From Rheinheimera sp. A13L (GTDB lineage Bacteria; Pseudomonadota; Gammaproteobacteria; Enterobacterales; Alteromonadaceae): DNA of 64,000 nucleotides. Both the position numbers and the translations under genes were made by a program. Within the stretch, counting starts at the first letter, position 1. The number at the start of each line of letters is the position of its first letter. Shown in pieces: positions 1 to 64,000 of the stretch. The stretch covers positions 248,001 through 312,000 of the forward strand of contig NZ_AFHI01000001.1 of the NCBI RefSeq assembly GCF_000217935.1, written 5' to 3'. The notes below the pieces were generated by a model that saw only the letters and a program-made list of their open reading frames with translations, did not search any database and was not told where the DNA came from.

Positions 1-813
1 TACCCAACCACGTATTGCTTGCTGCCAAGCGGAAGTGTTGCCACTTACAACACCTAGATCACTAAATACCAATAACAAGCTACCAAACAAATGACCTGGA
101 GCTTTCGCTCCTTCAGCCCCTATCGGTTGCCATTTTTCATTCGGCCCTTTTGGTAAGCGCCATACGTATAGTTGACCACCACAAAGTTGTAATAAATGCC
201 TAACTAAAAAACGTGCGTCTCCTTCTAACGCCTGAAAAGCAGCACTGCCGTCAATAAGTAAGTGAACATCACTGGCTATAGCCACTCGAGCCCTGCGTGG
301 TAGGTGCTGCAGTACACCGCCCTTTGCCAACCGCTGAGCTGCACGATACCAATCTATCTTACCCTGGGGCTCACGGGCAATTACAGTATCCAGCCATGTA
401 CGTACATCCGCTAAATCCGGCCACAAAGGTTGACACACCAATGCTTGTGAACCCTCAAGGGTAAAATAACGATCCCACTCTGCACACTCCATGGCGAGCC
501 ATTGCAAAGGAGAAGCTTCGCTTTGTGCTGAAGCTTCCTGAGCTTGTTCAGTAACCGCATAGGCTCTTGGCATCCGTAAAGGGGAACGCCGTAAATGCTC
601 AGTTTTAGCTGGCATTTTTTTATTAGTTTGTTCCTGAATTTGCTTTAACTCAGCAGAACAATCGGTGGGAACAAAATCAAAGCCTAGCAGTGCTGGAGCC
701 AGCTCTACCTTGGCCGCGCATGCTAACAATAGATCCGCACGTCCACGGGCTGCTGATTTATACAATCTAGCCATCGAAAGAAGTTGGTGCTTTAACGGCT
801 CTTTTGTGCTCAT
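1..813 (-). CDS. vWA-like protein, partner of the MoxR ATPase (3' end cut by window)
   Basis: An open frame of 271 codons runs off the left edge. It starts at an ATG whose A is the last base of the TGA stop of the MoxR-type gene (TGATG junction), so translation is probably coupled. The visible part begins MSTKEPLKHQLLSMARLYKS. Near residues 180-195 it has a VHLLIDGSAAF segment, which looks like the first strand and a degenerate MIDAS loop of a von Willebrand A domain. MoxR ATPases commonly act with vWA proteins. In conflict systems described by Aravind and colleagues, vWA and MoxR proteins form ternary modules with an effector protein. Assignment to that class is an inference from the three-gene layout, and the missing C-terminus could carry another domain. 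Confidence 0.6.
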   Translation of the reverse strand, partial: MSTKEPLKHQLLSMARLYKSAARGRADLLLACAAKVELAPALLGFDFVPTDCSAELKQIQEQTNKKMPAKTEHLRRSPLRMPRAYAVTEQAQEASAQSEASPLQWLAMECAEWDRYFTLEGSQALVCQPLWPDLADVRTWLDTVIAREPQGKIDWYRAAQRLAKGGVLQHLPRRARVAIASDVHLLIDGSAAFQALEGDARFLVRHLLQLCGGQLYVWRLPKGPNEKWQPIGAEGAKAPGHLFGSLLLVFSDLGVVSGNTSAWQQAIRGWV

Positions 814-1766
814 CAGCGCCTTATTTCTCGTTTCAACACATATTGGCCGAGTTGTTTTAGCAGTTCACATTGCTGCTCAGCATCTTTACTCAAGGCATCC
901 ACTGCGTACAACAAATCGAGGTACTCCGATACACCAGGTTTATAATCTATGTTACTCGCACTATATCGGTCAGCCAGTATTTGCTGGGCAGCAATCCTCA
1001 ACACTGGATCCGCCAACTGTTCTCTGGTGAAATGCACCCTAGCACGCTGCAGTAGCCACTCTTCAGGGTTGTCGATTGGAAAATCTAAGTGCAACACATA
1101 ACAGCGTCGTAAAAAAGGGGCGGGCAAATCTCGATCTCCATTCGACGTGATAATGATCAGTGGCTTAATAGCTGCAGGTTCAACAATCTCGCCTGTTGGC
1201 AAAGTTATACAGCTGCAGTCCAACACATCTAGCAAATTATTGGGGACATCGGAAGTGGCTTTATCAATCTCGTCGATTAATACCACGCAACCGGCCCCAC
1301 GTCGCCAGCCCTCGGGTTGTGGGGGTAAAACGGCATATTGTACTTGGTTATTCAAAATGTGTTCCATCGCATTTTGCCAATTTAATGCCCACCACATCAC
1401 ACCCGGTTGAAGGAAACGTTTAGGTTGAAGCAGCTGGGTAACAGCGTCTTGCGCGCATCTGCTGGCTCCTAAGACTTGCGCCTGAGCCAAGCGCTGTACG
1501 GCATCAAAATGATATAACAGCTCGTCAGCCTGCGTACCTGACTGTACGACAAACTTCAAACAGGGGACCTGCCAATGGGTAGCCAACGCCAAAGCCAATT
1601 GACTTTTCCCAACGCCAGCCTCACCAACAACAAGCAATGGGCGTGGCCGCACACATGCAAGTTGCAATGCAGTTTTTGCCTCTGGAGGCAATAGATACTG
1701 TCCCTGCAGTGGAGCAGGAAGAGGCAATATCTCAGGTAAAGTCGCAGGATTCATGGTGGTTTTCAT
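813..1766 (-). CDS. MoxR-family AAA+ ATPase
   Basis: This 317-residue AAA+ ATPase has a Walker A motif GEAGVGKS at residues 48-55, a Walker B VVLIDEIDKA near residue 160, and a sensor-1/arginine-finger region IIITSNGDRDLPAPFLRRC. That pattern is typical of the MoxR/RavA-type clade, which remodels or activates partners and usually works with a vWA protein. It overlaps the upstream hydrolase gene by 4 nt (ATGA) and the downstream vWA-like gene by 1 nt, so the three are one translationally coupled unit. It lies in Tn7 cargo, so a defence role is likely but inferred; the substrate is unknown. Confidence 0.85.
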   Translation of the reverse strand: MKTTMNPATLPEILPLPAPLQGQYLLPPEAKTALQLACVRPRPLLVVGEAGVGKSQLALALATHWQVPCLKFVVQSGTQADELLYHFDAVQRLAQAQVLGASRCAQDAVTQLLQPKRFLQPGVMWWALNWQNAMEHILNNQVQYAVLPPQPEGWRRGAGCVVLIDEIDKATSDVPNNLLDVLDCSCITLPTGEIVEPAAIKPLIIITSNGDRDLPAPFLRRCYVLHLDFPIDNPEEWLLQRARVHFTREQLADPVLRIAAQQILADRYSASNIDYKPGVSEYLDLLYAVDALSKDAEQQCELLKQLGQYVLKREIRR

Positions 1767-3622
1767 AACGATACTCTATTATTTATCGTAGTGGATAAAA
1801 AAACAGCTCTTTTATACCGATAAGCCAAAATCGCTTGCTGAAGCTTAACTTGTTCTTTTCCTTCTGGAGTCGTAGAGGCGGTCACAACGGTTAGAGCAGG
1901 TAGGAGCACGGAAGCTCTCAAATCAATTCTTTGTTCATCAACCAAAATACTTTCTCTTGAATCGATAACTATTCCCTTTTGCTCTGCCCGTATGTCTGTT
2001 ACATGTTGCTCAAGTAGAATCAATTCTCGGTCAGATAACTCTGAAGAAAATGATACAGCCATATTTTGAGCATATTCAGTAAGACTTTGTGGCTGACCAA
2101 GACTTACCCCCAGAGCCCAGCACTCAACCGCATGCTTAACCTTGACGTTTGGATCTAGAGCATAAATTTCACTAATTGCGACGGTTTGGATAGGCTTACT
2201 GCTATCTATCGAGTACAGCGGCCATTGTTTGTGGTGAGCATGTGCTGTTGCCAGCAACATTTCATTGATCTGACTTTCAGGACTGGCATAACCTGGATAC
2301 ACAAGCTCGTCAGCGTCGGATGTGCGTTCAGGTTCGAATGGTGAGGGCGCACCACATACCAAAGCTAGCCACCCCACAACTTCGTCACAGAAAGATACAA
2401 GCCACTCTCCAGCTTCTGCAAAGTTAAGATTCGCATTAAGAAATGCCGCAATACACGAAATACCATTCAAACAAGATTCGCCTGAGCCATCACCCATTAT
2501 GAATCGAATCAACTGGTGTATATATTGTTCATCCGAAATCGTCGGATCTAAACCGACTACGTTGTATGCTCTCCAAGCGCCTAAAAGTCGGTGTTTCGGA
2601 TGTCTAGCAAAGCACCAATTTAAGTGGCGAGCCAAGTGCCAAGCATGTCTTCCTCCAGCAACACCATTGGTTAAGTATTTGAATGGATCATATAAATCAG
2701 GAATTCGCGCCAGCAACTCTCTGAGTAACATAAACAGCTCACAATTTTCGTTTGGTGGTTTAGATAACTCAGAATGATTTAGCGGCAATGTTAAGGGTGT
2801 GACGGTTTCAGCGTTAGACTCTACTCTTAGTTCTGGGTCAGCACTTTGTTTGTCAACTATTAGCATGGGAGGCATAAGCATAGGAGCCCCTTCACATACC
2901 ACCGACACGAACAAAGGCTTGTTTTGTTGCCAGCGTTCACCGAAGTACTGTGAGAAATTACTATCCAGGCTCCAAAGTCTGTCGTTACGATTCTCCAGAT
3001 CTTCGATAAGTTTCGTTAAACAGACAAATTGACTAGAAAAATTTGGCAACGCTTTGATCGGCACGCCGCCACTTAATGCTTGTAAGTAACCTTTAATGGC
3101 TATTTCACCTGATGAAACAACCGATTTCATTGCTTTCAAAAAGCCTTGACCAAGGTCTGCCTTATTAGATCCTCGATGTGGGGTACCCAAAAAAAGAACA
3201 CCTTGAAGCAAGGCATCGTCAAACGGTCTATCTGCTTTAGAAGTTTTTTTATTTTTCAGCAGAATGTATTTAGCAATTAAACCACCAAGGCTATGGCACA
3301 CCCAGATGCAAGGCTTACTATTCTGCATAAGGCCCATTGCCTTGATATGCATACGCACACGATTAGCGATATCTTCGGTGCTGCCAATAGCACCAACCTG
3401 TCCTTTGGTCCAGCCAAAAATGGCACTGGGGTACTGTAGCGCCCATACTTGCACATTTGGCATGGATTCGTGAATAGCCTTGGGCCAATAAAGACCAGTA
3501 TCCTTATTGGTCCAGGTATCTCGATGGTGTCCGCCCAAGCCATGAAAAAACACCACATCTACCGCTGCATCATCGGATCCTGCCACATGGTGCAATTGGA
3601 CCTCCGCATCATTCACCACCAT
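1763..3622 (-). CDS. Alpha/beta hydrolase with C-terminal extension; candidate effector of the MoxR/vWA module
   Basis: This is a 619-residue protein. Residues 20-230 form an alpha/beta hydrolase of the lipase/PGAP1-like sort. VVFFHGLGGHHRDTW gives the oxyanion HG turn, and WVCHSLGGLIAKYIL carries the nucleophile Ser111 in a C-H-S-L-G-G elbow. The remaining roughly 390 residues are rich in Trp, Cys and Leu and match no family I recognise. They could be a sensor or the effector-associated region of a vWA-MoxR-associated protein. No signal peptide is seen, so it should act in the cytoplasm. The ATG at 3622 has AAAAGG six bases upstream. It is first in a coupled operon with the MoxR and vWA-like genes. 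Lipid or ester cleavage on infection is a guess. Confidence 0.7.
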   Translation of the reverse strand: MVVNDAEVQLHHVAGSDDAAVDVVFFHGLGGHHRDTWTNKDTGLYWPKAIHESMPNVQVWALQYPSAIFGWTKGQVGAIGSTEDIANRVRMHIKAMGLMQNSKPCIWVCHSLGGLIAKYILLKNKKTSKADRPFDDALLQGVLFLGTPHRGSNKADLGQGFLKAMKSVVSSGEIAIKGYLQALSGGVPIKALPNFSSQFVCLTKLIEDLENRNDRLWSLDSNFSQYFGERWQQNKPLFVSVVCEGAPMLMPPMLIVDKQSADPELRVESNAETVTPLTLPLNHSELSKPPNENCELFMLLRELLARIPDLYDPFKYLTNGVAGGRHAWHLARHLNWCFARHPKHRLLGAWRAYNVVGLDPTISDEQYIHQLIRFIMGDGSGESCLNGISCIAAFLNANLNFAEAGEWLVSFCDEVVGWLALVCGAPSPFEPERTSDADELVYPGYASPESQINEMLLATAHAHHKQWPLYSIDSSKPIQTVAISEIYALDPNVKVKHAVECWALGVSLGQPQSLTEYAQNMAVSFSSELSDRELILLEQHVTDIRAEQKGIVIDSRESILVDEQRIDLRASVLLPALTVVTASTTPEGKEQVKLQQAILAYRYKRAVFLSTTINNRVSL

Positions 3623-3719
3623 TTCAATCCTTTTGCATGAATCAGAAAACCAAACTATCTAGACTTGTATTGCAAACAAATACTTCTCTTTCGAAACAGT
3701 ACGAATAGAGAATTGATCA

Positions 3720-3848
3720 TCAGCTATTTTTAGGTGGCGGAGCAGGAGGTGGTGCTGGCCTAACATTATTTGGTGGCGGAGGGTTATTGTTATTTCCTAC
3801 TAACGGTCTATTAGCTGGTGGTGGAGGGTTAGAAGATCTCTTTGTCAT
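3720..3848 (-). CDS. Small proline-rich protein (42 aa)
   Basis: A 42-codon frame starts 2 nt after the stop of the DUF6338-type gene and has a good ribosome binding site (GGGAG, about 6 nt from the ATG). The protein begins MTKRSSNPPPPANRPLVGNN and continues with two further proline runs and an Asn run. About 40% of residues are proline, and there is no Cys and no hydrophobic segment. It is probably intrinsically disordered and could bind an SH3-, WW- or EVH1-like fold or act as a tether. The tight spacing behind three other genes suggests it belongs to the ATPase/protease module. Its function is unknown and short genes like this are easily missed. Confidence 0.55.
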   Translation of the reverse strand: MTKRSSNPPPPANRPLVGNNNNPPPPNNVRPAPPPAPPPKNS

Positions 3849-3850
3849 AT

Positions 3851-4447
3851 TTACTCCCAAGTATTTTCCATAAACTCTATGTATTCCACGTCACCAGCAG
3901 ATAAAACAATAGAAGCCACCCCTGTTAAAGGAATTTCGCCCTCAGCAGTTAGCCAAGACGGTTGCTCTATTGAAAAGTGCCCAGACATAGCATCCGCAGG
4001 CCACTCCCTTGGCCATCCATAAATTCTGCGGCCATTCTTTAGATTTAGGACAACATATGTAACTCGTTTTGAAAATTCGCCATGCCATTCAGAAGGAAAC
4101 GAGGTTTTCTTCGTCATAGAAAATTTTCTTAGAACACTGTGCAACTTATCATTATTTGCGTAGAAGCAAAAAATTAGCCCAAGAATGATTGCGATTGATG
4201 CCCTCAAGGTGGAATCTAATTCCGTTTTCCACGGCCCGAGGCTGTAGTAAAAACCAATTCCGATCGATAAAAGCTTCACCACTTCAAATATGGACTGAAC
4301 AATGAAAGTAAAGACCAATGCCTGAACAACACGCTCAAATTGCTCTGGCTTTTTGTAAGATGTAAATGCGTAAAATATCCACGCAGTAATAAACCCTGGC
4401 AGCAAGAATTGTAATAGTGATACCAATTCTGTAGAGACTGATTCCAT
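3851..4447 (-). CDS. DUF6338-like membrane protein
   Basis: The 198-residue protein has hydrophobic segments at about residues 9-27 (LLQFLLPGFITAWIFYAFTS), 40-62 and 83-98, then a soluble C-terminal domain with beta-strand character (YVVLNLKNGRRIYGWPREWP). This layout and the N-terminal LLPGF motif match the DUF6338 family as I remember it, a family of unknown function. I chose the ATG at 4447 because AGGCGG lies 10 nt upstream. An in-frame TTG at 4456 would add three residues but has poorer spacing. It follows the subtilase gene by 17 nt and precedes the proline-rich gene by 2 nt. It may anchor the module at the inner membrane (inference). Confidence 0.7.
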   Translation of the reverse strand: MESVSTELVSLLQFLLPGFITAWIFYAFTSYKKPEQFERVVQALVFTFIVQSIFEVVKLLSIGIGFYYSLGPWKTELDSTLRASIAIILGLIFCFYANNDKLHSVLRKFSMTKKTSFPSEWHGEFSKRVTYVVLNLKNGRRIYGWPREWPADAMSGHFSIEQPSWLTAEGEIPLTGVASIVLSAGDVEYIEFMENTWE

Positions 4448-4464
4448 GTCTAGCAAGCCGCCTA

Positions 4465-6672
4465 TTAGGTTTCAATTTGAATGGACGTGGAAATTCTTGG
4501 TTCAATTTCCGTCAAAATATCAGTATAAGAATTCAAAATGTCTGAAAATATTGTTTCATGTTTAGGAGTATCTAATGTGACCAAAAAAGCATATTTTATT
4601 TTTGGCGCTTTGGTACCGCTAATTTGGTCACCACCATCTCTTGCAACATAGTGAATTTCAAATGATGGTTCGACTAAAGACGTACCTCTTTTCGTTTTCT
4701 CTGCATGAAGGACCGACTCCCACTTGGCAGCGTCTCTTCTAAGCTCAGCCTCCGTAGCGATTTTTACTTGCTGGAAGAAAGACTCTTTTTTCTTTGTTTT
4801 GTTAGGGAGCCATGAAATTTCAACACCTGCTTTCGTATACATAGAGGTATCTTGTGGATCAACAGGTGAGGCAATACAGCATGTGGCACTTATTCTAACG
4901 TTACCTAATATCCCGGTTTTTGGTATAGGAAGGGGCACTCTTAAATACTTACCTGGAGACAACTCTCCCTGATATAGGATCTTCGCAACACCATCTGGTG
5001 ACTGGATAATTGCAGGTAAATTATCGGGAATTTTTCCCCATCCAACGTCAACCTGAGATAAACCCTTTTGTCTCGCCGAATTTATTAAAAGCGCTTTAAT
5101 CGCTAGCGGAGTAATCTCATGACCCAGAATAGCCTTTATACCAACAGCCTTCCTAAGCAGATACGGTGACGCATAACTTGTACCCATCTGAGGTGTAATA
5201 GTAGGAGCTTTAGTTTCACCAAGAACATGAAAATATTGATTATGTTCTCCCCCAAATGCCAGTAAATCTGGTTTCACAAGGCCTGGAGCTCTTCCCGGAC
5301 CGACAGCACTGTAAGAAGATCTATTCCAAGCCTCACATGTTGAACTCGCAGAACCAACAGCAATAGCATTAACGCAATCCGATGGAACCTGTATTCGATT
5401 TAGACCGACTAATGGGTCATTCTGACCATTGTTACCTGCAGCAATCGTTAAAAACGTTTCTCCATCTGATAAATATTGATCAATTAAAGATGTCCATGGA
5501 TGAATTTCATCGTCATCAACTGAAAGCTCTGGTCCCAAGCTTATATTTATGAACTCATACTGACGCGAAAGTAACACGTCTTCAATATGAGTAAGAGTTC
5601 GATAAAGTTCCAACGGGTCCTCAGTCGAGATCTTACTATCTAGTACTCGAATATGGTCAACGTAAGAAAAAGGTCTAGGTGCAACCTCACCACTTTTAAG
5701 TGGGCCGAATAGAAAAGCTGAGGTCACGCCTGTTCCATGACTAGGACCGTCGGTACAGTCGGAAGCTAAAGGATCAGAAATTTTGTAACTCTTTAGCCAA
5801 GGTGTAAAAACTGATTGTTCAGCTATGCCACCATCAAGAATTGCTACCTTTAAGTCGGGGGCCAAAGGAGGTTCAGTCGGTAACTTAGCGGATATATGGG
5901 CTGACGACTGTCGTATCAGAGGCTTAATAGATCGCAGACTAGGAAGCGGACGAACCACTCTCACAAAACTGAAGTCCGCAAGCATCTTCACTTTGACTTC
6001 TGGACCTTCAACAGGAATGAACCATAAATTAGATACTTCAATTGACAATTCTGGTCGAACCGTTATCTCCAGTTCCGATGCATATTTTAAAAATGCTGTC
6101 TTAATGAAGTCTGTACTCATCTCTGGGATAAGGTGCAGACCAACTTCATAGTAGGTACAACTTTGACGTTCTGTTATTTTGATTTTGCTGGATGAGTCAA
6201 CTGTGTCTATCTGCCATACTTTTTTTAAATCATTAAATTGCACGTCATCTTGAAGGTGTGATTCGAAGTGCTTTAAAAACTCTTGTAGCCCATCTTTTTT
6301 ACCTGCTAAATACAAAACAGTGGTAGGACACTCCTCTGGTGTTCCCTTGCGAGTCCACTTATCAGGCATGACGTAATCAGACTTGCTCCCTATAGATCTG
6401 AACCCTAAAGTAGAAATCAACTTGCGTGGAAAATGTCCTTTGGCTATGTAAGAAGGATGTAAAGTTAGTTTAGTTACGGCATACCCACGAGGGCATAATT
6501 GTTCCGATAACTTATCAAGTCGATTTAGGACACTATCAAACTGAGGTTTTAGCCGCTGTTTAAGCTCATATGCTGTATACAACTCTACTGACTGAGGATT
6601 CATTTTAGGAGGAGGAACTGTGTACGCTAATTCTTGAGCGTTACCTATTAAGTAATTTGTCTTCCTTGTCAT
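4465..6672 (-). CDS. Subtilisin-like (S8) serine protease paired with an AAA ATPase
   Basis: This 735-residue cytoplasmic-looking protein has a complete S8 catalytic set: Asp280 in VAILDGGI, His312 in GPSHGTGVTSA, the oxyanion Asn414 in IAAGNNGQND, and Ser499 in MGTSYASPYLL. The first 250 residues have no recognised domain and no signal peptide, and the last 170 residues form a separate beta-rich tail. The ATG at 6672 is preferred (GAGG six bases upstream) over a GTG three bases earlier. It follows the AAA ATPase gene by 18 nt. S8 protease plus AAA ATPase pairs recur in defence islands, where the ATPase may gate or deliver substrate to the protease. This role is inferred and the target is unknown. 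Confidence 0.85.
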   Translation of the reverse strand: MTRKTNYLIGNAQELAYTVPPPKMNPQSVELYTAYELKQRLKPQFDSVLNRLDKLSEQLCPRGYAVTKLTLHPSYIAKGHFPRKLISTLGFRSIGSKSDYVMPDKWTRKGTPEECPTTVLYLAGKKDGLQEFLKHFESHLQDDVQFNDLKKVWQIDTVDSSSKIKITERQSCTYYEVGLHLIPEMSTDFIKTAFLKYASELEITVRPELSIEVSNLWFIPVEGPEVKVKMLADFSFVRVVRPLPSLRSIKPLIRQSSAHISAKLPTEPPLAPDLKVAILDGGIAEQSVFTPWLKSYKISDPLASDCTDGPSHGTGVTSAFLFGPLKSGEVAPRPFSYVDHIRVLDSKISTEDPLELYRTLTHIEDVLLSRQYEFINISLGPELSVDDDEIHPWTSLIDQYLSDGETFLTIAAGNNGQNDPLVGLNRIQVPSDCVNAIAVGSASSTCEAWNRSSYSAVGPGRAPGLVKPDLLAFGGEHNQYFHVLGETKAPTITPQMGTSYASPYLLRKAVGIKAILGHEITPLAIKALLINSARQKGLSQVDVGWGKIPDNLPAIIQSPDGVAKILYQGELSPGKYLRVPLPIPKTGILGNVRISATCCIASPVDPQDTSMYTKAGVEISWLPNKTKKKESFFQQVKIATEAELRRDAAKWESVLHAEKTKRGTSLVEPSFEIHYVARDGGDQISGTKAPKIKYAFLVTLDTPKHETIFSDILNSYTDILTEIEPRISTSIQIET

Positions 6673-6690
6673 CACACACCTCTATTTTTC

Positions 6691-7785
6691 TTAAATGGAC
6701 TTTCTTATAGTGTCTCTACTCACACTGAACATCTTAGCGGCTCTAAGTATGGGCATATCGAATTTTCGTACCCAATCGACAGCCATATTAATCCTCTCAG
6801 CTCTACTTAACAATCCCAGATCAGGCACAAGCTTTTCTAACATTGTCGATTCAAAGCGATTTGGATTAATCAGCCTTAGCTTTCGCAAGCTGCTTACTAA
6901 CCTCTTCACATCGCTAAAAGAGCTTCCTTTTAACCGGCTAAGGATCTCTTCCATCCAAGGAGCAAAATCTGCAGCGTCGTCGCCAAGAAACTCATTAACA
7001 GCCTGTTTCAGTTGTGTTTCCGTTGGTTGTGAGAACTGTATTTCGAGATCAAATCTTCTCCAAATAGCAGGGTCCACCAAATCAGGGTGATTTGTGGCTG
7101 CGATTAATAATCCGCACGCAGGCCAATTCTCAATTTCCTGCAGCATTACAGTGACAAGTCTTTTCAACTCCCCCACATCTGATTCATCATTTCGTCTCTT
7201 GGCAATAGCGTCAATTTCGTCTAGAAACAGCACGCACGGATGCGATTTGGCAAAATCGATTACAGCCCTCAAATTATTACCTGTTTTGCCAAGCAAACTA
7301 CTCATAACTGAAGTTAAATCAAGAATATAGAAAGGAAGGTCTAATTCGTTTGCAAGCCATCTGGCTGATATAGTTTTTCCAACGCCAGGAGGACCTTTAA
7401 AAATAATCGAACTAGTTGGTTTAAGGCCTTTTTTCTGCAGAATTTCTACACGCCTATGTTCAGCAGTTACTTGCATAAAACTTTGCTCTATAGACGTACT
7501 GAGCAGAGGGCGTTCAATAGGCGTAGAGAATTCATATTTTAGCAAACCATTAATTTGCGGATCAGAGATTGAGGTTACTTGAAATGTATCAGTATTAATA
7601 TTCTGTTTTCGTAGCACAGAACTACTTCTCGTTGGCGCAGACTTCAGCAAATCCTCTAGCTGAGATGCTGTTTTAGGATCAGTTTTGCGATATTTGCGTA
7701 CTAACTGAGCAGCAAAAAGTCTGACATCAGACTCTTCGCCACTAAGCGCTAGTCGTGTCATGTTTATCAAATCTTCTGGCTTCAT
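6691..7785 (-). CDS. AAA ATPase with C-terminal helix-turn-helix, partner of S8 protease
   Basis: This is a 364-residue classical AAA ATPase. Walker A is GPPGVGKT at residues 131-138, Walker B is VLFLDEIDAI at 185-193, and the sensor/arginine-finger stretch is AATNHPDLVDPAIWRRFD. The N-terminal 110 residues are a separate helical region. The last 35 residues look unlike an AAA lid and end AAKMFSVSRDTIRKSI, which resembles a helix-turn-helix. It is the first gene of the ATPase-protease-DUF6338-proline-rich unit. No clear Shine-Dalgarno precedes the ATG, and TA-rich promoter-like sequence lies within 25 nt, so the 5' leader may be very short. DNA-linked sensing or autoregulation is a speculation from the HTH. 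Confidence 0.85.
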   Translation of the reverse strand: MKPEDLINMTRLALSGEESDVRLFAAQLVRKYRKTDPKTASQLEDLLKSAPTRSSSVLRKQNINTDTFQVTSISDPQINGLLKYEFSTPIERPLLSTSIEQSFMQVTAEHRRVEILQKKGLKPTSSIIFKGPPGVGKTISARWLANELDLPFYILDLTSVMSSLLGKTGNNLRAVIDFAKSHPCVLFLDEIDAIAKRRNDESDVGELKRLVTVMLQEIENWPACGLLIAATNHPDLVDPAIWRRFDLEIQFSQPTETQLKQAVNEFLGDDAADFAPWMEEILSRLKGSSFSDVKRLVSSLRKLRLINPNRFESTMLEKLVPDLGLLSRAERINMAVDWVRKFDMPILRAAKMFSVSRDTIRKSI

Positions 7786-7948
7786 ATAAAGTGTCTATTT
7801 TAATATAGTTTATTAACTTTAGTCACTTTACCACATTTCATCCATATAAAATAAGGACTTTAACGCAATTGTGAGATGACTAATTTATTAAAAAATAGAA
7901 AAAAAGCCACTAACATGTGCATCTACTGTTAAATACGCCAACACTAAT
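7786..7948 (-). promoter_or_regulatory. Promoter/operator region of the ATPase-protease operon
   Basis: This AT-rich gap separates tnsE from the ATPase gene. It has an inverted repeat with 10-bp arms and one mismatch (AAAGTGTCTA at 7788-7797, TAGTCACTTT at 7820-7829). A motif TAAAGT is repeated in the same direction at about 7817-7822, 7826-7831 and 7859-7864 on the minus strand. A TATATTAAAAT stretch lies 14-25 nt before the ATG and is the best -10 candidate; no convincing -35 is visible. The repeats look like a regulator site, and the HTH at the end of the ATPase is one candidate ligand. Confidence 0.35.
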
Positions 7949-9559
7949 CTAAATTGCAGATAAAAATCTCAGCGCCCAGCTTTCCAGTGACTCTCGGGGA
8001 ATATTCCCAGCCTCAGCGCCCTGATGTTTTGGGTGATTAATACCTCTGTGTCCATGTTCGCCGTAAAGTGTGTCGAGTAATTCGTTTGGCCAGGATAAGG
8101 ACTTAGACACAACTCCTTTCCGAATCTGCAGATACTGCTCATCCCATTTGGTTGGGTCGGCGTTGAAAAGTATTTTGGTTGATAGCATTTTGACGCCATC
8201 AGAAGTATCAACCTCCAGTAATACAACTTGTTGAGCACGGTATCTGAGCCACACCGACTTGATCACCCGAGGTGTTCCGTTCTCCAACATTTGTTGCTGG
8301 CTGCGACCAACTTTCGGCAACGCCAAGGTGTCCTGGTGCAAAATAGTACAGCCATATGCGAATACTAAAATTCTAACCATATGATCGAAGCTGATAAAAC
8401 GCCCCGCGAAGTAACGTTCTCTGTCTGTAAGATCCTGCTTTCCACCTACATCAGCCGAAGGAAGTTTACCTGCCTGATTTGGCTCATCAGTACTGACCTG
8501 TTTTCCGCCTTCCCGCTCAGATTCCTCATCAATAATCAGCTTATGACTTGGCGTAAATCGTTCTTGCTTAACAACAGAACAAGGATTTTTAAAACGAACA
8601 AAAGATGCACCACTCTCAATAACTGTGGTTTGATTCTGATCGGATGCTGATTCTTCATCGTCAATTTCATACTCTTCTTCCTGGTCCCGCCAGTCAACAG
8701 ACCCAGAACCATGACGGACGGAGCCATCTTTATTTTCCTTTTTGACAAAATCAGGATGAATAAAAGCAACCAGTACAGGCATTTCGGCATCGATATCAAT
8801 ACCTATGATTTCCTCAACCAGGTAGCTCGATTTGTCGTCGCTAAAACGTCCACGGACATGGAGGGTCCAATTGTCCATTGGAGGGGGATCAAAGCTGAAG
8901 CACCACGACTCCCATATTCCTTTGAATTGTCGATCCCGCATATAGTGCGAATAAATGCTCTGAAAAGAGTTCATGGCATCGATGTTGGTCAGCAGCCAAG
9001 CCAGAATCATGGTGGTACCACTTTGATCAAAAGCACTGAGGGGAAAAGTACTGGTCTTTAAAACATGAATGTCGACATGCTTGTGGAAGTAAGGACGTTG
9101 AACGTCAAATTCGAGCTGTAATGTTGTGCTGGATAGACAAGCACGGCATAGGTAAGAGTTGATTAAAAAGATGGCTCTGGCCAGTTCAAGCTGTGGTATG
9201 ACGTACTTAACGGTTCTTCTAGGCTTTTGCTCTGTGTAGATGAAAGCATTCTGCCGGCTTTCTGCTTTTCTGACTGAATCGAAATTACTTAAGTCAGGAA
9301 AATCGGCCAGTTTTGCCGGAAACAATTGATATCCTGAAGGAAGTTCAATCACACGGTCAGCAGGGTTTTCTCCACGCTTACTACTGTTGATGCGCTTGCT
9401 GCGACTCAATAACGCCAGGTTGGATATCCGGGTCGACTTTTTATCCTGTAAAGGGCGACACCAGACATTGATATACCAGTCTCGCTTGCTACGAGCTCTG
9501 AACAATTCACCTATATGTACAATTTGAACATCGTCATCAAAACCGGCAATCCTTGGCAT
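7949..9559 (-). CDS. tnsE: Tn7 transposition protein TnsE
   Basis: The 536-residue product is close to the 538 residues of Tn7 TnsE and shares its landmark strings along the whole length: VQIVHIGELFR near the start, CFSFDPPPM, VSTDEP, ADVGGKQD, LPKVGRS, and GVKMLSTK and GHRGINHPK near the end. TnsE directs insertion into DNA undergoing discontinuous replication, notably conjugal plasmids. It binds DNA and the sliding clamp and works with TnsABC. The ATG follows AAGGAG by 7 nt and lies 10 nt after the tnsD stop, so tnsD and tnsE are cotranscribed. The region around residues 280-350 is acidic and the most divergent from Tn7. Confidence 0.96.
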   Translation of the reverse strand: MPRIAGFDDDVQIVHIGELFRARSKRDWYINVWCRPLQDKKSTRISNLALLSRSKRINSSKRGENPADRVIELPSGYQLFPAKLADFPDLSNFDSVRKAESRQNAFIYTEQKPRRTVKYVIPQLELARAIFLINSYLCRACLSSTTLQLEFDVQRPYFHKHVDIHVLKTSTFPLSAFDQSGTTMILAWLLTNIDAMNSFQSIYSHYMRDRQFKGIWESWCFSFDPPPMDNWTLHVRGRFSDDKSSYLVEEIIGIDIDAEMPVLVAFIHPDFVKKENKDGSVRHGSGSVDWRDQEEEYEIDDEESASDQNQTTVIESGASFVRFKNPCSVVKQERFTPSHKLIIDEESEREGGKQVSTDEPNQAGKLPSADVGGKQDLTDRERYFAGRFISFDHMVRILVFAYGCTILHQDTLALPKVGRSQQQMLENGTPRVIKSVWLRYRAQQVVLLEVDTSDGVKMLSTKILFNADPTKWDEQYLQIRKGVVSKSLSWPNELLDTLYGEHGHRGINHPKHQGAEAGNIPRESLESWALRFLSAI

Positions 9560-9569
9560 CCTATCTCCT

Positions 9570-11072
9570 TTACAACATCCGCAATATTGCAGCGGCCTGT
9601 GGAGTAATACGTTCTTTACTCAAACCTGACATACGAAGAACGAGCCACTTTTTAGGTGGTATGTGTTCATCCATTAATCGCGTATAGATACAACAAATAC
9701 GACGCAGCTGGTACTCCGTGATTGACTCAGCATATCTTTGTAGCACTTTGTTAACCAGAGGTAATTTGCGAATATTTTTTGAAATGGATGCTTTGTTGGG
9801 TAACTGCTGAAGCAACCAGTTAGCGGATAACCTGGGCAGGTCTAGCCGTAAGTCGGACTGATAAATCAGCCGCAATAGATGACGACTCGCTGTCATATCA
9901 CGCTTATGCCAGTCAACTTTAAGACCCGGCAAATCTCTTGGCCATTTGTGTTGCTTGTTAAACTCCATTAGCCAAGCTCTGTCATTCCGGTATAACCAAG
10001 CGTACAGAGCGCCCCCAAGCTCAACCTTTCGGGCAGCTTTAGTTCCACGCTCCCGAACCAAACTCTGCCAAGTTTCGCGTTTTTGCGTATCGACCACAGT
10101 TGGAGTCTCAGGACTACAAGTCAGATCCAATGCTGGCCACACCTTGTCACCCAATTTCCGCACCTGGTTAAGAATTTCAGCAGGCGTCATTTCTGGTAAA
10201 AGGGTTGCCCATACAATTAAATGCTCCAGATAACTAAAGGCCTTACGGTGCTTCCGAAACATAGATCTCAGCCAAAAGCTTTCACTAATAGGTCCCTGCA
10301 GATGAAGCTCAGACAAGGTGTGAACAGAGAATTGTTGCCGGATACGGTCATAGACTCGGTCGTGCAGAACTTGTTTACCTCTGGAGAACCCCCAATCAAC
10401 AGCCAGACATTGATAGAACTCTGTCCACTGTTCAAATGATGGTGATTTCCCCGGGGACAACTGCATTAACTCGCGAGCTAAGCATGCAAGCACCATCTGC
10501 TCAGAACCTACGTCGGCGCAGCTTTGTGTTTTACCGGTAGCTTGTTGCAAAGGTAAAAATAAATGCCGATGGTCGCCTATGTTTTCAGATAGCAAAGTTA
10601 ATGAACCGTGGTCAGGACAAACACCAAGACCAGGAAAATACCACTCACGCAACCAGAAGCACTCCCCATGCGTCTTTAGTTGCTGCTGCACACAAGCAGC
10701 ACAATAGCGGAACCCATGTACTGATTTAACTCGTGAAGCAGCAACACCAAGCATTAAGTGGACAGCCCCCTGCGAGCTTGCTGCCATCATCTTCAATGCC
10801 TTGAGCCTGTGTTCTTCAGAAACAAAAGGGGCATACAGCGGGAATAGTGTGTGCTGATAAACCAGCTCATCAACAGAATATCGGCCTGTTCTTTTCAGCT
10901 GGTTAGAAATAGCCTGCAGATGACAAGGAAGGTCCATGGTGGCAATTACTTTGCGATCACCATACACCTCATCCAGTAATTGTTTAGGGCTGGATATACC
11001 CAGATAAGTGCCGGTCCGAGCTACTGTGCTATAAATGAGCTCATTTGGGTAGGGTACCGGGAAGTTGAGCAT
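9570..11072 (-). CDS. tnsD: Tn7 target-site selector TnsD (TniQ family)
   Basis: The 500-residue product aligns from memory with Tn7 TnsD (508 aa) from the first residues (FPVPYPNELIYST) to the last (LSKERITPQAA). The CCCH zinc finger is intact, with Cys124, Cys127, Cys152 and His155 at the same residue numbers as Tn7 TnsD. TnsD binds the 3' end of glmS and recruits TnsC to attTn7, which agrees with the element sitting just past glmS here. Unlike Tn7, the gene does not follow tnsC directly: 4.9 kb of other sequence intervenes. It therefore probably has its own promoter in the 268-nt gap upstream. Confidence 0.96.
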   Translation of the reverse strand: MLNFPVPYPNELIYSTVARTGTYLGISSPKQLLDEVYGDRKVIATMDLPCHLQAISNQLKRTGRYSVDELVYQHTLFPLYAPFVSEEHRLKALKMMAASSQGAVHLMLGVAASRVKSVHGFRYCAACVQQQLKTHGECFWLREWYFPGLGVCPDHGSLTLLSENIGDHRHLFLPLQQATGKTQSCADVGSEQMVLACLARELMQLSPGKSPSFEQWTEFYQCLAVDWGFSRGKQVLHDRVYDRIRQQFSVHTLSELHLQGPISESFWLRSMFRKHRKAFSYLEHLIVWATLLPEMTPAEILNQVRKLGDKVWPALDLTCSPETPTVVDTQKRETWQSLVRERGTKAARKVELGGALYAWLYRNDRAWLMEFNKQHKWPRDLPGLKVDWHKRDMTASRHLLRLIYQSDLRLDLPRLSANWLLQQLPNKASISKNIRKLPLVNKVLQRYAESITEYQLRRICCIYTRLMDEHIPPKKWLVLRMSGLSKERITPQAAAILRML

Positions 11073-11340
11073 GACTGCTAACTCAGAAAGCTAATGTCTG
11101 CTATTAAATATAGAGTCATATGACTCCATTAGTATCAGTTTTCCCTGATGTGTAAAAGATCACCCAAAGTTACCACCAGATTCACTTGAACTTTACCACT
11201 CGTTCAATCTCTGCTCACCACAACATTCAAACTTACGCACAAGTATTTGCGTCAATCTCCTATGGGCTGATAAGAGCGAAAAGGAGTCGGTCGGATGCGG
11301 CAAGAAAATAGAGGGGATCCATCCGATATTATTTGATGAC
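11073..11340 (-). promoter_or_regulatory. Gap upstream of tnsD with a perfect 14-bp palindrome
   Basis: This stretch between the 635-aa gene and tnsD holds no gene that I can support. At 11113-11126 it has the perfect palindrome GAGTCATATGACTC. Just downstream of it in the tnsD direction is TATATTTAAT, a possible -10 region. The palindrome would lie in or near the promoter spacer, so it could be an operator for separate control of tnsD-tnsE. No terminator-like hairpin is visible at the left end. Confidence 0.35.
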
Positions 11341-13248
11341 CTAAGCTAACTCTTCAATCAAGTTGACGTGATAAGGATATATCTTGAATTTCATCTCAGG
11401 CCCGCTCTGGTATCTGTCGGCACTCGATACGAGAGAGACTAAGTCAATTTCGGCCTGGTTGAGCAAGTCCTTCAAGGTTTGCTTAGGGACTTTGTTTTGC
11501 ACAAGTATGGGCAGCAGGCTTATGAATGAACAGGGATTGCTGGCGACTAAGGCCAATATCTCCGGTGACGTCGGGTAGGTGGCCTTATCCAGCCATATAC
11601 TGTAATGGTCATCATTCGCGTTTTTTGCTTCTACTGTCCACTGTAGCCGGCGAATGACTAGGTGTTGCTGCATGATTGGCCAGAAGTCGTTACCATAGAA
11701 GTCAATACTTAACATCTCAGTGGTAGCTTCCCACAGCGCTTGAAATAGCGCGGCGGATTGGTTAAGTATTTCGGGATTGAGAGTTTCCTGTGCGTTAGCA
11801 GTACAGTCCAGAATCCCTAAGCCTACGTCAACCAATGTGCACATCAGTCTTGAAGCATCTGAGGGTTGCCATTCTGCGGAAATTTTATAAATGGGACGGA
11901 ATTCGAGAATTTCCCTCAGCGCAACACTAGAGTTCCACATATTCAGCCAGTGACTGGTGAAGTTATCGCTCAATGCGACGGAATACCCGAGCACCCGGCA
12001 AGCATAGTTGTTGGGCTGAGTAGCGTGATATTCACTAACATGGCTTCTAATCGACTGACCTTTGGAGGAGTTCCACTCGGTAGGTGTCAAGTTCCATTCG
12101 TTGATGAAATCTCTGATGTCCGGTGCCGGAAACCTGTCGGGCTGGTTCGAATGTAGAAGTGCTAGCATGGATTGATAAACCCATGGCTCCCAAGAAAAAT
12201 TCAATTGCTCGGAAACGGTTGGAGAACAAGGAAGTGGGAGTTTATCGGCTAATGCCCATAATATATCTTGGCTACTCAGAGATCGTTTTTGACCCGAGTT
12301 GTTATCAGGGAAGTTGAGGTACTGGCGAGTGAGCCATGTGCCCCAACGCTTAAATAGACCCTCGAAATCGGATCTTTTGGCGACAGTATCAACGAAAGAA
12401 GCGAGCAGAGATTCGACGTGCGGCTCTAACACAGAGGGAGGATGTCCATACCCATCAGCAATGTGAATGAGTTGCATACTTCCGCGCCTGAGCAAGCTAG
12501 GTAGCAATAGGGCACCATCCCACGAGCCATCGCTTTGGAAACTTGTTGGAGACCTGTATGTGAACTGTTCCCATAAATCGTAGTTACGATAAAACTCAGG
12601 GCTGTCGAGTACTCGATTGATCAAGACTAGGCTTTGTGTGGAGTTCATCCATTTAAACAATGTGTTGAGATCAAGCTTTGCTAGTAATTTAACCCATGGC
12701 CAACTGGAATCATCGGTCCGACTTTCCCTGGTATGTCCGTACCAAATTTCATCGAGGGTGATTGGATGGGATGGATCAACCCCATATTCCTGAAGCAGCT
12801 TTTTTTCAGCATCGGCGAAATGTTGTTCGGCTAAATTTAAGAGTGCCTCTTTGAAAGCATCATTTTTCAGAGCTACGACCAGTGCCACTTCCGTCCACAA
12901 ATGCTCGACCCACCATGAGTTTCGGACGAGAGCCCTGAAGGCTGTGTACCAGTTTTCAGTTTCTGAAGAAGCCCAGGCTGTTACAATTCCGATCACCAAA
13001 GTCGCCTGAATTCTCGGATCGTCCGACGCATCGAAGTCCTCGTGAGAACCGTCCAAGTGAGTGGTAAACCTCTTAAGAGCATTCTCGGCATCATCCTGGA
13101 TGCAAAAGTATTCTGTTACAGACGTGATCAATAAATCGGGAGATGCAAAGCTACCTTCTGCGAAGTCTCTAATTAACGACTCGGCGATTGTGTATGATTT
13201 CTGCATTTCAGATTCATAAGCAGGTGGCAATTGCCATTCTTTGTTCAT
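11341..13248 (-). CDS. Large helical protein of unknown family, third gene of the PLD module
   Basis: I do not recognise this 635-residue protein. It is rich in Trp and Leu, looks mostly alpha-helical, and has no signal peptide, transmembrane segment, Walker motif or nuclease motif. A helical-repeat or scaffold fold is possible. The start at 13248 is chosen because AGGA lies about 10 nt upstream and the gene then begins 2 nt after the stop of the small PLD-like gene; an in-frame ATG at 13284 would overlap that gene. The tight spacing links it to the two PLD-like proteins. Its placement inside the tns operon marks it as cargo. Confidence 0.75.
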   Translation of the reverse strand: MNKEWQLPPAYESEMQKSYTIAESLIRDFAEGSFASPDLLITSVTEYFCIQDDAENALKRFTTHLDGSHEDFDASDDPRIQATLVIGIVTAWASSETENWYTAFRALVRNSWWVEHLWTEVALVVALKNDAFKEALLNLAEQHFADAEKKLLQEYGVDPSHPITLDEIWYGHTRESRTDDSSWPWVKLLAKLDLNTLFKWMNSTQSLVLINRVLDSPEFYRNYDLWEQFTYRSPTSFQSDGSWDGALLLPSLLRRGSMQLIHIADGYGHPPSVLEPHVESLLASFVDTVAKRSDFEGLFKRWGTWLTRQYLNFPDNNSGQKRSLSSQDILWALADKLPLPCSPTVSEQLNFSWEPWVYQSMLALLHSNQPDRFPAPDIRDFINEWNLTPTEWNSSKGQSIRSHVSEYHATQPNNYACRVLGYSVALSDNFTSHWLNMWNSSVALREILEFRPIYKISAEWQPSDASRLMCTLVDVGLGILDCTANAQETLNPEILNQSAALFQALWEATTEMLSIDFYGNDFWPIMQQHLVIRRLQWTVEAKNANDDHYSIWLDKATYPTSPEILALVASNPCSFISLLPILVQNKVPKQTLKDLLNQAEIDLVSLVSSADRYQSGPEMKFKIYPYHVNLIEELA

Positions 13249-13250
13249 GA

Positions 13251-13892
13251 CTATTTTTTCCTGTTGGCGTTGGCCATCTTCCAAGCTGTATCAAAAAACT
13301 GGACAGCTTTATGGGCATCAGCACTCCAGCCTCTACTCGCTGCGTTTACATCTCGGTGGAAGCCACCTACAGTAGCGCCAAAATGCCATAGCTCTTCATC
13401 AATGATTGCAAAGCGATCGTGAATATAATCGAAGTCTTTGAGGGCAAATGAGATCTCCACTTTTAAGGGATCGTCGACCTTTGCGCGACCATCTGTTACT
13501 GAGTCTTCTAATGCCTTAAATTCTTTCTCGATTTCTGCTTGGTCATCATGATGACCTGTTAAAATTCTTATAGTTTGAATATGGTTTGTGAGGAACCAAT
13601 TCACAACTTTCTTTATTCTTCGACCGTGGCTAGGATTTTTGCCGTCTTCAGAAAATAGATGCTTATCAATTATCCACACCCGTTGCGCGGTGCTGATAGC
13701 TTTCTCAAATTCTCTTACTATACGTACGTCATCAACTCCATACCGAGCCATAATGGCATCATACTCTGGGAAATGATGATGGCTTTCGCCACCCTGAGTC
13801 GCCTCGCAAGGTATAAGTAATTGTGGAGAAAATTTCTTCTCTACCACCTGCGGGGTCGTATTGACACTGTTTCGTGAAGTTAGCTTAGCCAT
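13251..13892 (-). CDS. Small phospholipase-D-like protein with HxR variant motif
   Basis: The 213-residue protein carries one PLD-type signature near its C-terminus. It starts at His158 in IHDRFAIIDEELWHFGATVGG, that is H-x-R-x4-D-x6-G, with Arg where the family normally has Lys. Earlier parts (AQRVWIIDKHLF, IQTIRILTGHH) resemble the core strands of a PLD half-domain. PLD-family enzymes with one motif per chain usually act as dimers on phosphodiesters, either nucleic acid or lipid. No signal peptide is present. The start has AGGA about 9 nt upstream. It sits between the larger PLD-like protein and the 635-aa protein. Nuclease activity is an inference. Confidence 0.75.
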   Translation of the reverse strand: MAKLTSRNSVNTTPQVVEKKFSPQLLIPCEATQGGESHHHFPEYDAIMARYGVDDVRIVREFEKAISTAQRVWIIDKHLFSEDGKNPSHGRRIKKVVNWFLTNHIQTIRILTGHHDDQAEIEKEFKALEDSVTDGRAKVDDPLKVEISFALKDFDYIHDRFAIIDEELWHFGATVGGFHRDVNAASRGWSADAHKAVQFFDTAWKMANANRKK

Positions 13893-13951
13893 TATTCACA
13901 TCCTGCGCTCCTTGCGTCGTCTGCGCATCAGTTCCGTTGCACCTCATGCAC

Positions 13952-15652
13952 TTATTTCGCGTCCTTCACGTCACGCCCACAGTGAACGCATGGCTTCTTA
14001 AGTGCCTTCCGCGGGACTTTGAAATCCTCCAGAGGAAGAGCGTTGTTGTAGAGGCGCAGAAGATGATCGAGGATTTTCTCGCCATGGGGTATGCGCATGG
14101 TAAGCGTTGGCCGTATACCGATAGAGTTCAGAGAACTGCCGATCATCCATACACGACCATCGATCGCGATGAATCGATCATGAAACAGACTGTTTTCTGT
14201 ATTCGCTACTTTGATTTCAATATTGTTCTTGTGACTATCTTGGAAGATAGCTAGATTTTCTAGCAATTTTTGGTGTGTGTCCTGTGTCGCCTCACTATCA
14301 ATTTCGGTACCAGTTGTCGCTTCGTTGATCTGTTTGAAAGCACTGCTTGAAGTTAGGATTTGTATCTTGATCTCGTCTCGTTCAATAGCAAATAGATATT
14401 GGGGAATCTGGTTTGCGCTGAAGTATGGATCAGCGATGAAGATGCTTGAGTTAGCCTGCTTGAACTTTTTCCTGATGTGTTCGAGCGCTTCCTTGCGTTG
14501 GTCAGCCGTAAACCACGTTTGCTCATATACCTTGGCACTGTGATTAAGGAGTCGCTCATTTTTTGCGTCTAGCAAACGCTGGAAAGCATTTGTTGTATTC
14601 GGTGCTTTCCCCAATGTTTGTGAGGACGCTAAGGTTTTTTTATCGGTGACGTACTCATCTACTGCGCTCTTCTTTTTATCCGTCTCGGGAACCGAAACCT
14701 TAATGCGTTGCTCGACCAAGTCAATCTTCGTGTTCATTTGCCGAAGGAACTGTCGCATGGGCGTTTGCAGTAAGACTCCGCGTTCTGTGTGTGTCAGGAT
14801 AAGACCGGAGCCATGGATGGATGACGGTCTTTCAATCACAACCAAGCCATCCTCCGGTACCGGAACTGTATCAAAGGAGGTGAGTATCCCTTCTTGCCCT
14901 TCCATAGAGGTCAGGCTCAAACCTTCAAGTTTCCTGCCTGGGTGGGGCTTCAAATGGATGTACAACGATTCGGAACCGTCTTCTTTAGGATCAACGAATT
15001 GCCGGACTGAATGAACATCGCAGTCAGGCACAGCGAGCGCCATCCCACCTATATATTCAGGGTACTCCCTAAAATCGACATGCATGTGGTGCTCTAGGAA
15101 TTTGAAGGCTTCTTGGCAATGTTTGCTTTGTCCGTCTTGGTCAAGGAAACTCGGCCATTCTTGACTGTCTGAAATTCGACGTGAGTACCTGATGATGCCA
15201 AGGTTACGGAAGGGGATTGAAGGACGTTCAGATTTAAGCGTGATGTCGTCACTTTCCAAGGGCACGCCCAATACAGGCCATGTTGGAAAGTCACTTAGCC
15301 TGCCAGCGGAAAGGGGCACTCCATCAGAGTTCTTCCGGGCATCACGAAGGGGAATGGGTGTACCAAGTTCATCAGATGCGGTTCGATACCACCGGATGGC
15401 TTCTTCTGCGGTCATGACGATACGGTCGACCGCAATAGCGCCTTCTTCGTTGAATTGTTTGAAGTAAGGCTTGGCAGGTCTCAAAGGGGTTTGCCTACCT
15501 GATGCCAGCAACCATACCGATGCGAACAGCAAACGTAGAGGAGTTGGCTCAGATGTAGATCGTGGTGGTACAACCACAGCGACATGCACGACCGCATGTT
15601 CGAAGCCGTCAGTCAATTTACTGTAGGGGTTACTGCTTTCGTTACTTTCCAT
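13952..15652 (-). CDS. Phospholipase-D-like protein with long N-terminal domain (possibly VPA1262-like)
   Basis: With the ATG at 15652 the protein has 566 residues. The C-terminal 170 residues form a PLD-like domain: SSIFIADPYFS begins it and the catalytic-type motif starts at His491 (FHDRFIAIDGRVWMIGSSLN), again H-x-R-x4-D with Arg for Lys. The last residues contain CVHC, perhaps a small metal site. The N-terminal 380 residues are of a type I associate loosely with VPA1262-family proteins; treat that name as tentative. Possible upstream starts include TTG at 15802 and ATG at 15730, but the conserved-looking part begins after 15652. It is probably the first gene of a three-gene cargo unit. 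Confidence 0.7.
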   Translation of the reverse strand: MESNESSNPYSKLTDGFEHAVVHVAVVVPPRSTSEPTPLRLLFASVWLLASGRQTPLRPAKPYFKQFNEEGAIAVDRIVMTAEEAIRWYRTASDELGTPIPLRDARKNSDGVPLSAGRLSDFPTWPVLGVPLESDDITLKSERPSIPFRNLGIIRYSRRISDSQEWPSFLDQDGQSKHCQEAFKFLEHHMHVDFREYPEYIGGMALAVPDCDVHSVRQFVDPKEDGSESLYIHLKPHPGRKLEGLSLTSMEGQEGILTSFDTVPVPEDGLVVIERPSSIHGSGLILTHTERGVLLQTPMRQFLRQMNTKIDLVEQRIKVSVPETDKKKSAVDEYVTDKKTLASSQTLGKAPNTTNAFQRLLDAKNERLLNHSAKVYEQTWFTADQRKEALEHIRKKFKQANSSIFIADPYFSANQIPQYLFAIERDEIKIQILTSSSAFKQINEATTGTEIDSEATQDTHQKLLENLAIFQDSHKNNIEIKVANTENSLFHDRFIAIDGRVWMIGSSLNSIGIRPTLTMRIPHGEKILDHLLRLYNNALPLEDFKVPRKALKKPCVHCGRDVKDAK

Positions 15653-15933
15653 GTAGTGCTCGCTACCAGTCGAAGACGCTGAGTTAAGATATTTCTGTGA
15701 ACCAATTCGATCCTGTATCTGTAAGAGCATAACTGTGGCAAATAATCGTTCCCAAAGCCTCTTTACTGAATAAAAATCGATTAATATACGCCAAATCAGC
15801 AAGCTGCATAAACAATATATTCCTGTGTTTTTTTAGTCAAGTGACAATGGAGGTCACGCTAAAAACGAAATTTTATCAATGCTAGCTTTTGACATTCTAA
15901 AAAAGTCAGAGTCGATGTGCGCCAAGTTACCCC
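15653..15933. other. Junction between tnsC and the PLD cargo module
   Basis: This 281-nt AT-rich stretch separates the tnsC stop from the most likely start of the large PLD-like gene. It probably holds the promoter of the cargo unit. I see a weak inverted repeat (GTGAC/GTCAC around 15840-15858) and no insertion sequence, integrase gene or clear target duplication that would explain how the cargo entered the operon. Confidence 0.4.
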
Positions 15934-17574
15934 TCAACCAACCCATTTATTCAAATCAAACAACAAACCCTTAGCGCCCAAAGCTGAATGCACGGCTGTC
16001 GCTGACGATTGCTGAGAACTGATATAGCGCAAGTCATCCCAATCCAAAGTATCCCACTGATCAGGTTTGGTATTCTTAGCACGTATTTTCGGTTGTTCTG
16101 GTTCAACTGAATTGTCGGCATCTGACAGCCAATTCAAAATTACTGGTAACAGTTGAGGGCGAGTCAGCTTAGGATTCTCAGCGAATGCTTTGCGCACCGT
16201 TGCGACAAGCAGGCTTGAGTCATAATCGTCTTTGAGCATCAGGTAGATTCTACGTTCGTCGTCTGTTGCCAGCTGTTTGAGCGCTAACTCCTCTGGAGTT
16301 TCGACCTTCATGCCAGCAATGTCCCTTTGCAGTTGTATAAGTCTCTTGTCCATTTCCGGCAGCATCAAATCAGAATACTGCGCAATTTTTTCCGGAACGC
16401 CAGATCGAAGGGCCTCCAGCATAGGATGAACGGGTTTTAGCTCGTCTTTATATACCTGTTTCATTAGGCCTGGAGTGAGTCGCTCCTTACCCAAAGCCAA
16501 AGCTCGTAACTGAGATAACACAAAGAGCTTAACAACGATATCCATAACGCCCTGGCTCAGGTCATACCAAAGGTCCCGTAAATCGTCGGTCAACACCAAA
16601 TCCTTGCTCTGCAATAACTGCAGCTTCCAGAGGTTATCGGTAAAGGCAACCCACTCAGGGTTACGCTTACCATTGGGTCCTTGTTTCATCGGTTCCCAAA
16701 AAATCGCACCTAAACCTGAGCCGCGTCGGGCTGACCTGAGATCAATTTCAAAAATTTCCCTGGCTTTAGGCGTTCCAATCAGCATGACTGGCACACCAAT
16801 AGTGTTCACCATTGTCACGAAAAAATTCAGCATCGCTTCTGGGCCGCCAGATTTCACCCGGCTTAAATGCTGGATTTCATCAATAACAAGCAAACCTACC
16901 GCATGGGCGTTGGCTATCTGAGCCATCAGTGCCAGCATAGTCTCAATACCATTACGTTTGAGGCCATATTTTTTCTCATAATTCGAGCCCAACGCCTTAT
17001 CAAGCGCCCGAAAGAAGTTCAGGCAGATTTCTTTAAGCGAACCATTGTGTGAACAGTCCACTTTCAGGTAGACCACTTGCTCAAAATTCATAGTCGGGTG
17101 ATAAATGACTTGAGGATAGGTGTCCAGGATGCGCGCTAAAGACGTTGTTTTTCCACTGCCTGAGCAGCCAATCAGCAACATACTTTGAGCTGTGGATTTC
17201 GCATCTTCAAACCTGAAGCTAGACAAATCGCCACTTTGAACTCTTTCGTAGCCATTTTGTAAGTGTCGCTGCAGGTCGCCTGTTTTAGGATTGCGGCCAA
17301 CATAGCCACCACGAATCATTAGCGAAACACGCTCACTCAGTAGCATGTGAGAGCCCAGCGGCTGGAAAAAGTCATTGGTGATACGGCAAATACTGTGGGC
17401 GCGAACAACTCTTGGTTTCTGCAGATCTGACGCATCGAAAAATGACGTCGAACGCAGAGCTGCAGCACTATTTACAGATTCCTGCAGTGGCGGCAAAGCC
17501 TCAATAAACAGATTGCCTTTATAAGCTGTAACATCGGCGTCCCGATAGACGGCATCAATTTTTGTTGCGCTCAT
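15934..17574 (-). CDS. tnsC: Tn7 AAA+ regulator TnsC
   Basis: The 546-residue product (Tn7: 555) has Walker A GCSGSGKT at residues 136-143 and Walker [12 protein letters not shown] from residue 228. TnsC is the ATP-dependent adaptor that polymerises on target DNA marked by TnsD or TnsE, activates the TnsA-TnsB transposase, and takes part in target immunity. It overlaps tnsB by 4 nt (ATGA), so expression is coupled. Downstream, instead of tnsD, come cargo genes. Confidence 0.96.
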
Positions 17575-19664
17575 TCAGGTTCTCCATCTTGGTCACCAAA
17601 CAAGTCCGGAACATAGTTTGGCAGACTGTAATCCTCTTCTGCTTCGCGCAAAGGAATAACTTGCGCAAGCGCTTTGTCTTTTACTTCATTTGCAGGCCTG
17701 GCTCGCTGTAACTGTTCAGCTTCACGTGCCTCTTTTTTATTACCCCTGATCTGCGCAATACGCTTTTGGCCTGACTCTTTAATGGCTGGAGTTGCTCGGA
17801 TAGCACTGGTAGTTTTCTCTTTTATAAAAGCATCCAGTTCCCGCCGTTTTGCATCTTCATCCAGCCTGGCATTTGCCATGTTATGTTTTTGCTGAGCCTG
17901 AAGCTCCCAAGCTTGCCAGAATGTCAGTCCTCGAAATTGGCGACTGCGATCAGTAAGAGTACAAGTCCAGTAGGTCCGGCTACCAGGTTGTGGAAACAGA
18001 TAAATGGTATCTGCAGAGCCTGGGTTGTAAGCGGCCTCCAGTTTCTGAGAACGCTGAATATCCGGGCTTCGCAGTAGCCACCCTTCTCGAAGAAATTCTG
18101 GACAGCTGTAGTAGATACCCCACATATTTGCGCCGTATTGAGAAATACTGATCTTTTGCCGTGGCAACAAAGCAATCCTTAACTGCTCAGAATCAACCTG
18201 CCTTAAATTACCAACCCTGTGCTGCATGCCCCAGTTCCATAAATGAATTGGAATTGAAGGGATATCAGCAGGCAGGTCCGCATCACGATCGTACTTATCC
18301 ATCACATGGTAGTTGTTTCGGAAAAGAATAGTCTTCAGCATTATTTGGGCAAAGTCAGTGATCGTCATTACGGCATCAAGACGATAATCCCGCTCTCCGT
18401 GTTTTTTCACTCTGTTACCAGTAACAACACCAGGCAGATAGGGTTTAAATTCGGCCTGAAGAGTACGGAAACAACTTTCAACAATGCCCTTGGCGTCACC
18501 ACGTCTCGGAGGTGCGCTTTCGACCCGCAGATTAAACCCAGTAATCAGCGCGTCCACCTGATGGCTCATCATCTCACCGCGGTCTGCCAGAATAACATCA
18601 GGCAAACCAACACATGGCCATTCGTCCGGAGTGATATCTATACCAAGAGACTTACAGGAGGTAACCTTCTCAGTGCAGGCAATTGCCACAGCCTGCATAG
18701 CCACCACATAGGAAGGGTTGTCAAAACCGATATAAAAACCAGCTATCATTCGGCTGAACACATCAATCACGATATAAAGGGTAGGCCTGCCGATGATTTT
18801 ACTGCGGTCGTCATCTGCAACCAGGTAAATATCAGCAATAGTTGCATCAATCTCATATCGGCTGCCAGGGCCCAGCACATGGGCAGTGGCAGTGCTGGTT
18901 AAAGGGCGAATATCCTTTTTGTAGATGCCGGGATTCGTGCTTTCAAGTAACCGCTGTGGCTTCTTATACTCCCGGTTATAAAAATACCGGAACTGCCGTA
19001 ACGTGGGGAAATCTTCAGGCAAGACTTCAGGGTGGTACTGTGCAAACAAATCCCTGAAACGACGATACGCGACCGTTGTTTGAAGTTTTTTCTGAGTTAA
19101 TAAGTGCTTTTCTATACTGACCCGAAATATTCGTTCAACATCGACAGTGACTTTAATACCCGAACCATCGCCGTATAACCGGCTACGGCCAACTTTTGTT
19201 GTGCCTGATGCCGCTCTGGATTTCCCCGGGGCTCCACTGTTTTTGAAGTCTGGCAATAACGCATTGGGCTTCTGGCCTCGCTGCCAAAACCTGCGAAGTA
19301 GCTTATAAATAGTCGCTTTGGTTGCTACACCAGCCATCTCAACTTCAGTCACCCGTCGCGCTCTGGCTTTAGTTTCAAAACACAGCTCGTCAACAATAAT
19401 GGGCTGAATAATGGCCAGTGCTTTTTCACGTCGATTAAATGCAACAGACCCAACCTCTGGCTCTTCATCATGCAGAAATGCGTAAGGGTCTGTGCTTCTG
19501 AGCAACCGGCCTTCATCCAGGTAGGAAATAAGCTTCAGTTCCAGGATAAATTCGGGGAAACCCTTATCGCTATCGATTTGGATCCAGACGAGCTCGCCCG
19601 GATACACAGCTAAGATACGATAGGGCTGTTCGTCAAATCTCAGAACCTCATTGATTTGCCACAT
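17571..19664 (-). CDS. tnsB: Tn7 transposase TnsB
   Basis: With the start at 19664 the protein has 697 residues and begins [18 protein letters not shown], like Tn7 TnsB. GGAGG lies 9 nt upstream, and the gene overlaps the tnsA end by 17 bp. The DDE retroviral-integrase-type triad is at Asp273 ([11 protein letters not shown]), Asp361 ([10 protein letters not shown]) and Glu396 ([11 protein letters not shown]), the same numbers as in Tn7. TnsB binds the end repeats, cuts the 3' ends and joins them to the target. In Tn7 it also represses the tns promoter by binding the right end, and the site layout here would allow the same. Confidence 0.97.
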
Positions 19665-20475
19665 GCAGCAAGGCCTCCATATCTTCAAACTGACAGAACC
19701 TGAGCTCTGATGCCTTCACAGAACGAAACGCCTTATTGATATTAAATTTAATAAAGCCATTGGCTACCAAAGTCCGAACATCTCGTAAGCTGTGGCCGAG
19801 CTCCAGCTCGTATGCGGTATCCAAATGTTTGCAAACATCAATGACCTTTGAGTCCTGAGCTTTGCTAAATGCCTTAGATAAAAATGGCAGCTGAGCTAAC
19901 AAAGCAGGATCCACTGCAGCATCATTTTTTGTTGGATATAACCATTCGATGTTCTGTTTTATCACCAGATCAATTTCTTCTTCGGTGACAAGAAACCATG
20001 GGATTTGCTTTAACTGCCAGTAGCGCCTTTCCAGCTCAAGCTTCTCGATAGTCCCAGGCTTGGCTAACTCATTCACTGGTTTCACCTGAATAGCGAACTG
20101 TCTGTCAGGACCCGTCGTAGCGTCGACAAGGAAATCTGACGACATCACCTGATCAACACCTCGGACAGAAGGATGTCTCAGTTGATGCTCTGCAGCGAGA
20201 GCTCGGGTTTCATCTCGCTTTAAAGGGAATTGCTCCCTGATATCTGTAATGTCTGACGACCATTCAAGCACAAGAAAAACTGCTAATTCCAGATCGGAAA
20301 GCAGATGATGAACCCGCCGCGTTTTATGAGAGTAAATACGATGAGAACGCCCATCTGATGGGACATCCTGAACATGAAACCAGGGCTTATAATGTTCTCC
20401 ATGACCCTGGCCGCGCCCATTCTTGATGCGACGGGCAATTTCAGTTTCTGAAAGCGATTGCTGCGCTCTAGCCAT
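19648..20475 (-). CDS. tnsA: Tn7 endonuclease TnsA
   Basis: The 275-residue protein (Tn7: 273) has the restriction-endonuclease-like catalytic residues Glu63 (LSDLELAVFL), Asp114 (SSDFLVDAT) and Lys132 (FAIQVKPVNE) at exactly the Tn7 positions. TnsA cuts the 5' ends, which with TnsB gives cut-and-paste transposition. It is the first gene of the operon. The ATG at 20475 directly follows a run of seven T on the coding strand. The only ribosome-binding candidate is GGA eight bases upstream, inside the 3' arm of a hairpin, so translation may be weak or structure-controlled. Confidence 0.97.
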   Translation of the reverse strand: MARAQQSLSETEIARRIKNGRGQGHGEHYKPWFHVQDVPSDGRSHRIYSHKTRRVHHLLSDLELAVFLVLEWSSDITDIREQFPLKRDETRALAAEHQLRHPSVRGVDQVMSSDFLVDATTGPDRQFAIQVKPVNELAKPGTIEKLELERRYWQLKQIPWFLVTEEEIDLVIKQNIEWLYPTKNDAAVDPALLAQLPFLSKAFSKAQDSKVIDVCKHLDTAYELELGHSLRDVRTLVANGFIKFNINKAFRSVKASELRFCQFEDMEALLHVANQ

Positions 20476-20518
20476 AAAAAAAGTCCAGTATGCTTTTTAA
20501 ACAGCATAACTGGACTTT
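20476..20518 (-). terminator. Terminator-like hairpin directly before tnsA
   Basis: On the minus strand a 15-bp stem with a single bulged T (AAAGTCCAG...TATGCT pairing with AGCATACTGGACTTT; arms at 20503-20518 and 20480-20494) closes on an eight-base loop and runs into TTTTTTT, immediately followed by the tnsA ATG. It has the form of an intrinsic terminator. It could stop glmS read-through into the transposon or attenuate the tns operon, and it hides the only GGA ahead of tnsA. Confidence 0.7.
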
Positions 20519-20520
20519 AA

Positions 20521-20609
20521 TGGTTTACAACTATTTTGTTCTGTTTAGTTCTTTACTGTCACGCTTTAAGACTATTTTATCTCGTTTAGAACTATTATGT
20601 CAGACCACA
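20521..20609 (-). repeat. Tn7-type right end with four phased TnsB-binding repeats
   Basis: The terminal 89 bp, read into the element, start with TGTGGTCTGACA and carry four repeats spaced 20-21 bp apart. Three are close to the Tn7 TnsB site core: GACATAATAGTTCTAAACG (20601-20583), ATAAAATAGTCTTAAAGCG (20580-20562) and AACAAAATAGTTGTAAACC (20540-20522). A more diverged one lies at 20560-20541. Tn7's right end likewise has four overlapping TnsB sites within about 90 bp. Confidence 0.88.
20574..20603 (-). promoter_or_regulatory. Putative tns operon promoter within the right end
   Basis: On the minus strand CTGACA (20603-20598) and TAAAAT (20579-20574) are separated by 18 bp, each one mismatch from the sigma70 consensus. 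They point into the transposon toward tnsA. The -35 lies in the first and the -10 in the second TnsB-type repeat, so TnsB bound to the end would cover the promoter, as is known for Tn7. Transcription would start near 20567, upstream of the hairpin before tnsA. Confidence 0.5.
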
Positions 20610-20614
20610 ACAAA
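20610..20614. other. Target duplication / attTn7 junction
   Basis: The five bases next to the transposon terminus (ACAAA on the plus strand) are the expected position of the 5-bp target duplication. They lie 20-24 nt past the end of glmS, close to the canonical Tn7 insertion point. The matching copy should flank the left end outside this window. Confidence 0.7.
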
Positions 20615-20633
20615 AAGATTTTAAATCAATGCC

Positions 20634-22463
20634 TTATTCGACAGTGACGCTCTTAGCTAAGTTACGTGGCTGGTCTACGTCTGTGCCTTTGATAATAGCA
20701 ACGTAGTAGCTTAATAACTGCAGCGGGATGGTGTAGATAATTGGGGCGATCAGTGGGTGCACGTGTGGCACGCTGATCACACGCTGCGTAGCGTCAGATT
20801 TAAAGTGGGCATCCACGTCGGCGAATACATACAGAATACCGCCACGGGCACGCACTTCTTCTACGTTTGACTGCAGTTTTTCCAGCAGTTCGTTGTTTGG
20901 CGCTACCACAATAATTGGCATATCGGCATCAATCAGCGCTAACGGGCCGTGTTTCAGCTCGCCTGCGGCATAAGCTTCAGCGTGAATGTAAGAAATCTCT
21001 TTTAACTTCAGTGCGCCTTCCATAGCTATTGGATACTGGTCGCCACGGCCTAAAAACAAAGAGTGGTGTTTGTCGGCAAATTCTGTGGCCAAAGCTTCGA
21101 TTTTTGGCGCCAGGGTTAAAGTTTCTTCCAGTTTGGCTGGCAGAGTTTTTAACGCCTGCACCATGTCCAGTTGCTGCTCTGTCGTTAAACCATTGTATTT
21201 ACCAATGGCCAGCGTCAGCATAGACAAACCCACTAACTGAGTAGTGAAAGCTTTAGTGGACGCCACACCAATTTCAGCACCAGCACGGGTCATAAAGGCC
21301 AGATCAGATTCACGCACCAGCGAAGAACCCGCTACGTTACAAATAGTTAAGCTGCCGATATAACCTGCTTCTTTAGCTAAACGTAAGGCCGCTAAAGTAT
21401 CTGCAGTTTCACCTGACTGGGAAATGCTGACCAGTAAGCTGCCTGGCTGTACAAAAGATTTGCGGTAACGGAATTCAGAGGCGATTTCCACGTTACAGGA
21501 GATGCCAGCCAAAGATTCCAGCCAGTAACGGGCCACCATACCTGAGTGGTACGAGGTACCACAGGCAACAATTTGCACGTGGCGTACTTTTTTAAACAGT
21601 TCAGCTGCGCCGTTACCAAAAGTTTCGTCCAGCACTGAATCAGAACCTAAACGGCCTTCTAAAGTGTTGGTGATGGCATGTGGCTGTTCGTAAATTTCTT
21701 TTAACATAAAGTGACGGTACTGACCTTTGTCACCTGCATCGTAGCTGGCAGTAGATTCAGTAATAGCACGTTCAACCTGCTCGCCGTTTTTACCATACAC
21801 AGTGACGCTGGTACGGGTAATTTCGGCCACGTCGCCTTCTTCTAAAAACATAAAACGACGGGTCACAGGTAACAGAGCTAGTTGGTCTGAAGCGATAAAG
21901 TTTTCGCCAATACCAAAACCTATCACCAGCGGGCTGCCTGAACGGGCCACTACTAAATGACTTGGGTCGTTTTGGTCCATCAGCACAGTGCCGTACGCGC
22001 CGTTAAATTGTTTAACCGCAGTTTGTACTGCAGCTAACAAAGAGCCAGCTGTTTTCATTTCTTCAGCCACTAAGTGCGCTATGACTTCAGTGTCTGTGTC
22101 TGAATTAAACACATAACCTTTGGCCTTTAACATCTCACGCAATGGGCCGTGGTTTTCGATAATGCCGTTATGCACTACAGAGATATTGCCTGAAACATGT
22201 GGGTGAGCGTTACGCTCTGAAGGTTCGCCGTGTGTAGCCCAGCGGGTGTGCGCAATACCAGTGCCGCCAGCAACAGGGGTTAATTTCACCGCGTCAGACA
22301 GTTCTTTTACTTTACCTAAACGGCGGATACGTTGTAATTCGCCTGCCGGGCTGATGATGGCCACACCGGCTGAGTCATAACCACGGTATTCCAGACGGCG
22401 TAAGCCTTCCACCAGAATGTCTACTACGTCACGTTGTGCTACAGCACCTACTATTCCACACAT
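20634..22463 (-). CDS. glmS: Glutamine--fructose-6-phosphate aminotransferase (isomerizing)
   Basis: This 609-residue enzyme makes glucosamine-6-phosphate from fructose-6-phosphate and glutamine, the first step of UDP-GlcNAc synthesis. The N-terminal class-II glutamine amidotransferase begins MCGIVGAV with Cys2 as nucleophile and includes [18 protein letters not shown]. Two SIS sugar-isomerase domains follow ([31 protein letters not shown]), and the end [11 protein letters not shown] is the highly conserved coding sequence that TnsD binds. It lies 6 nt behind the deoR-type gene, so the two are an operon, and GGAG precedes its ATG by 9 nt. The gene is intact despite the insertion downstream. 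Confidence 0.98.
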
Positions 22464-22469
22464 AAAGTC

Positions 22470-23249
22470 TTACTCCACTGATCCAAGGGGGGCGCAAATC
22501 ACCTTCACGCCTTGTTGTTCTATTTGTTGTTTTGCGCTGGCGGGTAACTTGTCGTCTGTTACCAGTATTTTGATAGACGACCAGGGCAATTCTAAGTTGT
22601 GGATCTTCCGGCCTATTTTGTCGGATTCCACCATCACCACCACTTCACGCGCCACTTCGGCCATAACCCGGCTTAAGTTAGTCAGCTCATTAAAAGTAGT
22701 AGTACCACGCTGCAGATCAATGCCATCGGCACCAATAAACAGCTGGTCAAAATCGTATGCACGTAATACCTGTTCCGCCAGCTGGCCCTGAAAAGCCTCA
22801 GACTGCGGATCCCAACTGCCACCTGTCATCAACAGCGTAGGTTCGTTTTCCAGTTCACGTAACGCATTGGCAATAGACAAGGAATTGGTCATCACCACTA
22901 AACCTTGTTTATGCGAAAGTTCAGGCAATAAAGCTGCCGTAGTACTGCCGCTGTCGAGAATAATGCGGTTGTGATCACGAATAAGCTCAGCCGCTGCTTT
23001 GGCCAGAATTTGCTTTCGTTCCGAAACTTTTTCGACTGCTGCTTCCTGAATGAGTTCATGTGGCACTTGCACTGCGCCGCCATAACGGCGCAATAACAGA
23101 CCGTTGTCTTCCAGCGCAGATAAGTCTTTACGAATAGTCACTTCAGAAGTTTCAAAGTGATGGGCCAACTGATCCACACTCACTTCGCCCTGCTGATTGA
23201 GCAGCTCAAGAATAACGCGGCGACGTTGTTGGGTGTTTCGTTTGTTCAT
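22470..23249 (-). CDS. DeoR-family transcriptional regulator upstream of glmS
   Basis: With the start at 23249 the protein has 259 residues. Residues 1-60 hold the DeoR-type winged HTH (RRRVILELLNQQGEVSVDQL...TSEVTIRKDLSALE). The rest is the DeoRC sugar-phosphate sensor domain, with DSGSTTAALLPEL and LFIGADGIDLQRGTTTF. Members of this family bind a sugar phosphate that relieves repression. Being the first gene of a glmS operon suggests it senses an amino-sugar phosphate and controls glmS. A perfect 14-bp inverted repeat lies just upstream and is the likely autoregulatory operator. An in-frame start at 23309 would run back through the operator and is unlikely. Confidence 0.9.
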   Translation of the reverse strand: MNKRNTQQRRRVILELLNQQGEVSVDQLAHHFETSEVTIRKDLSALEDNGLLLRRYGGAVQVPHELIQEAAVEKVSERKQILAKAAAELIRDHNRIILDSGSTTAALLPELSHKQGLVVMTNSLSIANALRELENEPTLLMTGGSWDPQSEAFQGQLAEQVLRAYDFDQLFIGADGIDLQRGTTTFNELTNLSRVMAEVAREVVVMVESDKIGRKIHNLELPWSSIKILVTDDKLPASAKQQIEQQGVKVICAPLGSVE

Positions 23250-23260
23250 CTGCCAACCAC

Positions 23261-23309
23261 TTAAGTTTCGTTTCGAAAGGCATTTTACAGAAACGAAACT
23301 TAAAGGCAA
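23261..23309 (-). promoter_or_regulatory. Promoter and DeoR-type operator of the deoR-glmS operon
   Basis: TTAAGTTTCGTTTC (23261-23274) and its exact reverse complement (23290-23303) form a perfect 14-bp inverted repeat with a 15-bp spacer. On the minus strand, TTGCCT (23309-23304) and TAAAAT (23287-23282) with 16-bp spacing form a promoter. Its -10 lies between the two arms and its spacer overlaps one arm. TTTCG-rich repeats are typical of DeoR/GlpR/AgaR-type operators, so the encoded regulator is the obvious ligand. Confidence 0.7.
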
Positions 23310-23381
23310 GAGTGAAGGTTAAATTCAGCTATTGGGTAGATTAGTGGTAAAGGAGGTATCGGGGCATATTAAATAAAAACT

Positions 23382-23524
23382 GTAGGGGCGGGTCTTGTAC
23401 CCGCCCGTCTAATGATACCGCGGTGCAGATGGACGGGCCGGGACAAGCCGCGGCCCCTACAACCCGCCCGTCTAATGATACCGCGGTGCAGATGGACGGG
23501 CCGGGGCAAGCCCGCGCCCCTACA
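23382..23524. repeat. GC-rich REP-like repeat with two 63-bp tandem units
   Basis: Two nearly identical 63-bp units (23399-23461 and 23462-23524) follow an inverted partial copy (TGTAGGGGCGGGTCTTGT, 23382-23399). Each unit ends in a CCCCTACA motif that is complementary to the TGTAGGGG at the start, so the whole can fold back. It lies between the deoR operator and the ZIP gene and resembles dispersed intergenic repeats of many bacteria. No protein is encoded. Confidence 0.7.
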
Positions 23525-23529
23525 ACAAC

Positions 23530-24285
23530 TTAATGATGATGTGAAGCTTCAGGCCCCAGCAGCACTAACATTACCAACACACCCAGGCCCATCATCAGAG
23601 CATGTAACCAAAGCGGTTGTTCGACGTTTTTGCGCAGCAGTGGCATTAAGTCGGCGCTGGCCAGATAAATAAAAGCACCAGCAGTAATAGCCAGCAGAAT
23701 ATTCAGATTAGGAGTTAACCAATGGCTGATGGCTAACGTGGCCACAGCACCTAAAACACAAGCGCTGGCCGATAACAGGTTATAGAGCAGGGCTTTTTTG
23801 CGGCTGAATCCCGCATGCAGCAATACGGCGACATCAGCAATTTCCTGCGGAATTTCATGGATCAGAATAGCCACAGTAGTAGTCACACCCAATAAAGGGT
23901 CAACCAGAAAACTGCCAGCTATTAACACACCGTCAATAAAGTTATGAATTCCATCGGCCACCAGATTCACTTTGCCATAACTGGCGGTATTGATGCTTTG
24001 ATCCGGCAGTTGTGGATGACCATGCTGCAGCGCACGTTCCAGAAAATAAAAGCCCAATAAACCTGCTAACACCCAGCCAAAAAGTTCGCGCGGTGAGTCC
24101 TGATGATGCAAAGCATCTGGCAATAAATGCAAAAAGGCATTTGCCAGTAAAACCCCTACAGCCAAACTTAAAATAAGCGGTAAAAAGCGTTGTAATCTGG
24201 CTTGCGGCAGCAAAAACAAGATAGCCCCGGACAGGGACACCAGCATCACCAAAAAGGCAGCCAGCAGGATAAACAAAGTTAACAT
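23530..24285 (-). CDS. ZIP-family metal transporter
   Basis: The 251-residue integral membrane protein has about seven or eight hydrophobic segments and the ZIP signature helices HNFIDGVLIAGSF (TM4) and HEIPQEIADVAVLL (TM5), which hold the metal-binding His, Asn, Asp and Glu residues. A His-containing loop (LQHGHPQLPDQ) and a HHH tail may also bind metal. ZIP proteins move Zn2+ or Fe2+ into the cytoplasm. The ATG at 24285 has AGGA six bases before it; a TTG two codons upstream is less likely. A Zur-like site 77 nt upstream favours zinc uptake. The 3' end abuts the REP-like repeat. Confidence 0.88.
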   Translation of the reverse strand: MLTLFILLAAFLVMLVSLSGAILFLLPQARLQRFLPLILSLAVGVLLANAFLHLLPDALHHQDSPRELFGWVLAGLLGFYFLERALQHGHPQLPDQSINTASYGKVNLVADGIHNFIDGVLIAGSFLVDPLLGVTTTVAILIHEIPQEIADVAVLLHAGFSRKKALLYNLLSASACVLGAVATLAISHWLTPNLNILLAITAGAFIYLASADLMPLLRKNVEQPLWLHALMMGLGVLVMLVLLGPEASHHH

Positions 24286-24361
24286 ATACAATCCTGTCCT
24301 ATGGGGAAAACAGCGGATAAAGATGATCAGGTTCAGGCAATAAAAGCCAGATAAAAAACCT

Positions 24362-24374
24362 GTGACATTATAAC
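24362..24374 (-). promoter_or_regulatory. Zur-like box upstream of the ZIP transporter
   Basis: Read on the minus strand the site is GTTATAATGTCAC, which matches the Zur core GTTATANTATAAC at 11 of 13 positions as I recall that consensus. It lies about 77 nt before the transporter start, a suitable place for repression of zinc uptake in zinc-replete cells. The match is from memory and not scored. Confidence 0.4.
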
Positions 24375-24408
24375 GTTTTTTCTCCTATGTGGTCTTTGTT
24401 TTTTAAAG

Positions 24409-24534
24409 AAAAAATCGTCAGGAACGATTTTTAACAATGCGAAGCATTGGCCCGAAGGGTGAATGCAAAGGATGGCTGCGAATAAAAAATCGTCAGGAAC
24501 GATTTTTAACAATGCGAAGCATTGGCCCGAAGGG
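24409..24534. repeat. Two perfect 51-bp direct repeats with paired hairpins
   Basis: The 51-bp sequence at 24409-24459 recurs exactly at 24484-24534. Each copy has two inverted repeats, AAAATCGT/ACGATTTT and CAATGC-GAA-GCATTG. A reading frame across them on the minus strand gives a repeated PSGQCFALLKIVPDDF string, which reflects the repeat and not a protein. These are REP/MITE-like units. Confidence 0.75.
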
Positions 24535-24809
24535 CGAAGCCGGGAATAGCATTGCCAACAGTTTGGCAATGCCCGGATGAGCGCCAGTGGCTCAGTCCAC
24601 TGGCCGGAATGCGCCATGGATGGTGGCGACATAGTCGCAACAACCATCCGGCCTTCGCCAGAGGCGAAGGCGTGATAACGGCGAAATGCCAAACTGTTGG
24701 CCTTTCGAAAGACCGTTATCACCCCGACAGTTGCGACATACAGTCCTTCCCTGGACATAGTCGCAACAACGTTCCAGACAGTTGCGACATACCGTACTTC
24801 CCTGGACAT
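24535..24809. repeat. Palindrome-rich repeat island
   Basis: This gene-free stretch continues the repeat island. It contains nested inverted repeats: CATTGCCAAC/GTTTGGCAATG around 24550-24572, CCAGTGG/CCACTGG near 24583-24602, CCTTCGCC/GGCGAAGG near 24652-24670, and GTGATAACGG/CCGTTATCAC spanning 24672-24723. CGACATA(G/C)-type short repeats recur to 24800. Reading frames through it are compositional artefacts. Together with the 51-bp repeats it fills most of the 589-nt gap between the ZIP and TonB-receptor genes. Confidence 0.65.
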
Positions 24810-24841
24810 AAAAAAACCACCTGTCTTCCCAGCAGGTGGTT
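24810..24841 (-). terminator. Intrinsic terminator of the TonB-receptor gene
   Basis: On the minus strand ACCACCTG pairs with CAGGTGGT around a nine-base loop and is followed by a run of T. It lies 33 nt after the receptor stop codon and separates it from the repeat island. Confidence 0.85.
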
Positions 24842-24874
24842 GAGCATGATCTCAAAAGACCAGGGTAAAACAGT

Positions 24875-27205
24875 TTAGAAACTGTAACTGACACCCAATT
24901 TGGCGTAGCGGCCTGGTTCGCTATAACGCTGAATACCGTCTGCGCTGATATTGTTACGGCTGCTGGCGGCATAACGAATACGCTCCCAGCGATAATATTC
25001 TTTATCCAGCAGGTTATACACACCGACATTCAGTAACCAGTGGTCACCAAACTCCATATTGCTGACTAGATCCACCACAGTGGCGCTTTTTGGCAGGTAG
25101 GTGACTAATTGGGTTTGAGTACCGTCTTCTTCAGTTTCATACGCATCTTTGGCTTTAACGTCTGAGCTGTAACTTAAGTTAGCCGCCAGATTCCACCAGT
25201 CGGTAGCGCGGTAGCTGACACCTGCAACCAGCTTATCCGGGCTGATAGTGATTAACGGGTCGCCATTGTCTTTTTCACCTTCATGGTGGCTGTAAGAGAA
25301 TTGAGCACTCCAGCTTTGGTTAAAGCGCCAGGCGCCTTGCAACTCAACACCTGTCACATCCACATCACCGACGTTTTCGTTCACTGTGTAAGGATTACCC
25401 TGAGTGGTATTACAACCAAAGCTGGAGCAGTCTTCATAGACTGTGCCCGGGTTTTGGACTCTGGTGACATTGGTGATCATGTCGCGGTAGTTGTCTTTAA
25501 ATACCGCCACCTTGAATCTGCTGTGATCACCTTGCCATTGATAAGCCAGTTCCAGATTGGTGCTGTATTCAGCGTCGAGGTTTGGGTTAGATAATGAGCT
25601 GTATAAACCCGGAACTACCACACCCGTCGCTTGTTCAGTGCGGCTGGTTAAAGCGGTTTGAAAATACATTTCTTCTGTACTTGGCGCGCGGAAACCACGA
25701 CCCAGCTGCAACGCTACACTTTGCTGTTCTGTCAGCTGATAATTACCCACAAACTGACCTGTCACTGCGCTGAAGCTGCTGTCCTGCACTGTACCTGTCA
25801 CATCGGTAAAACCATCATTTAACTGGGGTTTGTACGACACATGATCATAACGCAGGCCGCTGGTTAAGCTAAAAGCACTGTTGTTAAATTTGATACTGTC
25901 GCGTAGGTACAGATGCCATAAATCAGCGTCAGTTGCAGGCACAAAATCAGGGTCTATATCCTGCTTTGCAATTTCCATGGTCTGCCCAACATAGCTGGTA
26001 TCTATGGCAGAGAAATCAACAGATTTTTGCTCCAGAGCACCGCCGTATACCAGTTGATGAGTGCTGCCCTGGGTTTGAATTTCTTTATCCAAAGCAAAGG
26101 CCCATTTCAGTAAGTCCTGCTGGTAATCACGGTCTTCACTGCGGTAACAAGGGCCTGTGGTGCATAAACGCGCTGCACTGGCCGGAGCTAACATCAGGGT
26201 AAAAGCGTCGTTATTGGTTTGCTGATAATCCAGGCTGGTTGAGAAAGCATCAAACCAGTTGTAGCCGGCCAGCCAATTGTATTTCAGGCCAATACGGCTA
26301 CGTTCCTGTTGATCGTCGCTGGTACGGGTCAGGTAACTGCGACTGATCCATGACAGGTTATTGGTTTCGATATCGGCCTTAAATAACTCGGCCGTCAGGC
26401 CAATATCCTGAGTATCTGTCAGCTGATACTTTAGTTTGGTCAGCACATTGTGGCTGCTGTTGTCCTGTGGATCAGCAACAGGGCGGCCAGAACCTGTAAT
26501 AGCCTGGCGCTCTGCTGAGTCTCTGTAGTTTTCCATTTCGTGACCTTCACGTTTGGTCACTACGGCCAGAGCTTCCAGTTTGCCAGTGCGGTTTGCGACT
26601 GTCACAGTGCCTTGGGTTTCATCATTAGCCCCGCTGTACGCCGCTTTTAACCGGACCAAAGTATCGTTACCTTCGGCCTTTAAATAATCGGCAGCATCTT
26701 TGGTCACAAAAAGCACGGCACCACCTAAAGAACCGCTGCCTGCGGCTATAGCATCAGCACCTTTGACTATCTCAATTTGTTTCACAGCATCAGGGTCAAT
26801 ACCACCACGGCCTGCAGCAAAGAAGTCGTAAAACGCAAAAGTGGGCGGGTTTAAAGTTTCACCTACAGCTAAACCGTCCACCGTAATAGCAACCTGATTG
26901 CCTTCTAAACCTCGGATATTAAAACCAGCTGACCCAAAACGGCCCTGGTCCGTTAAGCTCACACCCGGGATATAACGCACCATGTCTTCTAAACGCTGCA
27001 CCTGTTGTTGTTCCAGCTGTTTGGCTTTGATCACAGTGCTATTGGCTGTAGTGGACTTTTTATCTTCGACGGCGTCTGCAGTAACAGTCACAGCTTCCAG
27101 TTGCGACAGATCTTTTGTTGCCTCTTCGGCCATAGTTGCCGCAAACAGACCAGAAGAAAATAAGCTGCTGACAGCAACAGCAATTAAGGTTTTAGAACAG
27201 GGCAT
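24875..27205 (-). CDS. TonB-dependent outer-membrane receptor, haem/haemoglobin type
   Basis: This 776-residue outer-membrane protein has a signal peptide (cleavage after SGLFA or nearby), a TonB-box/plug start (LEAVTVTADAVEDKK), a plug domain (MVRYIPGVSLTDQGRFG; FNIRGLEGNQVAITVDGL), and a 22-strand-type barrel that ends in YAKLGVSYSF with the usual terminal Phe. The C-terminal pattern (WERIRYAASSRNNISADGIQRYSEPGRYAKL) resembles the haemoglobin/transferrin/lactoferrin receptor family. A Fur box upstream indicates induction by iron starvation. It probably imports haem or a ferric ligand with TonB-ExbBD, which are not in the window. The exact ligand is uncertain. Confidence 0.88.
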   Translation of the reverse strand: MPCSKTLIAVAVSSLFSSGLFAATMAEEATKDLSQLEAVTVTADAVEDKKSTTANSTVIKAKQLEQQQVQRLEDMVRYIPGVSLTDQGRFGSAGFNIRGLEGNQVAITVDGLAVGETLNPPTFAFYDFFAAGRGGIDPDAVKQIEIVKGADAIAAGSGSLGGAVLFVTKDAADYLKAEGNDTLVRLKAAYSGANDETQGTVTVANRTGKLEALAVVTKREGHEMENYRDSAERQAITGSGRPVADPQDNSSHNVLTKLKYQLTDTQDIGLTAELFKADIETNNLSWISRSYLTRTSDDQQERSRIGLKYNWLAGYNWFDAFSTSLDYQQTNNDAFTLMLAPASAARLCTTGPCYRSEDRDYQQDLLKWAFALDKEIQTQGSTHQLVYGGALEQKSVDFSAIDTSYVGQTMEIAKQDIDPDFVPATDADLWHLYLRDSIKFNNSAFSLTSGLRYDHVSYKPQLNDGFTDVTGTVQDSSFSAVTGQFVGNYQLTEQQSVALQLGRGFRAPSTEEMYFQTALTSRTEQATGVVVPGLYSSLSNPNLDAEYSTNLELAYQWQGDHSRFKVAVFKDNYRDMITNVTRVQNPGTVYEDCSSFGCNTTQGNPYTVNENVGDVDVTGVELQGAWRFNQSWSAQFSYSHHEGEKDNGDPLITISPDKLVAGVSYRATDWWNLAANLSYSSDVKAKDAYETEEDGTQTQLVTYLPKSATVVDLVSNMEFGDHWLLNVGVYNLLDKEYYRWERIRYAASSRNNISADGIQRYSEPGRYAKLGVSYSF

Positions 27206-27265
27206 AACGCTCTCCTTGACGAGCTATACAGTTGTGGTGAGTCCACAAGATGGCGTTATGCTAGA

Positions 27266-27285
27266 TCAAATGAGAACCATTCTCA
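27266..27285 (-). promoter_or_regulatory. Fur box of the TonB receptor
   Basis: The plus-strand sequence TCAAATGAGAACCATTCTCA resembles the Fur consensus built from GATAAT-type repeats and is partly palindromic (TGAGAA/TTCTCA). It lies 60-80 nt upstream of the receptor start. Nearly the same core (ATCAAATGAGAA) recurs before the DUF4198 operon. Confidence 0.7.
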
Positions 27286-27340
27286 ACAATAAAATTCAAC
27301 TTATTTTCATATATTTCAATGATTTACAATTTGAAAACGC

Positions 27341-27369
27341 AAAAAGCTCCCTATCCAGAGAACAGGGAG
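27341..27369 (-). terminator. Intrinsic terminator of the DUF4198-EF-hand-DUF2271 operon
   Basis: On the minus strand CTCCCT pairs with AGGGAG around an eleven-base loop and is followed by CTTTTTG. It lies about 50 nt past the DUF2271 gene stop. Confidence 0.65.
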
Positions 27370-27417
27370 AACAACAGGAGTTGGCAGGCAACTCAACAGG
27401 AATTTGATACTAAAAAC

Positions 27418-28743
27418 TTAGCCGTCTTTGCTTTGCAGCTGCAGGCGCACCAGCCCCAGTTCAGCTTCACCTTGTAGCTCTACCGGCTTCAGATCGGCTT
27501 GCCAGTGCAACGGCAGAGTTAAATGTTCATGGCCACCATGTTCACGCGCCACTTCCAGATGCAGCTGGTACTGACCCCAGGGCATTACAGCACCCTGCTG
27601 ATCACGACCATCCCACTTCAACTGATAAGTACCGGGCTTTTGAGTAGCGCCTGCAATCTGATCAATTTGTTCAGGATTTTTCCGACCCAGACGCCGCCAC
27701 CAGTGACTCAGCTCCTGATACCAGCGGCTTTGCTGGCCGACCAGACTCAATTGGCGCACAGGTTTTTTCTGCTGATCGGTCAGCCACACCGAAACATAAG
27801 GTCTTTTGTAATTAGCATCGCTGAATTTAGGCAGTTGATAACTAATCTGTAGCTGCTGTGAACTTTGGCTTTTATCGGCCAGATAGTTGTACCAGGACTC
27901 AGTCGCATACCAGTCGGCCGAATCCGTTTTGAGTAAAGCCGCTGCGCCTTGTTGCTCCGTAAGCTGTTGGCCTTGCTTCAGATCCAAAACCGCCAGACTT
28001 TGCGCCAGCAAATAAGCAGTGACAGCATCTTTAGCCAGCACTGTAGCCGTTGGGCCATATTCTACAGGCCAGCCTTCCGATGGCTTTAACAAAGGGCTAA
28101 AAGTCCGGTACGACACTTTGTAACCCATACGGGTGTCAGCTGTTTCGGTCTGAGCTAAAGCGACTGAGCTCAGTTCCAACTGCTGCAGCAAAGCTTGTTC
28201 CACTCCCAAACTTAACACAACGCTGCCCGTGTCAAACCACAACAAGCGACTGACACCGGATTGCAAGTCCAGCCGTTTCAGCCGTGGAAACCAGCTTTTT
28301 AGCAGCGCAGCCGCATAGTCCAGCAAGCGGGCATTGGCCACACCTTCGAGTTGCCAGACCACAGCCTTGTAATCAGCTTCAGACAAATCCAACTGTTCTA
28401 TAGCTCTGGTTTGACGACGTAGCTCTACTCTGTCAGGTAACACTTGGTTCTCAACAGCTTGTTGCCATTGCTGCGCTATAGCACCTAAACGGCAGCTATA
28501 ACTCTGCTGGCTTTGAGCGCGCCATTCTTCACACAACTGAATCAACTCTGGATCTGTAGCTTTAGCCGCAGATAACCAGTGTTGAAATTCAGGGAGTCTG
28601 GCCTGCCACTCCTTGTGGCTGACACCTTCCAGTTGCAGTTTCAACTGCTGCCCTGCAATAGTCTGCTGATAGCTGACAGAGTCAGCCAACACCAGTGCTG
28701 GACAAAGCGATAACAGCGTCATTGGCCAGACAAAACTTTTCAT
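27418..28743 (-). CDS. Periplasmic DUF2271 protein with an N-terminal ApbE-like region
   Basis: The 441-residue protein has a signal peptide (MKSFVWPMTLLSLCPALVLA) and a C-terminal domain of the DUF2271 type (KRPYVSVWLTDQQKKPVRQL...YQLKWDGRDQQGAVMPWGQY), an extracytoplasmic beta-fold domain. The middle (TATVLAKDAVTAYLLAQSLAVL) resembles the end of an ApbE flavin transferase, though the catalytic parts look degraded, so FMN transfer is doubtful. Its ATG overlaps the EF-hand stop (TAATG). It is the last gene of a Fur-boxed operon, so it probably assists iron or haem handling in the periplasm. Function unproven. Confidence 0.7.
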   Translation of the reverse strand: MKSFVWPMTLLSLCPALVLADSVSYQQTIAGQQLKLQLEGVSHKEWQARLPEFQHWLSAAKATDPELIQLCEEWRAQSQQSYSCRLGAIAQQWQQAVENQVLPDRVELRRQTRAIEQLDLSEADYKAVVWQLEGVANARLLDYAAALLKSWFPRLKRLDLQSGVSRLLWFDTGSVVLSLGVEQALLQQLELSSVALAQTETADTRMGYKVSYRTFSPLLKPSEGWPVEYGPTATVLAKDAVTAYLLAQSLAVLDLKQGQQLTEQQGAAALLKTDSADWYATESWYNYLADKSQSSQQLQISYQLPKFSDANYKRPYVSVWLTDQQKKPVRQLSLVGQQSRWYQELSHWWRRLGRKNPEQIDQIAGATQKPGTYQLKWDGRDQQGAVMPWGQYQLHLEVAREHGGHEHLTLPLHWQADLKPVELQGEAELGLVRLQLQSKDG

Positions 28744-29669
28744 TACTCAGCCGTACCTTTAGTTTTTTCGTTATGAACCACAGGCAATGCTTCAGCCATA
28801 GTCACTTGCTGGTTTTGATCTGTGTCCCAGCGTTTGAACATACGCCCGCCTGAGGCATGAAACTCAGCGGCACTGATGTACTGGTTATTGTCTTTGTCCA
28901 AAGCTTTAAAACGAACTGCGGCTTGCTTTAACTGAGCGGCACGGGTTTTGGCGATTTGACGGTCCAGACGGTCAACAAATTCGTTCAGGTACTCATCGCT
29001 GCTCAGCTCGCCATTTTTATCCAGATCGGTGCGGGCAAAAGCCGCATCCCGTTGCTGTTGGTATTCAGCTTTGTCGACCTTGCCGTCGCCGTTCTGATCG
29101 TACATATCCAGCATACCGGTCACGCTGTGAGTAGTTGGCATCACTAAAGCCGGACGGGCACGCACTGGTTGTTTGGCGTCGGGTTTACGCTCACGCTCTG
29201 GCAGCGGGTCAGCTTTGCTGATCACACCATCTTTATTGGTGTCGATATAAGCAAAAGCTTTATCACCAGAAGCATGGTATTCGTCCTTACCTATGGTTTT
29301 GCTTTTGTTTGTATCCAAAGCTTCAATACGCACCAGCGTTTGTTTGATCTGGCCTGTGCGTTCAGCATCCAGCTTTTTATCCAGGCGACCCGCGTATTCA
29401 TTGACGTATTCGTCCACCGACACCTGGCCATCCTGATTTTCATCCATGGCGCTGTAACGTTGCTGCCGTACCTGCTCAAATTCGGCCTGACTGACAGTGC
29501 CGTCTTTATTCAGATCATAGTCCTGAATAAAACTGGCTTTGCCCTGAGCTGTTGGTTGATGTGCTGTTGGCTGATGCGCTGGTTTTTTTGGCGCGTTTTC
29601 ATCAGCAGCTAAATAACAGCTGGTGATGGCTAAAAATAAACTAAGGGCTGTGCTTCTGCGTTGCATCAT
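28743..29669 (-). CDS. Exported EF-hand protein with eight calcium-binding-type loops
   Basis: The 308-residue protein starts with a signal or lipoprotein-like sequence (LFLAITSCYLAADE). It then has two repeats of a four-loop unit. Loops include DLNKDGTVSQAE, DENQDGQVSVDE, DTNKDGVISKAD, DQNGDGKVDKAE and DLDKNGELSSDE, which fit the EF-hand pattern D-x-[ND]-x-[DN]-G. At least three loops (for example DTNKSKTIGKDE and DKDNNQYISAAE) lack the usual Gly at position 6 and may bind weakly. AGGAG lies just upstream, better spaced for the second of two adjacent ATGs (29666). Metal or protein binding in the periplasm is likely; its task in the iron operon is unknown. Confidence 0.8.
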   Translation of the reverse strand: MMQRRSTALSLFLAITSCYLAADENAPKKPAHQPTAHQPTAQGKASFIQDYDLNKDGTVSQAEFEQVRQQRYSAMDENQDGQVSVDEYVNEYAGRLDKKLDAERTGQIKQTLVRIEALDTNKSKTIGKDEYHASGDKAFAYIDTNKDGVISKADPLPERERKPDAKQPVRARPALVMPTTHSVTGMLDMYDQNGDGKVDKAEYQQQRDAAFARTDLDKNGELSSDEYLNEFVDRLDRQIAKTRAAQLKQAAVRFKALDKDNNQYISAAEFHASGGRMFKRWDTDQNQQVTMAEALPVVHNEKTKGTAE

Positions 29670-29678
29670 AAACTCCTG

Positions 29679-30467
29679 TTATTCAGTGACTTCAACTACA
29701 GCGCTATAGCTGTAACTGTAGGTAGGGGCTTTGGCACCAGCTGGTGCATCGGTACGAAAACGGGTCAGCAGCAAATAAGTGCCTGTTTTATCCAGTTCAA
29801 AATTAAGCTGGCCTTGTTTATCCGTCGTGAGTTCTTTTGATGCTTTGGTTTCGGCTTCAGCAGAATTGGCTGAATACACCTGCACTTTTTGTTCAGCTAA
29901 AGCTTTGCCGTTATAAAGCACAGTGACTTTGATTGGGCTTTGAATATACAAGTCGTTGGGATGGCTTTGGAACACCAGCTCCAGCCCCTGATTAGTTGGC
30001 TTTAATGCGGTTTGGCTTGGCGCGCCTTTACTGACATAAGTTTCTGCCAGAGTGACAGACTGAAAATGCGCCATTAACTTAGCACCAGCAGGAATTTGTT
30101 CTTTTGGATCTCTGCTGTTATGGGTTTTACCGTCCTGCTGCCAGCTACGAAATACGGCGCCATAACGCTGACCCGTGCTGAATTTGTAGGTGCCGTCCTG
30201 CTCCAGTTGATGCGCCACTGCAGTGCGGGTTTTGCCTAAAAACAGCTCCTTGGGCTCCACAGCTTTGCCGTCTGGTTGCAGCACTTTAAAGTCGCTTTGA
30301 TCAAAACGAACTTCAGGCACAAAAAACTTATCCGCAAAAGCAGCATCCAGCGTCACCCAGCCTCCTAGAGGTTCAAAACTGGCAGGAGCCAGATAAGGAG
30401 TATGAGCAGAAGCAGTAAAAGCCAGCACTAAAGAGGCAGAACAAAGCAGGGGTTTGAGTTTACACAT
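29679..30467 (-). CDS. Periplasmic DUF4198 protein
   Basis: The 262-residue protein has a clear signal peptide ending at TASA and begins its mature part HTPYLAPASFEPLGGWVTLDA, typical of DUF4198 proteins, which are found with metal-uptake genes. The C-terminal half looks like an immunoglobulin-like carboxypeptidase-regulatory fold (VYSANSAEAETKASKELTTD...). It is the first gene of a three-gene unit with 9-nt spacing to the EF-hand gene. Two Fur boxes precede it, so the operon should be derepressed under iron limitation. Its direct role is not known. Confidence 0.8.
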   Translation of the reverse strand: MCKLKPLLCSASLVLAFTASAHTPYLAPASFEPLGGWVTLDAAFADKFFVPEVRFDQSDFKVLQPDGKAVEPKELFLGKTRTAVAHQLEQDGTYKFSTGQRYGAVFRSWQQDGKTHNSRDPKEQIPAGAKLMAHFQSVTLAETYVSKGAPSQTALKPTNQGLELVFQSHPNDLYIQSPIKVTVLYNGKALAEQKVQVYSANSAEAETKASKELTTDKQGQLNFELDKTGTYLLLTRFRTDAPAGAKAPTYSYSYSAVVEVTE

Positions 30468-30480
30468 AAGGCGCTCCAGT

Positions 30481-30542
30481 GAATGAGAATAAATCTCATT
30501 TAAATAATGGGCGCCACTTTAGATCAAATGAGAATCGTTTGC
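30481..30542 (-). promoter_or_regulatory. Two Fur boxes before the DUF4198 operon
   Basis: GAATGAGAATAAATCTCATTT (30481-30501) and GATCAAATGAGAATCGTTTGC (30522-30542) both resemble Fur sites. The first is a near-palindrome AATGAGA/TCTCATT. The tandem arrangement 14-75 nt before the start codon suggests tight iron control. Confidence 0.65.
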
Positions 30543-30578
30543 AACTAGATCATTTCATCTTTAGATTGAACAAGCTAA

Positions 30579-30603
30579 AAGGCCCTTAAATTCGGGGCCT
30601 TGC
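30579..30603 (-). terminator. Putative terminator after the DUF1439 gene
   Basis: AAGGCCC and GGGCCTT form a 7-bp stem with an 8-9 base loop. On the minus strand it is followed by TTTAGC, a short T tract. It lies 15 nt past the DUF1439 stop and ends transcription before the Fur-boxed promoter region. Confidence 0.55.
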
Positions 30604-30617
30604 TGGCAAAATAGCAA

Positions 30618-31187
30618 TTACCGGGCTGAATAATTAGGCTTTAACAGCAGCTCGCCCGGTTGCAACACTAAAGTTAAAGGCATGCCACATAAGACTTTTT
30701 CTGTCACTTTGTTGCAATCGAGTTTATAAACAGGCTGGCGGTTCAGTATCTGCGTCAAAATTGTTTTGGCTTCGTTACTTAAGGGGGCCAGTTTGAGCTG
30801 AGAGCTGCCGCTGCCGACGCTGGAATCCAGAATAGTCAGGTTTTTCAGATAAATTGCATTTCGTTCGTCGTCAAAATAAGGCAAAGCCGACAAGTGCAGC
30901 TTCAGATCCGTATGCAAAGGTTTAAATAACGCATCCACTTCGGCCCCTAAAGCCAGCTTTAATTCGATCTGCTGTTTATTGTCTGGTGCCAGTTTTAGCT
31001 CAAGTTGCTGCACTGTCAGAGTCAAAGGTAAACCTAACATTTTACCTTTGCCTTGCTGTTGCTCTAATTGGCTTAGCAATAAGCGCTGTAATTCCTGCTG
31101 TTTCAAACTAAACATATCCAGATGATTCAGTTGAGTGCAAGAAGCTAACAGCAACAGTGAAAGCGCCAGTAGTGTGTGTTTATTCAA
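30618..31187 (-). CDS. DUF1439 lipoprotein
   Basis: The protein is a small lipoprotein with lipobox LLLASC, followed by a DUF1439-type domain (LTLTVQQLELKLAPDN...DALFKPLHTDLKLHLSALPYFD). I chose a TTG at 31187, which gives a compact signal peptide MNKHTLLALSLLLLAS ahead of the Cys. A TTG at 31232 would add 15 polar residues and no ATG fits. DUF1439 proteins resemble SMP/BPI-like lipid-binding folds and sit in the envelope; their job is unclear. It is a single gene with a terminator downstream. Confidence 0.72.
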   Translation of the reverse strand: MNKHTLLALSLLLLASCTQLNHLDMFSLKQQELQRLLLSQLEQQQGKGKMLGLPLTLTVQQLELKLAPDNKQQIELKLALGAEVDALFKPLHTDLKLHLSALPYFDDERNAIYLKNLTILDSSVGSGSSQLKLAPLSNEAKTILTQILNRQPVYKLDCNKVTEKVLCGMPLTLVLQPGELLLKPNYSAR

Positions 31188-31332
31188 GGTAATATTGTCC
31201 GTTTTACGCTGGTGTGGCGCGAACTTTAGCAAGAACGGCTGAACCTTTGCTGATTTTTTTTCGTATTGCTTCCAACTATTTCACCACTGTATACGACTTA
31301 GTATCAGAACTTCAGGGAGACGGAGACTTTGC

Positions 31333-31518
31333 ATGAATACACCAGAACAAATTCAGTTACCCGGCCTGCGGCAGTTGCTTAGCGCTTTTATTGTGCTGGT
31401 GCTGATCCTGCTGGCTTTTGACTCAACATTGCAGTGGCTAAGTTTTAATTTGCAGCAGCAACCTTTTGTAGCTCCGGAGTTATTGTTGCCAATGAGCTGG
31501 CTGGCGATATTGTTTTAA
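31333..31518 (+). CDS. Small single-pass membrane protein (61 aa)
   Basis: The 61-residue product has one strong hydrophobic helix at about residues 16-30 (LSAFIVLVLILLAFD) and a second apolar stretch at the C-terminus. GGAG lies seven bases before the ATG. It is one of few plus-strand genes here and is followed after 83 nt by another membrane-protein gene. No family is recognised. Confidence 0.5.
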   Translation: MNTPEQIQLPGLRQLLSAFIVLVLILLAFDSTLQWLSFNLQQQPFVAPELLLPMSWLAILF

Positions 31519-31601
31519 CTTTTTATTAATGAAGTGGCTTGACCTGCTTTTATGCTGTTTTTATTATCCTTGTGACCGGATGAGAGAGACGAGAGCAAAG
31601 G

Positions 31602-32042
31602 ATGACATTTAAAGAAATCATGGCCGACAAAAAGGCGAAACGCTGGGCCTGTTTAAGCTGGAGTGGAAGCCTGCTACTGTTGGTGTATTTTTTTTACGCT
31701 GAGCAGGATCTACTCTTGTTTACACCGCTCATTTATTCATTTTGGCTTGCCATCCTGCCTTTCACACAAAAAAAACAAACTTATCAGCTATTTCCGGAAT
31801 ATTTCGACGATCCGTTAAGCCAATTACGGCTGGAAGGCGAAATGCTTCACGTGAAACAACATCAGCTGACGCTGGCTAATGTTAATAAGGTGGCCATCGA
31901 TCAACTGGATGAAACCAAAGCCTTTATTGATTTCCCTTACACTATGTACGGCAAACTAAAATTCAGTTTTCCGGCTAAAGAACTGCCTGCAGTAAAAGCC
32001 TTTTTTCAGCAGCATTGCCCAGATATTCAAATCATCCGCTGA
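31602..32042 (+). CDS. Small membrane protein of unknown function (146 aa)
   Basis: The 146-residue protein has two hydrophobic helices at about residues 18-32 and 38-53 and then an 90-residue cytoplasmic domain (QLRLEGEMLHVKQHQLTLANVNKV...). The arrangement resembles small YcxB-like or PH-like membrane proteins but I cannot assign a family. It converges on glmU, with a shared bidirectional terminator between them. An A/G-rich leader (GAGAGCAAAGG) precedes the ATG. Confidence 0.65.
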   Translation: MTFKEIMADKKAKRWACLSWSGSLLLLVYFFYAEQDLLLFTPLIYSFWLAILPFTQKKQTYQLFPEYFDDPLSQLRLEGEMLHVKQHQLTLANVNKVAIDQLDETKAFIDFPYTMYGKLKFSFPAKELPAVKAFFQQHCPDIQIIR

Positions 32043-32067
32043 GCCCCGAAACGGAAAGTATAAAAGC

Positions 32068-32093
32068 AAAACCCGTCAACAAGGACGGGTTTT
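32068..32093. terminator. Bidirectional terminator between the 146-aa gene and glmU
   Basis: AAAACCCGTC and GACGGGTTTT form a perfect 10-bp stem around a six-base loop, with A- and T-runs on both sides. It serves the plus-strand gene ending at 32042 and glmU ending at 32113. Confidence 0.85.
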
Positions 32094-32112
32094 GTTCGTA
32101 TTCAGCCAGTCA

Positions 32113-33477
32113 TTATTTCTTCATTTTAACCGGTCTTTTCCAGCCGCTGATATGGCGTTGCTTAGAGCGTGCTACCACCAGTTCATCGGCAGCAACACTG
32201 CTTGTTACTACAGAGCCAGCACCTACAGTGGAGTTCTGGCCTAAAGTCACGGGCGCCACTAAAGAGCTGTTGGAGCCCACAAAAACACCGTCTTCAATAG
32301 TAGTAACAAACTTATTGGCGCCATCGTAGTTGCAGGTGATGGTACCGGCACCCACGTTTACTTTACTGCCTATTACTGCATCGCCTAAATAAGTTAAATG
32401 GTTGGCTTTAGAACCCACACCTAAAGTGACTTTTTTCAGCTCAACAAAGTTACCTACATGGCTGTCATCGGCTAATACGGAATCAGGACGGATGCGGGCA
32501 TAAGGGCCTACAGAGCAGCCGACTCCAACAGTGGATTTTTCAATCATACTGTTGGCTTTGATTTCGGTGTTAGCGCCTATCACTGCATCTTTAATCACAC
32601 AGTTAGGGCCAATCACCACGCCGTTACCCAGCACCACTTTGCCTTCAAAAATCACGTTGATGTCGATCATCACGTCACAGCCCACTGTAACATCACCCCG
32701 TATATCAATACGGGCAGGGTCACGTAGGTTAGCACCGTTTAACATCAACTCTTCCGCTTTACGCGCCTGATAAGCCCGTTCTAACTGTGCCAGTTGCACT
32801 CTGTTATTGGCGCCTTCGGTTTCAATAGCTGTAGCAGGATGAGCTGTGGTGATATCCACCCCTTCTTTATGCGCCATAGCAATAATATCGGTCAGGTAAA
32901 ACTCGCCTTGTGCATTGTTGTTTTGCAACTGGCTCAGCCATTTTTTCAGCTGCTTGCCGGGCACAGCCATAATGCCGCTGTTTACTTCAGTAATTTTCAG
33001 CTGTTCGGCGTTGGCATCTTTTTGTTCAATAATACCCACAACTTTGCCGTTTTCACGCACCATACGGCCATAACCCATAGGGTTTGTCAGATGCACAGTC
33101 AGCACAGCTAAACCATCGGCAGATTTCGCTGCCAGCAGTTGCTCTAAAGTTTCTTTGCGGGTTAAAGGAACATCACCGTACAACACCAGCACAGTGTCAT
33201 TGTCGGCGATGTGAGGCACGGCCTGCTGTACAGCGTGGCCAGTCCCTAATTGTTCGGCTTGTAATACCCAGTGTAAATCCTGTTCACCCAAGGCTGATTT
33301 CAGTTGTTCAGCACCATAGCCATACACCAGATTAACAGACTCTGCGCCTAAAGAACGGGCCGTGTCGATCACATGCTGTACCATAGGCCGCTCTGCAACT
33401 TTGTGCAGTACTTTAGGTAAATCTGATTTCATCCTTGTGCCTTTACCGGCCGCCAGGATCACAACATTTAAAGCCAT
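32113..33477 (-). CDS. glmU: Bifunctional GlcNAc-1-P uridyltransferase / GlcN-1-P acetyltransferase
   Basis: The 454-residue enzyme completes UDP-GlcNAc synthesis. The N-terminal pyrophosphorylase domain starts [20 protein letters not shown], and the C-terminal left-handed beta-helix has hexapeptide repeats ([20 protein letters not shown]...) and the acetyltransferase region [20 protein letters not shown]. The ATG at 33477 is preferred because the homologous start is MALNVVI and GGA is seven bases upstream. An ATG four codons earlier also exists. glmU-glmS proximity to the atp operon is usual in this group; here about 22 kb separates it from atpC. Confidence 0.97.
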
Positions 33478-33858
33478 AAAAGAATCCATGTAATTTCAAT
33501 GCGGTTATTCTAATAGATAATGCAACAGATTACAGGAGCAGGGTGAAATTTTGCTGAACAGTAATGTAAGTAAAGACTGTTTAAGTGAAAAATGTCAGGC
33601 TATGTAATAAGCTCAGATTCGCAATCACCCAGACCGTCAGCCAAATCCCACCAATGATTACCGTATTTTTGTATTCTTGTAGTGACTTACTGCACCAGAT
33701 CACAACATTGTTCATAGATACCAACTTATATATCCCGTTGTCAGGACTGCAGATAGTTCACCGGGCAGGCCCCCCCAGTCACATAGTTTGTATGTTCATG
33801 GGGATCTTTTTGTTTGCCTACTGGTGAAGCTTATAATATCGAGTTTGAAAAAACTGGC
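33478..33858. other. Gene-free stretch between glmU and the TraB/GumN-like gene
   Basis: This 381-nt stretch holds the glmU promoter region at its left end (TAGAAT on the minus strand at about 33516-33511). An open frame on the plus strand at 33585-33827 has no ribosome-binding site, odd composition and no family resemblance, so I do not call it. I see no repeat or RNA gene. Confidence 0.5.
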
Positions 33859-34746
33859 TTACAGACTTAGTTGCTCCAGCTTGTAACCAGCCTGCTGTAA
33901 TAACGCCAGTAAACTATGCTCCCCGGCTAAATGCCCACCACCAACCAACACCAACTCTTTATTGGCATTGCCAAACATCTTCTCAATTTGTGGCAACCAG
34001 TTCTGATTACGTTTGACATACAACGCCTGATACAACTCAGGGTCCATCTGCCGGGCAGGTTCAACAGCAAGCTTATCCAGCTCAACCATGTCACCCACGC
34101 GCCAGGCGTCGATCATGGCAGAAAAATACTGTTTAAAGTCGCTAACCTGTTCCAGGTTCATTTTCATAAAGGCGTCTTCGTAACCTTCCCCCATATTAGC
34201 CAACAAATTAATCTGGCTTTCGACTGTTTCCAGATAGAGCTGCGCTTTACCATCACTCTGCGCCAGCTTATCAAAGTGGCTATCGACCCCTTCTCCATCC
34301 ATCTGTGCTTTCATAATTTCCAGCGCCAGCATCTGAATCATAATAAAGCCGGGTTTATAGGCATCCAACTGGTGCAGTTGCACACCATAAGGTGCAAAGT
34401 AGTCGCTCACCTGCTTGTACACTTCAGGTGACAACACCTTAGACAAGCTGCGGTTGTCGTTGTACGACATAGCTTTTAACATTGCTGCTTGCAATTCAGT
34501 ATCCGTAGCTGCAGGTACTTTTGCTTCCAGCACCAGAGTGTCCGTATCGGCATAAGCCTTACCGAATTCGTCAGGCAAAGGGAAAGCCGACTCAGGTAAC
34601 AGGTGCACAGTGCCACCTATATACACATAATCGTCACCTTTACTCACTTTCCAGACTGAGGTTTCAGCCACAGCAGAGGCAGAAGCCAAGGCTGTGGTCA
34701 GTAACAAAGCAGCAAAACTTGCTTTAAATAGCATGGTTAATTTCAT
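33859..34746 (-). CDS. TraB/GumN family protein
   Basis: The 295-residue protein has a signal peptide (SASAVAE) and the TraB/GumN signatures: the N-terminal GGTVHLLPES, a central E-rich helix, and the C-terminal VLVGGGHLAGEHSLLALL. TraB-domain proteins share the fold of Tiki metalloproteases, in which these GxxH motifs contribute ligands, so a periplasmic metallopeptidase role is possible. AGGA lies eight bases before the ATG. It is followed in the same direction by nothing close, and the small exported-protein gene lies 66 nt upstream. Confidence 0.82.
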   Translation of the reverse strand: MKLTMLFKASFAALLLTTALASASAVAETSVWKVSKGDDYVYIGGTVHLLPESAFPLPDEFGKAYADTDTLVLEAKVPAATDTELQAAMLKAMSYNDNRSLSKVLSPEVYKQVSDYFAPYGVQLHQLDAYKPGFIMIQMLALEIMKAQMDGEGVDSHFDKLAQSDGKAQLYLETVESQINLLANMGEGYEDAFMKMNLEQVSDFKQYFSAMIDAWRVGDMVELDKLAVEPARQMDPELYQALYVKRNQNWLPQIEKMFGNANKELVLVGGGHLAGEHSLLALLQQAGYKLEQLSL

Positions 34747-34812
34747 TGTGATGGTCCTGATGTTGTAGTTGTGCTTATAGCTTTTACAGGCTGATACTCT
34801 AGCCTTTCGTCA

Positions 34813-35067
34813 TTAGCGCAGCGAATCTTTGATCAGCTCAACTGAATGACTCAGGGCCATATTCACTTCATGTTTAATGTTAAGGCTTAATTGCTGTCTC
34901 AGCTCTTGCATCAGCACATCGGTCATTGGTTTGGCAGGTACAGCAACTTCAGTTTTTGGCTGAACCACTTCCGGCTTTGGTTTAGCTTCTTCTGACAGTG
35001 CCGCGGTGCTGGCGAATAAAGTGGCAACAATAAAGATACGAACGCTTGCTTGTTTCAGTGTTTTCAT
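34813..35067 (-). CDS. Small exported protein, Pro/Lys-rich (84 aa)
   Basis: The 84-residue protein has a signal peptide (IFIVATLFASTAALS), a linker rich in Pro, Lys and Val (EEAKPKPEVVQPKTEVAVP), and an amphipathic C-terminal helix (MQELRQQLSLNIKHEVNMAL). No family is recognised. It is 66 nt upstream of the TraB/GumN-like gene in the same direction, so the two may be cotranscribed. Confidence 0.6.
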   Translation of the reverse strand: MKTLKQASVRIFIVATLFASTAALSEEAKPKPEVVQPKTEVAVPAKPMTDVLMQELRQQLSLNIKHEVNMALSHSVELIKDSLR

Positions 35068-35390
35068 TTTGACATTCCTTCTATTGGTTCAGTAAGTCTT
35101 GTTCAGTAAATTGCATTGAGTGTGTTGGCAACTACGGGCTCACTGCTTGTCCGTCTGGTTGTTGAGTTCAATCTAGCGAACGACTGACGAAAAGTCGCTT
35201 ATCAGAACCTAAGCAATTTATTGGTAAGGAATGAAGGTGTAACCTCATGTTTTTAAACAAATAAAACAAACATTACGGAAATCTTATCGTGGAATCATAA
35301 GGTTTTACAGGGGCTGATTTATTTAACTTGAATCAGAAGTCGCATCTGTTAAAGTTACAACTGGTTAAAAAATGGAAGACTAATTAACAG
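35068..35390. other. Divergent intergenic region before the first CadC-like regulator
   Basis: This 323-nt region separates the minus-strand small exported-protein gene from the plus-strand regulator gene and should hold both promoters. It is AT-rich near 35220-35390. I see no strong repeat, terminator or additional gene. Confidence 0.5.
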
Positions 35391-37544
35391 ATGGATAAGA
35401 TGCAGCTGGGACCATGGACTTTTACACCAGGCGACTACAGCATTCATGACAAAGTTCAACGGATAGAGCTCGAACCTCTGTTATGTAAGCTATTGCACTA
35501 TTTTACTGAACATCCCGGCAAAATCATCTCCCGCCAACAGCTTATCGACTCTATATGGCAACAAAGTTATGTGGATGACAACGCGATAAATCGTGCTATG
35601 TCAGAACTTCGTAAAGCCTTGCAGCACCCCGATGTGCCTCAATCACTGATCAAGACCCATCATCGAAAAGGCTATAGCTTACAGCTGCCAGATCAGTCTG
35701 ACGCGGTGGTTGAGCAAGCTGCCAGCGCAGAAGGCTTCACCACAACTCAAGCCACTCAGCACAAACGCCACTTCCCGCTTTGGTCTGTTGCACTGACAAC
35801 CCTGCTGCTTGCAGCAGTAGCAGCTGTTTATTATTTTTCGACCCAAGAGCCAGCTTCCCCCCGTGAAACAGCAAAGCTGGATGACAAACCTCAGGTTTTG
35901 GAAATGGATATTGTGACCAGACAAAAAGTAACCTGGTTTAAAGGCATTGAATCACGACCTTTATTGTCTGCGGATAAACAACTACTGGCTTATAGTCATT
36001 CACAACCAGATGGTACTTTGCGTGCCGTAGTGCGTAAGTTAGGCATAGGAACAGGCAGCGCTTTGCAGGAGGTCGTGATTGAGGGCAATAATAAGTTGTA
36101 TAGCATTCAAAACTGGCAACCATTGAGCCGCAATTTATTAGTTCAGGTGATAGGTAAAGATGGCCAAGACTGTGAATATCAGAATTATGATTTCAGTCAG
36201 TATCCGCAGTACCAGGTCTCCACATTAACCTCTTGTACTGGCCTTAACTTTGGCACAGCACAACAAAGTGCAGATGGACAGTGGTTGTACTACAGCAAAG
36301 GCAGTGGCGGTTTATATTCCAGCAATGCGCTGCTGGCAGAAAATCTGACCAGCGGTGCGGTGCAAACTTTATTAGCAGCCCCTTCAGCTGGTCTAGGCGT
36401 GACTATGCTGGCGTTGTCTGCGGATGGCAGTAAACTGGCATATATTCTGATGCCGGAATCGAATAAACCTGATGTTTATATTTATGACCCAAGCAGCAGG
36501 GAACATACCAGACTAGCCAGCCTGCCCTTTCCACTGATTCTGCTGGGATTAGATTGGAGCACCGATCAGTCCAGCCTGATTTTACCCGGCGGTGATGGCA
36601 TATTGCAGCTAAAGGTGGCAGATAAAACGAAGAGCCTGTTAAAGTTTCCTGAAGGCGTTATCGTAGGTGAGTTAACCATGCTTGCAGAAGATCAGGCCTA
36701 TATTTCTAACTTCACAGCAGGCAGCGCCACACAGAATGCGATGCAATTGATTAAAATTGAGCAGCCTTTTAATGCAACGGAGCGGAAAATCACTTTGCTC
36801 AATGATGCCGCAGGGAGCGCGGCAGATTTGGCGATATCGCCTGCAGATAGCAGCAGCTATGCTTTTTCAGCCAATTGGACTGGCAGTTGGCAGCTATGGC
36901 TGCACGACAAGGGGCAGAATGTTCAACTAACAGAGTTTGCGCCAGACGATCAGCGTCTTAGTGGTATCAGTTGGTCAGGTGATGGTCGCTATATAGTCTT
37001 TAATAAACAGGGCAACTTGCACTTGTACGATACCCAGCGCCAGCAATTGATCAACAAACTGGAAAGTAATGATGTTGGTCAGGCGGTTTGGCTACCGGAT
37101 AACAGCGGTCTGGTGCTGACCAGACTGCAAGGCAACAGCCAGAATCTGTGGCAACTGGATTTAGTCAGCAACGAGTTAACTCAATTGACCTTTTCTGCCG
37201 GGACTTTTGCCCAGTTTGATGCACAAGGCCAATTACATTATCACCGAGACGGCAAGCTGGTACTTTATGTTGATGGTGGTAAAAATGACACAGAACTAAA
37301 AACCAATACCGATACAAATCTGGTGGCTCTCTGGTTATTGCAGGGAGAACAGCAATACCGTTTCGGTATGTTGGGGCATCTGGAGCGACACGATGTTGCC
37401 ACAGGTGAAACACAAAGCAGCCAGTTGCCTTATCAGTTATTGGCAATACACCCGGATCCACATAATCCAGACCAGCTTTATGCGACAGTCTTTGTCACAC
37501 CGGAGCTGGCGCTGGAGTTTATCCAATGGAAAGCTAAGCCCTGA
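35391..37544 (+). CDS. CadC-like membrane regulator: winged helix, TM, beta-propeller (first copy)
   Basis: The 717-residue protein has an OmpR/PhoB-type winged helix at residues 8-100 (LEPLLCKLLHYFTEHPGKII...HHRKGYSLQL), one transmembrane helix at about 129-149, and a periplasmic region of about 560 residues with repeated SADGxxLxY- and LSWSxDGRYIVF-type blades, as in TolB/WD40-like propellers. This is the ToxR/CadC one-component layout: an outside signal controls DNA binding at the membrane. It converges with the efflux permease gene (32 nt apart). A similar regulator lies at 46017-48158, and the two probably govern the peptide cluster between them. Confidence 0.82.
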   Translation: MDKMQLGPWTFTPGDYSIHDKVQRIELEPLLCKLLHYFTEHPGKIISRQQLIDSIWQQSYVDDNAINRAMSELRKALQHPDVPQSLIKTHHRKGYSLQLPDQSDAVVEQAASAEGFTTTQATQHKRHFPLWSVALTTLLLAAVAAVYYFSTQEPASPRETAKLDDKPQVLEMDIVTRQKVTWFKGIESRPLLSADKQLLAYSHSQPDGTLRAVVRKLGIGTGSALQEVVIEGNNKLYSIQNWQPLSRNLLVQVIGKDGQDCEYQNYDFSQYPQYQVSTLTSCTGLNFGTAQQSADGQWLYYSKGSGGLYSSNALLAENLTSGAVQTLLAAPSAGLGVTMLALSADGSKLAYILMPESNKPDVYIYDPSSREHTRLASLPFPLILLGLDWSTDQSSLILPGGDGILQLKVADKTKSLLKFPEGVIVGELTMLAEDQAYISNFTAGSATQNAMQLIKIEQPFNATERKITLLNDAAGSAADLAISPADSSSYAFSANWTGSWQLWLHDKGQNVQLTEFAPDDQRLSGISWSGDGRYIVFNKQGNLHLYDTQRQQLINKLESNDVGQAVWLPDNSGLVLTRLQGNSQNLWQLDLVSNELTQLTFSAGTFAQFDAQGQLHYHRDGKLVLYVDGGKNDTELKTNTDTNLVALWLLQGEQQYRFGMLGHLERHDVATGETQSSQLPYQLLAIHPDPHNPDQLYATVFVTPELALEFIQWKAKP

Positions 37545-37576
37545 TAGCTATCCTTCTTTAAGGGCTAGATCCAGCA

Positions 37577-39985
37577 TTACTCATTACGCAAAGCTTTGAT
37601 CGGATCGCCCAACAACACCCGTCGTAATGGCACAAAACTACACACCAGTGTGGCACAAGCCACCAATAACAAAACAGCAAAAACCAGCCGCCAGTCTGCC
37701 TGATACATCAGCTCAGGCTGAATCCGGCTTATCCCTGTAACAAAATAAAAGCAAGAAAACCCCAACAGCAGCGCGGCAGCCAGCGGTTGCACAAGCTTTA
37801 GCAAGTTATCACGAAGCAACTGATGGATACTGGCCCCCATAGCCATCTCTACACCCAACTGATAGCGACGAGCCTGCACCAGATAACTGACAATACCTGC
37901 CACTCCAGCCAGTACAGTGAGTAAACTCATTAGCGCCAGTATGGCTGACAATGCTGCGGCCAATCGGTGCGCCAGCGAAAAACGGGCGAATGCAGCCTGT
38001 AGCGTGGTCAACTCTAGCAGATCCAAACGTGGGTCTTGCTGCCTTAGCAACTCCAACAGGGCAATATCGGTAAGGGTAGACCCCGAATTGACTTTGAGTA
38101 AATAACTGTATTCACGACGACCACTGTTTTCCGCAGGGTAAAACACTTCATCCACCTCGAAAGCAGGAGCGCCTGGAAAGTAGGTATTGGCCACAACCCC
38201 TATAATCTGTCGTTGTAAGCTGCTGTCATTTAACGCAATGCTTTGACCCAAGGCTGGCTTGCCATTTAGCCTGGTTATGCGATCGGCCAGACGCTGATTT
38301 ACGATTACAGGATAATGTTCCAGCCCGACCTGTTCAGCATTAAAGTCCTGTCCCGAAAGTTCTAATCCATAAAGTTGAAAGTATCCCGGCAAAACGCCAA
38401 TCTGCCGCGCAGCGGAGATAACTTCCCCCAACGCATTACTGACTTTATCCTGATTACGGGCCTTGGGCGCTCTTGGCTCAGAAACAGGTGTCACCTGCTG
38501 CACTTGCGGCAATGCGGCCAAATTTTGTATTACAGCCCGGTGCTGATTTTTTTGCTGCTCGCGGCTGTCTAATTCGGCGTAACTCACAGTAACAGACCAA
38601 AGATCTGTGGTATTGACTCCGGTTGGACGACTGGCTTCAGACCAGGCAGCGGCAAACACATGCACTGTTGCCAATAAGACCAACAAAGATAACAACAGCT
38701 GCACACCAATTAGACAATGCGCTACCCCCTGACTAAGCTGTTTGCCCGCACCTTTACCACTACTTTGCAAACTTGCCATCAACTGTTTTTCCTGCACACT
38801 GCTGAGTTCAATCCAGCTAAACAGCAATGCAATCACCAGCAGCACTATGCTGGTAATTAATAACATAACACTATCGATCCGCAACACACTGAGCCTTGGT
38901 AATTGCTCTGCTGCAACCTGGGCAATGACCCCAAAGCTCATCGAGGTCAACAACAATGCCAGCGCACCAGCCCCCACCAACAGAGCAGCATTGTGCCGAA
39001 ACACCTGATAGAACATCTGTTTTTTGTTAGCACCAAATGCATAACAAACCGCCAGTGGCTGCAGGCGTTTGACTGCTCTGGCCAGTTGCATGCTACATAA
39101 ATTTACCAAAGCGATCAGGGTGAGCAGCGATACGCCGACCAACAGCATCAATACCAGACGACCTGAATCGCCCTGTATTTGCTGACGTAACGGCACTGCC
39201 TTGCCAGAATAATCAAACATATGCTGCAAATCTGGATAACGCTCGGCTGATGCTTGCTTCATCAACTCAAATACCTCAGCACTGGCTTGCTGCTGGCTCA
39301 CCCCCACCTTTAGGCGGCCCAAAGCAGAAAAATTCTCATTGTAGCCATCAATACCACGAATATTAACTGTCTCATCCATATCTAATGGCAGCCAGATGGC
39401 TTGATGTACGTCATGAAAACCAGGTAGCTCCAGCTGCTGTTTTAGCACCCCAATTACAGTAAATTGGCGCTGATTCAGTTGAATACTCTGACCAACAATA
39501 TCGCTGCGCCCCTGATAATGCTTTTGCCAAACAGCTTGGCTTAACACCACCGAAGGTTGTTTATTGCCCACTCGTTCCTGATCATTAAACAGCCGACCTA
39601 ACAATGGCTCGACCCCCATCACTGCAAAAATATTATGGGAGCCAAAAAGCACCTGCACTTCAGGCCGCAGCGGTAAATCCACTAACTGGTACTCAGTTTG
39701 CAGACCAAAATAAACAGCCATCTGGTCCAACAACTGACTTTTTTCTTGTAAATCAAACAGCCCCTGAATGTGAGTTTGTTGATGCACAGCACCCTGATAA
39801 TTCAGTTCGCCACCGATGTAATAAAGTTCCGCATCGTCTTTATAGGGTAAAGAGGCAAAGAAAGTGATGTTGACCAAACTCAAGACGCTAAATAGCAAGG
39901 TCAGAGTGAACACCAAACTCAGCACCACAGTGATGTAGTAGTGCCGGGCCTGGAAAAATGTACGCCAGATCGTTGGCCAATTCAT
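37577..39985 (-). CDS. ABC transporter permease, MacB/FtsX type
   Basis: The 802-residue permease has two FtsX-like halves. Each has a TM helix, a periplasmic MacB-type domain (SVVLSQAVWQKHYQGRSDIVG; YPVIVNQRLADRITRLNGKP) and three further TM helices. This duplicated layout is found in permeases of macrolide- and peptide-efflux systems and in bacteriocin self-immunity transporters. Its start overlaps the ATPase gene by 4 nt. With the adaptor it should form a tripartite pump with an outer-membrane channel that is not encoded here. A role in producer immunity or second-stage export is inferred from position. Confidence 0.85.
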   Translation of the reverse strand: MNWPTIWRTFFQARHYYITVVLSLVFTLTLLFSVLSLVNITFFASLPYKDDAELYYIGGELNYQGAVHQQTHIQGLFDLQEKSQLLDQMAVYFGLQTEYQLVDLPLRPEVQVLFGSHNIFAVMGVEPLLGRLFNDQERVGNKQPSVVLSQAVWQKHYQGRSDIVGQSIQLNQRQFTVIGVLKQQLELPGFHDVHQAIWLPLDMDETVNIRGIDGYNENFSALGRLKVGVSQQQASAEVFELMKQASAERYPDLQHMFDYSGKAVPLRQQIQGDSGRLVLMLLVGVSLLTLIALVNLCSMQLARAVKRLQPLAVCYAFGANKKQMFYQVFRHNAALLVGAGALALLLTSMSFGVIAQVAAEQLPRLSVLRIDSVMLLITSIVLLVIALLFSWIELSSVQEKQLMASLQSSGKGAGKQLSQGVAHCLIGVQLLLSLLVLLATVHVFAAAWSEASRPTGVNTTDLWSVTVSYAELDSREQQKNQHRAVIQNLAALPQVQQVTPVSEPRAPKARNQDKVSNALGEVISAARQIGVLPGYFQLYGLELSGQDFNAEQVGLEHYPVIVNQRLADRITRLNGKPALGQSIALNDSSLQRQIIGVVANTYFPGAPAFEVDEVFYPAENSGRREYSYLLKVNSGSTLTDIALLELLRQQDPRLDLLELTTLQAAFARFSLAHRLAAALSAILALMSLLTVLAGVAGIVSYLVQARRYQLGVEMAMGASIHQLLRDNLLKLVQPLAAALLLGFSCFYFVTGISRIQPELMYQADWRLVFAVLLLVACATLVCSFVPLRRVLLGDPIKALRNE

Positions 39986-40683
39986 GCAACCTGCTCCAGT
40001 TGGCTGGAAGAAACGACCTGGCCATCCAGTAAGTGAATTTGTCGGTGTGCCATAGTGGCATAACGCGGGTCATGGGTAACCAGACAAATGGTGGTGCCCT
40101 GAGCATGCAATTCGGCCAACAGAGCCATAACTGCATCGCCATTTTTGGAATCCAGGTTACCGGTGGGCTCATCGACCAACATTATGCCCGAATCAGCGGC
40201 AAGCGCCCGGGCTATAGAAACCCGCTGCTGCTGACCACCAGATAATTGATTAGGGAAAAGCTCGGCTTTATCAGCTAAACCAACTTTTTCCAGACACTGC
40301 AGTGCCCTTGCCTGACGTTGCTTCAGACTGTCACCACGATATTTGAGCGGTAAGGCCACGTTATCCAGCACAGTGTATTCATCAATCAGGTTAAAAGCCT
40401 GAAACACAAACCCAATCCGACGGCTGCGCATCTGTGCTCTCTGCCCGGCATTCATATCAGAGACCAATAAGCCGTCGATGTAATATTCGCCACTATCCGC
40501 GGTATCAAGCAGACCTAAAATATTCAATAAGGTAGATTTGCCGCAACCTGACGGACCACAAATAGCGACATATTCGCCTTCATGCACACTAAAACTAACA
40601 CCATTTAACACTGTTTGTTGTTGCTGGCCAGATTGAAAGCTTTTTTTAAGATGTTTGACTTTAAGCACATCAGTTTTCATCAT
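39982..40683 (-). CDS. ABC transporter ATPase, MacB/LolD type
   Basis: The 233-residue nucleotide-binding protein has Walker A GPSGCGKST, the Q-loop VFQAFNL, the signature LSGGQQQR, Walker B IMLVDEPTGNLDS and the H-loop VTHD. It belongs to the MacB/LolD/FtsE group of mechanotransmission ABC ATPases. It is encoded between the adaptor and the FtsX-like permease, overlapping the latter by 4 nt. Confidence 0.9.
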   Translation of the reverse strand: MMKTDVLKVKHLKKSFQSGQQQQTVLNGVSFSVHEGEYVAICGPSGCGKSTLLNILGLLDTADSGEYYIDGLLVSDMNAGQRAQMRSRRIGFVFQAFNLIDEYTVLDNVALPLKYRGDSLKQRQARALQCLEKVGLADKAELFPNQLSGGQQQRVSIARALAADSGIMLVDEPTGNLDSKNGDAVMALLAELHAQGTTICLVTHDPRYATMAHRQIHLLDGQVVSSSQLEQVA

Positions 40684-40691
40684 TTCAGTCC

Positions 40692-41921
40692 TTACTGGGT
40701 CAATTTAAGTTGTGAAACTGTACTATCAAGCTGTACATCGCTGACAATGATTCGATCACCCGGCACCAAACCCGATATCACTTCAATTTGCTGACCTGAG
40801 GCCTTACCAAACTGAACAGGAACCTTGGTTGCCACCTGATACGCATCCACCTTAAACAGCTCGATTTGAGCATCCTCAGCAACCCCGACTGGTCGGTCGA
40901 CAAAATTTACCTGACCACGGCTTTGGCCTCGGATCCGGGCATCGACCATCTGCATAGGCCGGATATCTGCACTTAAATCTTCAGGTAATAAAATATCGAC
41001 CTGCACTGCTCCATCAGCAACCACAGGATCAATCCGCAATACCTGGCCAGTCACAATCCCATGCCGGGTGTCCACCTCAGCACTGGCTCCAGGTTGCAAT
41101 AAACGCACCTGCATTTGTGGCACCTTCACCTCCGCGATCAACGGTGATAAGCTGCCGACCAACGCCAGTTCATCACCAATATTCACACTCTGTCCCAAAC
41201 TGACTGGTAAACGCTGTAACACCCCGGCAAGACCAGCCCGAACCACTAGTTGCTGCTGCTGATAGGCTGCATTGCTAAGCTCAGCTTCGGCTTGCTGGAT
41301 TTCCTCTTGTTGGATCTGCAGATGTTCCTGATGCACCTCGTGTAACGTATCAAACTTTTGTAGCTCTAGCTGATAACGCTCTTTTAACTGATCAGCCTTG
41401 ACACTGCTGCGTTTAGCGTCCATTGCCGAAATAATGCCAGCTGTAGCCAACGGGGTTTCAGCTTCGACTTGTAACCTGGCAAGTTCTGTCTCAGATTTAA
41501 GCTCGGACAAGCGCGAACGCTGCTCCAACAGTTCCCGCTGCTGCTCCAGTGATAATTTACGACCGTTGGTTTTTTTGTTATGCACATTGGTCATCGCCTG
41601 CTGCACAGCTATTTCCAGCGTCGGGTTTTTTAAAGTCAGAATAATGCTGTCCGGCTCAACCACTGCACCTGGACGTAACCTGATTTCATCCACAGTTGCC
41701 ATACTGCTTGCGGTGATCATGCGCTGATTCTGTGATTGCAAACTGCCATAGCCAGTGACTCTTTGCGTAAAATCACCGCTTTGCACTTTAGCAATACTGA
41801 CAGATGACAAACTCATGTATTGCATGCCTCCAGCAAAACCAATACTCCAACCGCTGATTAAAAGCAGTATCGATGTCAGACCTATGGCACCATAAACCAG
41901 AGTGCTAAAATTTTTCTTCAT
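40692..41921 (-). CDS. MacA-like periplasmic adaptor (HlyD family)
   Basis: The 409-residue membrane-fusion protein has an N-terminal TM helix at about residues 8-28, a coiled-coil hairpin (residues 120-210, Gln/Glu/Leu-rich) between the two lipoyl halves, and a beta-barrel domain (PLIAEVKVPQMQVRLLQPGAS). The family links an inner-membrane ABC pump to an outer-membrane channel. It lies 14 nt after the C39 exporter gene and 8 nt before the ABC ATPase gene, so exporter and efflux genes form one operon. Confidence 0.87.
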   Translation of the reverse strand: MKKNFSTLVYGAIGLTSILLLISGWSIGFAGGMQYMSLSSVSIAKVQSGDFTQRVTGYGSLQSQNQRMITASSMATVDEIRLRPGAVVEPDSIILTLKNPTLEIAVQQAMTNVHNKKTNGRKLSLEQQRELLEQRSRLSELKSETELARLQVEAETPLATAGIISAMDAKRSSVKADQLKERYQLELQKFDTLHEVHQEHLQIQQEEIQQAEAELSNAAYQQQQLVVRAGLAGVLQRLPVSLGQSVNIGDELALVGSLSPLIAEVKVPQMQVRLLQPGASAEVDTRHGIVTGQVLRIDPVVADGAVQVDILLPEDLSADIRPMQMVDARIRGQSRGQVNFVDRPVGVAEDAQIELFKVDAYQVATKVPVQFGKASGQQIEVISGLVPGDRIIVSDVQLDSTVSQLKLTQ

Positions 41922-41935
41922 AATGCATCCTATCT

Positions 41936-44041
41936 TTATGCTCTTGCTTTACAGGCAATCAACTCGGTTAAATCAATAACCCGATCCGCTGCCGCAATAG
42001 TCTCTTTGCGATGAGCTACACTGATCCTCGTCATATTTTTCTGTTTGAGGTATTCATTAACGCGATGTTCACTGACGCTATCAAGGTGGCTTGTAGCTTC
42101 ATCCAGGAATAAAATTCTGGGTTGGAAATAAAATGCCCGGGCTAACAGGATACGTTGCTTCTGTCCACCGGAGAGTGCACTCCCCAAATCGCCGACCTGA
42201 GTATGCAGGCCCATAGGCATGGCCTGAATTTCATCCCAGATAGCGGCACCTTGCAGAGCTTCTTTCACCAATTCAAGATTGGGCGATGGCTCAAAAAAAG
42301 TGATGTTTTCCAGCAAAGAACCGTTGAGTAACTGATCATTTTGCATCACCGTTGCGCAGTATTGGCGAAATTGGCGAAACCCTAATGATTTAAGAGGCAT
42401 GCCATCGAGCAATAAGTCGCCTTGCTGTGGCTGTATTAAGCCAGTCATGATTTTTAACAGCGTGGATTTACCCAAACCTGATCGCCCGATTATCGCAACG
42501 GACTCGCCAGCCTCCACCCTGAAATTCAGTTCCTGATAAAGCCAGGGGGTACTGTCACTATAGCGAAAATGCAGATTTCGTACTTCCAGAGCCCCAATCA
42601 CTTGCTCTGGTTTAAGTGCAACCCTGACTTGATCCTGCTCAGGCTTCTGCATAACGATATCGGACATACGACGCAGATAAGTGCCCGCAATCCGAAAACG
42701 GAAGATGTTATCAACTAAAGACTGGGCACTATCGGCAAATTGCTGGCGGTAGGCCAAATATGCCAGAAACATACCCAGGCTAAGCCCTCCTTCAATAATA
42801 AAAGAGGCACTAATCATCACAATAATCAAATATTCAATTCGGCCAAGCGCGTTCTGGGTAACATCACTGGCAATGGTTACTTTTTCTCTTTGGATACTGG
42901 CGTTTAGGGTATCGGCATAAAGGTTCATCCAACTTGACAGACGGTTATTCTCTTTCGCAAAGCTTTTTATCGGCATAATAGCCCGAATTGTTTCAATAAA
43001 ATGGCTGTTTTCCTTGGCGTGTTTACTAAGCTGCTGCTCCAGGTGTTCATTTTCTTTGTTGGTCAGGAAAAATCGGATCAAATACAGTGCAACCAGAAAG
43101 CCAACCGAAACCAGTGCGAGAGTCTTGTTGTAGTAAAACATGATAGTCAGGGTTGTAATGCTCAACAGTCCATCGACTATAGCCGTAATAAAGCCTCTGC
43201 TAATCATGCGCTGAACTTCATTAAATGCTTCGAATCTGGACTTGATATCCCCTACATGGCGACTTTCAAAAAAGCTGAGGGGCAAATGCAAAAGATGGCG
43301 CTGAATATTAGCTTTGACCTGAAAACTCAGGTTCTTATCCAAATACATTATGGCGGCCGAACGAATAACCTGAGCCAATACAGACAACATCAACACCAAT
43401 GCAAAACCGATAAAAACAGACCAGAGCATACTGGCTTGGCCTGAGTTTATCCCTTTATCTATAACAACCCGAATGTAATAGGGAGATATCAGTAACAACC
43501 CTTGCAACAACAACGCTATGACCAGAATTTTTCCGAGCGATGCCCACAAGCCATCCACCTTACCTATAAAGTGACGCAGCGGTATGCGGATCCGTTCATC
43601 TTTGCGTGCAAAATCACTTGATGGGACCAGTTCAATGACTATACCAGTGAAGGATTCTGAGACCTGATTCCAATCCAGATTTAAGCGTCCTTTAGCCGGG
43701 TCATGAATAGTGATCCCTTTGCTGCTCACTCTCGCAAGCGTGACAAAGTGATTAAAGTTCCAGTGCAGAATTGCCGGCTTTTTAACTTTTGCCAGTTGCC
43801 CTAGGTCAAGTTTCAGTACTCGTGCAGACAAGCCTAATTCGTCGGCAATATTGACGATTTGTTTTACCGTAACCCCATGTAAACCAGCAGGGTATTTCTG
43901 CCGCATAGCGAGCATATTGGTTTTAAATCCATGGTAGCAAGCCACCATGGCAATACAGGTAATCCCACACTCGGCCACTTCACTTTGCAAATAAACTGGC
44001 AGTTGCTGGCTTCTGAATTGAATATAATCAGAAATAAGCAT
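41936..44041 (-). CDS. Peptidase-containing ABC exporter with C39 domain
   Basis: This 701-residue exporter matures and exports double-glycine peptides. The N-terminal C39 peptidase has its catalytic triad: Cys25 (EVAECGITC), His99 (NFNHFV) and Asp114 (IHDPA). A six-helix ABC membrane domain follows, then the nucleotide-binding domain with Walker A GRSGLGKST, signature LSGGQKQR and Walker B ILFLDEATS. Such proteins cleave leaders after GG. Two peptides with GG leaders are encoded in this island, at 44869-45030 and 51145-51315. It lies 2 nt after the short HlyD-like gene. Confidence 0.93.
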   Translation of the reverse strand: MLISDYIQFRSQQLPVYLQSEVAECGITCIAMVACYHGFKTNMLAMRQKYPAGLHGVTVKQIVNIADELGLSARVLKLDLGQLAKVKKPAILHWNFNHFVTLARVSSKGITIHDPAKGRLNLDWNQVSESFTGIVIELVPSSDFARKDERIRIPLRHFIGKVDGLWASLGKILVIALLLQGLLLISPYYIRVVIDKGINSGQASMLWSVFIGFALVLMLSVLAQVIRSAAIMYLDKNLSFQVKANIQRHLLHLPLSFFESRHVGDIKSRFEAFNEVQRMISRGFITAIVDGLLSITTLTIMFYYNKTLALVSVGFLVALYLIRFFLTNKENEHLEQQLSKHAKENSHFIETIRAIMPIKSFAKENNRLSSWMNLYADTLNASIQREKVTIASDVTQNALGRIEYLIIVMISASFIIEGGLSLGMFLAYLAYRQQFADSAQSLVDNIFRFRIAGTYLRRMSDIVMQKPEQDQVRVALKPEQVIGALEVRNLHFRYSDSTPWLYQELNFRVEAGESVAIIGRSGLGKSTLLKIMTGLIQPQQGDLLLDGMPLKSLGFRQFRQYCATVMQNDQLLNGSLLENITFFEPSPNLELVKEALQGAAIWDEIQAMPMGLHTQVGDLGSALSGGQKQRILLARAFYFQPRILFLDEATSHLDSVSEHRVNEYLKQKNMTRISVAHRKETIAAADRVIDLTELIACKARA

Positions 44042-44043
44042 AA

Positions 44044-44748
44044 CTAGCCCTCCTTGATCAGTGCAAAGAAGTTATTACGCTTCACATTGAGCTCAAGCCG
44101 AACGTCTGCGGAGGGATGAAGCACACCAGGCTCATAAGGCAGCTGAAGTTGTATCCCCACATTAATTCTGCCTTGCTGAAAAGGTCCAATCACAGAGTGA
44201 ACCTTTCCCCTGGCCCACAGTGACCCGGCCCGCAAATTTACGACTTGCCCAGGTTGTATCTGATCAGGCTTAGTTCCTGTTAAAGAGAAAAAAAACAAAT
44301 GATCTTCATTAATACGCAACACTTTGGCAATGGTTTGAAAAGCCTGAGCAGTAGAGCCTGAGTTCACCATCGCAAAGTAGGTTCCAGACTCATTACTTTT
44401 CAACAAATCAACTTGCTCAAGCTGACTTTTAGCATCAAAAGATCGTACTTGTACTATAACTTGCTCACGATTTATGCGACTGCCATCCATATTCAGATGA
44501 CGTTCCACAACCACGGGTACAGGAGAAACAATAGGAAAATAGTTTGATTCATGAGCTTCCAGGTTTAATTGCTCGCGACTGACAAAGGGATAAACCAAAG
44601 CGAAAAAAATAAGCAGACCAAAAGCAATGAACATAATGACTATCGCTTTATCCAGCATATGTGACTGCTGGATAACAGATTTACCAAACTCTTGAGTTTG
44701 GTACTGATGCCGCAAAGCCTCTTTCCGAAATAGTTTGAGATAAGACAT
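44044..44748 (-). CDS. Short HlyD-like adaptor of the C39 exporter
   Basis: With the start at 44748 (AAGG six bases upstream) the protein has 234 residues, about half the length of usual bacteriocin-export adaptors. It has a TM helix at about residues 36-58 and lipoyl/barrel-like parts (GTYFAMVNSGSTAQAFQTIA; SLWARGKVHSVIGPFQQGR), but no long coiled-coil hairpin between them. It therefore may contact the outer-membrane channel differently or need the second adaptor (40692-41921). It is encoded directly before the C39 exporter gene. Confidence 0.78.
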   Translation of the reverse strand: MSYLKLFRKEALRHQYQTQEFGKSVIQQSHMLDKAIVIMFIAFGLLIFFALVYPFVSREQLNLEAHESNYFPIVSPVPVVVERHLNMDGSRINREQVIVQVRSFDAKSQLEQVDLLKSNESGTYFAMVNSGSTAQAFQTIAKVLRINEDHLFFFSLTGTKPDQIQPGQVVNLRAGSLWARGKVHSVIGPFQQGRINVGIQLQLPYEPGVLHPSADVRLELNVKRNNFFALIKEG

Positions 44749-44868
44749 CATAAGCCTTCTAATGCATCCAATACCGCCACTCTCGGGCCAATCATTGACG
44801 TCATCAGCCATTCGGTGACCCAATCAGACAGTACAACTATCTGAGTGCCCAAAGCATTTATGTTGTGA

Positions 44869-45030
44869 CTAAAATTTCGCAGATTCATCATTCAGTTCAA
44901 TGTAAACATCTTCAGGATTCAGCAAACCACCAACAATCTTATCCAGTTCATCCAAAGCAGTGACTTCAATAAAGCCTTCTGCTGTGATGGTTGCTGCTAG
45001 TGGCTCTTCCAATGCTATATAATTTTTCAT
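44869..45030 (-). CDS. Double-glycine leader peptide, candidate bacteriocin/microcin-like precursor
   Basis: A 53-codon gene lies 120 nt upstream of the adaptor-exporter genes with GAGG six bases before its ATG. The product begins MKNYIALEEPLAATITAEGF and has a leader ending LDELDKIVGG at residues 26-35, a good C39 cleavage site. The predicted product is the 18 residues LLNPEDVYIELNDESAKF. It is acidic, has no Cys, Ser/Thr cluster or Gly-rich part, and so is unlike known class II microcins; it may be a signal peptide rather than a toxin. No modification enzyme is adjacent. The assignment rests on the leader and position. Confidence 0.7.
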   Translation of the reverse strand: MKNYIALEEPLAATITAEGFIEVTALDELDKIVGGLLNPEDVYIELNDESAKF

Positions 45031-45132
45031 GTTGTACCTCATATACAAGTTGTGCCAGCCAGACTATGGATGCTAACCACTGGATATCACCATCACTGTG
45101 CTGTGTTTTTTTTATCACCAAAAAATAACCAT

Positions 45133-45159
45133 AAAAAACTACATACTATTCATGTAGTT
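45133..45159 (-). terminator. Terminator overlapping the luxR stop codon
   Basis: AACTACAT and ATGTAGTT form a perfect 8-bp stem with a seven-base loop and are followed by a T run on the minus strand. The second arm contains the ATG TAG end of the luxR-type gene, so the hairpin lies in the last codons. It would insulate the exporter operon from luxR transcription. Confidence 0.75.
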
Positions 45160-45771
45160 ATGAATGAGTTGTTGTCTGTTTGAACTACCTGTTTTTTGCA
45201 TACTATTAGTCAGATGAAAATTCACAGTCCGCTCTGTAATACTGAGAATCCGGCTGATTTCCCAAGAGGTTTTTCCATGAGCAGCCCAGTGAATACATTC
45301 AATCTCACGAGGAGTCAGACGCACCTCGACGCCAGGTTCTGTTTCATTTAACCGTCGATAAGTGTCGTAAACGTAAGTGCCTACAATTTGCCAAAACCAA
45401 CCTAGTTTCTCGGCAAACTTTGGCTCTACGTTTTGATTGGTAAACCCCAGAATCAGGCATGCATGATCTGGACGGGAAGTGACAATGGGGATCAGCAGGC
45501 TGGCTTGTGGTAAAGTTACTTTGGTCAATTTCTCAGAACCAGACCAGGATGGTTTATAGCAATGCTGACATACCTGTTTAAGTGCTGCTAAGGTAAGCTT
45601 TTGTTTGACTCCATCTGGCACTGAACCTATATAGGAGGTGCTGTCTCGATGAACAATAAAGCAGCACCAGTCTATATGAGGCAGTTCTGAGAATTGAATC
45701 AAATAACGTTCTAACTGGATCAGTGTTTCTACCTGATCCAGCTCAGCCAAAGTTTGCTCAAAGAAACTCAT
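45139..45771 (-). CDS. LuxR-family transcriptional regulator (solo)
   Basis: The 210-residue protein ends in a LuxR-type HTH (LTPREIECIHWAAHGKTSWEISRILSITERTVNFHL) of the quorum-sensing subgroup. The N-terminal 140 residues resemble a shortened autoinducer-binding domain (HIDWCCFIVHRDSTSYIGS), but several usual ligand residues are not recognisable. No luxI-type synthase is in the window. It sits between the 42-aa secreted peptide gene and the exporter operon, so it is a likely regulator of the cluster. Its ligand is unknown. Confidence 0.82.
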   Translation of the reverse strand: MSFFEQTLAELDQVETLIQLERYLIQFSELPHIDWCCFIVHRDSTSYIGSVPDGVKQKLTLAALKQVCQHCYKPSWSGSEKLTKVTLPQASLLIPIVTSRPDHACLILGFTNQNVEPKFAEKLGWFWQIVGTYVYDTYRRLNETEPGVEVRLTPREIECIHWAAHGKTSWEISRILSITERTVNFHLTNSMQKTGSSNRQQLIHNYMNSM

Positions 45772-45788
45772 GGTGCCTCCCTGAACCT

Positions 45789-45917
45789 TTAATCAATATC
45801 GCAGCTACTGGTCAATTTACACAAGGACAATGGTGAAACGGTTTCACTCTCAGACTGACTCTCAGCCATCAATGCTGAAGGAAATATGAGTACAAACGCA
45901 ATAACAATGACTTTCAT
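45789..45917 (-). CDS. Small secreted peptide with two cysteines (42 aa)
   Basis: A 42-codon gene with a strong ribosome site (AAGGGG, about 6 nt upstream) encodes a Sec signal peptide MKVIVIAFVLIFPSALMA, followed by a 24-residue mature part that is Ser/Glu-rich and ends LCKLTSSCDID. The two Cys, five residues apart, could form a small disulfide loop. It ends 17 nt before the luxR-type start, so the two are probably cotranscribed. A signalling peptide is possible; no family is known to me. Confidence 0.55.
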   Translation of the reverse strand: MKVIVIAFVLIFPSALMAESQSESETVSPLSLCKLTSSCDID

Positions 45918-46016
45918 GAAATTCCCCTTTAATAGTAGTGAAGTCAGGGAAATTTTGAATGAGAAACAGGGCGGGGGAAATAACGGGAATCTAATTTTAC
46001 TGTGGTTAATTTATCA

Positions 46017-48158
46017 CTACTTTATAAGGTAAACGGATAAATCAATGCCACTGAGACTTGTCATGCGTGTCCCTCTGCTGCTGTAAAGCACAAGACTCCC
46101 ATTTTGATTAATCGCAAAACGAGGCCGCATTTTTTCGTAAGGGAAACTGGTTTGGCGAAACTCGCCACTGACAAAATCCAACTGATTTAACCATGTTGAT
46201 ACAAAATCAAAATCGCTCCAAATCAAGGTCTGATTTTTGACGTACCAGCGACTAATAAATTCGGTGTTAATGCTATATCCGAGAGCACGAACCTGCCGCA
46301 ACTCACTGTCTAACTGATGTAAAGCACCGTTTTCAGTCACCGCAATAAAGCCATTGCCGTATTCTCTGGCAGACCTGTACCCTAACGCGAGCTTTTGGCT
46401 GCGCTGACTGGCACGATCAAATTGATGCAATTCCCAATCTCCCGCGATCAGTTGGCCAAAATAAACTCTTTGAGCATCCGATGAAAACGCTGCCTGGCTG
46501 TCCAGAAGACTTTTCGATGAAGAAACGATCTCCACAGAGCTTTTGGATACATTCACCACTAGCAGTTGTTCTCCCACATGCAATAGCAAGACCCCCTGTT
46601 CTGGATGATGATCCAGTAATTCGAGTTTTTTATGAGTGCTAAAAAGGATTTCTTTATTACCGCTGCTTTGATCATACTTCACCAGCATACGTTTATTCTG
46701 ATCACTGACAACTGCATAATATATATGGTCATGTTCAGCATAACTCATCATGAGCGTTCCACTGACTGCGTTAACAATCCGTCCTTCGGACAATTCAGGG
46801 GTGACAATCAGTTCACGAAAAACAGGATCAACAGCATCTGAATTACTCAATAAATACAGTCTGTTATCTGAATTAGCAATTGAGAAATCCGTAATCTGAT
46901 TTTCGCCCTGTTCCAACAAAATCTGCTCACTACCCGACGATAAGCTAACAACACTAAGATGCTGTTCATCCAGTTTCATCAGCGAATTACCGTTCAACCA
47001 TTCCAATCGGCCAACACGGGCCGGTATGGCTTTCGAATACACTGTACGCAGCGATGTTACCTCTTGTATTTCCAGCCAATATTCCTGACCACCACGCAAA
47101 ATAGCACTTGCCAGCCACTGACCATCCGGGGAATGTACTGAATGATAAATATGATCCAGAGCGCTGCTGCGAGCTTGCACCCGTTCTAAAGCATTGGACT
47201 GGCTTTGCCAGCGGTATAGCATGGCTGTTCCTTGTTCTTCGTCCATTGCATTGATATACCACTCTCCTTGTTGCTGACCTTGGCTTACCCGGAAAATCAT
47301 GAAAAAGTTTACAAGAGGCTGTTCGCTTACAACTCGCTTATTCTCATCGAGCCGTAAACGATAGACCGAAGAGTTACCCACCACTTCATCCACAACAAAA
47401 AGTGAGTTGTCAGTATTAAACTCCAGCATTGATGGTTGCTGTGCACTGGTAGACAAAAGGTGAATATCTTTGGTTTTGCGGTTTTTCAGATAAATTTGCC
47501 AAGGTTCACTCTGGTTTAAACGACCAATAAAGGCCAGATATTGCCCATCCGGAGAAATTGTCAGCCCCTTTTTCTCGCCGGATATGGTCGTAATCACCTG
47601 ACTGGGTAGATGCCAAGACTCAGAAATATCAGATGCAGGTTTTCCCCCTGGAGAAAAAAATAATAAGAGAAGAGTCAAAACACCCAAAACAACAAAGCAA
47701 GCTATAGTGAGAATTTTGACGGGTTGAAAAACAACAGGTTCAAGCTGTTCCGGCTTTGCGGTATAACCACCAGACACTTCAGCGATACCCTCTATCATTG
47801 TAGCTGCGATCAGCTTCGGATGATCTGGGGTGACAAAATCCGTATATTCACTGATATAGCAAACCAACTTATAGCCACGTTTAGACAGTGATTTAATGTA
47901 TTTGGGGTCAGCGACATTAGTATCGTCGAACAGGTTTCTGAGTTTTTTTATTGTTCCCCTGACAGCTGTATCACTGACTACACGGCCAGACCAGACATGT
48001 TCATGCAATTCTTGCAGGCTGATGTAACGATCCCGATGTAAATACAAGTAAGCAAGCAGCTCCAATACCTGAGGTTCGGCTTCTAACTCTTTTTCGCCAG
48101 AAAACAAAAAGTTGCTACTGGTATCGAAAATAAATTCACCAAGAATAACCTTAGACAT
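46017..48158 (-). CDS. CadC-like membrane regulator: winged helix, TM, beta-propeller (second copy)
   Basis: The 713-residue protein repeats the layout of the 35391-37544 gene: OmpR-type winged helix at residues 5-100 (EPQVLELLAYLYLHRDRYIS...SKRGYKLVCYI), a TM helix at about 147-168, and a long periplasmic propeller-like region (LTISPDGQYLAFIGRL; HSPDGQWLASAIL). The two proteins differ strongly in sequence. Lying next to luxR, the secreted peptide and the S9 peptidase, it is likely to sense a peptide or envelope signal and control the cluster. The direct targets are unknown. Confidence 0.82.
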   Translation of the reverse strand: MSKVILGEFIFDTSSNFLFSGEKELEAEPQVLELLAYLYLHRDRYISLQELHEHVWSGRVVSDTAVRGTIKKLRNLFDDTNVADPKYIKSLSKRGYKLVCYISEYTDFVTPDHPKLIAATMIEGIAEVSGGYTAKPEQLEPVVFQPVKILTIACFVVLGVLTLLLLFFSPGGKPASDISESWHLPSQVITTISGEKKGLTISPDGQYLAFIGRLNQSEPWQIYLKNRKTKDIHLLSTSAQQPSMLEFNTDNSLFVVDEVVGNSSVYRLRLDENKRVVSEQPLVNFFMIFRVSQGQQQGEWYINAMDEEQGTAMLYRWQSQSNALERVQARSSALDHIYHSVHSPDGQWLASAILRGGQEYWLEIQEVTSLRTVYSKAIPARVGRLEWLNGNSLMKLDEQHLSVVSLSSGSEQILLEQGENQITDFSIANSDNRLYLLSNSDAVDPVFRELIVTPELSEGRIVNAVSGTLMMSYAEHDHIYYAVVSDQNKRMLVKYDQSSGNKEILFSTHKKLELLDHHPEQGVLLLHVGEQLLVVNVSKSSVEIVSSSKSLLDSQAAFSSDAQRVYFGQLIAGDWELHQFDRASQRSQKLALGYRSAREYGNGFIAVTENGALHQLDSELRQVRALGYSINTEFISRWYVKNQTLIWSDFDFVSTWLNQLDFVSGEFRQTSFPYEKMRPRFAINQNGSLVLYSSRGTRMTSLSGIDLSVYLIK

Positions 48159-48365
48159 ACACCCAAAATAGCCACAAAAAACCTAATGGCATTATTGTCT
48201 GTAAAAACTTACAGGGCAAGGTAATTATCCGTAGTAGGTAAACTTGTAAAAATTTAGTTTATGTGCGGAGTTTTACATCCTTTAAGGCTGTTTGCCATAT
48301 AGCTTAGAAAACGGCAGTTAAACAGAGCAAGGCAGAGGCGTTGCTGTTGTCTTGCAGAGTACGGG

Positions 48366-50789
48366 TTAGTTCACTTGTGCACACTGCCGCAGCCAAGTCG
48401 ACTGAGCCTCAAGCATTTGTTGGATGCTCTCTCTGTAACTGTAGGCATGTCGTTCTTTATTCAGTAATAACAATTGGGCAGGTACCTGATGGGCTTGTAA
48501 TGCCTGAAACATCATTTCAGATTGTAATGGAGCTGTACCAGGGTTTTCATCAGCCAAACCGTGGATCAGCAATACAGGGGTTTTTATCTTGTCCGCATGG
48601 AAAAATGGGGATAGTTGCTGATACAAATCAGGTACCTGCCACAAGGTTCGTTTTTCGCCCTGAAAACCCAAAGGGGTCAGTGATCGATTGTAAGCACCAC
48701 TTCGTGCTATTGCACAGCGAAAATCAGTACGTTCTGTCAGTAAGCTTAAAACACTAAAAGCACCATAAGAGTGTCCCATCAGTACCAGCCGGGTAGTATC
48801 AATACGGCCCGTTTGTTCCAGAGTATTAATCAAAGACGACATATTAAGTTGCTGCTGCTGCATAAAAGTATCATTTGGTTCTTGTCCGTCTTGGCGAACT
48901 ATAGGGATCTGACTAGCATCCACAACGGCATAGCCATCTAATAGTGCAATCTCAGGTCCTTGCGGATCAAACAGCTGAAATCCAAGGTGTTGTGATGGTT
49001 TTACTTGTTGCTGATGACTATGATACTCGCGAGGGTACAGCCAAATCACAGCGGGTAATAACTCATCATTCTGCTTTTTCGGCAGATACAGCTGGCTGTA
49101 CAGCTGCACACCATCGCCACGTTTAAATTCCAGTAACACAGGCTGTGGTAATGAAAGCAGATCATCGGAATGCCAATCATATAAAGGTTTTTCGTCGTTG
49201 TTGTTATGGTGTATTTGCAAAAAGGGGGCTCTCTGAGACGTCTCGCTGGCAAGCATCAGCCATTCTTTCTCACCCACTATCCTGAGATAAACAGGTGTTC
49301 TTTGTTGATCAGCACTATCGTTTTTAAAAGCAACGCTCTGTTCAGACGCTTTTCTGCCTTGCCTGACCAAGTAAACCCCATCCCCCCAGCGGTGCTGCCC
49401 CTCTGCTTGAAAATACACCTCCTGTCGTTGATTACTGATGAGTTCAATTCTCCCATCTGGCAGCAACTGGGTAAGCAGCTCTCCGGGAAATTCAGCCCCT
49501 TTGGTATAATCGTACTGAGTTAACAGACTTTCTTTCTGCTCTGCTGTGCTCAGTTGCACACTCCAGTACCTGAGCTGCTTTTGACCTGCATGAAAATCGC
49601 TATACACAAGCCGGCCTTCCTTTGTCAGATAGAATTGATGTAAACGCCAGCTTGTTTTAAAAAGTTCTGTTGCTCGTTTTGTAAATGGTGCATCAAAAGA
49701 CATCAAGGCATCACGATATCTGGCGTCAACTCTATGGCCCTGCGGTTCAACGCTCTCCACCCAAATCACTGTAGCAGGCAGATCCGGTCGCCACTGCACA
49801 AGACGAGCGCCTTCGGCGGCAGCATCTGGATCCCTTGCCCGCTGTCGATCCGTCTGCAGCTTTGGTAAGACTGCTTTTACCTCTCCGGTTAAAATATCGA
49901 CAACCTGATACTCCCGAGCCAACCTATTGATGCGGATCCCAGGCTGTACTTCGTCCGCAAGATGCTGGACCAGCAGATACCGCCCATCCGGGGAAACACT
50001 GATGGCCTCTAATAAAAGCTCTGACGTCAAAGGCCGTACTTCACCATTTTTATGCAGCAGAACAGCTTGTTGACGCAGCAAAGCTTTAAAATTCCGCCGG
50101 GCTAACTCCGTATCAAGTGTATTTCTATAGATCCGAGTCTGAACTGACAGATTATCTGAACTTTGTAGCGTAGCAGCAGGAGGTTTTGCAGCATTGATAG
50201 AAAGCATGCGACTGTGCCGCAGAATGATGCTCTGGCTATCAGGCATCCATACGATGGAAGGAGAATCTAATTGTCCTGACACCCCAATATCCGACCAGGG
50301 TTCAAGCTTTTGCTGAGATATATGAAAGCGCCAGATATCCAGCACTTTGTCACTTACGCCAATTAAAGCAAAGCTTTCAGAGTCGGGAGCCCAACGCACA
50401 TCACGGACTGTGCGCTCTGGCAGTGACAGGTCTTTACTATGACCAGTACTGATATGAATTAGTTTTACTGTGTCGATTCGAGTATTGCTGACTTCCAAAG
50501 GTCGAGCCAGATAAAACTCACGCCCTAAGAACTCTATTCGCTCCGAATTACTGTCCTCGTGAAGGGATGGGTATTTGTTACCATTTGCCAGAACAAGCCA
50601 CTGCCGATCCGGCGATAACCGCATAAAATCCGGTCCTACACTTTTCATCAGGCGCTGGTAATCAAATGACAATTGACCTGATGCCTGGTCAGCCTCTTCT
50701 TGTGCTGTTAGAGGCAATATACTGAGGGCAAAACATAAAAACAAAATGTAGCGGATAGTCATCTGCACATCAGGCCATCTAAGTGACAT
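48366..50789 (-). CDS. S9-family prolyl-oligopeptidase-like peptidase, exported
   Basis: The 807-residue protein has an N-terminal signal sequence (ILFLCFALSILPLTAQ), a beta-propeller of about 500 residues, and an alpha/beta-hydrolase peptidase domain with Ser674 (GHSYGAFS), Asp747 (HGLADENPG) and His781 (KERHAYSY). GGAGG lies five bases before the ATG at 50789. S9 enzymes cut short peptides, usually after Pro, and cannot take folded proteins. Encoded 355 nt after a peptide precursor in the same direction, it may trim the exported peptide, remove leaders or degrade competing peptides (inference). Confidence 0.87.
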   Translation of the reverse strand: MSLRWPDVQMTIRYILFLCFALSILPLTAQEEADQASGQLSFDYQRLMKSVGPDFMRLSPDRQWLVLANGNKYPSLHEDSNSERIEFLGREFYLARPLEVSNTRIDTVKLIHISTGHSKDLSLPERTVRDVRWAPDSESFALIGVSDKVLDIWRFHISQQKLEPWSDIGVSGQLDSPSIVWMPDSQSIILRHSRMLSINAAKPPAATLQSSDNLSVQTRIYRNTLDTELARRNFKALLRQQAVLLHKNGEVRPLTSELLLEAISVSPDGRYLLVQHLADEVQPGIRINRLAREYQVVDILTGEVKAVLPKLQTDRQRARDPDAAAEGARLVQWRPDLPATVIWVESVEPQGHRVDARYRDALMSFDAPFTKRATELFKTSWRLHQFYLTKEGRLVYSDFHAGQKQLRYWSVQLSTAEQKESLLTQYDYTKGAEFPGELLTQLLPDGRIELISNQRQEVYFQAEGQHRWGDGVYLVRQGRKASEQSVAFKNDSADQQRTPVYLRIVGEKEWLMLASETSQRAPFLQIHHNNNDEKPLYDWHSDDLLSLPQPVLLEFKRGDGVQLYSQLYLPKKQNDELLPAVIWLYPREYHSHQQQVKPSQHLGFQLFDPQGPEIALLDGYAVVDASQIPIVRQDGQEPNDTFMQQQQLNMSSLINTLEQTGRIDTTRLVLMGHSYGAFSVLSLLTERTDFRCAIARSGAYNRSLTPLGFQGEKRTLWQVPDLYQQLSPFFHADKIKTPVLLIHGLADENPGTAPLQSEMMFQALQAHQVPAQLLLLNKERHAYSYRESIQQMLEAQSTWLRQCAQVN

Positions 50790-51144
50790 TTATGCCTCCA
50801 ACAACGCAGGTCTTTATCTCCACGTCTAAAGTAGTTCAATTGATACCAGTTCTGGTTATGAGTCAGCTTGGACCCTGGTTTATTTATGCGTTACTGATTC
50901 AAAGGACTCAGACATTCATCATTGAACAAGGCAGGGCTACTCGCACTCTGCCTCGTTCACCTGAACCAGGAGGCACAATGAATCTGTTTGACAGCAAACC
51001 ATATACGCAAATGTTTTAGGACCTGCAGGTGCTTTGTCTAGTCACAGCCAAGCTATAGCCAGACAAAGCAACATAGAGAGGTACAAAAAGATGCGAATTC
51101 AGTGGCGCAGCCTATTCCGAATTCAGATTTTCCAGCAAAAGGCC
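50790..51144. other. Gap between the precursor peptide gene and the S9 peptidase gene
   Basis: This 355-nt stretch contains a stem-loop (listed separately) and the ribosome site of the peptidase. On the plus strand a 13-codon frame at 50978-51019 has a strong GGAGG site but no other support. I see no insertion sequence or RNA gene. Confidence 0.45.
50924..50958 (-). other. Intercistronic stem-loop after the two-cysteine precursor
   Basis: GAACGAGGCAG and CTGCCTTGTTC, read on the minus strand, form an 11-bp stem with one G-U pair around a 13-base loop. No T run follows, so it is not a standard terminator. It could protect the 3' end of the precursor mRNA and so raise precursor over peptidase expression, a common arrangement in peptide operons. 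Confidence 0.45.
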
Positions 51145-51315
51145 TTACTCAATCTTCTGGTTCTCCTTATAGCTACCACAGGCGAAACCGATACATTCTG
51201 AATCGTCTGCTTGCTCTGGATTCGTGCCACCTGATATCTCATCCAGCAACTCCGGCGAAACCTCATCTGGAGTAGCAGAAGCTTTCTTTTTAGTCAGATC
51301 TTTAAACTCAGTCAT
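51145..51315 (-). CDS. RiPP precursor with double-glycine leader and two-cysteine core
   Basis: With the ATG at 51315 (GAGG six bases upstream) the peptide has 56 residues. The leader is MTEFKDLTKKKASATPDEVS followed by PELLDEISGG (residues 21-30), a typical C39/NHLP-like cleavage site. The core, 26 residues, begins TNPEQADDSE and continues CIGFACGSYKENQKIE, with Cys41 and Cys46 four residues apart. A radical SAM/SPASM gene lies 176 nt upstream, so the Cys are probable donors for thioether (sacti- or ranthipeptide-type) crosslinks. The sequence matches no RiPP family I recognise. Confidence 0.8.
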   Translation of the reverse strand: MTEFKDLTKKKASATPDEVSPELLDEISGGTNPEQADDSECIGFACGSYKENQKIE

Positions 51316-51374
51316 ATTTAACCTCATAAATGAATTAATACATGGTTTTCTATTAAACCAGTTGGACCATTTTC

Positions 51375-51454
51375 CGCAGAAACTCTGCGACTTGTCGTTA
51401 CAACAAGATGTTTAACAATGACTCAGAAAACTATCTGCGTTTTTAACTGAGTCA
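51375..51454 (-). promoter_or_regulatory. Three consecutive stem-loops before the precursor gene
   Basis: Between the radical SAM and precursor genes are three inverted repeats: TGACTCAG/CTGAGTCA (51419-51426 and 51447-51454), CTTGT/ACAAG (51391-51407) and CGCAGA/TCTGCG (51375-51389, three-base loop). None is followed by a T run on the minus strand. They may process or stabilise the mRNA so that precursor is made in excess of enzyme, or the first may be an operator. Confidence 0.45.
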
Positions 51455-51491
51455 GATTTTGTTATAGGATTGTTTGTGTCATGCAAAAACA

Positions 51492-53075
51492 TTAAGAAAC
51501 AACCAGCATATCTTCTCTGGTTTTTATATATGCCTCTGCCACACTGGCTCTAAATCTTTTTCCGTATCCATCACAATAGTTAGAATGCAGTGTGCCGGTT
51601 TTCTCTGAAGCATACACAGCACATCCGCCCCCACAATGCAGAGCATAACGACATTGTGAACAAACAGGATTTGACACGACACTTCTTGAGCGCCAATTGT
51701 TCTCCTGATCATTGAAAAACATTAATCCGGCATATTTATCTACAGTACCAATTCGAATGTTTTTATCTCCAGTTTTTTCCCAGCAGGCATAAATGTCTGC
51801 AAGTGCATCAAAAAGATACATTCTGTCATGTGCAGCACAGTAATTAGTCTTAATACCTGAGGCAGCTTTCTCTGGGTTTTTAAATATACCTATGGCCTGA
51901 TTTCTCATTTTGTCACCATCAACAGAAAACAATTTGGTCTGCGGATGCTGAACACGCATAGTCTCCATTTCTTTATTTAGCTTTAATGTAGTCATACATT
52001 GATTCTTATCAGTGCTGTCATTAAGAGCATGTATAGGCGCAAGGTAAGCTCCAAAATTGGCTTTTTCATGCCATTTTTTAGAGTGAATGAAAGAAGATAG
52101 CTCAGGTAAATCATTAATGTTTCCGTAGTCAACATTGACACGAACATTAATAAAAACCCCTTTTGACAAGGCCAAGTCAATATTACTGGCAATTTTTCTG
52201 AAACTTCCCGAACCATCCGGATAGATCCGTCTTTTATCATGTTCTTCAGGTTTACCATCTAAAGTAATCTGAATTTCGCTGATACCATCCTTACCTAACA
52301 GATCATGGTAAAACTCAAGTTCAGTGCCGTTGCTTGTTGCTGAGAAGCTAGCCGAGCTCAGCGTTTTCGCTTTATCCATAATGTAACTGATGATGTCTCG
52401 GTTCGCTTTTAAAAGAGGCTCCCCACCAAAAAACGAGATATGCCTGTGTTGCCTTTCTTCAGACAACTCAAACCCGTGCTTTTCTTCGATGAGTGGCATA
52501 TTGGCAAAGATACGGTCTACCGTTTCTTTATCCATCAACTTCAGAAATTTTTTAAAACTCGGCTCTTTTCTCATGTGATCCTGAAAGCAATATGGGCAGC
52601 GTAAATTGCAATCATAGGTGGGCATAAAAAGGTAACGAGGCATATTCATAGATGATTTACGCCGTTTCACTTCCACATAACGTTTAAAAAAGGCCAACTC
52701 TTCATCACTTGTTCTTTTTGTTAAAAAGCCATAGTGCACAAGCTGTTGAAATGTTTCGTCTGTCGGCTTCTCTGGCTCACCCTGGAAATCAAAATCATCT
52801 TGCCACTCTCCGTATAGCGGTCGAGGTGGGCGCTTAAGTTCAAGCTTCCTTAGGTATGCAGCCACCTTTTTTGATACCAATATTCTATGCCCCAGATAAC
52901 CATGAACAAGGACCATAGCCTCATCGTTATCCGGTAAGTCGACATAAATCGTGTATTGGCTTGTTCGATGAGCACTCAATGATGGACCATATGAAGGCTG
53001 CTCCCTTAAAACCGCACCATCCACCGGCTGATCGTTTTGGTCAGATAATCTAAAAATCTGAATAACATTTTCCAT
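51492..53075 (-). CDS. Radical SAM/SPASM peptide maturase
   Basis: With the ATG at 53075 (AGG six bases upstream) the enzyme has 527 residues. Residues 40-125 resemble a PqqD-like peptide-recognition region (VLVHGYLGHRILVSKKVAAYL). The radical SAM core has Cys156-x3-Cys160-x2-Cys163 (CNLRCPYC). The C-terminal SPASM region has NYCAAHDRM...YACWEKTG, then CSQCRYALHCGGGC and NYCDGYG, enough Cys for two auxiliary iron-sulfur clusters. Such enzymes make thioether or carbon-carbon crosslinks in peptides. The adjacent two-Cys precursor is the obvious substrate. It is divergent from the glycosyltransferase gene. Confidence 0.9.
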   Translation of the reverse strand: MENVIQIFRLSDQNDQPVDGAVLREQPSYGPSLSAHRTSQYTIYVDLPDNDEAMVLVHGYLGHRILVSKKVAAYLRKLELKRPPRPLYGEWQDDFDFQGEPEKPTDETFQQLVHYGFLTKRTSDEELAFFKRYVEVKRRKSSMNMPRYLFMPTYDCNLRCPYCFQDHMRKEPSFKKFLKLMDKETVDRIFANMPLIEEKHGFELSEERQHRHISFFGGEPLLKANRDIISYIMDKAKTLSSASFSATSNGTELEFYHDLLGKDGISEIQITLDGKPEEHDKRRIYPDGSGSFRKIASNIDLALSKGVFINVRVNVDYGNINDLPELSSFIHSKKWHEKANFGAYLAPIHALNDSTDKNQCMTTLKLNKEMETMRVQHPQTKLFSVDGDKMRNQAIGIFKNPEKAASGIKTNYCAAHDRMYLFDALADIYACWEKTGDKNIRIGTVDKYAGLMFFNDQENNWRSRSVVSNPVCSQCRYALHCGGGCAVYASEKTGTLHSNYCDGYGKRFRASVAEAYIKTREDMLVVS

Positions 53076-53499
53076 GCTGCACCTACTTGAACAATTTTTA
53101 ATACAAGACAGATAAAATTTGTTGCTTACTAAACAAGTCACTTTGTCTTGAACGTCGCTATATTATTCCCTTTTAATTACCCCATATAGCAACATGCAAA
53201 ATTCCATATGGCCAATACAATGTTCCTTTAGCCACAAGATTTATAGGTTTCCGGTTGATCGTCAACCTGCAAGATATGACAGGTTGATCTTCAGTGCCTC
53301 CAGGTTCCATTGATTTCGCCCATTTTCTATCCTATCGCGTCGACAATTAGAAAAAGTGATGGTGAAAAGCTGATCGCTACGGATTTAAGTTATAGCGTTA
53401 GAAAACTGCGTTACCTGCTACTTTCTACAGGTTTCGACTTTGGAATAGTTGGTTAGACTGATATTTATGTCTACGTACCAGAAACAATCCGGAGTCGCC
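53076..53499. promoter_or_regulatory. Divergent promoter region with repeated GGTTGATC motifs
   Basis: This AT-rich 424-nt region separates the radical SAM gene from the glycosyltransferase gene. CAACCTG (53263-53269) and CAGGTTG (53280-53286) form an inverted repeat, and GGTTGATC occurs twice in the same direction (53253-53260 and 53282-53289). This looks like a shared operator for both directions. No small gene is evident. Confidence 0.4.
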
Positions 53500-54711
53500 A
53501 TGAAAATTCTTATTTGTACTTTTGATAGTTTTGGGTTTCTTTACCCTATGATAGGACTGGCGAATAGCTTCAAACGACTAGGATATGACGTTCATTTTAT
53601 TGGTAGCAGAAATATTAAAAATATTGTTCTTGAACAAGGAATGCAATGGATAGAACATGATAAAGAAAATAAAGATGCATTTTTAATTAAACGCTTTGGT
53701 GATCTTGAGGATATTTCAAACCAGATCAAGTATGTTGAATATGCAGTTTCAAATTCTAGCTATAACTTAGTGATAACATCTCCTTTATCTTTCGGCACCA
53801 TTTTAGCGGCTGAAAGATATAATCTTCGAGTTGTTACTCTTGGTTTTTTTTCATATCTATGGATCAACGATGTAAATATATTTGGTCTCCCTAAAAAGGT
53901 TCATGACCACTGTAAGTGGCGTACCACCGATATGTTTAATACTTATATGAAATCAAGAGCGAGTCTTGGTTTCCAAAAAGTGAACCAAGATTTAGCTTGT
54001 ATTCCTTTTACGGGTGATTTGATGCTTCAAAGAAGCGTTCCCGGCCTAATGCATAAAATAGGGGGTATACCTGAAAAAACCCTTCCCTTTGGGTCTTGTA
54101 TATGGGAACCGGAAACAGTGACTGACACAGAAGAAATGTTAGAAAATTGGCTTAACCTTACTAAGAATAGAGATCGAAAAGTATTGTATGTAAATCAAGG
54201 ACGAACATTCTATATGAAGGGGTTCTGGGGTTTGATCAAGTCTATATTTGGCACTTCTGACTATTTAGTGATAGCTGATGTAAACAGAATGGATGGCTTT
54301 GTCGGAGAAGTACCAGACAACTTTTTTCTTGCTAATCATATACCACTCAGAGCTGTAGTTACTCATGCAAGCTTATTTATATCAGCTGGGCATACAACTT
54401 CAGTACTTGCCGCTCTTGAAAATGCCATCCCCATGCTTTTGTTTCCTAGCGGAGGAGAAACAGTAGACAACTCGTTTTATTGTGAAAAAATTGGAGTGGC
54501 AACTGTTTTTAATGAAGACTCTTATAATGAGCAACAAATCTTTGAAACGGTTGAGCGCATTATAAAGGAGCAAAAATTCAGGGGCGCCTGTATACAAATG
54601 AGTGATGAATTTGGCCTTTACAAAGGGGATTCTTACCGCTCTGGATTAATAAAATCAACAGCAATGCGCTTGTCTGGTGATCTATACATTCCTTCACCAC
54701 TGACACTATGA
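53500..54711 (+). CDS. GT1/MGT-like glycosyltransferase
   Basis: With the ATG at 53500 (GGAG five bases upstream) the protein has 403 residues. The N-terminal Rossmann half starts MKILICTFDSFGFLYPMIGL, and the C-terminal half has the nucleotide-sugar-binding pattern (LFISAGHTTSVLAALENAIPMLLFPSGG...VDNSFYCEKIG) of UDP-glycosyltransferases. The usual His of the HGG motif appears as GHTT. The gene is visibly more AT-rich than its neighbours, suggesting recent acquisition. It could glycosylate the cluster's peptide or an unrelated small molecule. It is divergent from the radical SAM gene. Confidence 0.75.
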   Translation: MKILICTFDSFGFLYPMIGLANSFKRLGYDVHFIGSRNIKNIVLEQGMQWIEHDKENKDAFLIKRFGDLEDISNQIKYVEYAVSNSSYNLVITSPLSFGTILAAERYNLRVVTLGFFSYLWINDVNIFGLPKKVHDHCKWRTTDMFNTYMKSRASLGFQKVNQDLACIPFTGDLMLQRSVPGLMHKIGGIPEKTLPFGSCIWEPETVTDTEEMLENWLNLTKNRDRKVLYVNQGRTFYMKGFWGLIKSIFGTSDYLVIADVNRMDGFVGEVPDNFFLANHIPLRAVVTHASLFISAGHTTSVLAALENAIPMLLFPSGGETVDNSFYCEKIGVATVFNEDSYNEQQIFETVERIIKEQKFRGACIQMSDEFGLYKGDSYRSGLIKSTAMRLSGDLYIPSPLTL

Positions 54712-54797
54712 ATATCAACACTCCCCAGGAGTGCACTGTGATGCGATAATTTCAATAGTTAGCGATGTACTGATGGCTTTGCTCACTAGTTAGTTTC

Positions 54798-55967
54798 TGA
54801 CTAGTCCTGAAATAAGCTGCCCCTTATTTCAGTAAAACACCCGATGAACTTCATCGGGCGTTTTGTATTTTAGAGCAAGATGAAGGCGACGACTATTGTA
54901 GACATTTACAGATTCGTCGACCATTTTCGTTGCTTGTTCAATAATTGCAGGCTTGGCCAGCAGATACTCGTTTTTAAGGATGCCATTCATCCGCTCTGCT
55001 AAGGCATTTTGATAGCAATCATAACCATCCGTCATTGAACACGTTACGTCATAACGTGCGTGCAGGGCCTGATAAGCTGACGGACAGTACTGGATGCCGC
55101 GGTCTGAATGATGCACCAGCGGCTGTTGTTTCAAACGTCGGTGCTTGAGTGCTTGTCGATACGCCTGCATCACACTGTCTGTCCGGTGGTTGTCATGGAC
55201 GTGATAGCCCATAATTTTCCTCGACCACGCATCGGTAATTAAACTCAGATAGGCTTCGCCACACGCTGTTGGTAAGTAGGTGATATCCGCAACCCACAAC
55301 TGCTCTGGTCCCGTTGGTGTGATTTTTTTCCGGCCCCGTTTTAAGCAAATTGGGATGGCAGCGAAAGCGATGATGGCTTTGGGTCGTCTTGTGATAGGCG
55401 CGTTGTGTTGACACGAGCAAACGATGGTCTTTGAGTAAGTCCAATAGTTTGTCGCGACCAATTTGAATGTGATGGTGTTGCTGCAGTAAATACTGCAATT
55501 TGCGTGCGCCAATCCGAGGCTGTAACATCCGCTCAGCCCGAACGAATTCAAGCACTTGATATTCAGCCGCGGCAACACGTTCATCGCGTTTTAATACTTC
55601 TACTACAGCTTCAAAGAACTCAGCTCGTTGCTTGGTGTCTGCAAGTTGTTGTTCTAACTTTTTAATTCGCTGCTCTGGAGTTAAAGGTGAAGGATCTGAC
55701 ATGGGATGCCCAGCGAATGAAATGGCGATGACGCTAAACTCCAATCTAATTTACCCCACTTACGAAGCCAAACCAACACAGTGCTACGGCCTTGAATACC
55801 ATAGCTGTCTTGCGCCTGTTTGTAAGTCAGTTCGCCTTTTTCGACTTGCTCAACAACCGCCAATTTGAAGGCAAGGGAATAATCTTTCTGTGAACGCTTA
55901 ACTATTGAATTCATGACACTCTCCACATTTAAGCATAAAAAGTGTCAACGTTATTTAGGACGGGTCA
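54798..55967 (-). mobile_element. Decayed IS3-family insertion sequence
   Basis: The element is about 1.17 kb. Its ends are imperfect inverted repeats: TGACTAGTCCTGAAATAAG at 54798 and, on the other strand from 55967, TGACCCGTCCTAAATAACG. It contains a transposase with the IS3 DDE core that is broken into several frames. It sits between the glycosyltransferase gene and the atpC terminator and marks the right edge of the accessory island. No clear target duplication is visible. Confidence 0.8.
54829..55914 (-). pseudogene. IS3-family transposase, frameshifted (orfA/orfB)
   Basis: OrfA starts at 55914 (MNSIVKRSQKDYSLAFKLAV) with the usual HTH, but its frame is lost after LRKWGKLDW and its normal continuation (MSDPSPLTPEQRIKKLEQQL) lies in another frame. 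That frame seems to have lost the orfA-orfB junction (EVLKRDERVAAAEYQVLEFV) and runs out at about 55193. The catalytic part resumes in a third frame: Asp in LWVADITYLP, Asp in HHSDRGIQY, Glu in NALAERMNGIL. At least two frame changes and a probable deletion make active transposase unlikely. The comparison with intact relatives is from memory. Confidence 0.75.
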
Positions 55968-55975
55968 ATTCGCAT

Positions 55976-56004
55976 AAAAAAAGCCACCCTAAGGTGGCTT
56001 TTTT
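55976..56004 (-). terminator. Intrinsic terminator of the atp operon
   Basis: GCCACC and GGTGGC form a stem with a four-base loop, flanked by A6 and T6 runs. It begins 16 nt past the atpC stop and lies just outside the IS end, so the insertion spared it. Confidence 0.88.
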
Positions 56005-56020
56005 GCATGCAGTAATCCGC

Positions 56021-56437
56021 TTATTTTTTGCGAAGTTTCTGAATTAAACGTAACTGGGCAATAGCTTCAGCCAATTGAGCTGCCGCTTCTGCGTAGTTGA
56101 AGTCTGCGCCTGCATGTTGCATCGCTTCTTCTGCACGTTTCTGAGAGGCTAATGCAGCCTGCTCATCCAGATCTTCAGCCCGTACCGCAATGTCGGCAAG
56201 CACTGTGATGCTGTGAGGCTGAACTTCCAGCACACCACCAGCAACATAAATCAGATGCTCTTCGCCAAATTGTTTGATGATACGAACCATACCAGGCTTG
56301 ATTCCAGTAAGAAGCGGAATGTGACCAGGTAAAATACCCAGCTCACCTTCACTGCCTGTTACCTGAATGGATTCCACCAGACCAGAAAAAATCCGTTCTT
56401 CGGCGCTTACCACATCCAGTTGTACTGTCATTGCCAT
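56021..56437 (-). CDS. atpC: F-type ATP synthase epsilon subunit
   Basis: This 138-residue subunit of the F1 central stalk regulates ATP hydrolysis. It has the N-terminal beta-sandwich ([17 protein letters not shown]...[20 protein letters not shown]) and a C-terminal helical hairpin rich in Ala and Glu. It is the last gene of the atp operon. The first of two close ATGs is used because AGGAG lies six bases before it. Confidence 0.97.
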
Positions 56438-56462
56438 TTCGCTCTCCTAAAGCTGCAGTTGA

Positions 56463-58740
<2,278 letters not shown>

Positions 58741-58794
58741 GACTAATCTCCGAAAGTTTCAACGACCGGGTGCGGTTGCCCACACCCGATATGT

Positions 58795-60336
58795 TTACCA
58801 AGTCTGAGTTGCTTTAAACTTCTCAATAGCGCCTTTTAATGTCGCTTCGATTTGGTCGTTGTAGTTACCGGTTTTGTTCAGATCAGCCATAAAGTCTGCG
58901 TGCTCTGAGTGCATGTAAGCAATTAAAGCGGCTTCAAAATCAAGGATTTTGGCAACTTCGATGTCTTTCATGTAGCCTTTTTCGATAGCGAAAATAGACA
59001 CACCCATGTCAGCAACGCCCATTGGCGCGTATTGTAACTGTTTCATCAGTTCAGTAACTTTCTGGCCGTGGTCTAACTGCGCACGAGTCGCGTCATCCAG
59101 GTCAGATGCGAACTGAGCGAATGCCGCCAGTTCTGAGTACTGAGCTAAGGCTAAACGGATACCGCCACCCAGCTTTTTGATGATTTTTGTTTGAGCAGCA
59201 CCACCAACACGGGATACCGAGATACCAGCGTTTACAGCTGGACGGATACCGGCGTTGAATAAACCAGATTCTAAGAAGATCTGACCGTCAGTGATCGAAA
59301 TTACGTTGGTTGGAACGAACGCAGAAACGTCGCCAGCCTGAGTTTCGATAATTGGCAGTGCAGTTAAAGAACCAGTTTTGCCTTTCACTTCACCGTTGGT
59401 TAAACGCTCAACATAATGCTCGTTTACACGAGATGCGCGCTCTAACAGACGGCTGTGGAGATAGAATACGTCACCTGGGTAAGCTTCACGGCCTGGTGGA
59501 CGACGTAACAACAGAGAGATTTGACGGTAAGCAACGGCTTGTTTAGACAAGTCATCGTATACGATCAGTGCATCTTCACCGCGGTCACGGAAGTATTCAC
59601 CCATAGTACAACCAGAGTATGGCGCCAGGAACTGCAGTGCAGCGGCTTCAGAAGCTGAAGCTACCACAACGATAGTGTGGGCCAGAGCGTTATGCTCTTC
59701 CAGTTTACGTACTACGTTAGCGATAGTAGAAGCTTTTTGGCCTATAGCTACATAGATACATTTCACGCCAGAAGATTTCTGGTTGATGATGGCATCGATG
59801 GCTAAAGCCGTTTTACCTGTCTGACGGTCACCGATTAACAATTCACGCTGACCACGACCGATTGGGATCATGGAGTCAACTGACTTGTAACCAGTTTGCA
59901 GAGGTTGGTCTACTGAACGACGATCGATAACGCCCGGAGCGATTTTTTCTACTGGTGCAAAACCAGCAGCATCGATTGGGCCTTTACCGTCGATTGGTTC
60001 ACCTAAAGTGTTTACCACACGGCCTAATAAGCCTGGGCCAACTGGTACTTCAAGGATACGGCCAGTAGATTTAACTTTTGTACCTTCACGCAGGTCCGCA
60101 TATGGACCCATAACTACAGCACCTACTGAGTCGCGCTCAAGGTTTAATGCGATAGCGTAACGGTTGCCTGGAAGCTCAATCATCTCACCCTGCATACAAT
60201 CAGCAAGGCCATTGATACGAATAATACCGTCTGTAACAGCGACTATAGTACCTTCGTTGCGAGCTTCACTGACAACCTCAAACTGCTCAATACGTTTTTT
60301 GATCAGTTCAGAAATTTCAGTGGAATTCAGTTGCAT
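58795..60336 (-). CDS. atpA: F-type ATP synthase alpha subunit
   Basis: The 513-residue non-catalytic nucleotide-binding subunit begins [20 protein letters not shown] and contains the P-loop GDRQTGKT and the conserved [20 protein letters not shown] and [20 protein letters not shown] segments. Length and order (atpH-atpA-atpG) are standard. Confidence 0.98.
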
Positions 60337-60350
60337 GCTCTAATCCCCAA

Positions 60351-60884
60351 TTATGACTGCAGTGCAGTAGCTAAACGATGTAATTTGCCACGAACCGAGC
60401 CATCAATAACCATATCACCGGATTTGATAACCATACCGCCAACGACGGCCGGATCTACACTGCAGTTCAATTTTACTTTACGTGCTAAACGTTGCGATAA
60501 AGCTTCAACCAGTTTGGCTTGCTGAGCTGCGTCTAATTCGGTCGCGGAAACCACTTCTACAGTGGCTTCTTTTTCATATTCAGCTTTTAACTGAATAAAG
60601 GCGTCGAAGACTTCAGGCAAAGCTACCAAACGGTGGTTTTCAGCCATGATCCGGATCAGGTTTTGGCCCGAACTATTCAGCTGTTCTGCGCATACTTTGA
60701 TAAAAAAGTCAGCTTGCTTTTCTGAAGAACCTAAAGCGTGTAACCGTGAAGCTACTTCAGTGGTTTTTGCAACTTCAGCTGCGAAAAACAACATAGTAGC
60801 CCACGAATCCAATGCTTTTTGTTCTACAGCAACGTCAAAGGCTGCTTTAGCATAAGGACGAGCAACGATAGTCAGTTTAGACAT
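60351..60884 (-). CDS. atpH: F-type ATP synthase delta subunit
   Basis: The 177-residue stator subunit has the typical N-terminal helical domain (TIVARPYAKAAFDVAVEQKA) and the C-terminal signature VDPAVVGGMVIKSGDMVIDG. It connects F1 to the b-subunit stalk. It lies between atpF and atpA with short spacers. Confidence 0.97.
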   Translation of the reverse strand: MSKLTIVARPYAKAAFDVAVEQKALDSWATMLFFAAEVAKTTEVASRLHALGSSEKQADFFIKVCAEQLNSSGQNLIRIMAENHRLVALPEVFDAFIQLKAEYEKEATVEVVSATELDAAQQAKLVEALSQRLARKVKLNCSVDPAVVGGMVIKSGDMVIDGSVRGKLHRLATALQS

Positions 60885-60896
60885 GGCTCACCCTCA

Positions 60897-61367
60897 TTAA
60901 AGTTCTGCGACCAGTTTTTCCAGGATGTCGCTGTGTGCAGCTGCATCAATAGAACGCTGAAGAATTCGTTCAGCACCAGCTACAGCTAACACTGCAACCT
61001 GCTTGCGCAATTCTTCTCTGGCTTTAATACGTTCAGCGTCAATTTCGGCTTTAGCCTGAGCAAGGATTTTCTCGCGCTCAGACTGAGCTTTCACAGAAGC
61101 TTCATCAATAATTTGTTGTTCACGCTTTTTAGCTTGATCAATTAACGCAGAAGCCTGTGTTTTGGCTTCAGCTAATTGCTGCTTAACCTTGTCCTGAACC
61201 AGACGTAAGTCTTGTTCAGCGCGGTCAGAGGCTGCTAAACCGTCAGCAATTTTTTGCTGACGAGTTTCTATAGCACCAATCAATGGTGGCCATACAAACT
61301 TCATGCAGAACAGCACGAACACTGCGAAGGCTATTAATTCCCCGAGTAGAGTGGCATTAAGATCCAT
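60897..61367 (-). CDS. atpF: F-type ATP synthase b subunit
   Basis: The 156-residue peripheral-stalk subunit has one N-terminal TM helix ([20 protein letters not shown]) with the conserved Arg-free lipid face, the WPP motif, and a long charged coiled coil rich in Ala, Lys and Glu that dimerises. It lies between atpE and atpH. Confidence 0.97.
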
Positions 61368-61418
61368 GACCCCTCCTCCTATTAAAGTTGTTGTTCATTA
61401 AAAAACGTGTGTTTTGAA

Positions 61419-62572
<1,154 letters not shown>

Positions 62573-62968
62573 TTAATGTTTAAAAAAGAAACCCGTACAA
62601 AACTGCAGCATCACTACGATAGAGTAGGTCAACAAAAAAGGTGCGGCTTCAATAGCCGAACCGCTTAAAACAGCTGCAAATAATAAAATACTGATCATCG
62701 TTTTCAGGGATACGGCCTTTTGCATCATCTGCCGGGCCAATTCTTGATTTTGTGATGCATCCACTTTAAACGATAAAAAAACAAATACTACATTAGCAAT
62801 AACAGCAATAAGTCCGCCTTTTAAGGCTGATTTTGCTTCGAGCTCGCCAAAATAAAAGAAACAGGCGGCGATCAAAAAAGTCAGAGCCAGCTGAAAAATA
62901 ACAAATTTATAGGCTTGCTTCTTGTTCTGTTCGTGTGAAGCCACTGTAATTTGTTCAGTCTGAACCAT
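62573..62968 (-). CDS. atpI: F-type ATP synthase assembly protein AtpI
   Basis: With the ATG at 62968 the protein has 131 residues and four TM helices (KFVIFQLALTFLIAACFFYF; GGLIAVIANVVFVFLSF; MISILLFAAVLSGSAIE; LLTYSIVVMLQF), the usual AtpI fold. It assists c-ring assembly. It is the first gene of the operon, about 25 nt past the predicted transcription start. Confidence 0.92.
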   Translation of the reverse strand: MVQTEQITVASHEQNKKQAYKFVIFQLALTFLIAACFFYFGELEAKSALKGGLIAVIANVVFVFLSFKVDASQNQELARQMMQKAVSLKTMISILLFAAVLSGSAIEAAPFLLTYSIVVMLQFCTGFFFKH

Positions 62969-62997
62969 CTGTAAACCACGGTTAAAATGCCGTCGCA

Positions 62998-63025
62998 AGT
63001 ATACTTATCTGCCTTTTTTTTGCAA
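62998..63025 (-). promoter_or_regulatory. Strong sigma70-type promoter of the atp operon
   Basis: On the minus strand TTGCAA (63025-63020) and TATACT (63003-62998) are 16 bp apart, four or five of six bases each matching consensus, with an A-rich spacer. Transcription should start near 62991, giving a 5' leader of about 23 nt before atpI. Confidence 0.65.
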
Positions 63026-63076
63026 GAAAAAGCGGGCTTACTCTATTTTTTGTCTGAGATAGTGAAAAATTACAGC

Positions 63077-63970
63077 TTAGGATTCAGAATCCTGAGTCTG
63101 CAATTTGCTCAATATGCCTTCCAGCTCATCTAAACTGCTGTATGAAATCACCAGATTGCCTTTGCCCTTTTTGTTGTAATTAATCTCAACAGGGGCAGCA
63201 AAACGTTCACTTAAACGTTGCTCCAGCGAACTGACATCCGGATCTTTTACTTTAGGAGCCACTTCAGGAGCTGGTTCAAGTAGTCGACGCACCAGATTCT
63301 CAGTGTCCCGCACAGTCATTTGTTTTGCAGCCACTATACGGGCAGCATCCGATTGTGCAAGACCATCTAAAGCTAATAAAGCACGGGCATGGCCCATTTC
63401 AATATCACCATGCTCGAGCAATAACTTCACATCGTCATTTAGCTGGTTCAAACGTAATAAGTTGGTGACACTGGCGCGGGATTTACCCACAGCATCAGCC
63501 ACCTGCTGATGTGTCAGTTCAAATTCGGACAACAAACGCTGCAAAGCAATGGCTTCTTCCATTGCATTCAGATCTTCACGCTGAATGTTTTCAATCAAGG
63601 CAATAGCAACGGCTGCTTCGTCAGGTACATCTTTGATAAGACAAGGAATAACATCCAGTTGTGCAAGTTGGCTTGCACGCCAGCGCCGCTCACCAGCGAT
63701 GATCTCAAAAGACTCTTCGCCCACCTGGCGAACCACTATCGGCTGAATAATGCCTTGAGAACGAATGGAACTGGCTAAATCTTCCAGCGCATCCTGCGAC
63801 ATATCTTTACGCGGCTGGTATTTGCCTGGCTTGAGCCATTCAATCGGCAGTTTTTGCAATTCACTGCGTTGGGCTGAAGAAAAGTTGGCGTCATTCTGTT
63901 GATCAGACACAGGTTTAGTAGTGAGTAAAGCGTCTAAGCCCCGGCCTAAGCCACGTTTTTTTACCGACAT
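63077..63970 (-). CDS. parB: Chromosome-partitioning protein ParB
   Basis: The 297-residue protein has the ParB/Spo0J N-terminal nuclease-like CTPase domain with the GERRWRAS box (IIAGERRWRASQLA), an ENIQREDLNAMEEA segment, a central HTH (LTHQQVADAVGKSRASVTNL) and a C-terminal dimerisation domain (NLVISYSSLDELEGILSKLQ). It spreads from parS sites and works with ParA for origin segregation. parA should lie just beyond the right edge. Its position next to the atp operon places the window near the replication origin. Confidence 0.97.
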   Translation of the reverse strand: MSVKKRGLGRGLDALLTTKPVSDQQNDANFSSAQRSELQKLPIEWLKPGKYQPRKDMSQDALEDLASSIRSQGIIQPIVVRQVGEESFEIIAGERRWRASQLAQLDVIPCLIKDVPDEAAVAIALIENIQREDLNAMEEAIALQRLLSEFELTHQQVADAVGKSRASVTNLLRLNQLNDDVKLLLEHGDIEMGHARALLALDGLAQSDAARIVAAKQMTVRDTENLVRRLLEPAPEVAPKVKDPDVSSLEQRLSERFAAPVEINYNKKGKGNLVISYSSLDELEGILSKLQTQDSES

Positions 63971-64000
63971 CTTCAGTTGTATTCCTTGTCAATTAGGCGG

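Follow-up and report, generated by a model that had tools for sequence, protein, structure and literature searches.

A radical SAM maturase and its two-cysteine precursor in a Rheinheimera gene island that may make a secreted, probably glycosylated peptide

The window, a stretch of 64,000 nucleotides from Rheinheimera sp. A13L, carries a gene island between atpC and glmU (Table 1). On its minus strand a radical SAM/SPASM maturase comes first and a 56-residue precursor peptide follows 176 bp downstream, and we find both open reading frames where the first-pass annotation had placed them. That annotation described the two genes as a pair, which is an incomplete account, as the island adds a glycosyltransferase, a C39 exporter, regulators, an S9-type peptidase and a second double-glycine peptide. 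An insertion element with an integrase core lies between the transferase and atpC; it is missing in three relatives, in which the transferase reads through with a slightly different tail. Some congeners are without the island: the alignment to genome G015 passes from window position 37532 to 55972 with 97 bp in between, and G021 has the two flanking genes, atpC and glmU, nearly adjacent. In genome G014 this gap (L062:6800-18345) is occupied by a different exporter cluster, which includes several short peptides of double-glycine type and in which no maturase was seen; the atpC-glmU gap appears to be a peptide-cluster hot spot. A scan for promoters and terminators returned fewer sites than in shuffled sequences. 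Elsewhere in the window, Tn7-like transposition genes (TnsA, TnsC and TniQ/TnsD by Pfam; 9570-20475) adjoin glmS (20634-22463), and a 705-residue protein in the TnsB position gives no Pfam match at 1e-5.

Table 1. Features of the atpC-glmU island and its flanks (window positions).
Feature	Position	Strand	Basis or remark
glmU	32113-33489		flank
MacB-like permease	37577-39985	minus	
ABC ATPase	39982-40683	minus	by eye
HlyD-family protein	40692-41921	minus	
C39 peptidase/ABC exporter	41936-44041	minus	
259-aa protein before exporter	44044-44823	minus	HlyD-like by eye and by place; no Pfam match
Second double-glycine peptide, without Cys	44869-45048	minus	ATG at 45030 likely
LuxR-type regulator	45139-45771	minus	
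CadC-like regulator (Trans_reg_C)	46017-48158	minus	Pfam
S9-type peptidase	48366-50789	minus	Pfam
RiPP precursor, 56 aa	51145-51315	minus	leader to Gly30, then core TNPEQADDSECIGFACGSYKENQKIE
Radical SAM/SPASM peptide maturase, 527 aa	51492-53075	minus	Pfam, NCBIfam, conserved Cys
RRE-like N-terminal domain of the maturase (putative)	52629-52973	minus	segment modelled alone; Foldseek, weak E-values
Glycosyltransferase, EryCIII/MGT type (GT1-type)	53500-54711	plus	divergent from maturase
Insertion element, integrase core (ORFs)	54829-55926		Pfam
atpC	56021-56437		flank

The precursor consists of the leader MTEFKDLTKKKASATPDEVSPELLDEISGG followed by the core TNPEQADDSECIGFACGSYKENQKIE; its start codon is an ATG at 51315 preceded by GAGG, and its leader ends in VSPELLDEISGG, which we take to match the double-glycine consensus. 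The acidic, 26-residue core with two cysteines that the first-pass annotation described is confirmed, with a net charge of −4 and the cysteines at positions 41 and 46. With the window as reference, comparison to three congeners gives pS of 0.28-0.31 and pN of 0.008-0.023 (10-11 synonymous and 1-3 nonsynonymous differences, 1-3 of the 56 residues changed), and both Cys41 and Cys46 are retained in all three. Because synonymous differences far exceed nonsynonymous ones, the precursor is a real gene under strong purifying selection, and the same counts rule out a chance open reading frame. NCBIfam models gave no match for any of the seven peptides tried, namely the window precursor, the second window peptide, those of L016 and L026, two of L021 and an opposite-strand peptide of L015. 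The second double-glycine peptide of the island (pN 0-0.041 against pS 0.083-0.33) lies directly beside the exporter, a placement that would also suit a two-cysteine peptide that stays in the cell as a substrate or cofactor-type peptide while the exporter serves its neighbor; we regard this as very improbable, given that the leader of the precursor ends in GG as well and that exporters accompany the relatives.

The maturase is recognized as Radical_SAM by Pfam (E = 9.8e-11), with a SPASM domain by TIGR04085 (45 bits against a cut-off of 27), and the ten radical SAM (CX3CX2C) and SPASM cysteines (C156, C160, C163, C413, C431, C472, C475, C481, C485 and C501) are invariant in 16 of 16 aligned family members. 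A common set of generic maturase models matches all 16 (best E near 1e-41), and the StsB (sactipeptide) model matches 15 of them (best E 2.1e-17). The window maturase falls far under the cut-off of each maturase model listed: the top curated model, TIGR04463, gives 124 bits against 525, followed by CefB (NF038107; 123 against 600) and PapB (NF047865; 119 against 340), while SCIFF gives 71 against 425 and the DynA and YhhB models match weakly (94 against 450 and 57 against 445). Membership in TIGR04463, CefB, PapB, SCIFF, geopeptide and the other listed models is rejected on these curated cut-offs, which were applied to the window maturase, the other 15 members being judged by E-values. With the peptides matching no NCBIfam model either, the view that the pair fits no named family holds for those tested, and, since even the top curated model reaches only 124 of 525 bits, its reaction cannot be transferred to the window maturase. 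A phage origin was also considered and rejected, as 20 weak matches in a phage collection include none with 80% coverage, as was a defence role, for which PADLOC yields only a viperin-type match of 39 bits. PHROGs returns a radical SAM family without a set function (phrog_1802, 119 bits), and a plasmid search gave 91 records, all below 60% identity.

By profile and by fold, the closest solved chain is CteB (PDB 5WGG, 5WHY), with 17-18% identity in the fold alignment. An AF2 model of the full maturase has a mean pLDDT of 72 and is closest to CteB and TigE, and a model of the isolated 115-residue N-terminal segment has a pLDDT of 84, with three strands and three helices. The nine top Foldseek matches of that segment are leader-binding RiPP proteins, with a best E of 0.024 and none reaching 0.001; they include TbiB1, TigE, a heterocyclase and lasso B1, which presumably bear an RRE, and CteB appears only at rank 26. 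A sequence profile of the segment finds no RRE in the PDB, its matches being an HMG-box and other unrelated proteins (best E 0.0026). The PqqD-like N-terminus of the first-pass annotation thus has the fold ranking for it, and the modest E-value and the profile search against it; we consider a PqqD/RRE-like fold likely, the ranking being the one line of evidence that points to it.

The maturase family was studied at 21 loci in Rheinheimera, Pseudoalteromonas, cyanobacteria and myxobacteria, such that a description of the pair as gammaproteobacterial is right for the host but too narrow for its relatives. Among the other genomes of the genus, 3 of 21 have it; the figure is 5 of 295 in a family sample (own genome included) and 1 of 369 in a class sample, that one being the own genome. 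With the query's source genome included in each case, it occurs in 3 of 108 genomes in the Pseudoalteromonas genus set, in 2 of 388 sampled from a cyanobacterial class and in 4 of 145 from one order of myxobacteria. Scanning species genomes by pattern, an approach that is not exhaustive, yielded 19 loci; identity is 45-97% for 16 of them and 23-28% for the remaining three, which are distant. In a tree with two distant outgroups all 21 members group together (100/99), and this is the only grouping that we use, because the program warned of long branches. A complete peptide with leader and Cys-bearing core is present in 18 of the 21 clusters, beside the maturase or, in Pseudoalteromonas, just past the transferase; two further precursors (L019, L020) are cut within the leader by a contig end, and none was found near the maturase of L046. 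The Radical_SAM and SPASM domains, with a leader-plus-core precursor alongside across genomes, support the reading of these genes as a radical SAM RiPP pair.

Several of these clusters hold further genes. Beside the L046 maturase (5690-7929) lie a 2OG-Fe(II) oxygenase and a flavoprotein that by eye looks like a halogenase. All three Pseudoalteromonas loci encode a one-Cys peptide on the opposite strand, with GG followed by [TN]NPN (L015:9631-9783, L016:9511-9687, L047:10122-10286), which has NP after GG in common with the window core. A second radical SAM gene is found in Pseudoalteromonas clusters (L015:12976-14079), and the Myxococcus cluster L021 (7694-9586) encodes a 631-residue protein with a squalene-hopene-cyclase C-terminal match.

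Core motifs were counted over 15 non-redundant loci with 17 cores, taking the four Rheinheimera copies as one and leaving aside the one-Cys opposite-strand peptide of Pseudoalteromonas. The core cysteines, on whose conservation the original proposal had staked itself, are kept, with at least two in 16 of 17 cores and at least one in every core (just one in that of L025). Conservation does not extend to the C-x4-C spacing, the cysteines of the relatives being mostly 3-7 residues apart; 14 of the 15 loci have a pair in this range, against a mean of 7.3 in shuffled cores (0 of 5000 shuffles reach it). An aromatic residue at Cys+3, a motif chosen after inspection of the cores, occurs at 7 of 15 loci (shuffled mean 2.6; 17 of 5000 reach this) and 14 times in total (3.15; 0 of 5000), the per-locus counts being the fair ones because a single Myxococcus locus contributes 6 of the 14. 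Positions +2, +4 and +5 show no excess of aromatics over shuffles. The narrower C-x-[TSG]-[YF] is present at 6 of 15 loci (0.92; 0 of 5000), C-x-x-[YF] is missing at 8 of 15, and an Asp immediately before Cys is somewhat enriched (6 of 15; 2.95; 220 of 5000). When one core is taken per clade (11 cores), C-x-[TSG]-[YF] is found in 5 (shuffled mean 0.67; 0 of 10000), C-x-x-[YF] in 5 (1.78; 83 of 10000) and a Cys pair in 9 (4.99; 57 of 10000). The window core holds two Cys+3 aromatic units, CIGF (41-44) and CGSY (46-49). A fixed aromatic position after Cys, together with the weak DynA and YhhB matches, could also be accommodated by a maturase that makes a C-C or other crosslink at aromatics in a cyclophane-like manner, the two cysteines then serving as a disulfide or metal site; this seems improbable, as no feature of the cores is more constant than Cys (present in 17 of 17) and Cys-directed maturase models outscore the cyclophane models.

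The top NCBIfam match of the glycosyltransferase is the macrolide family TIGR01426 (58 bits against 260), and it has weak similarity to the OleI self-immunity enzyme. Its subfamily is present at 10 of the 21 loci, or 7 of 18 when Rheinheimera is counted once, in Rheinheimera, Pseudoalteromonas, Prochloron, Calothrix and Myxococcus, and missing at 11; the profile was built from the ten copies found, and is informative on absence at the remaining loci rather than on presence. Absence across the whole genome was examined for 13 genomes (5 matched), which do not include those of L046, L048 and L049, and for the latter two it was judged within 18 kb around the locus. The Calothrix transferase scores 119-777 bits against the locus copies of ten genomes (self 901) and at most 50 against their other genes, except for a second Myxococcus copy (312 bits), which lies about 79 kb off and has, by pattern search, no such leader peptide beside it. 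In all three Pseudoalteromonas loci the transferase and maturase genes share 4 bases. We find C-x-x-[YF] at 6 of the 7 loci that have the transferase and at 1 of the 8 that lack it (p 0.010), or, with clades collapsed, 3 of 4 and 1 of 6 (p 0.19); Prochloron has the transferase and lacks the motif.

The macrolide and OleI similarities would fit a transferase that acts elsewhere, for example in self-protection, beside a maturase that forms an ordinary ranthipeptide- or sactipeptide-like thioether, such as Cys46-Glu51 (C-x4-E) as by PapB, which is among the three top models. For PapB, PMC9413430 reports Cys-Xn-Asp with n from 0 to 6, and also Glu. This combination is possible, if somewhat unlikely: at the one spacing counted, C-x3-[DE] is not enriched (2 of 15 loci against a shuffled mean of 3.9) and is absent from the window core, and in four lineages the transferase subfamily follows the maturase.

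From gene content, purifying selection, the cross-phylum pair, motif enrichment and co-occurrence we infer each reaction of a pathway by which the locus would yield a peptide that is secreted, modified by the radical SAM enzyme and probably glycosylated; its steps are thioether formation, addition of a sugar and Gly-Gly cleavage with export, and we place its probability at roughly 0.5. The leader would be bound by the N-terminal domain of the maturase, and the maturase would form a thioether between one or both cysteines and a residue close by, the best candidate partner being the residue three positions after Cys (Cys41-Phe44 in CIGF, Cys46-Tyr49 in CGSY). A thioether is favored because the closest solved chain, CteB, is a thioether-forming maturase. 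The divergently oriented glycosyltransferase would attach a sugar, the most likely site being Ser48 or Tyr49. Cleavage after Gly30 would remove the leader, with export of the 26-residue core, a step proposed because of the known role of C39 exporters, one of which is present in the island. A bolder reading, which we think unlikely and put forward tentatively, is that of a distinct RiPP class common to gammaproteobacteria, cyanobacteria and myxobacteria, in which one maturase would close thioether rings of four residues between Cys and an aromatic, at C-x-[S/T/G]-[Y/F], and the ring itself would be glycosylated by a dedicated enzyme of GT1 type. In the literature searched we recognized no account of radical-SAM thioether peptides with a dedicated glycosyltransferase, and the available portions of PMC12710340, PMC9062424 and PMC9413430 do not describe this maturase family. 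If our proposal is correct, the family would bring together two different modifications on a single small secreted peptide and supply a new crosslink motif as well as a compact set of enzymes for making peptide rings that bear sugars, with a predicted product to be sought in organisms such as Prochloron and Calothrix.

Glycocins likewise join a peptide glycosyltransferase to a double-glycine leader and an exporter, as in the window island, but their transferases are of another type and are not known to come with a radical SAM maturase, whereas here a GT1/MGT-type enzyme accompanies one. PapB and other ranthipeptide maturases share with the window enzyme a radical SAM-SPASM architecture acting on a Cys-bearing core, and differ in score (119 against 340 bits) and in the C-x3-D/E motif, not enriched here. 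CefB, of the Cys-every-fifth type, is one of the two top models, and the window C-x4-C equals a single five-residue step; its score is 123 of 600 bits, however, and the mixed Cys spacings of the relatives form no five-residue repeat. TIGR04463 (rSAM_vs_C_rich) is the top model for the window maturase (124 of 525 bits), whose family's targets often have just two cysteines. The CteB/SCIFF maturases, though remote in sequence (17-18% identity in the fold alignment; 71 of 425 bits for the SCIFF model), provide the nearest solved structures.
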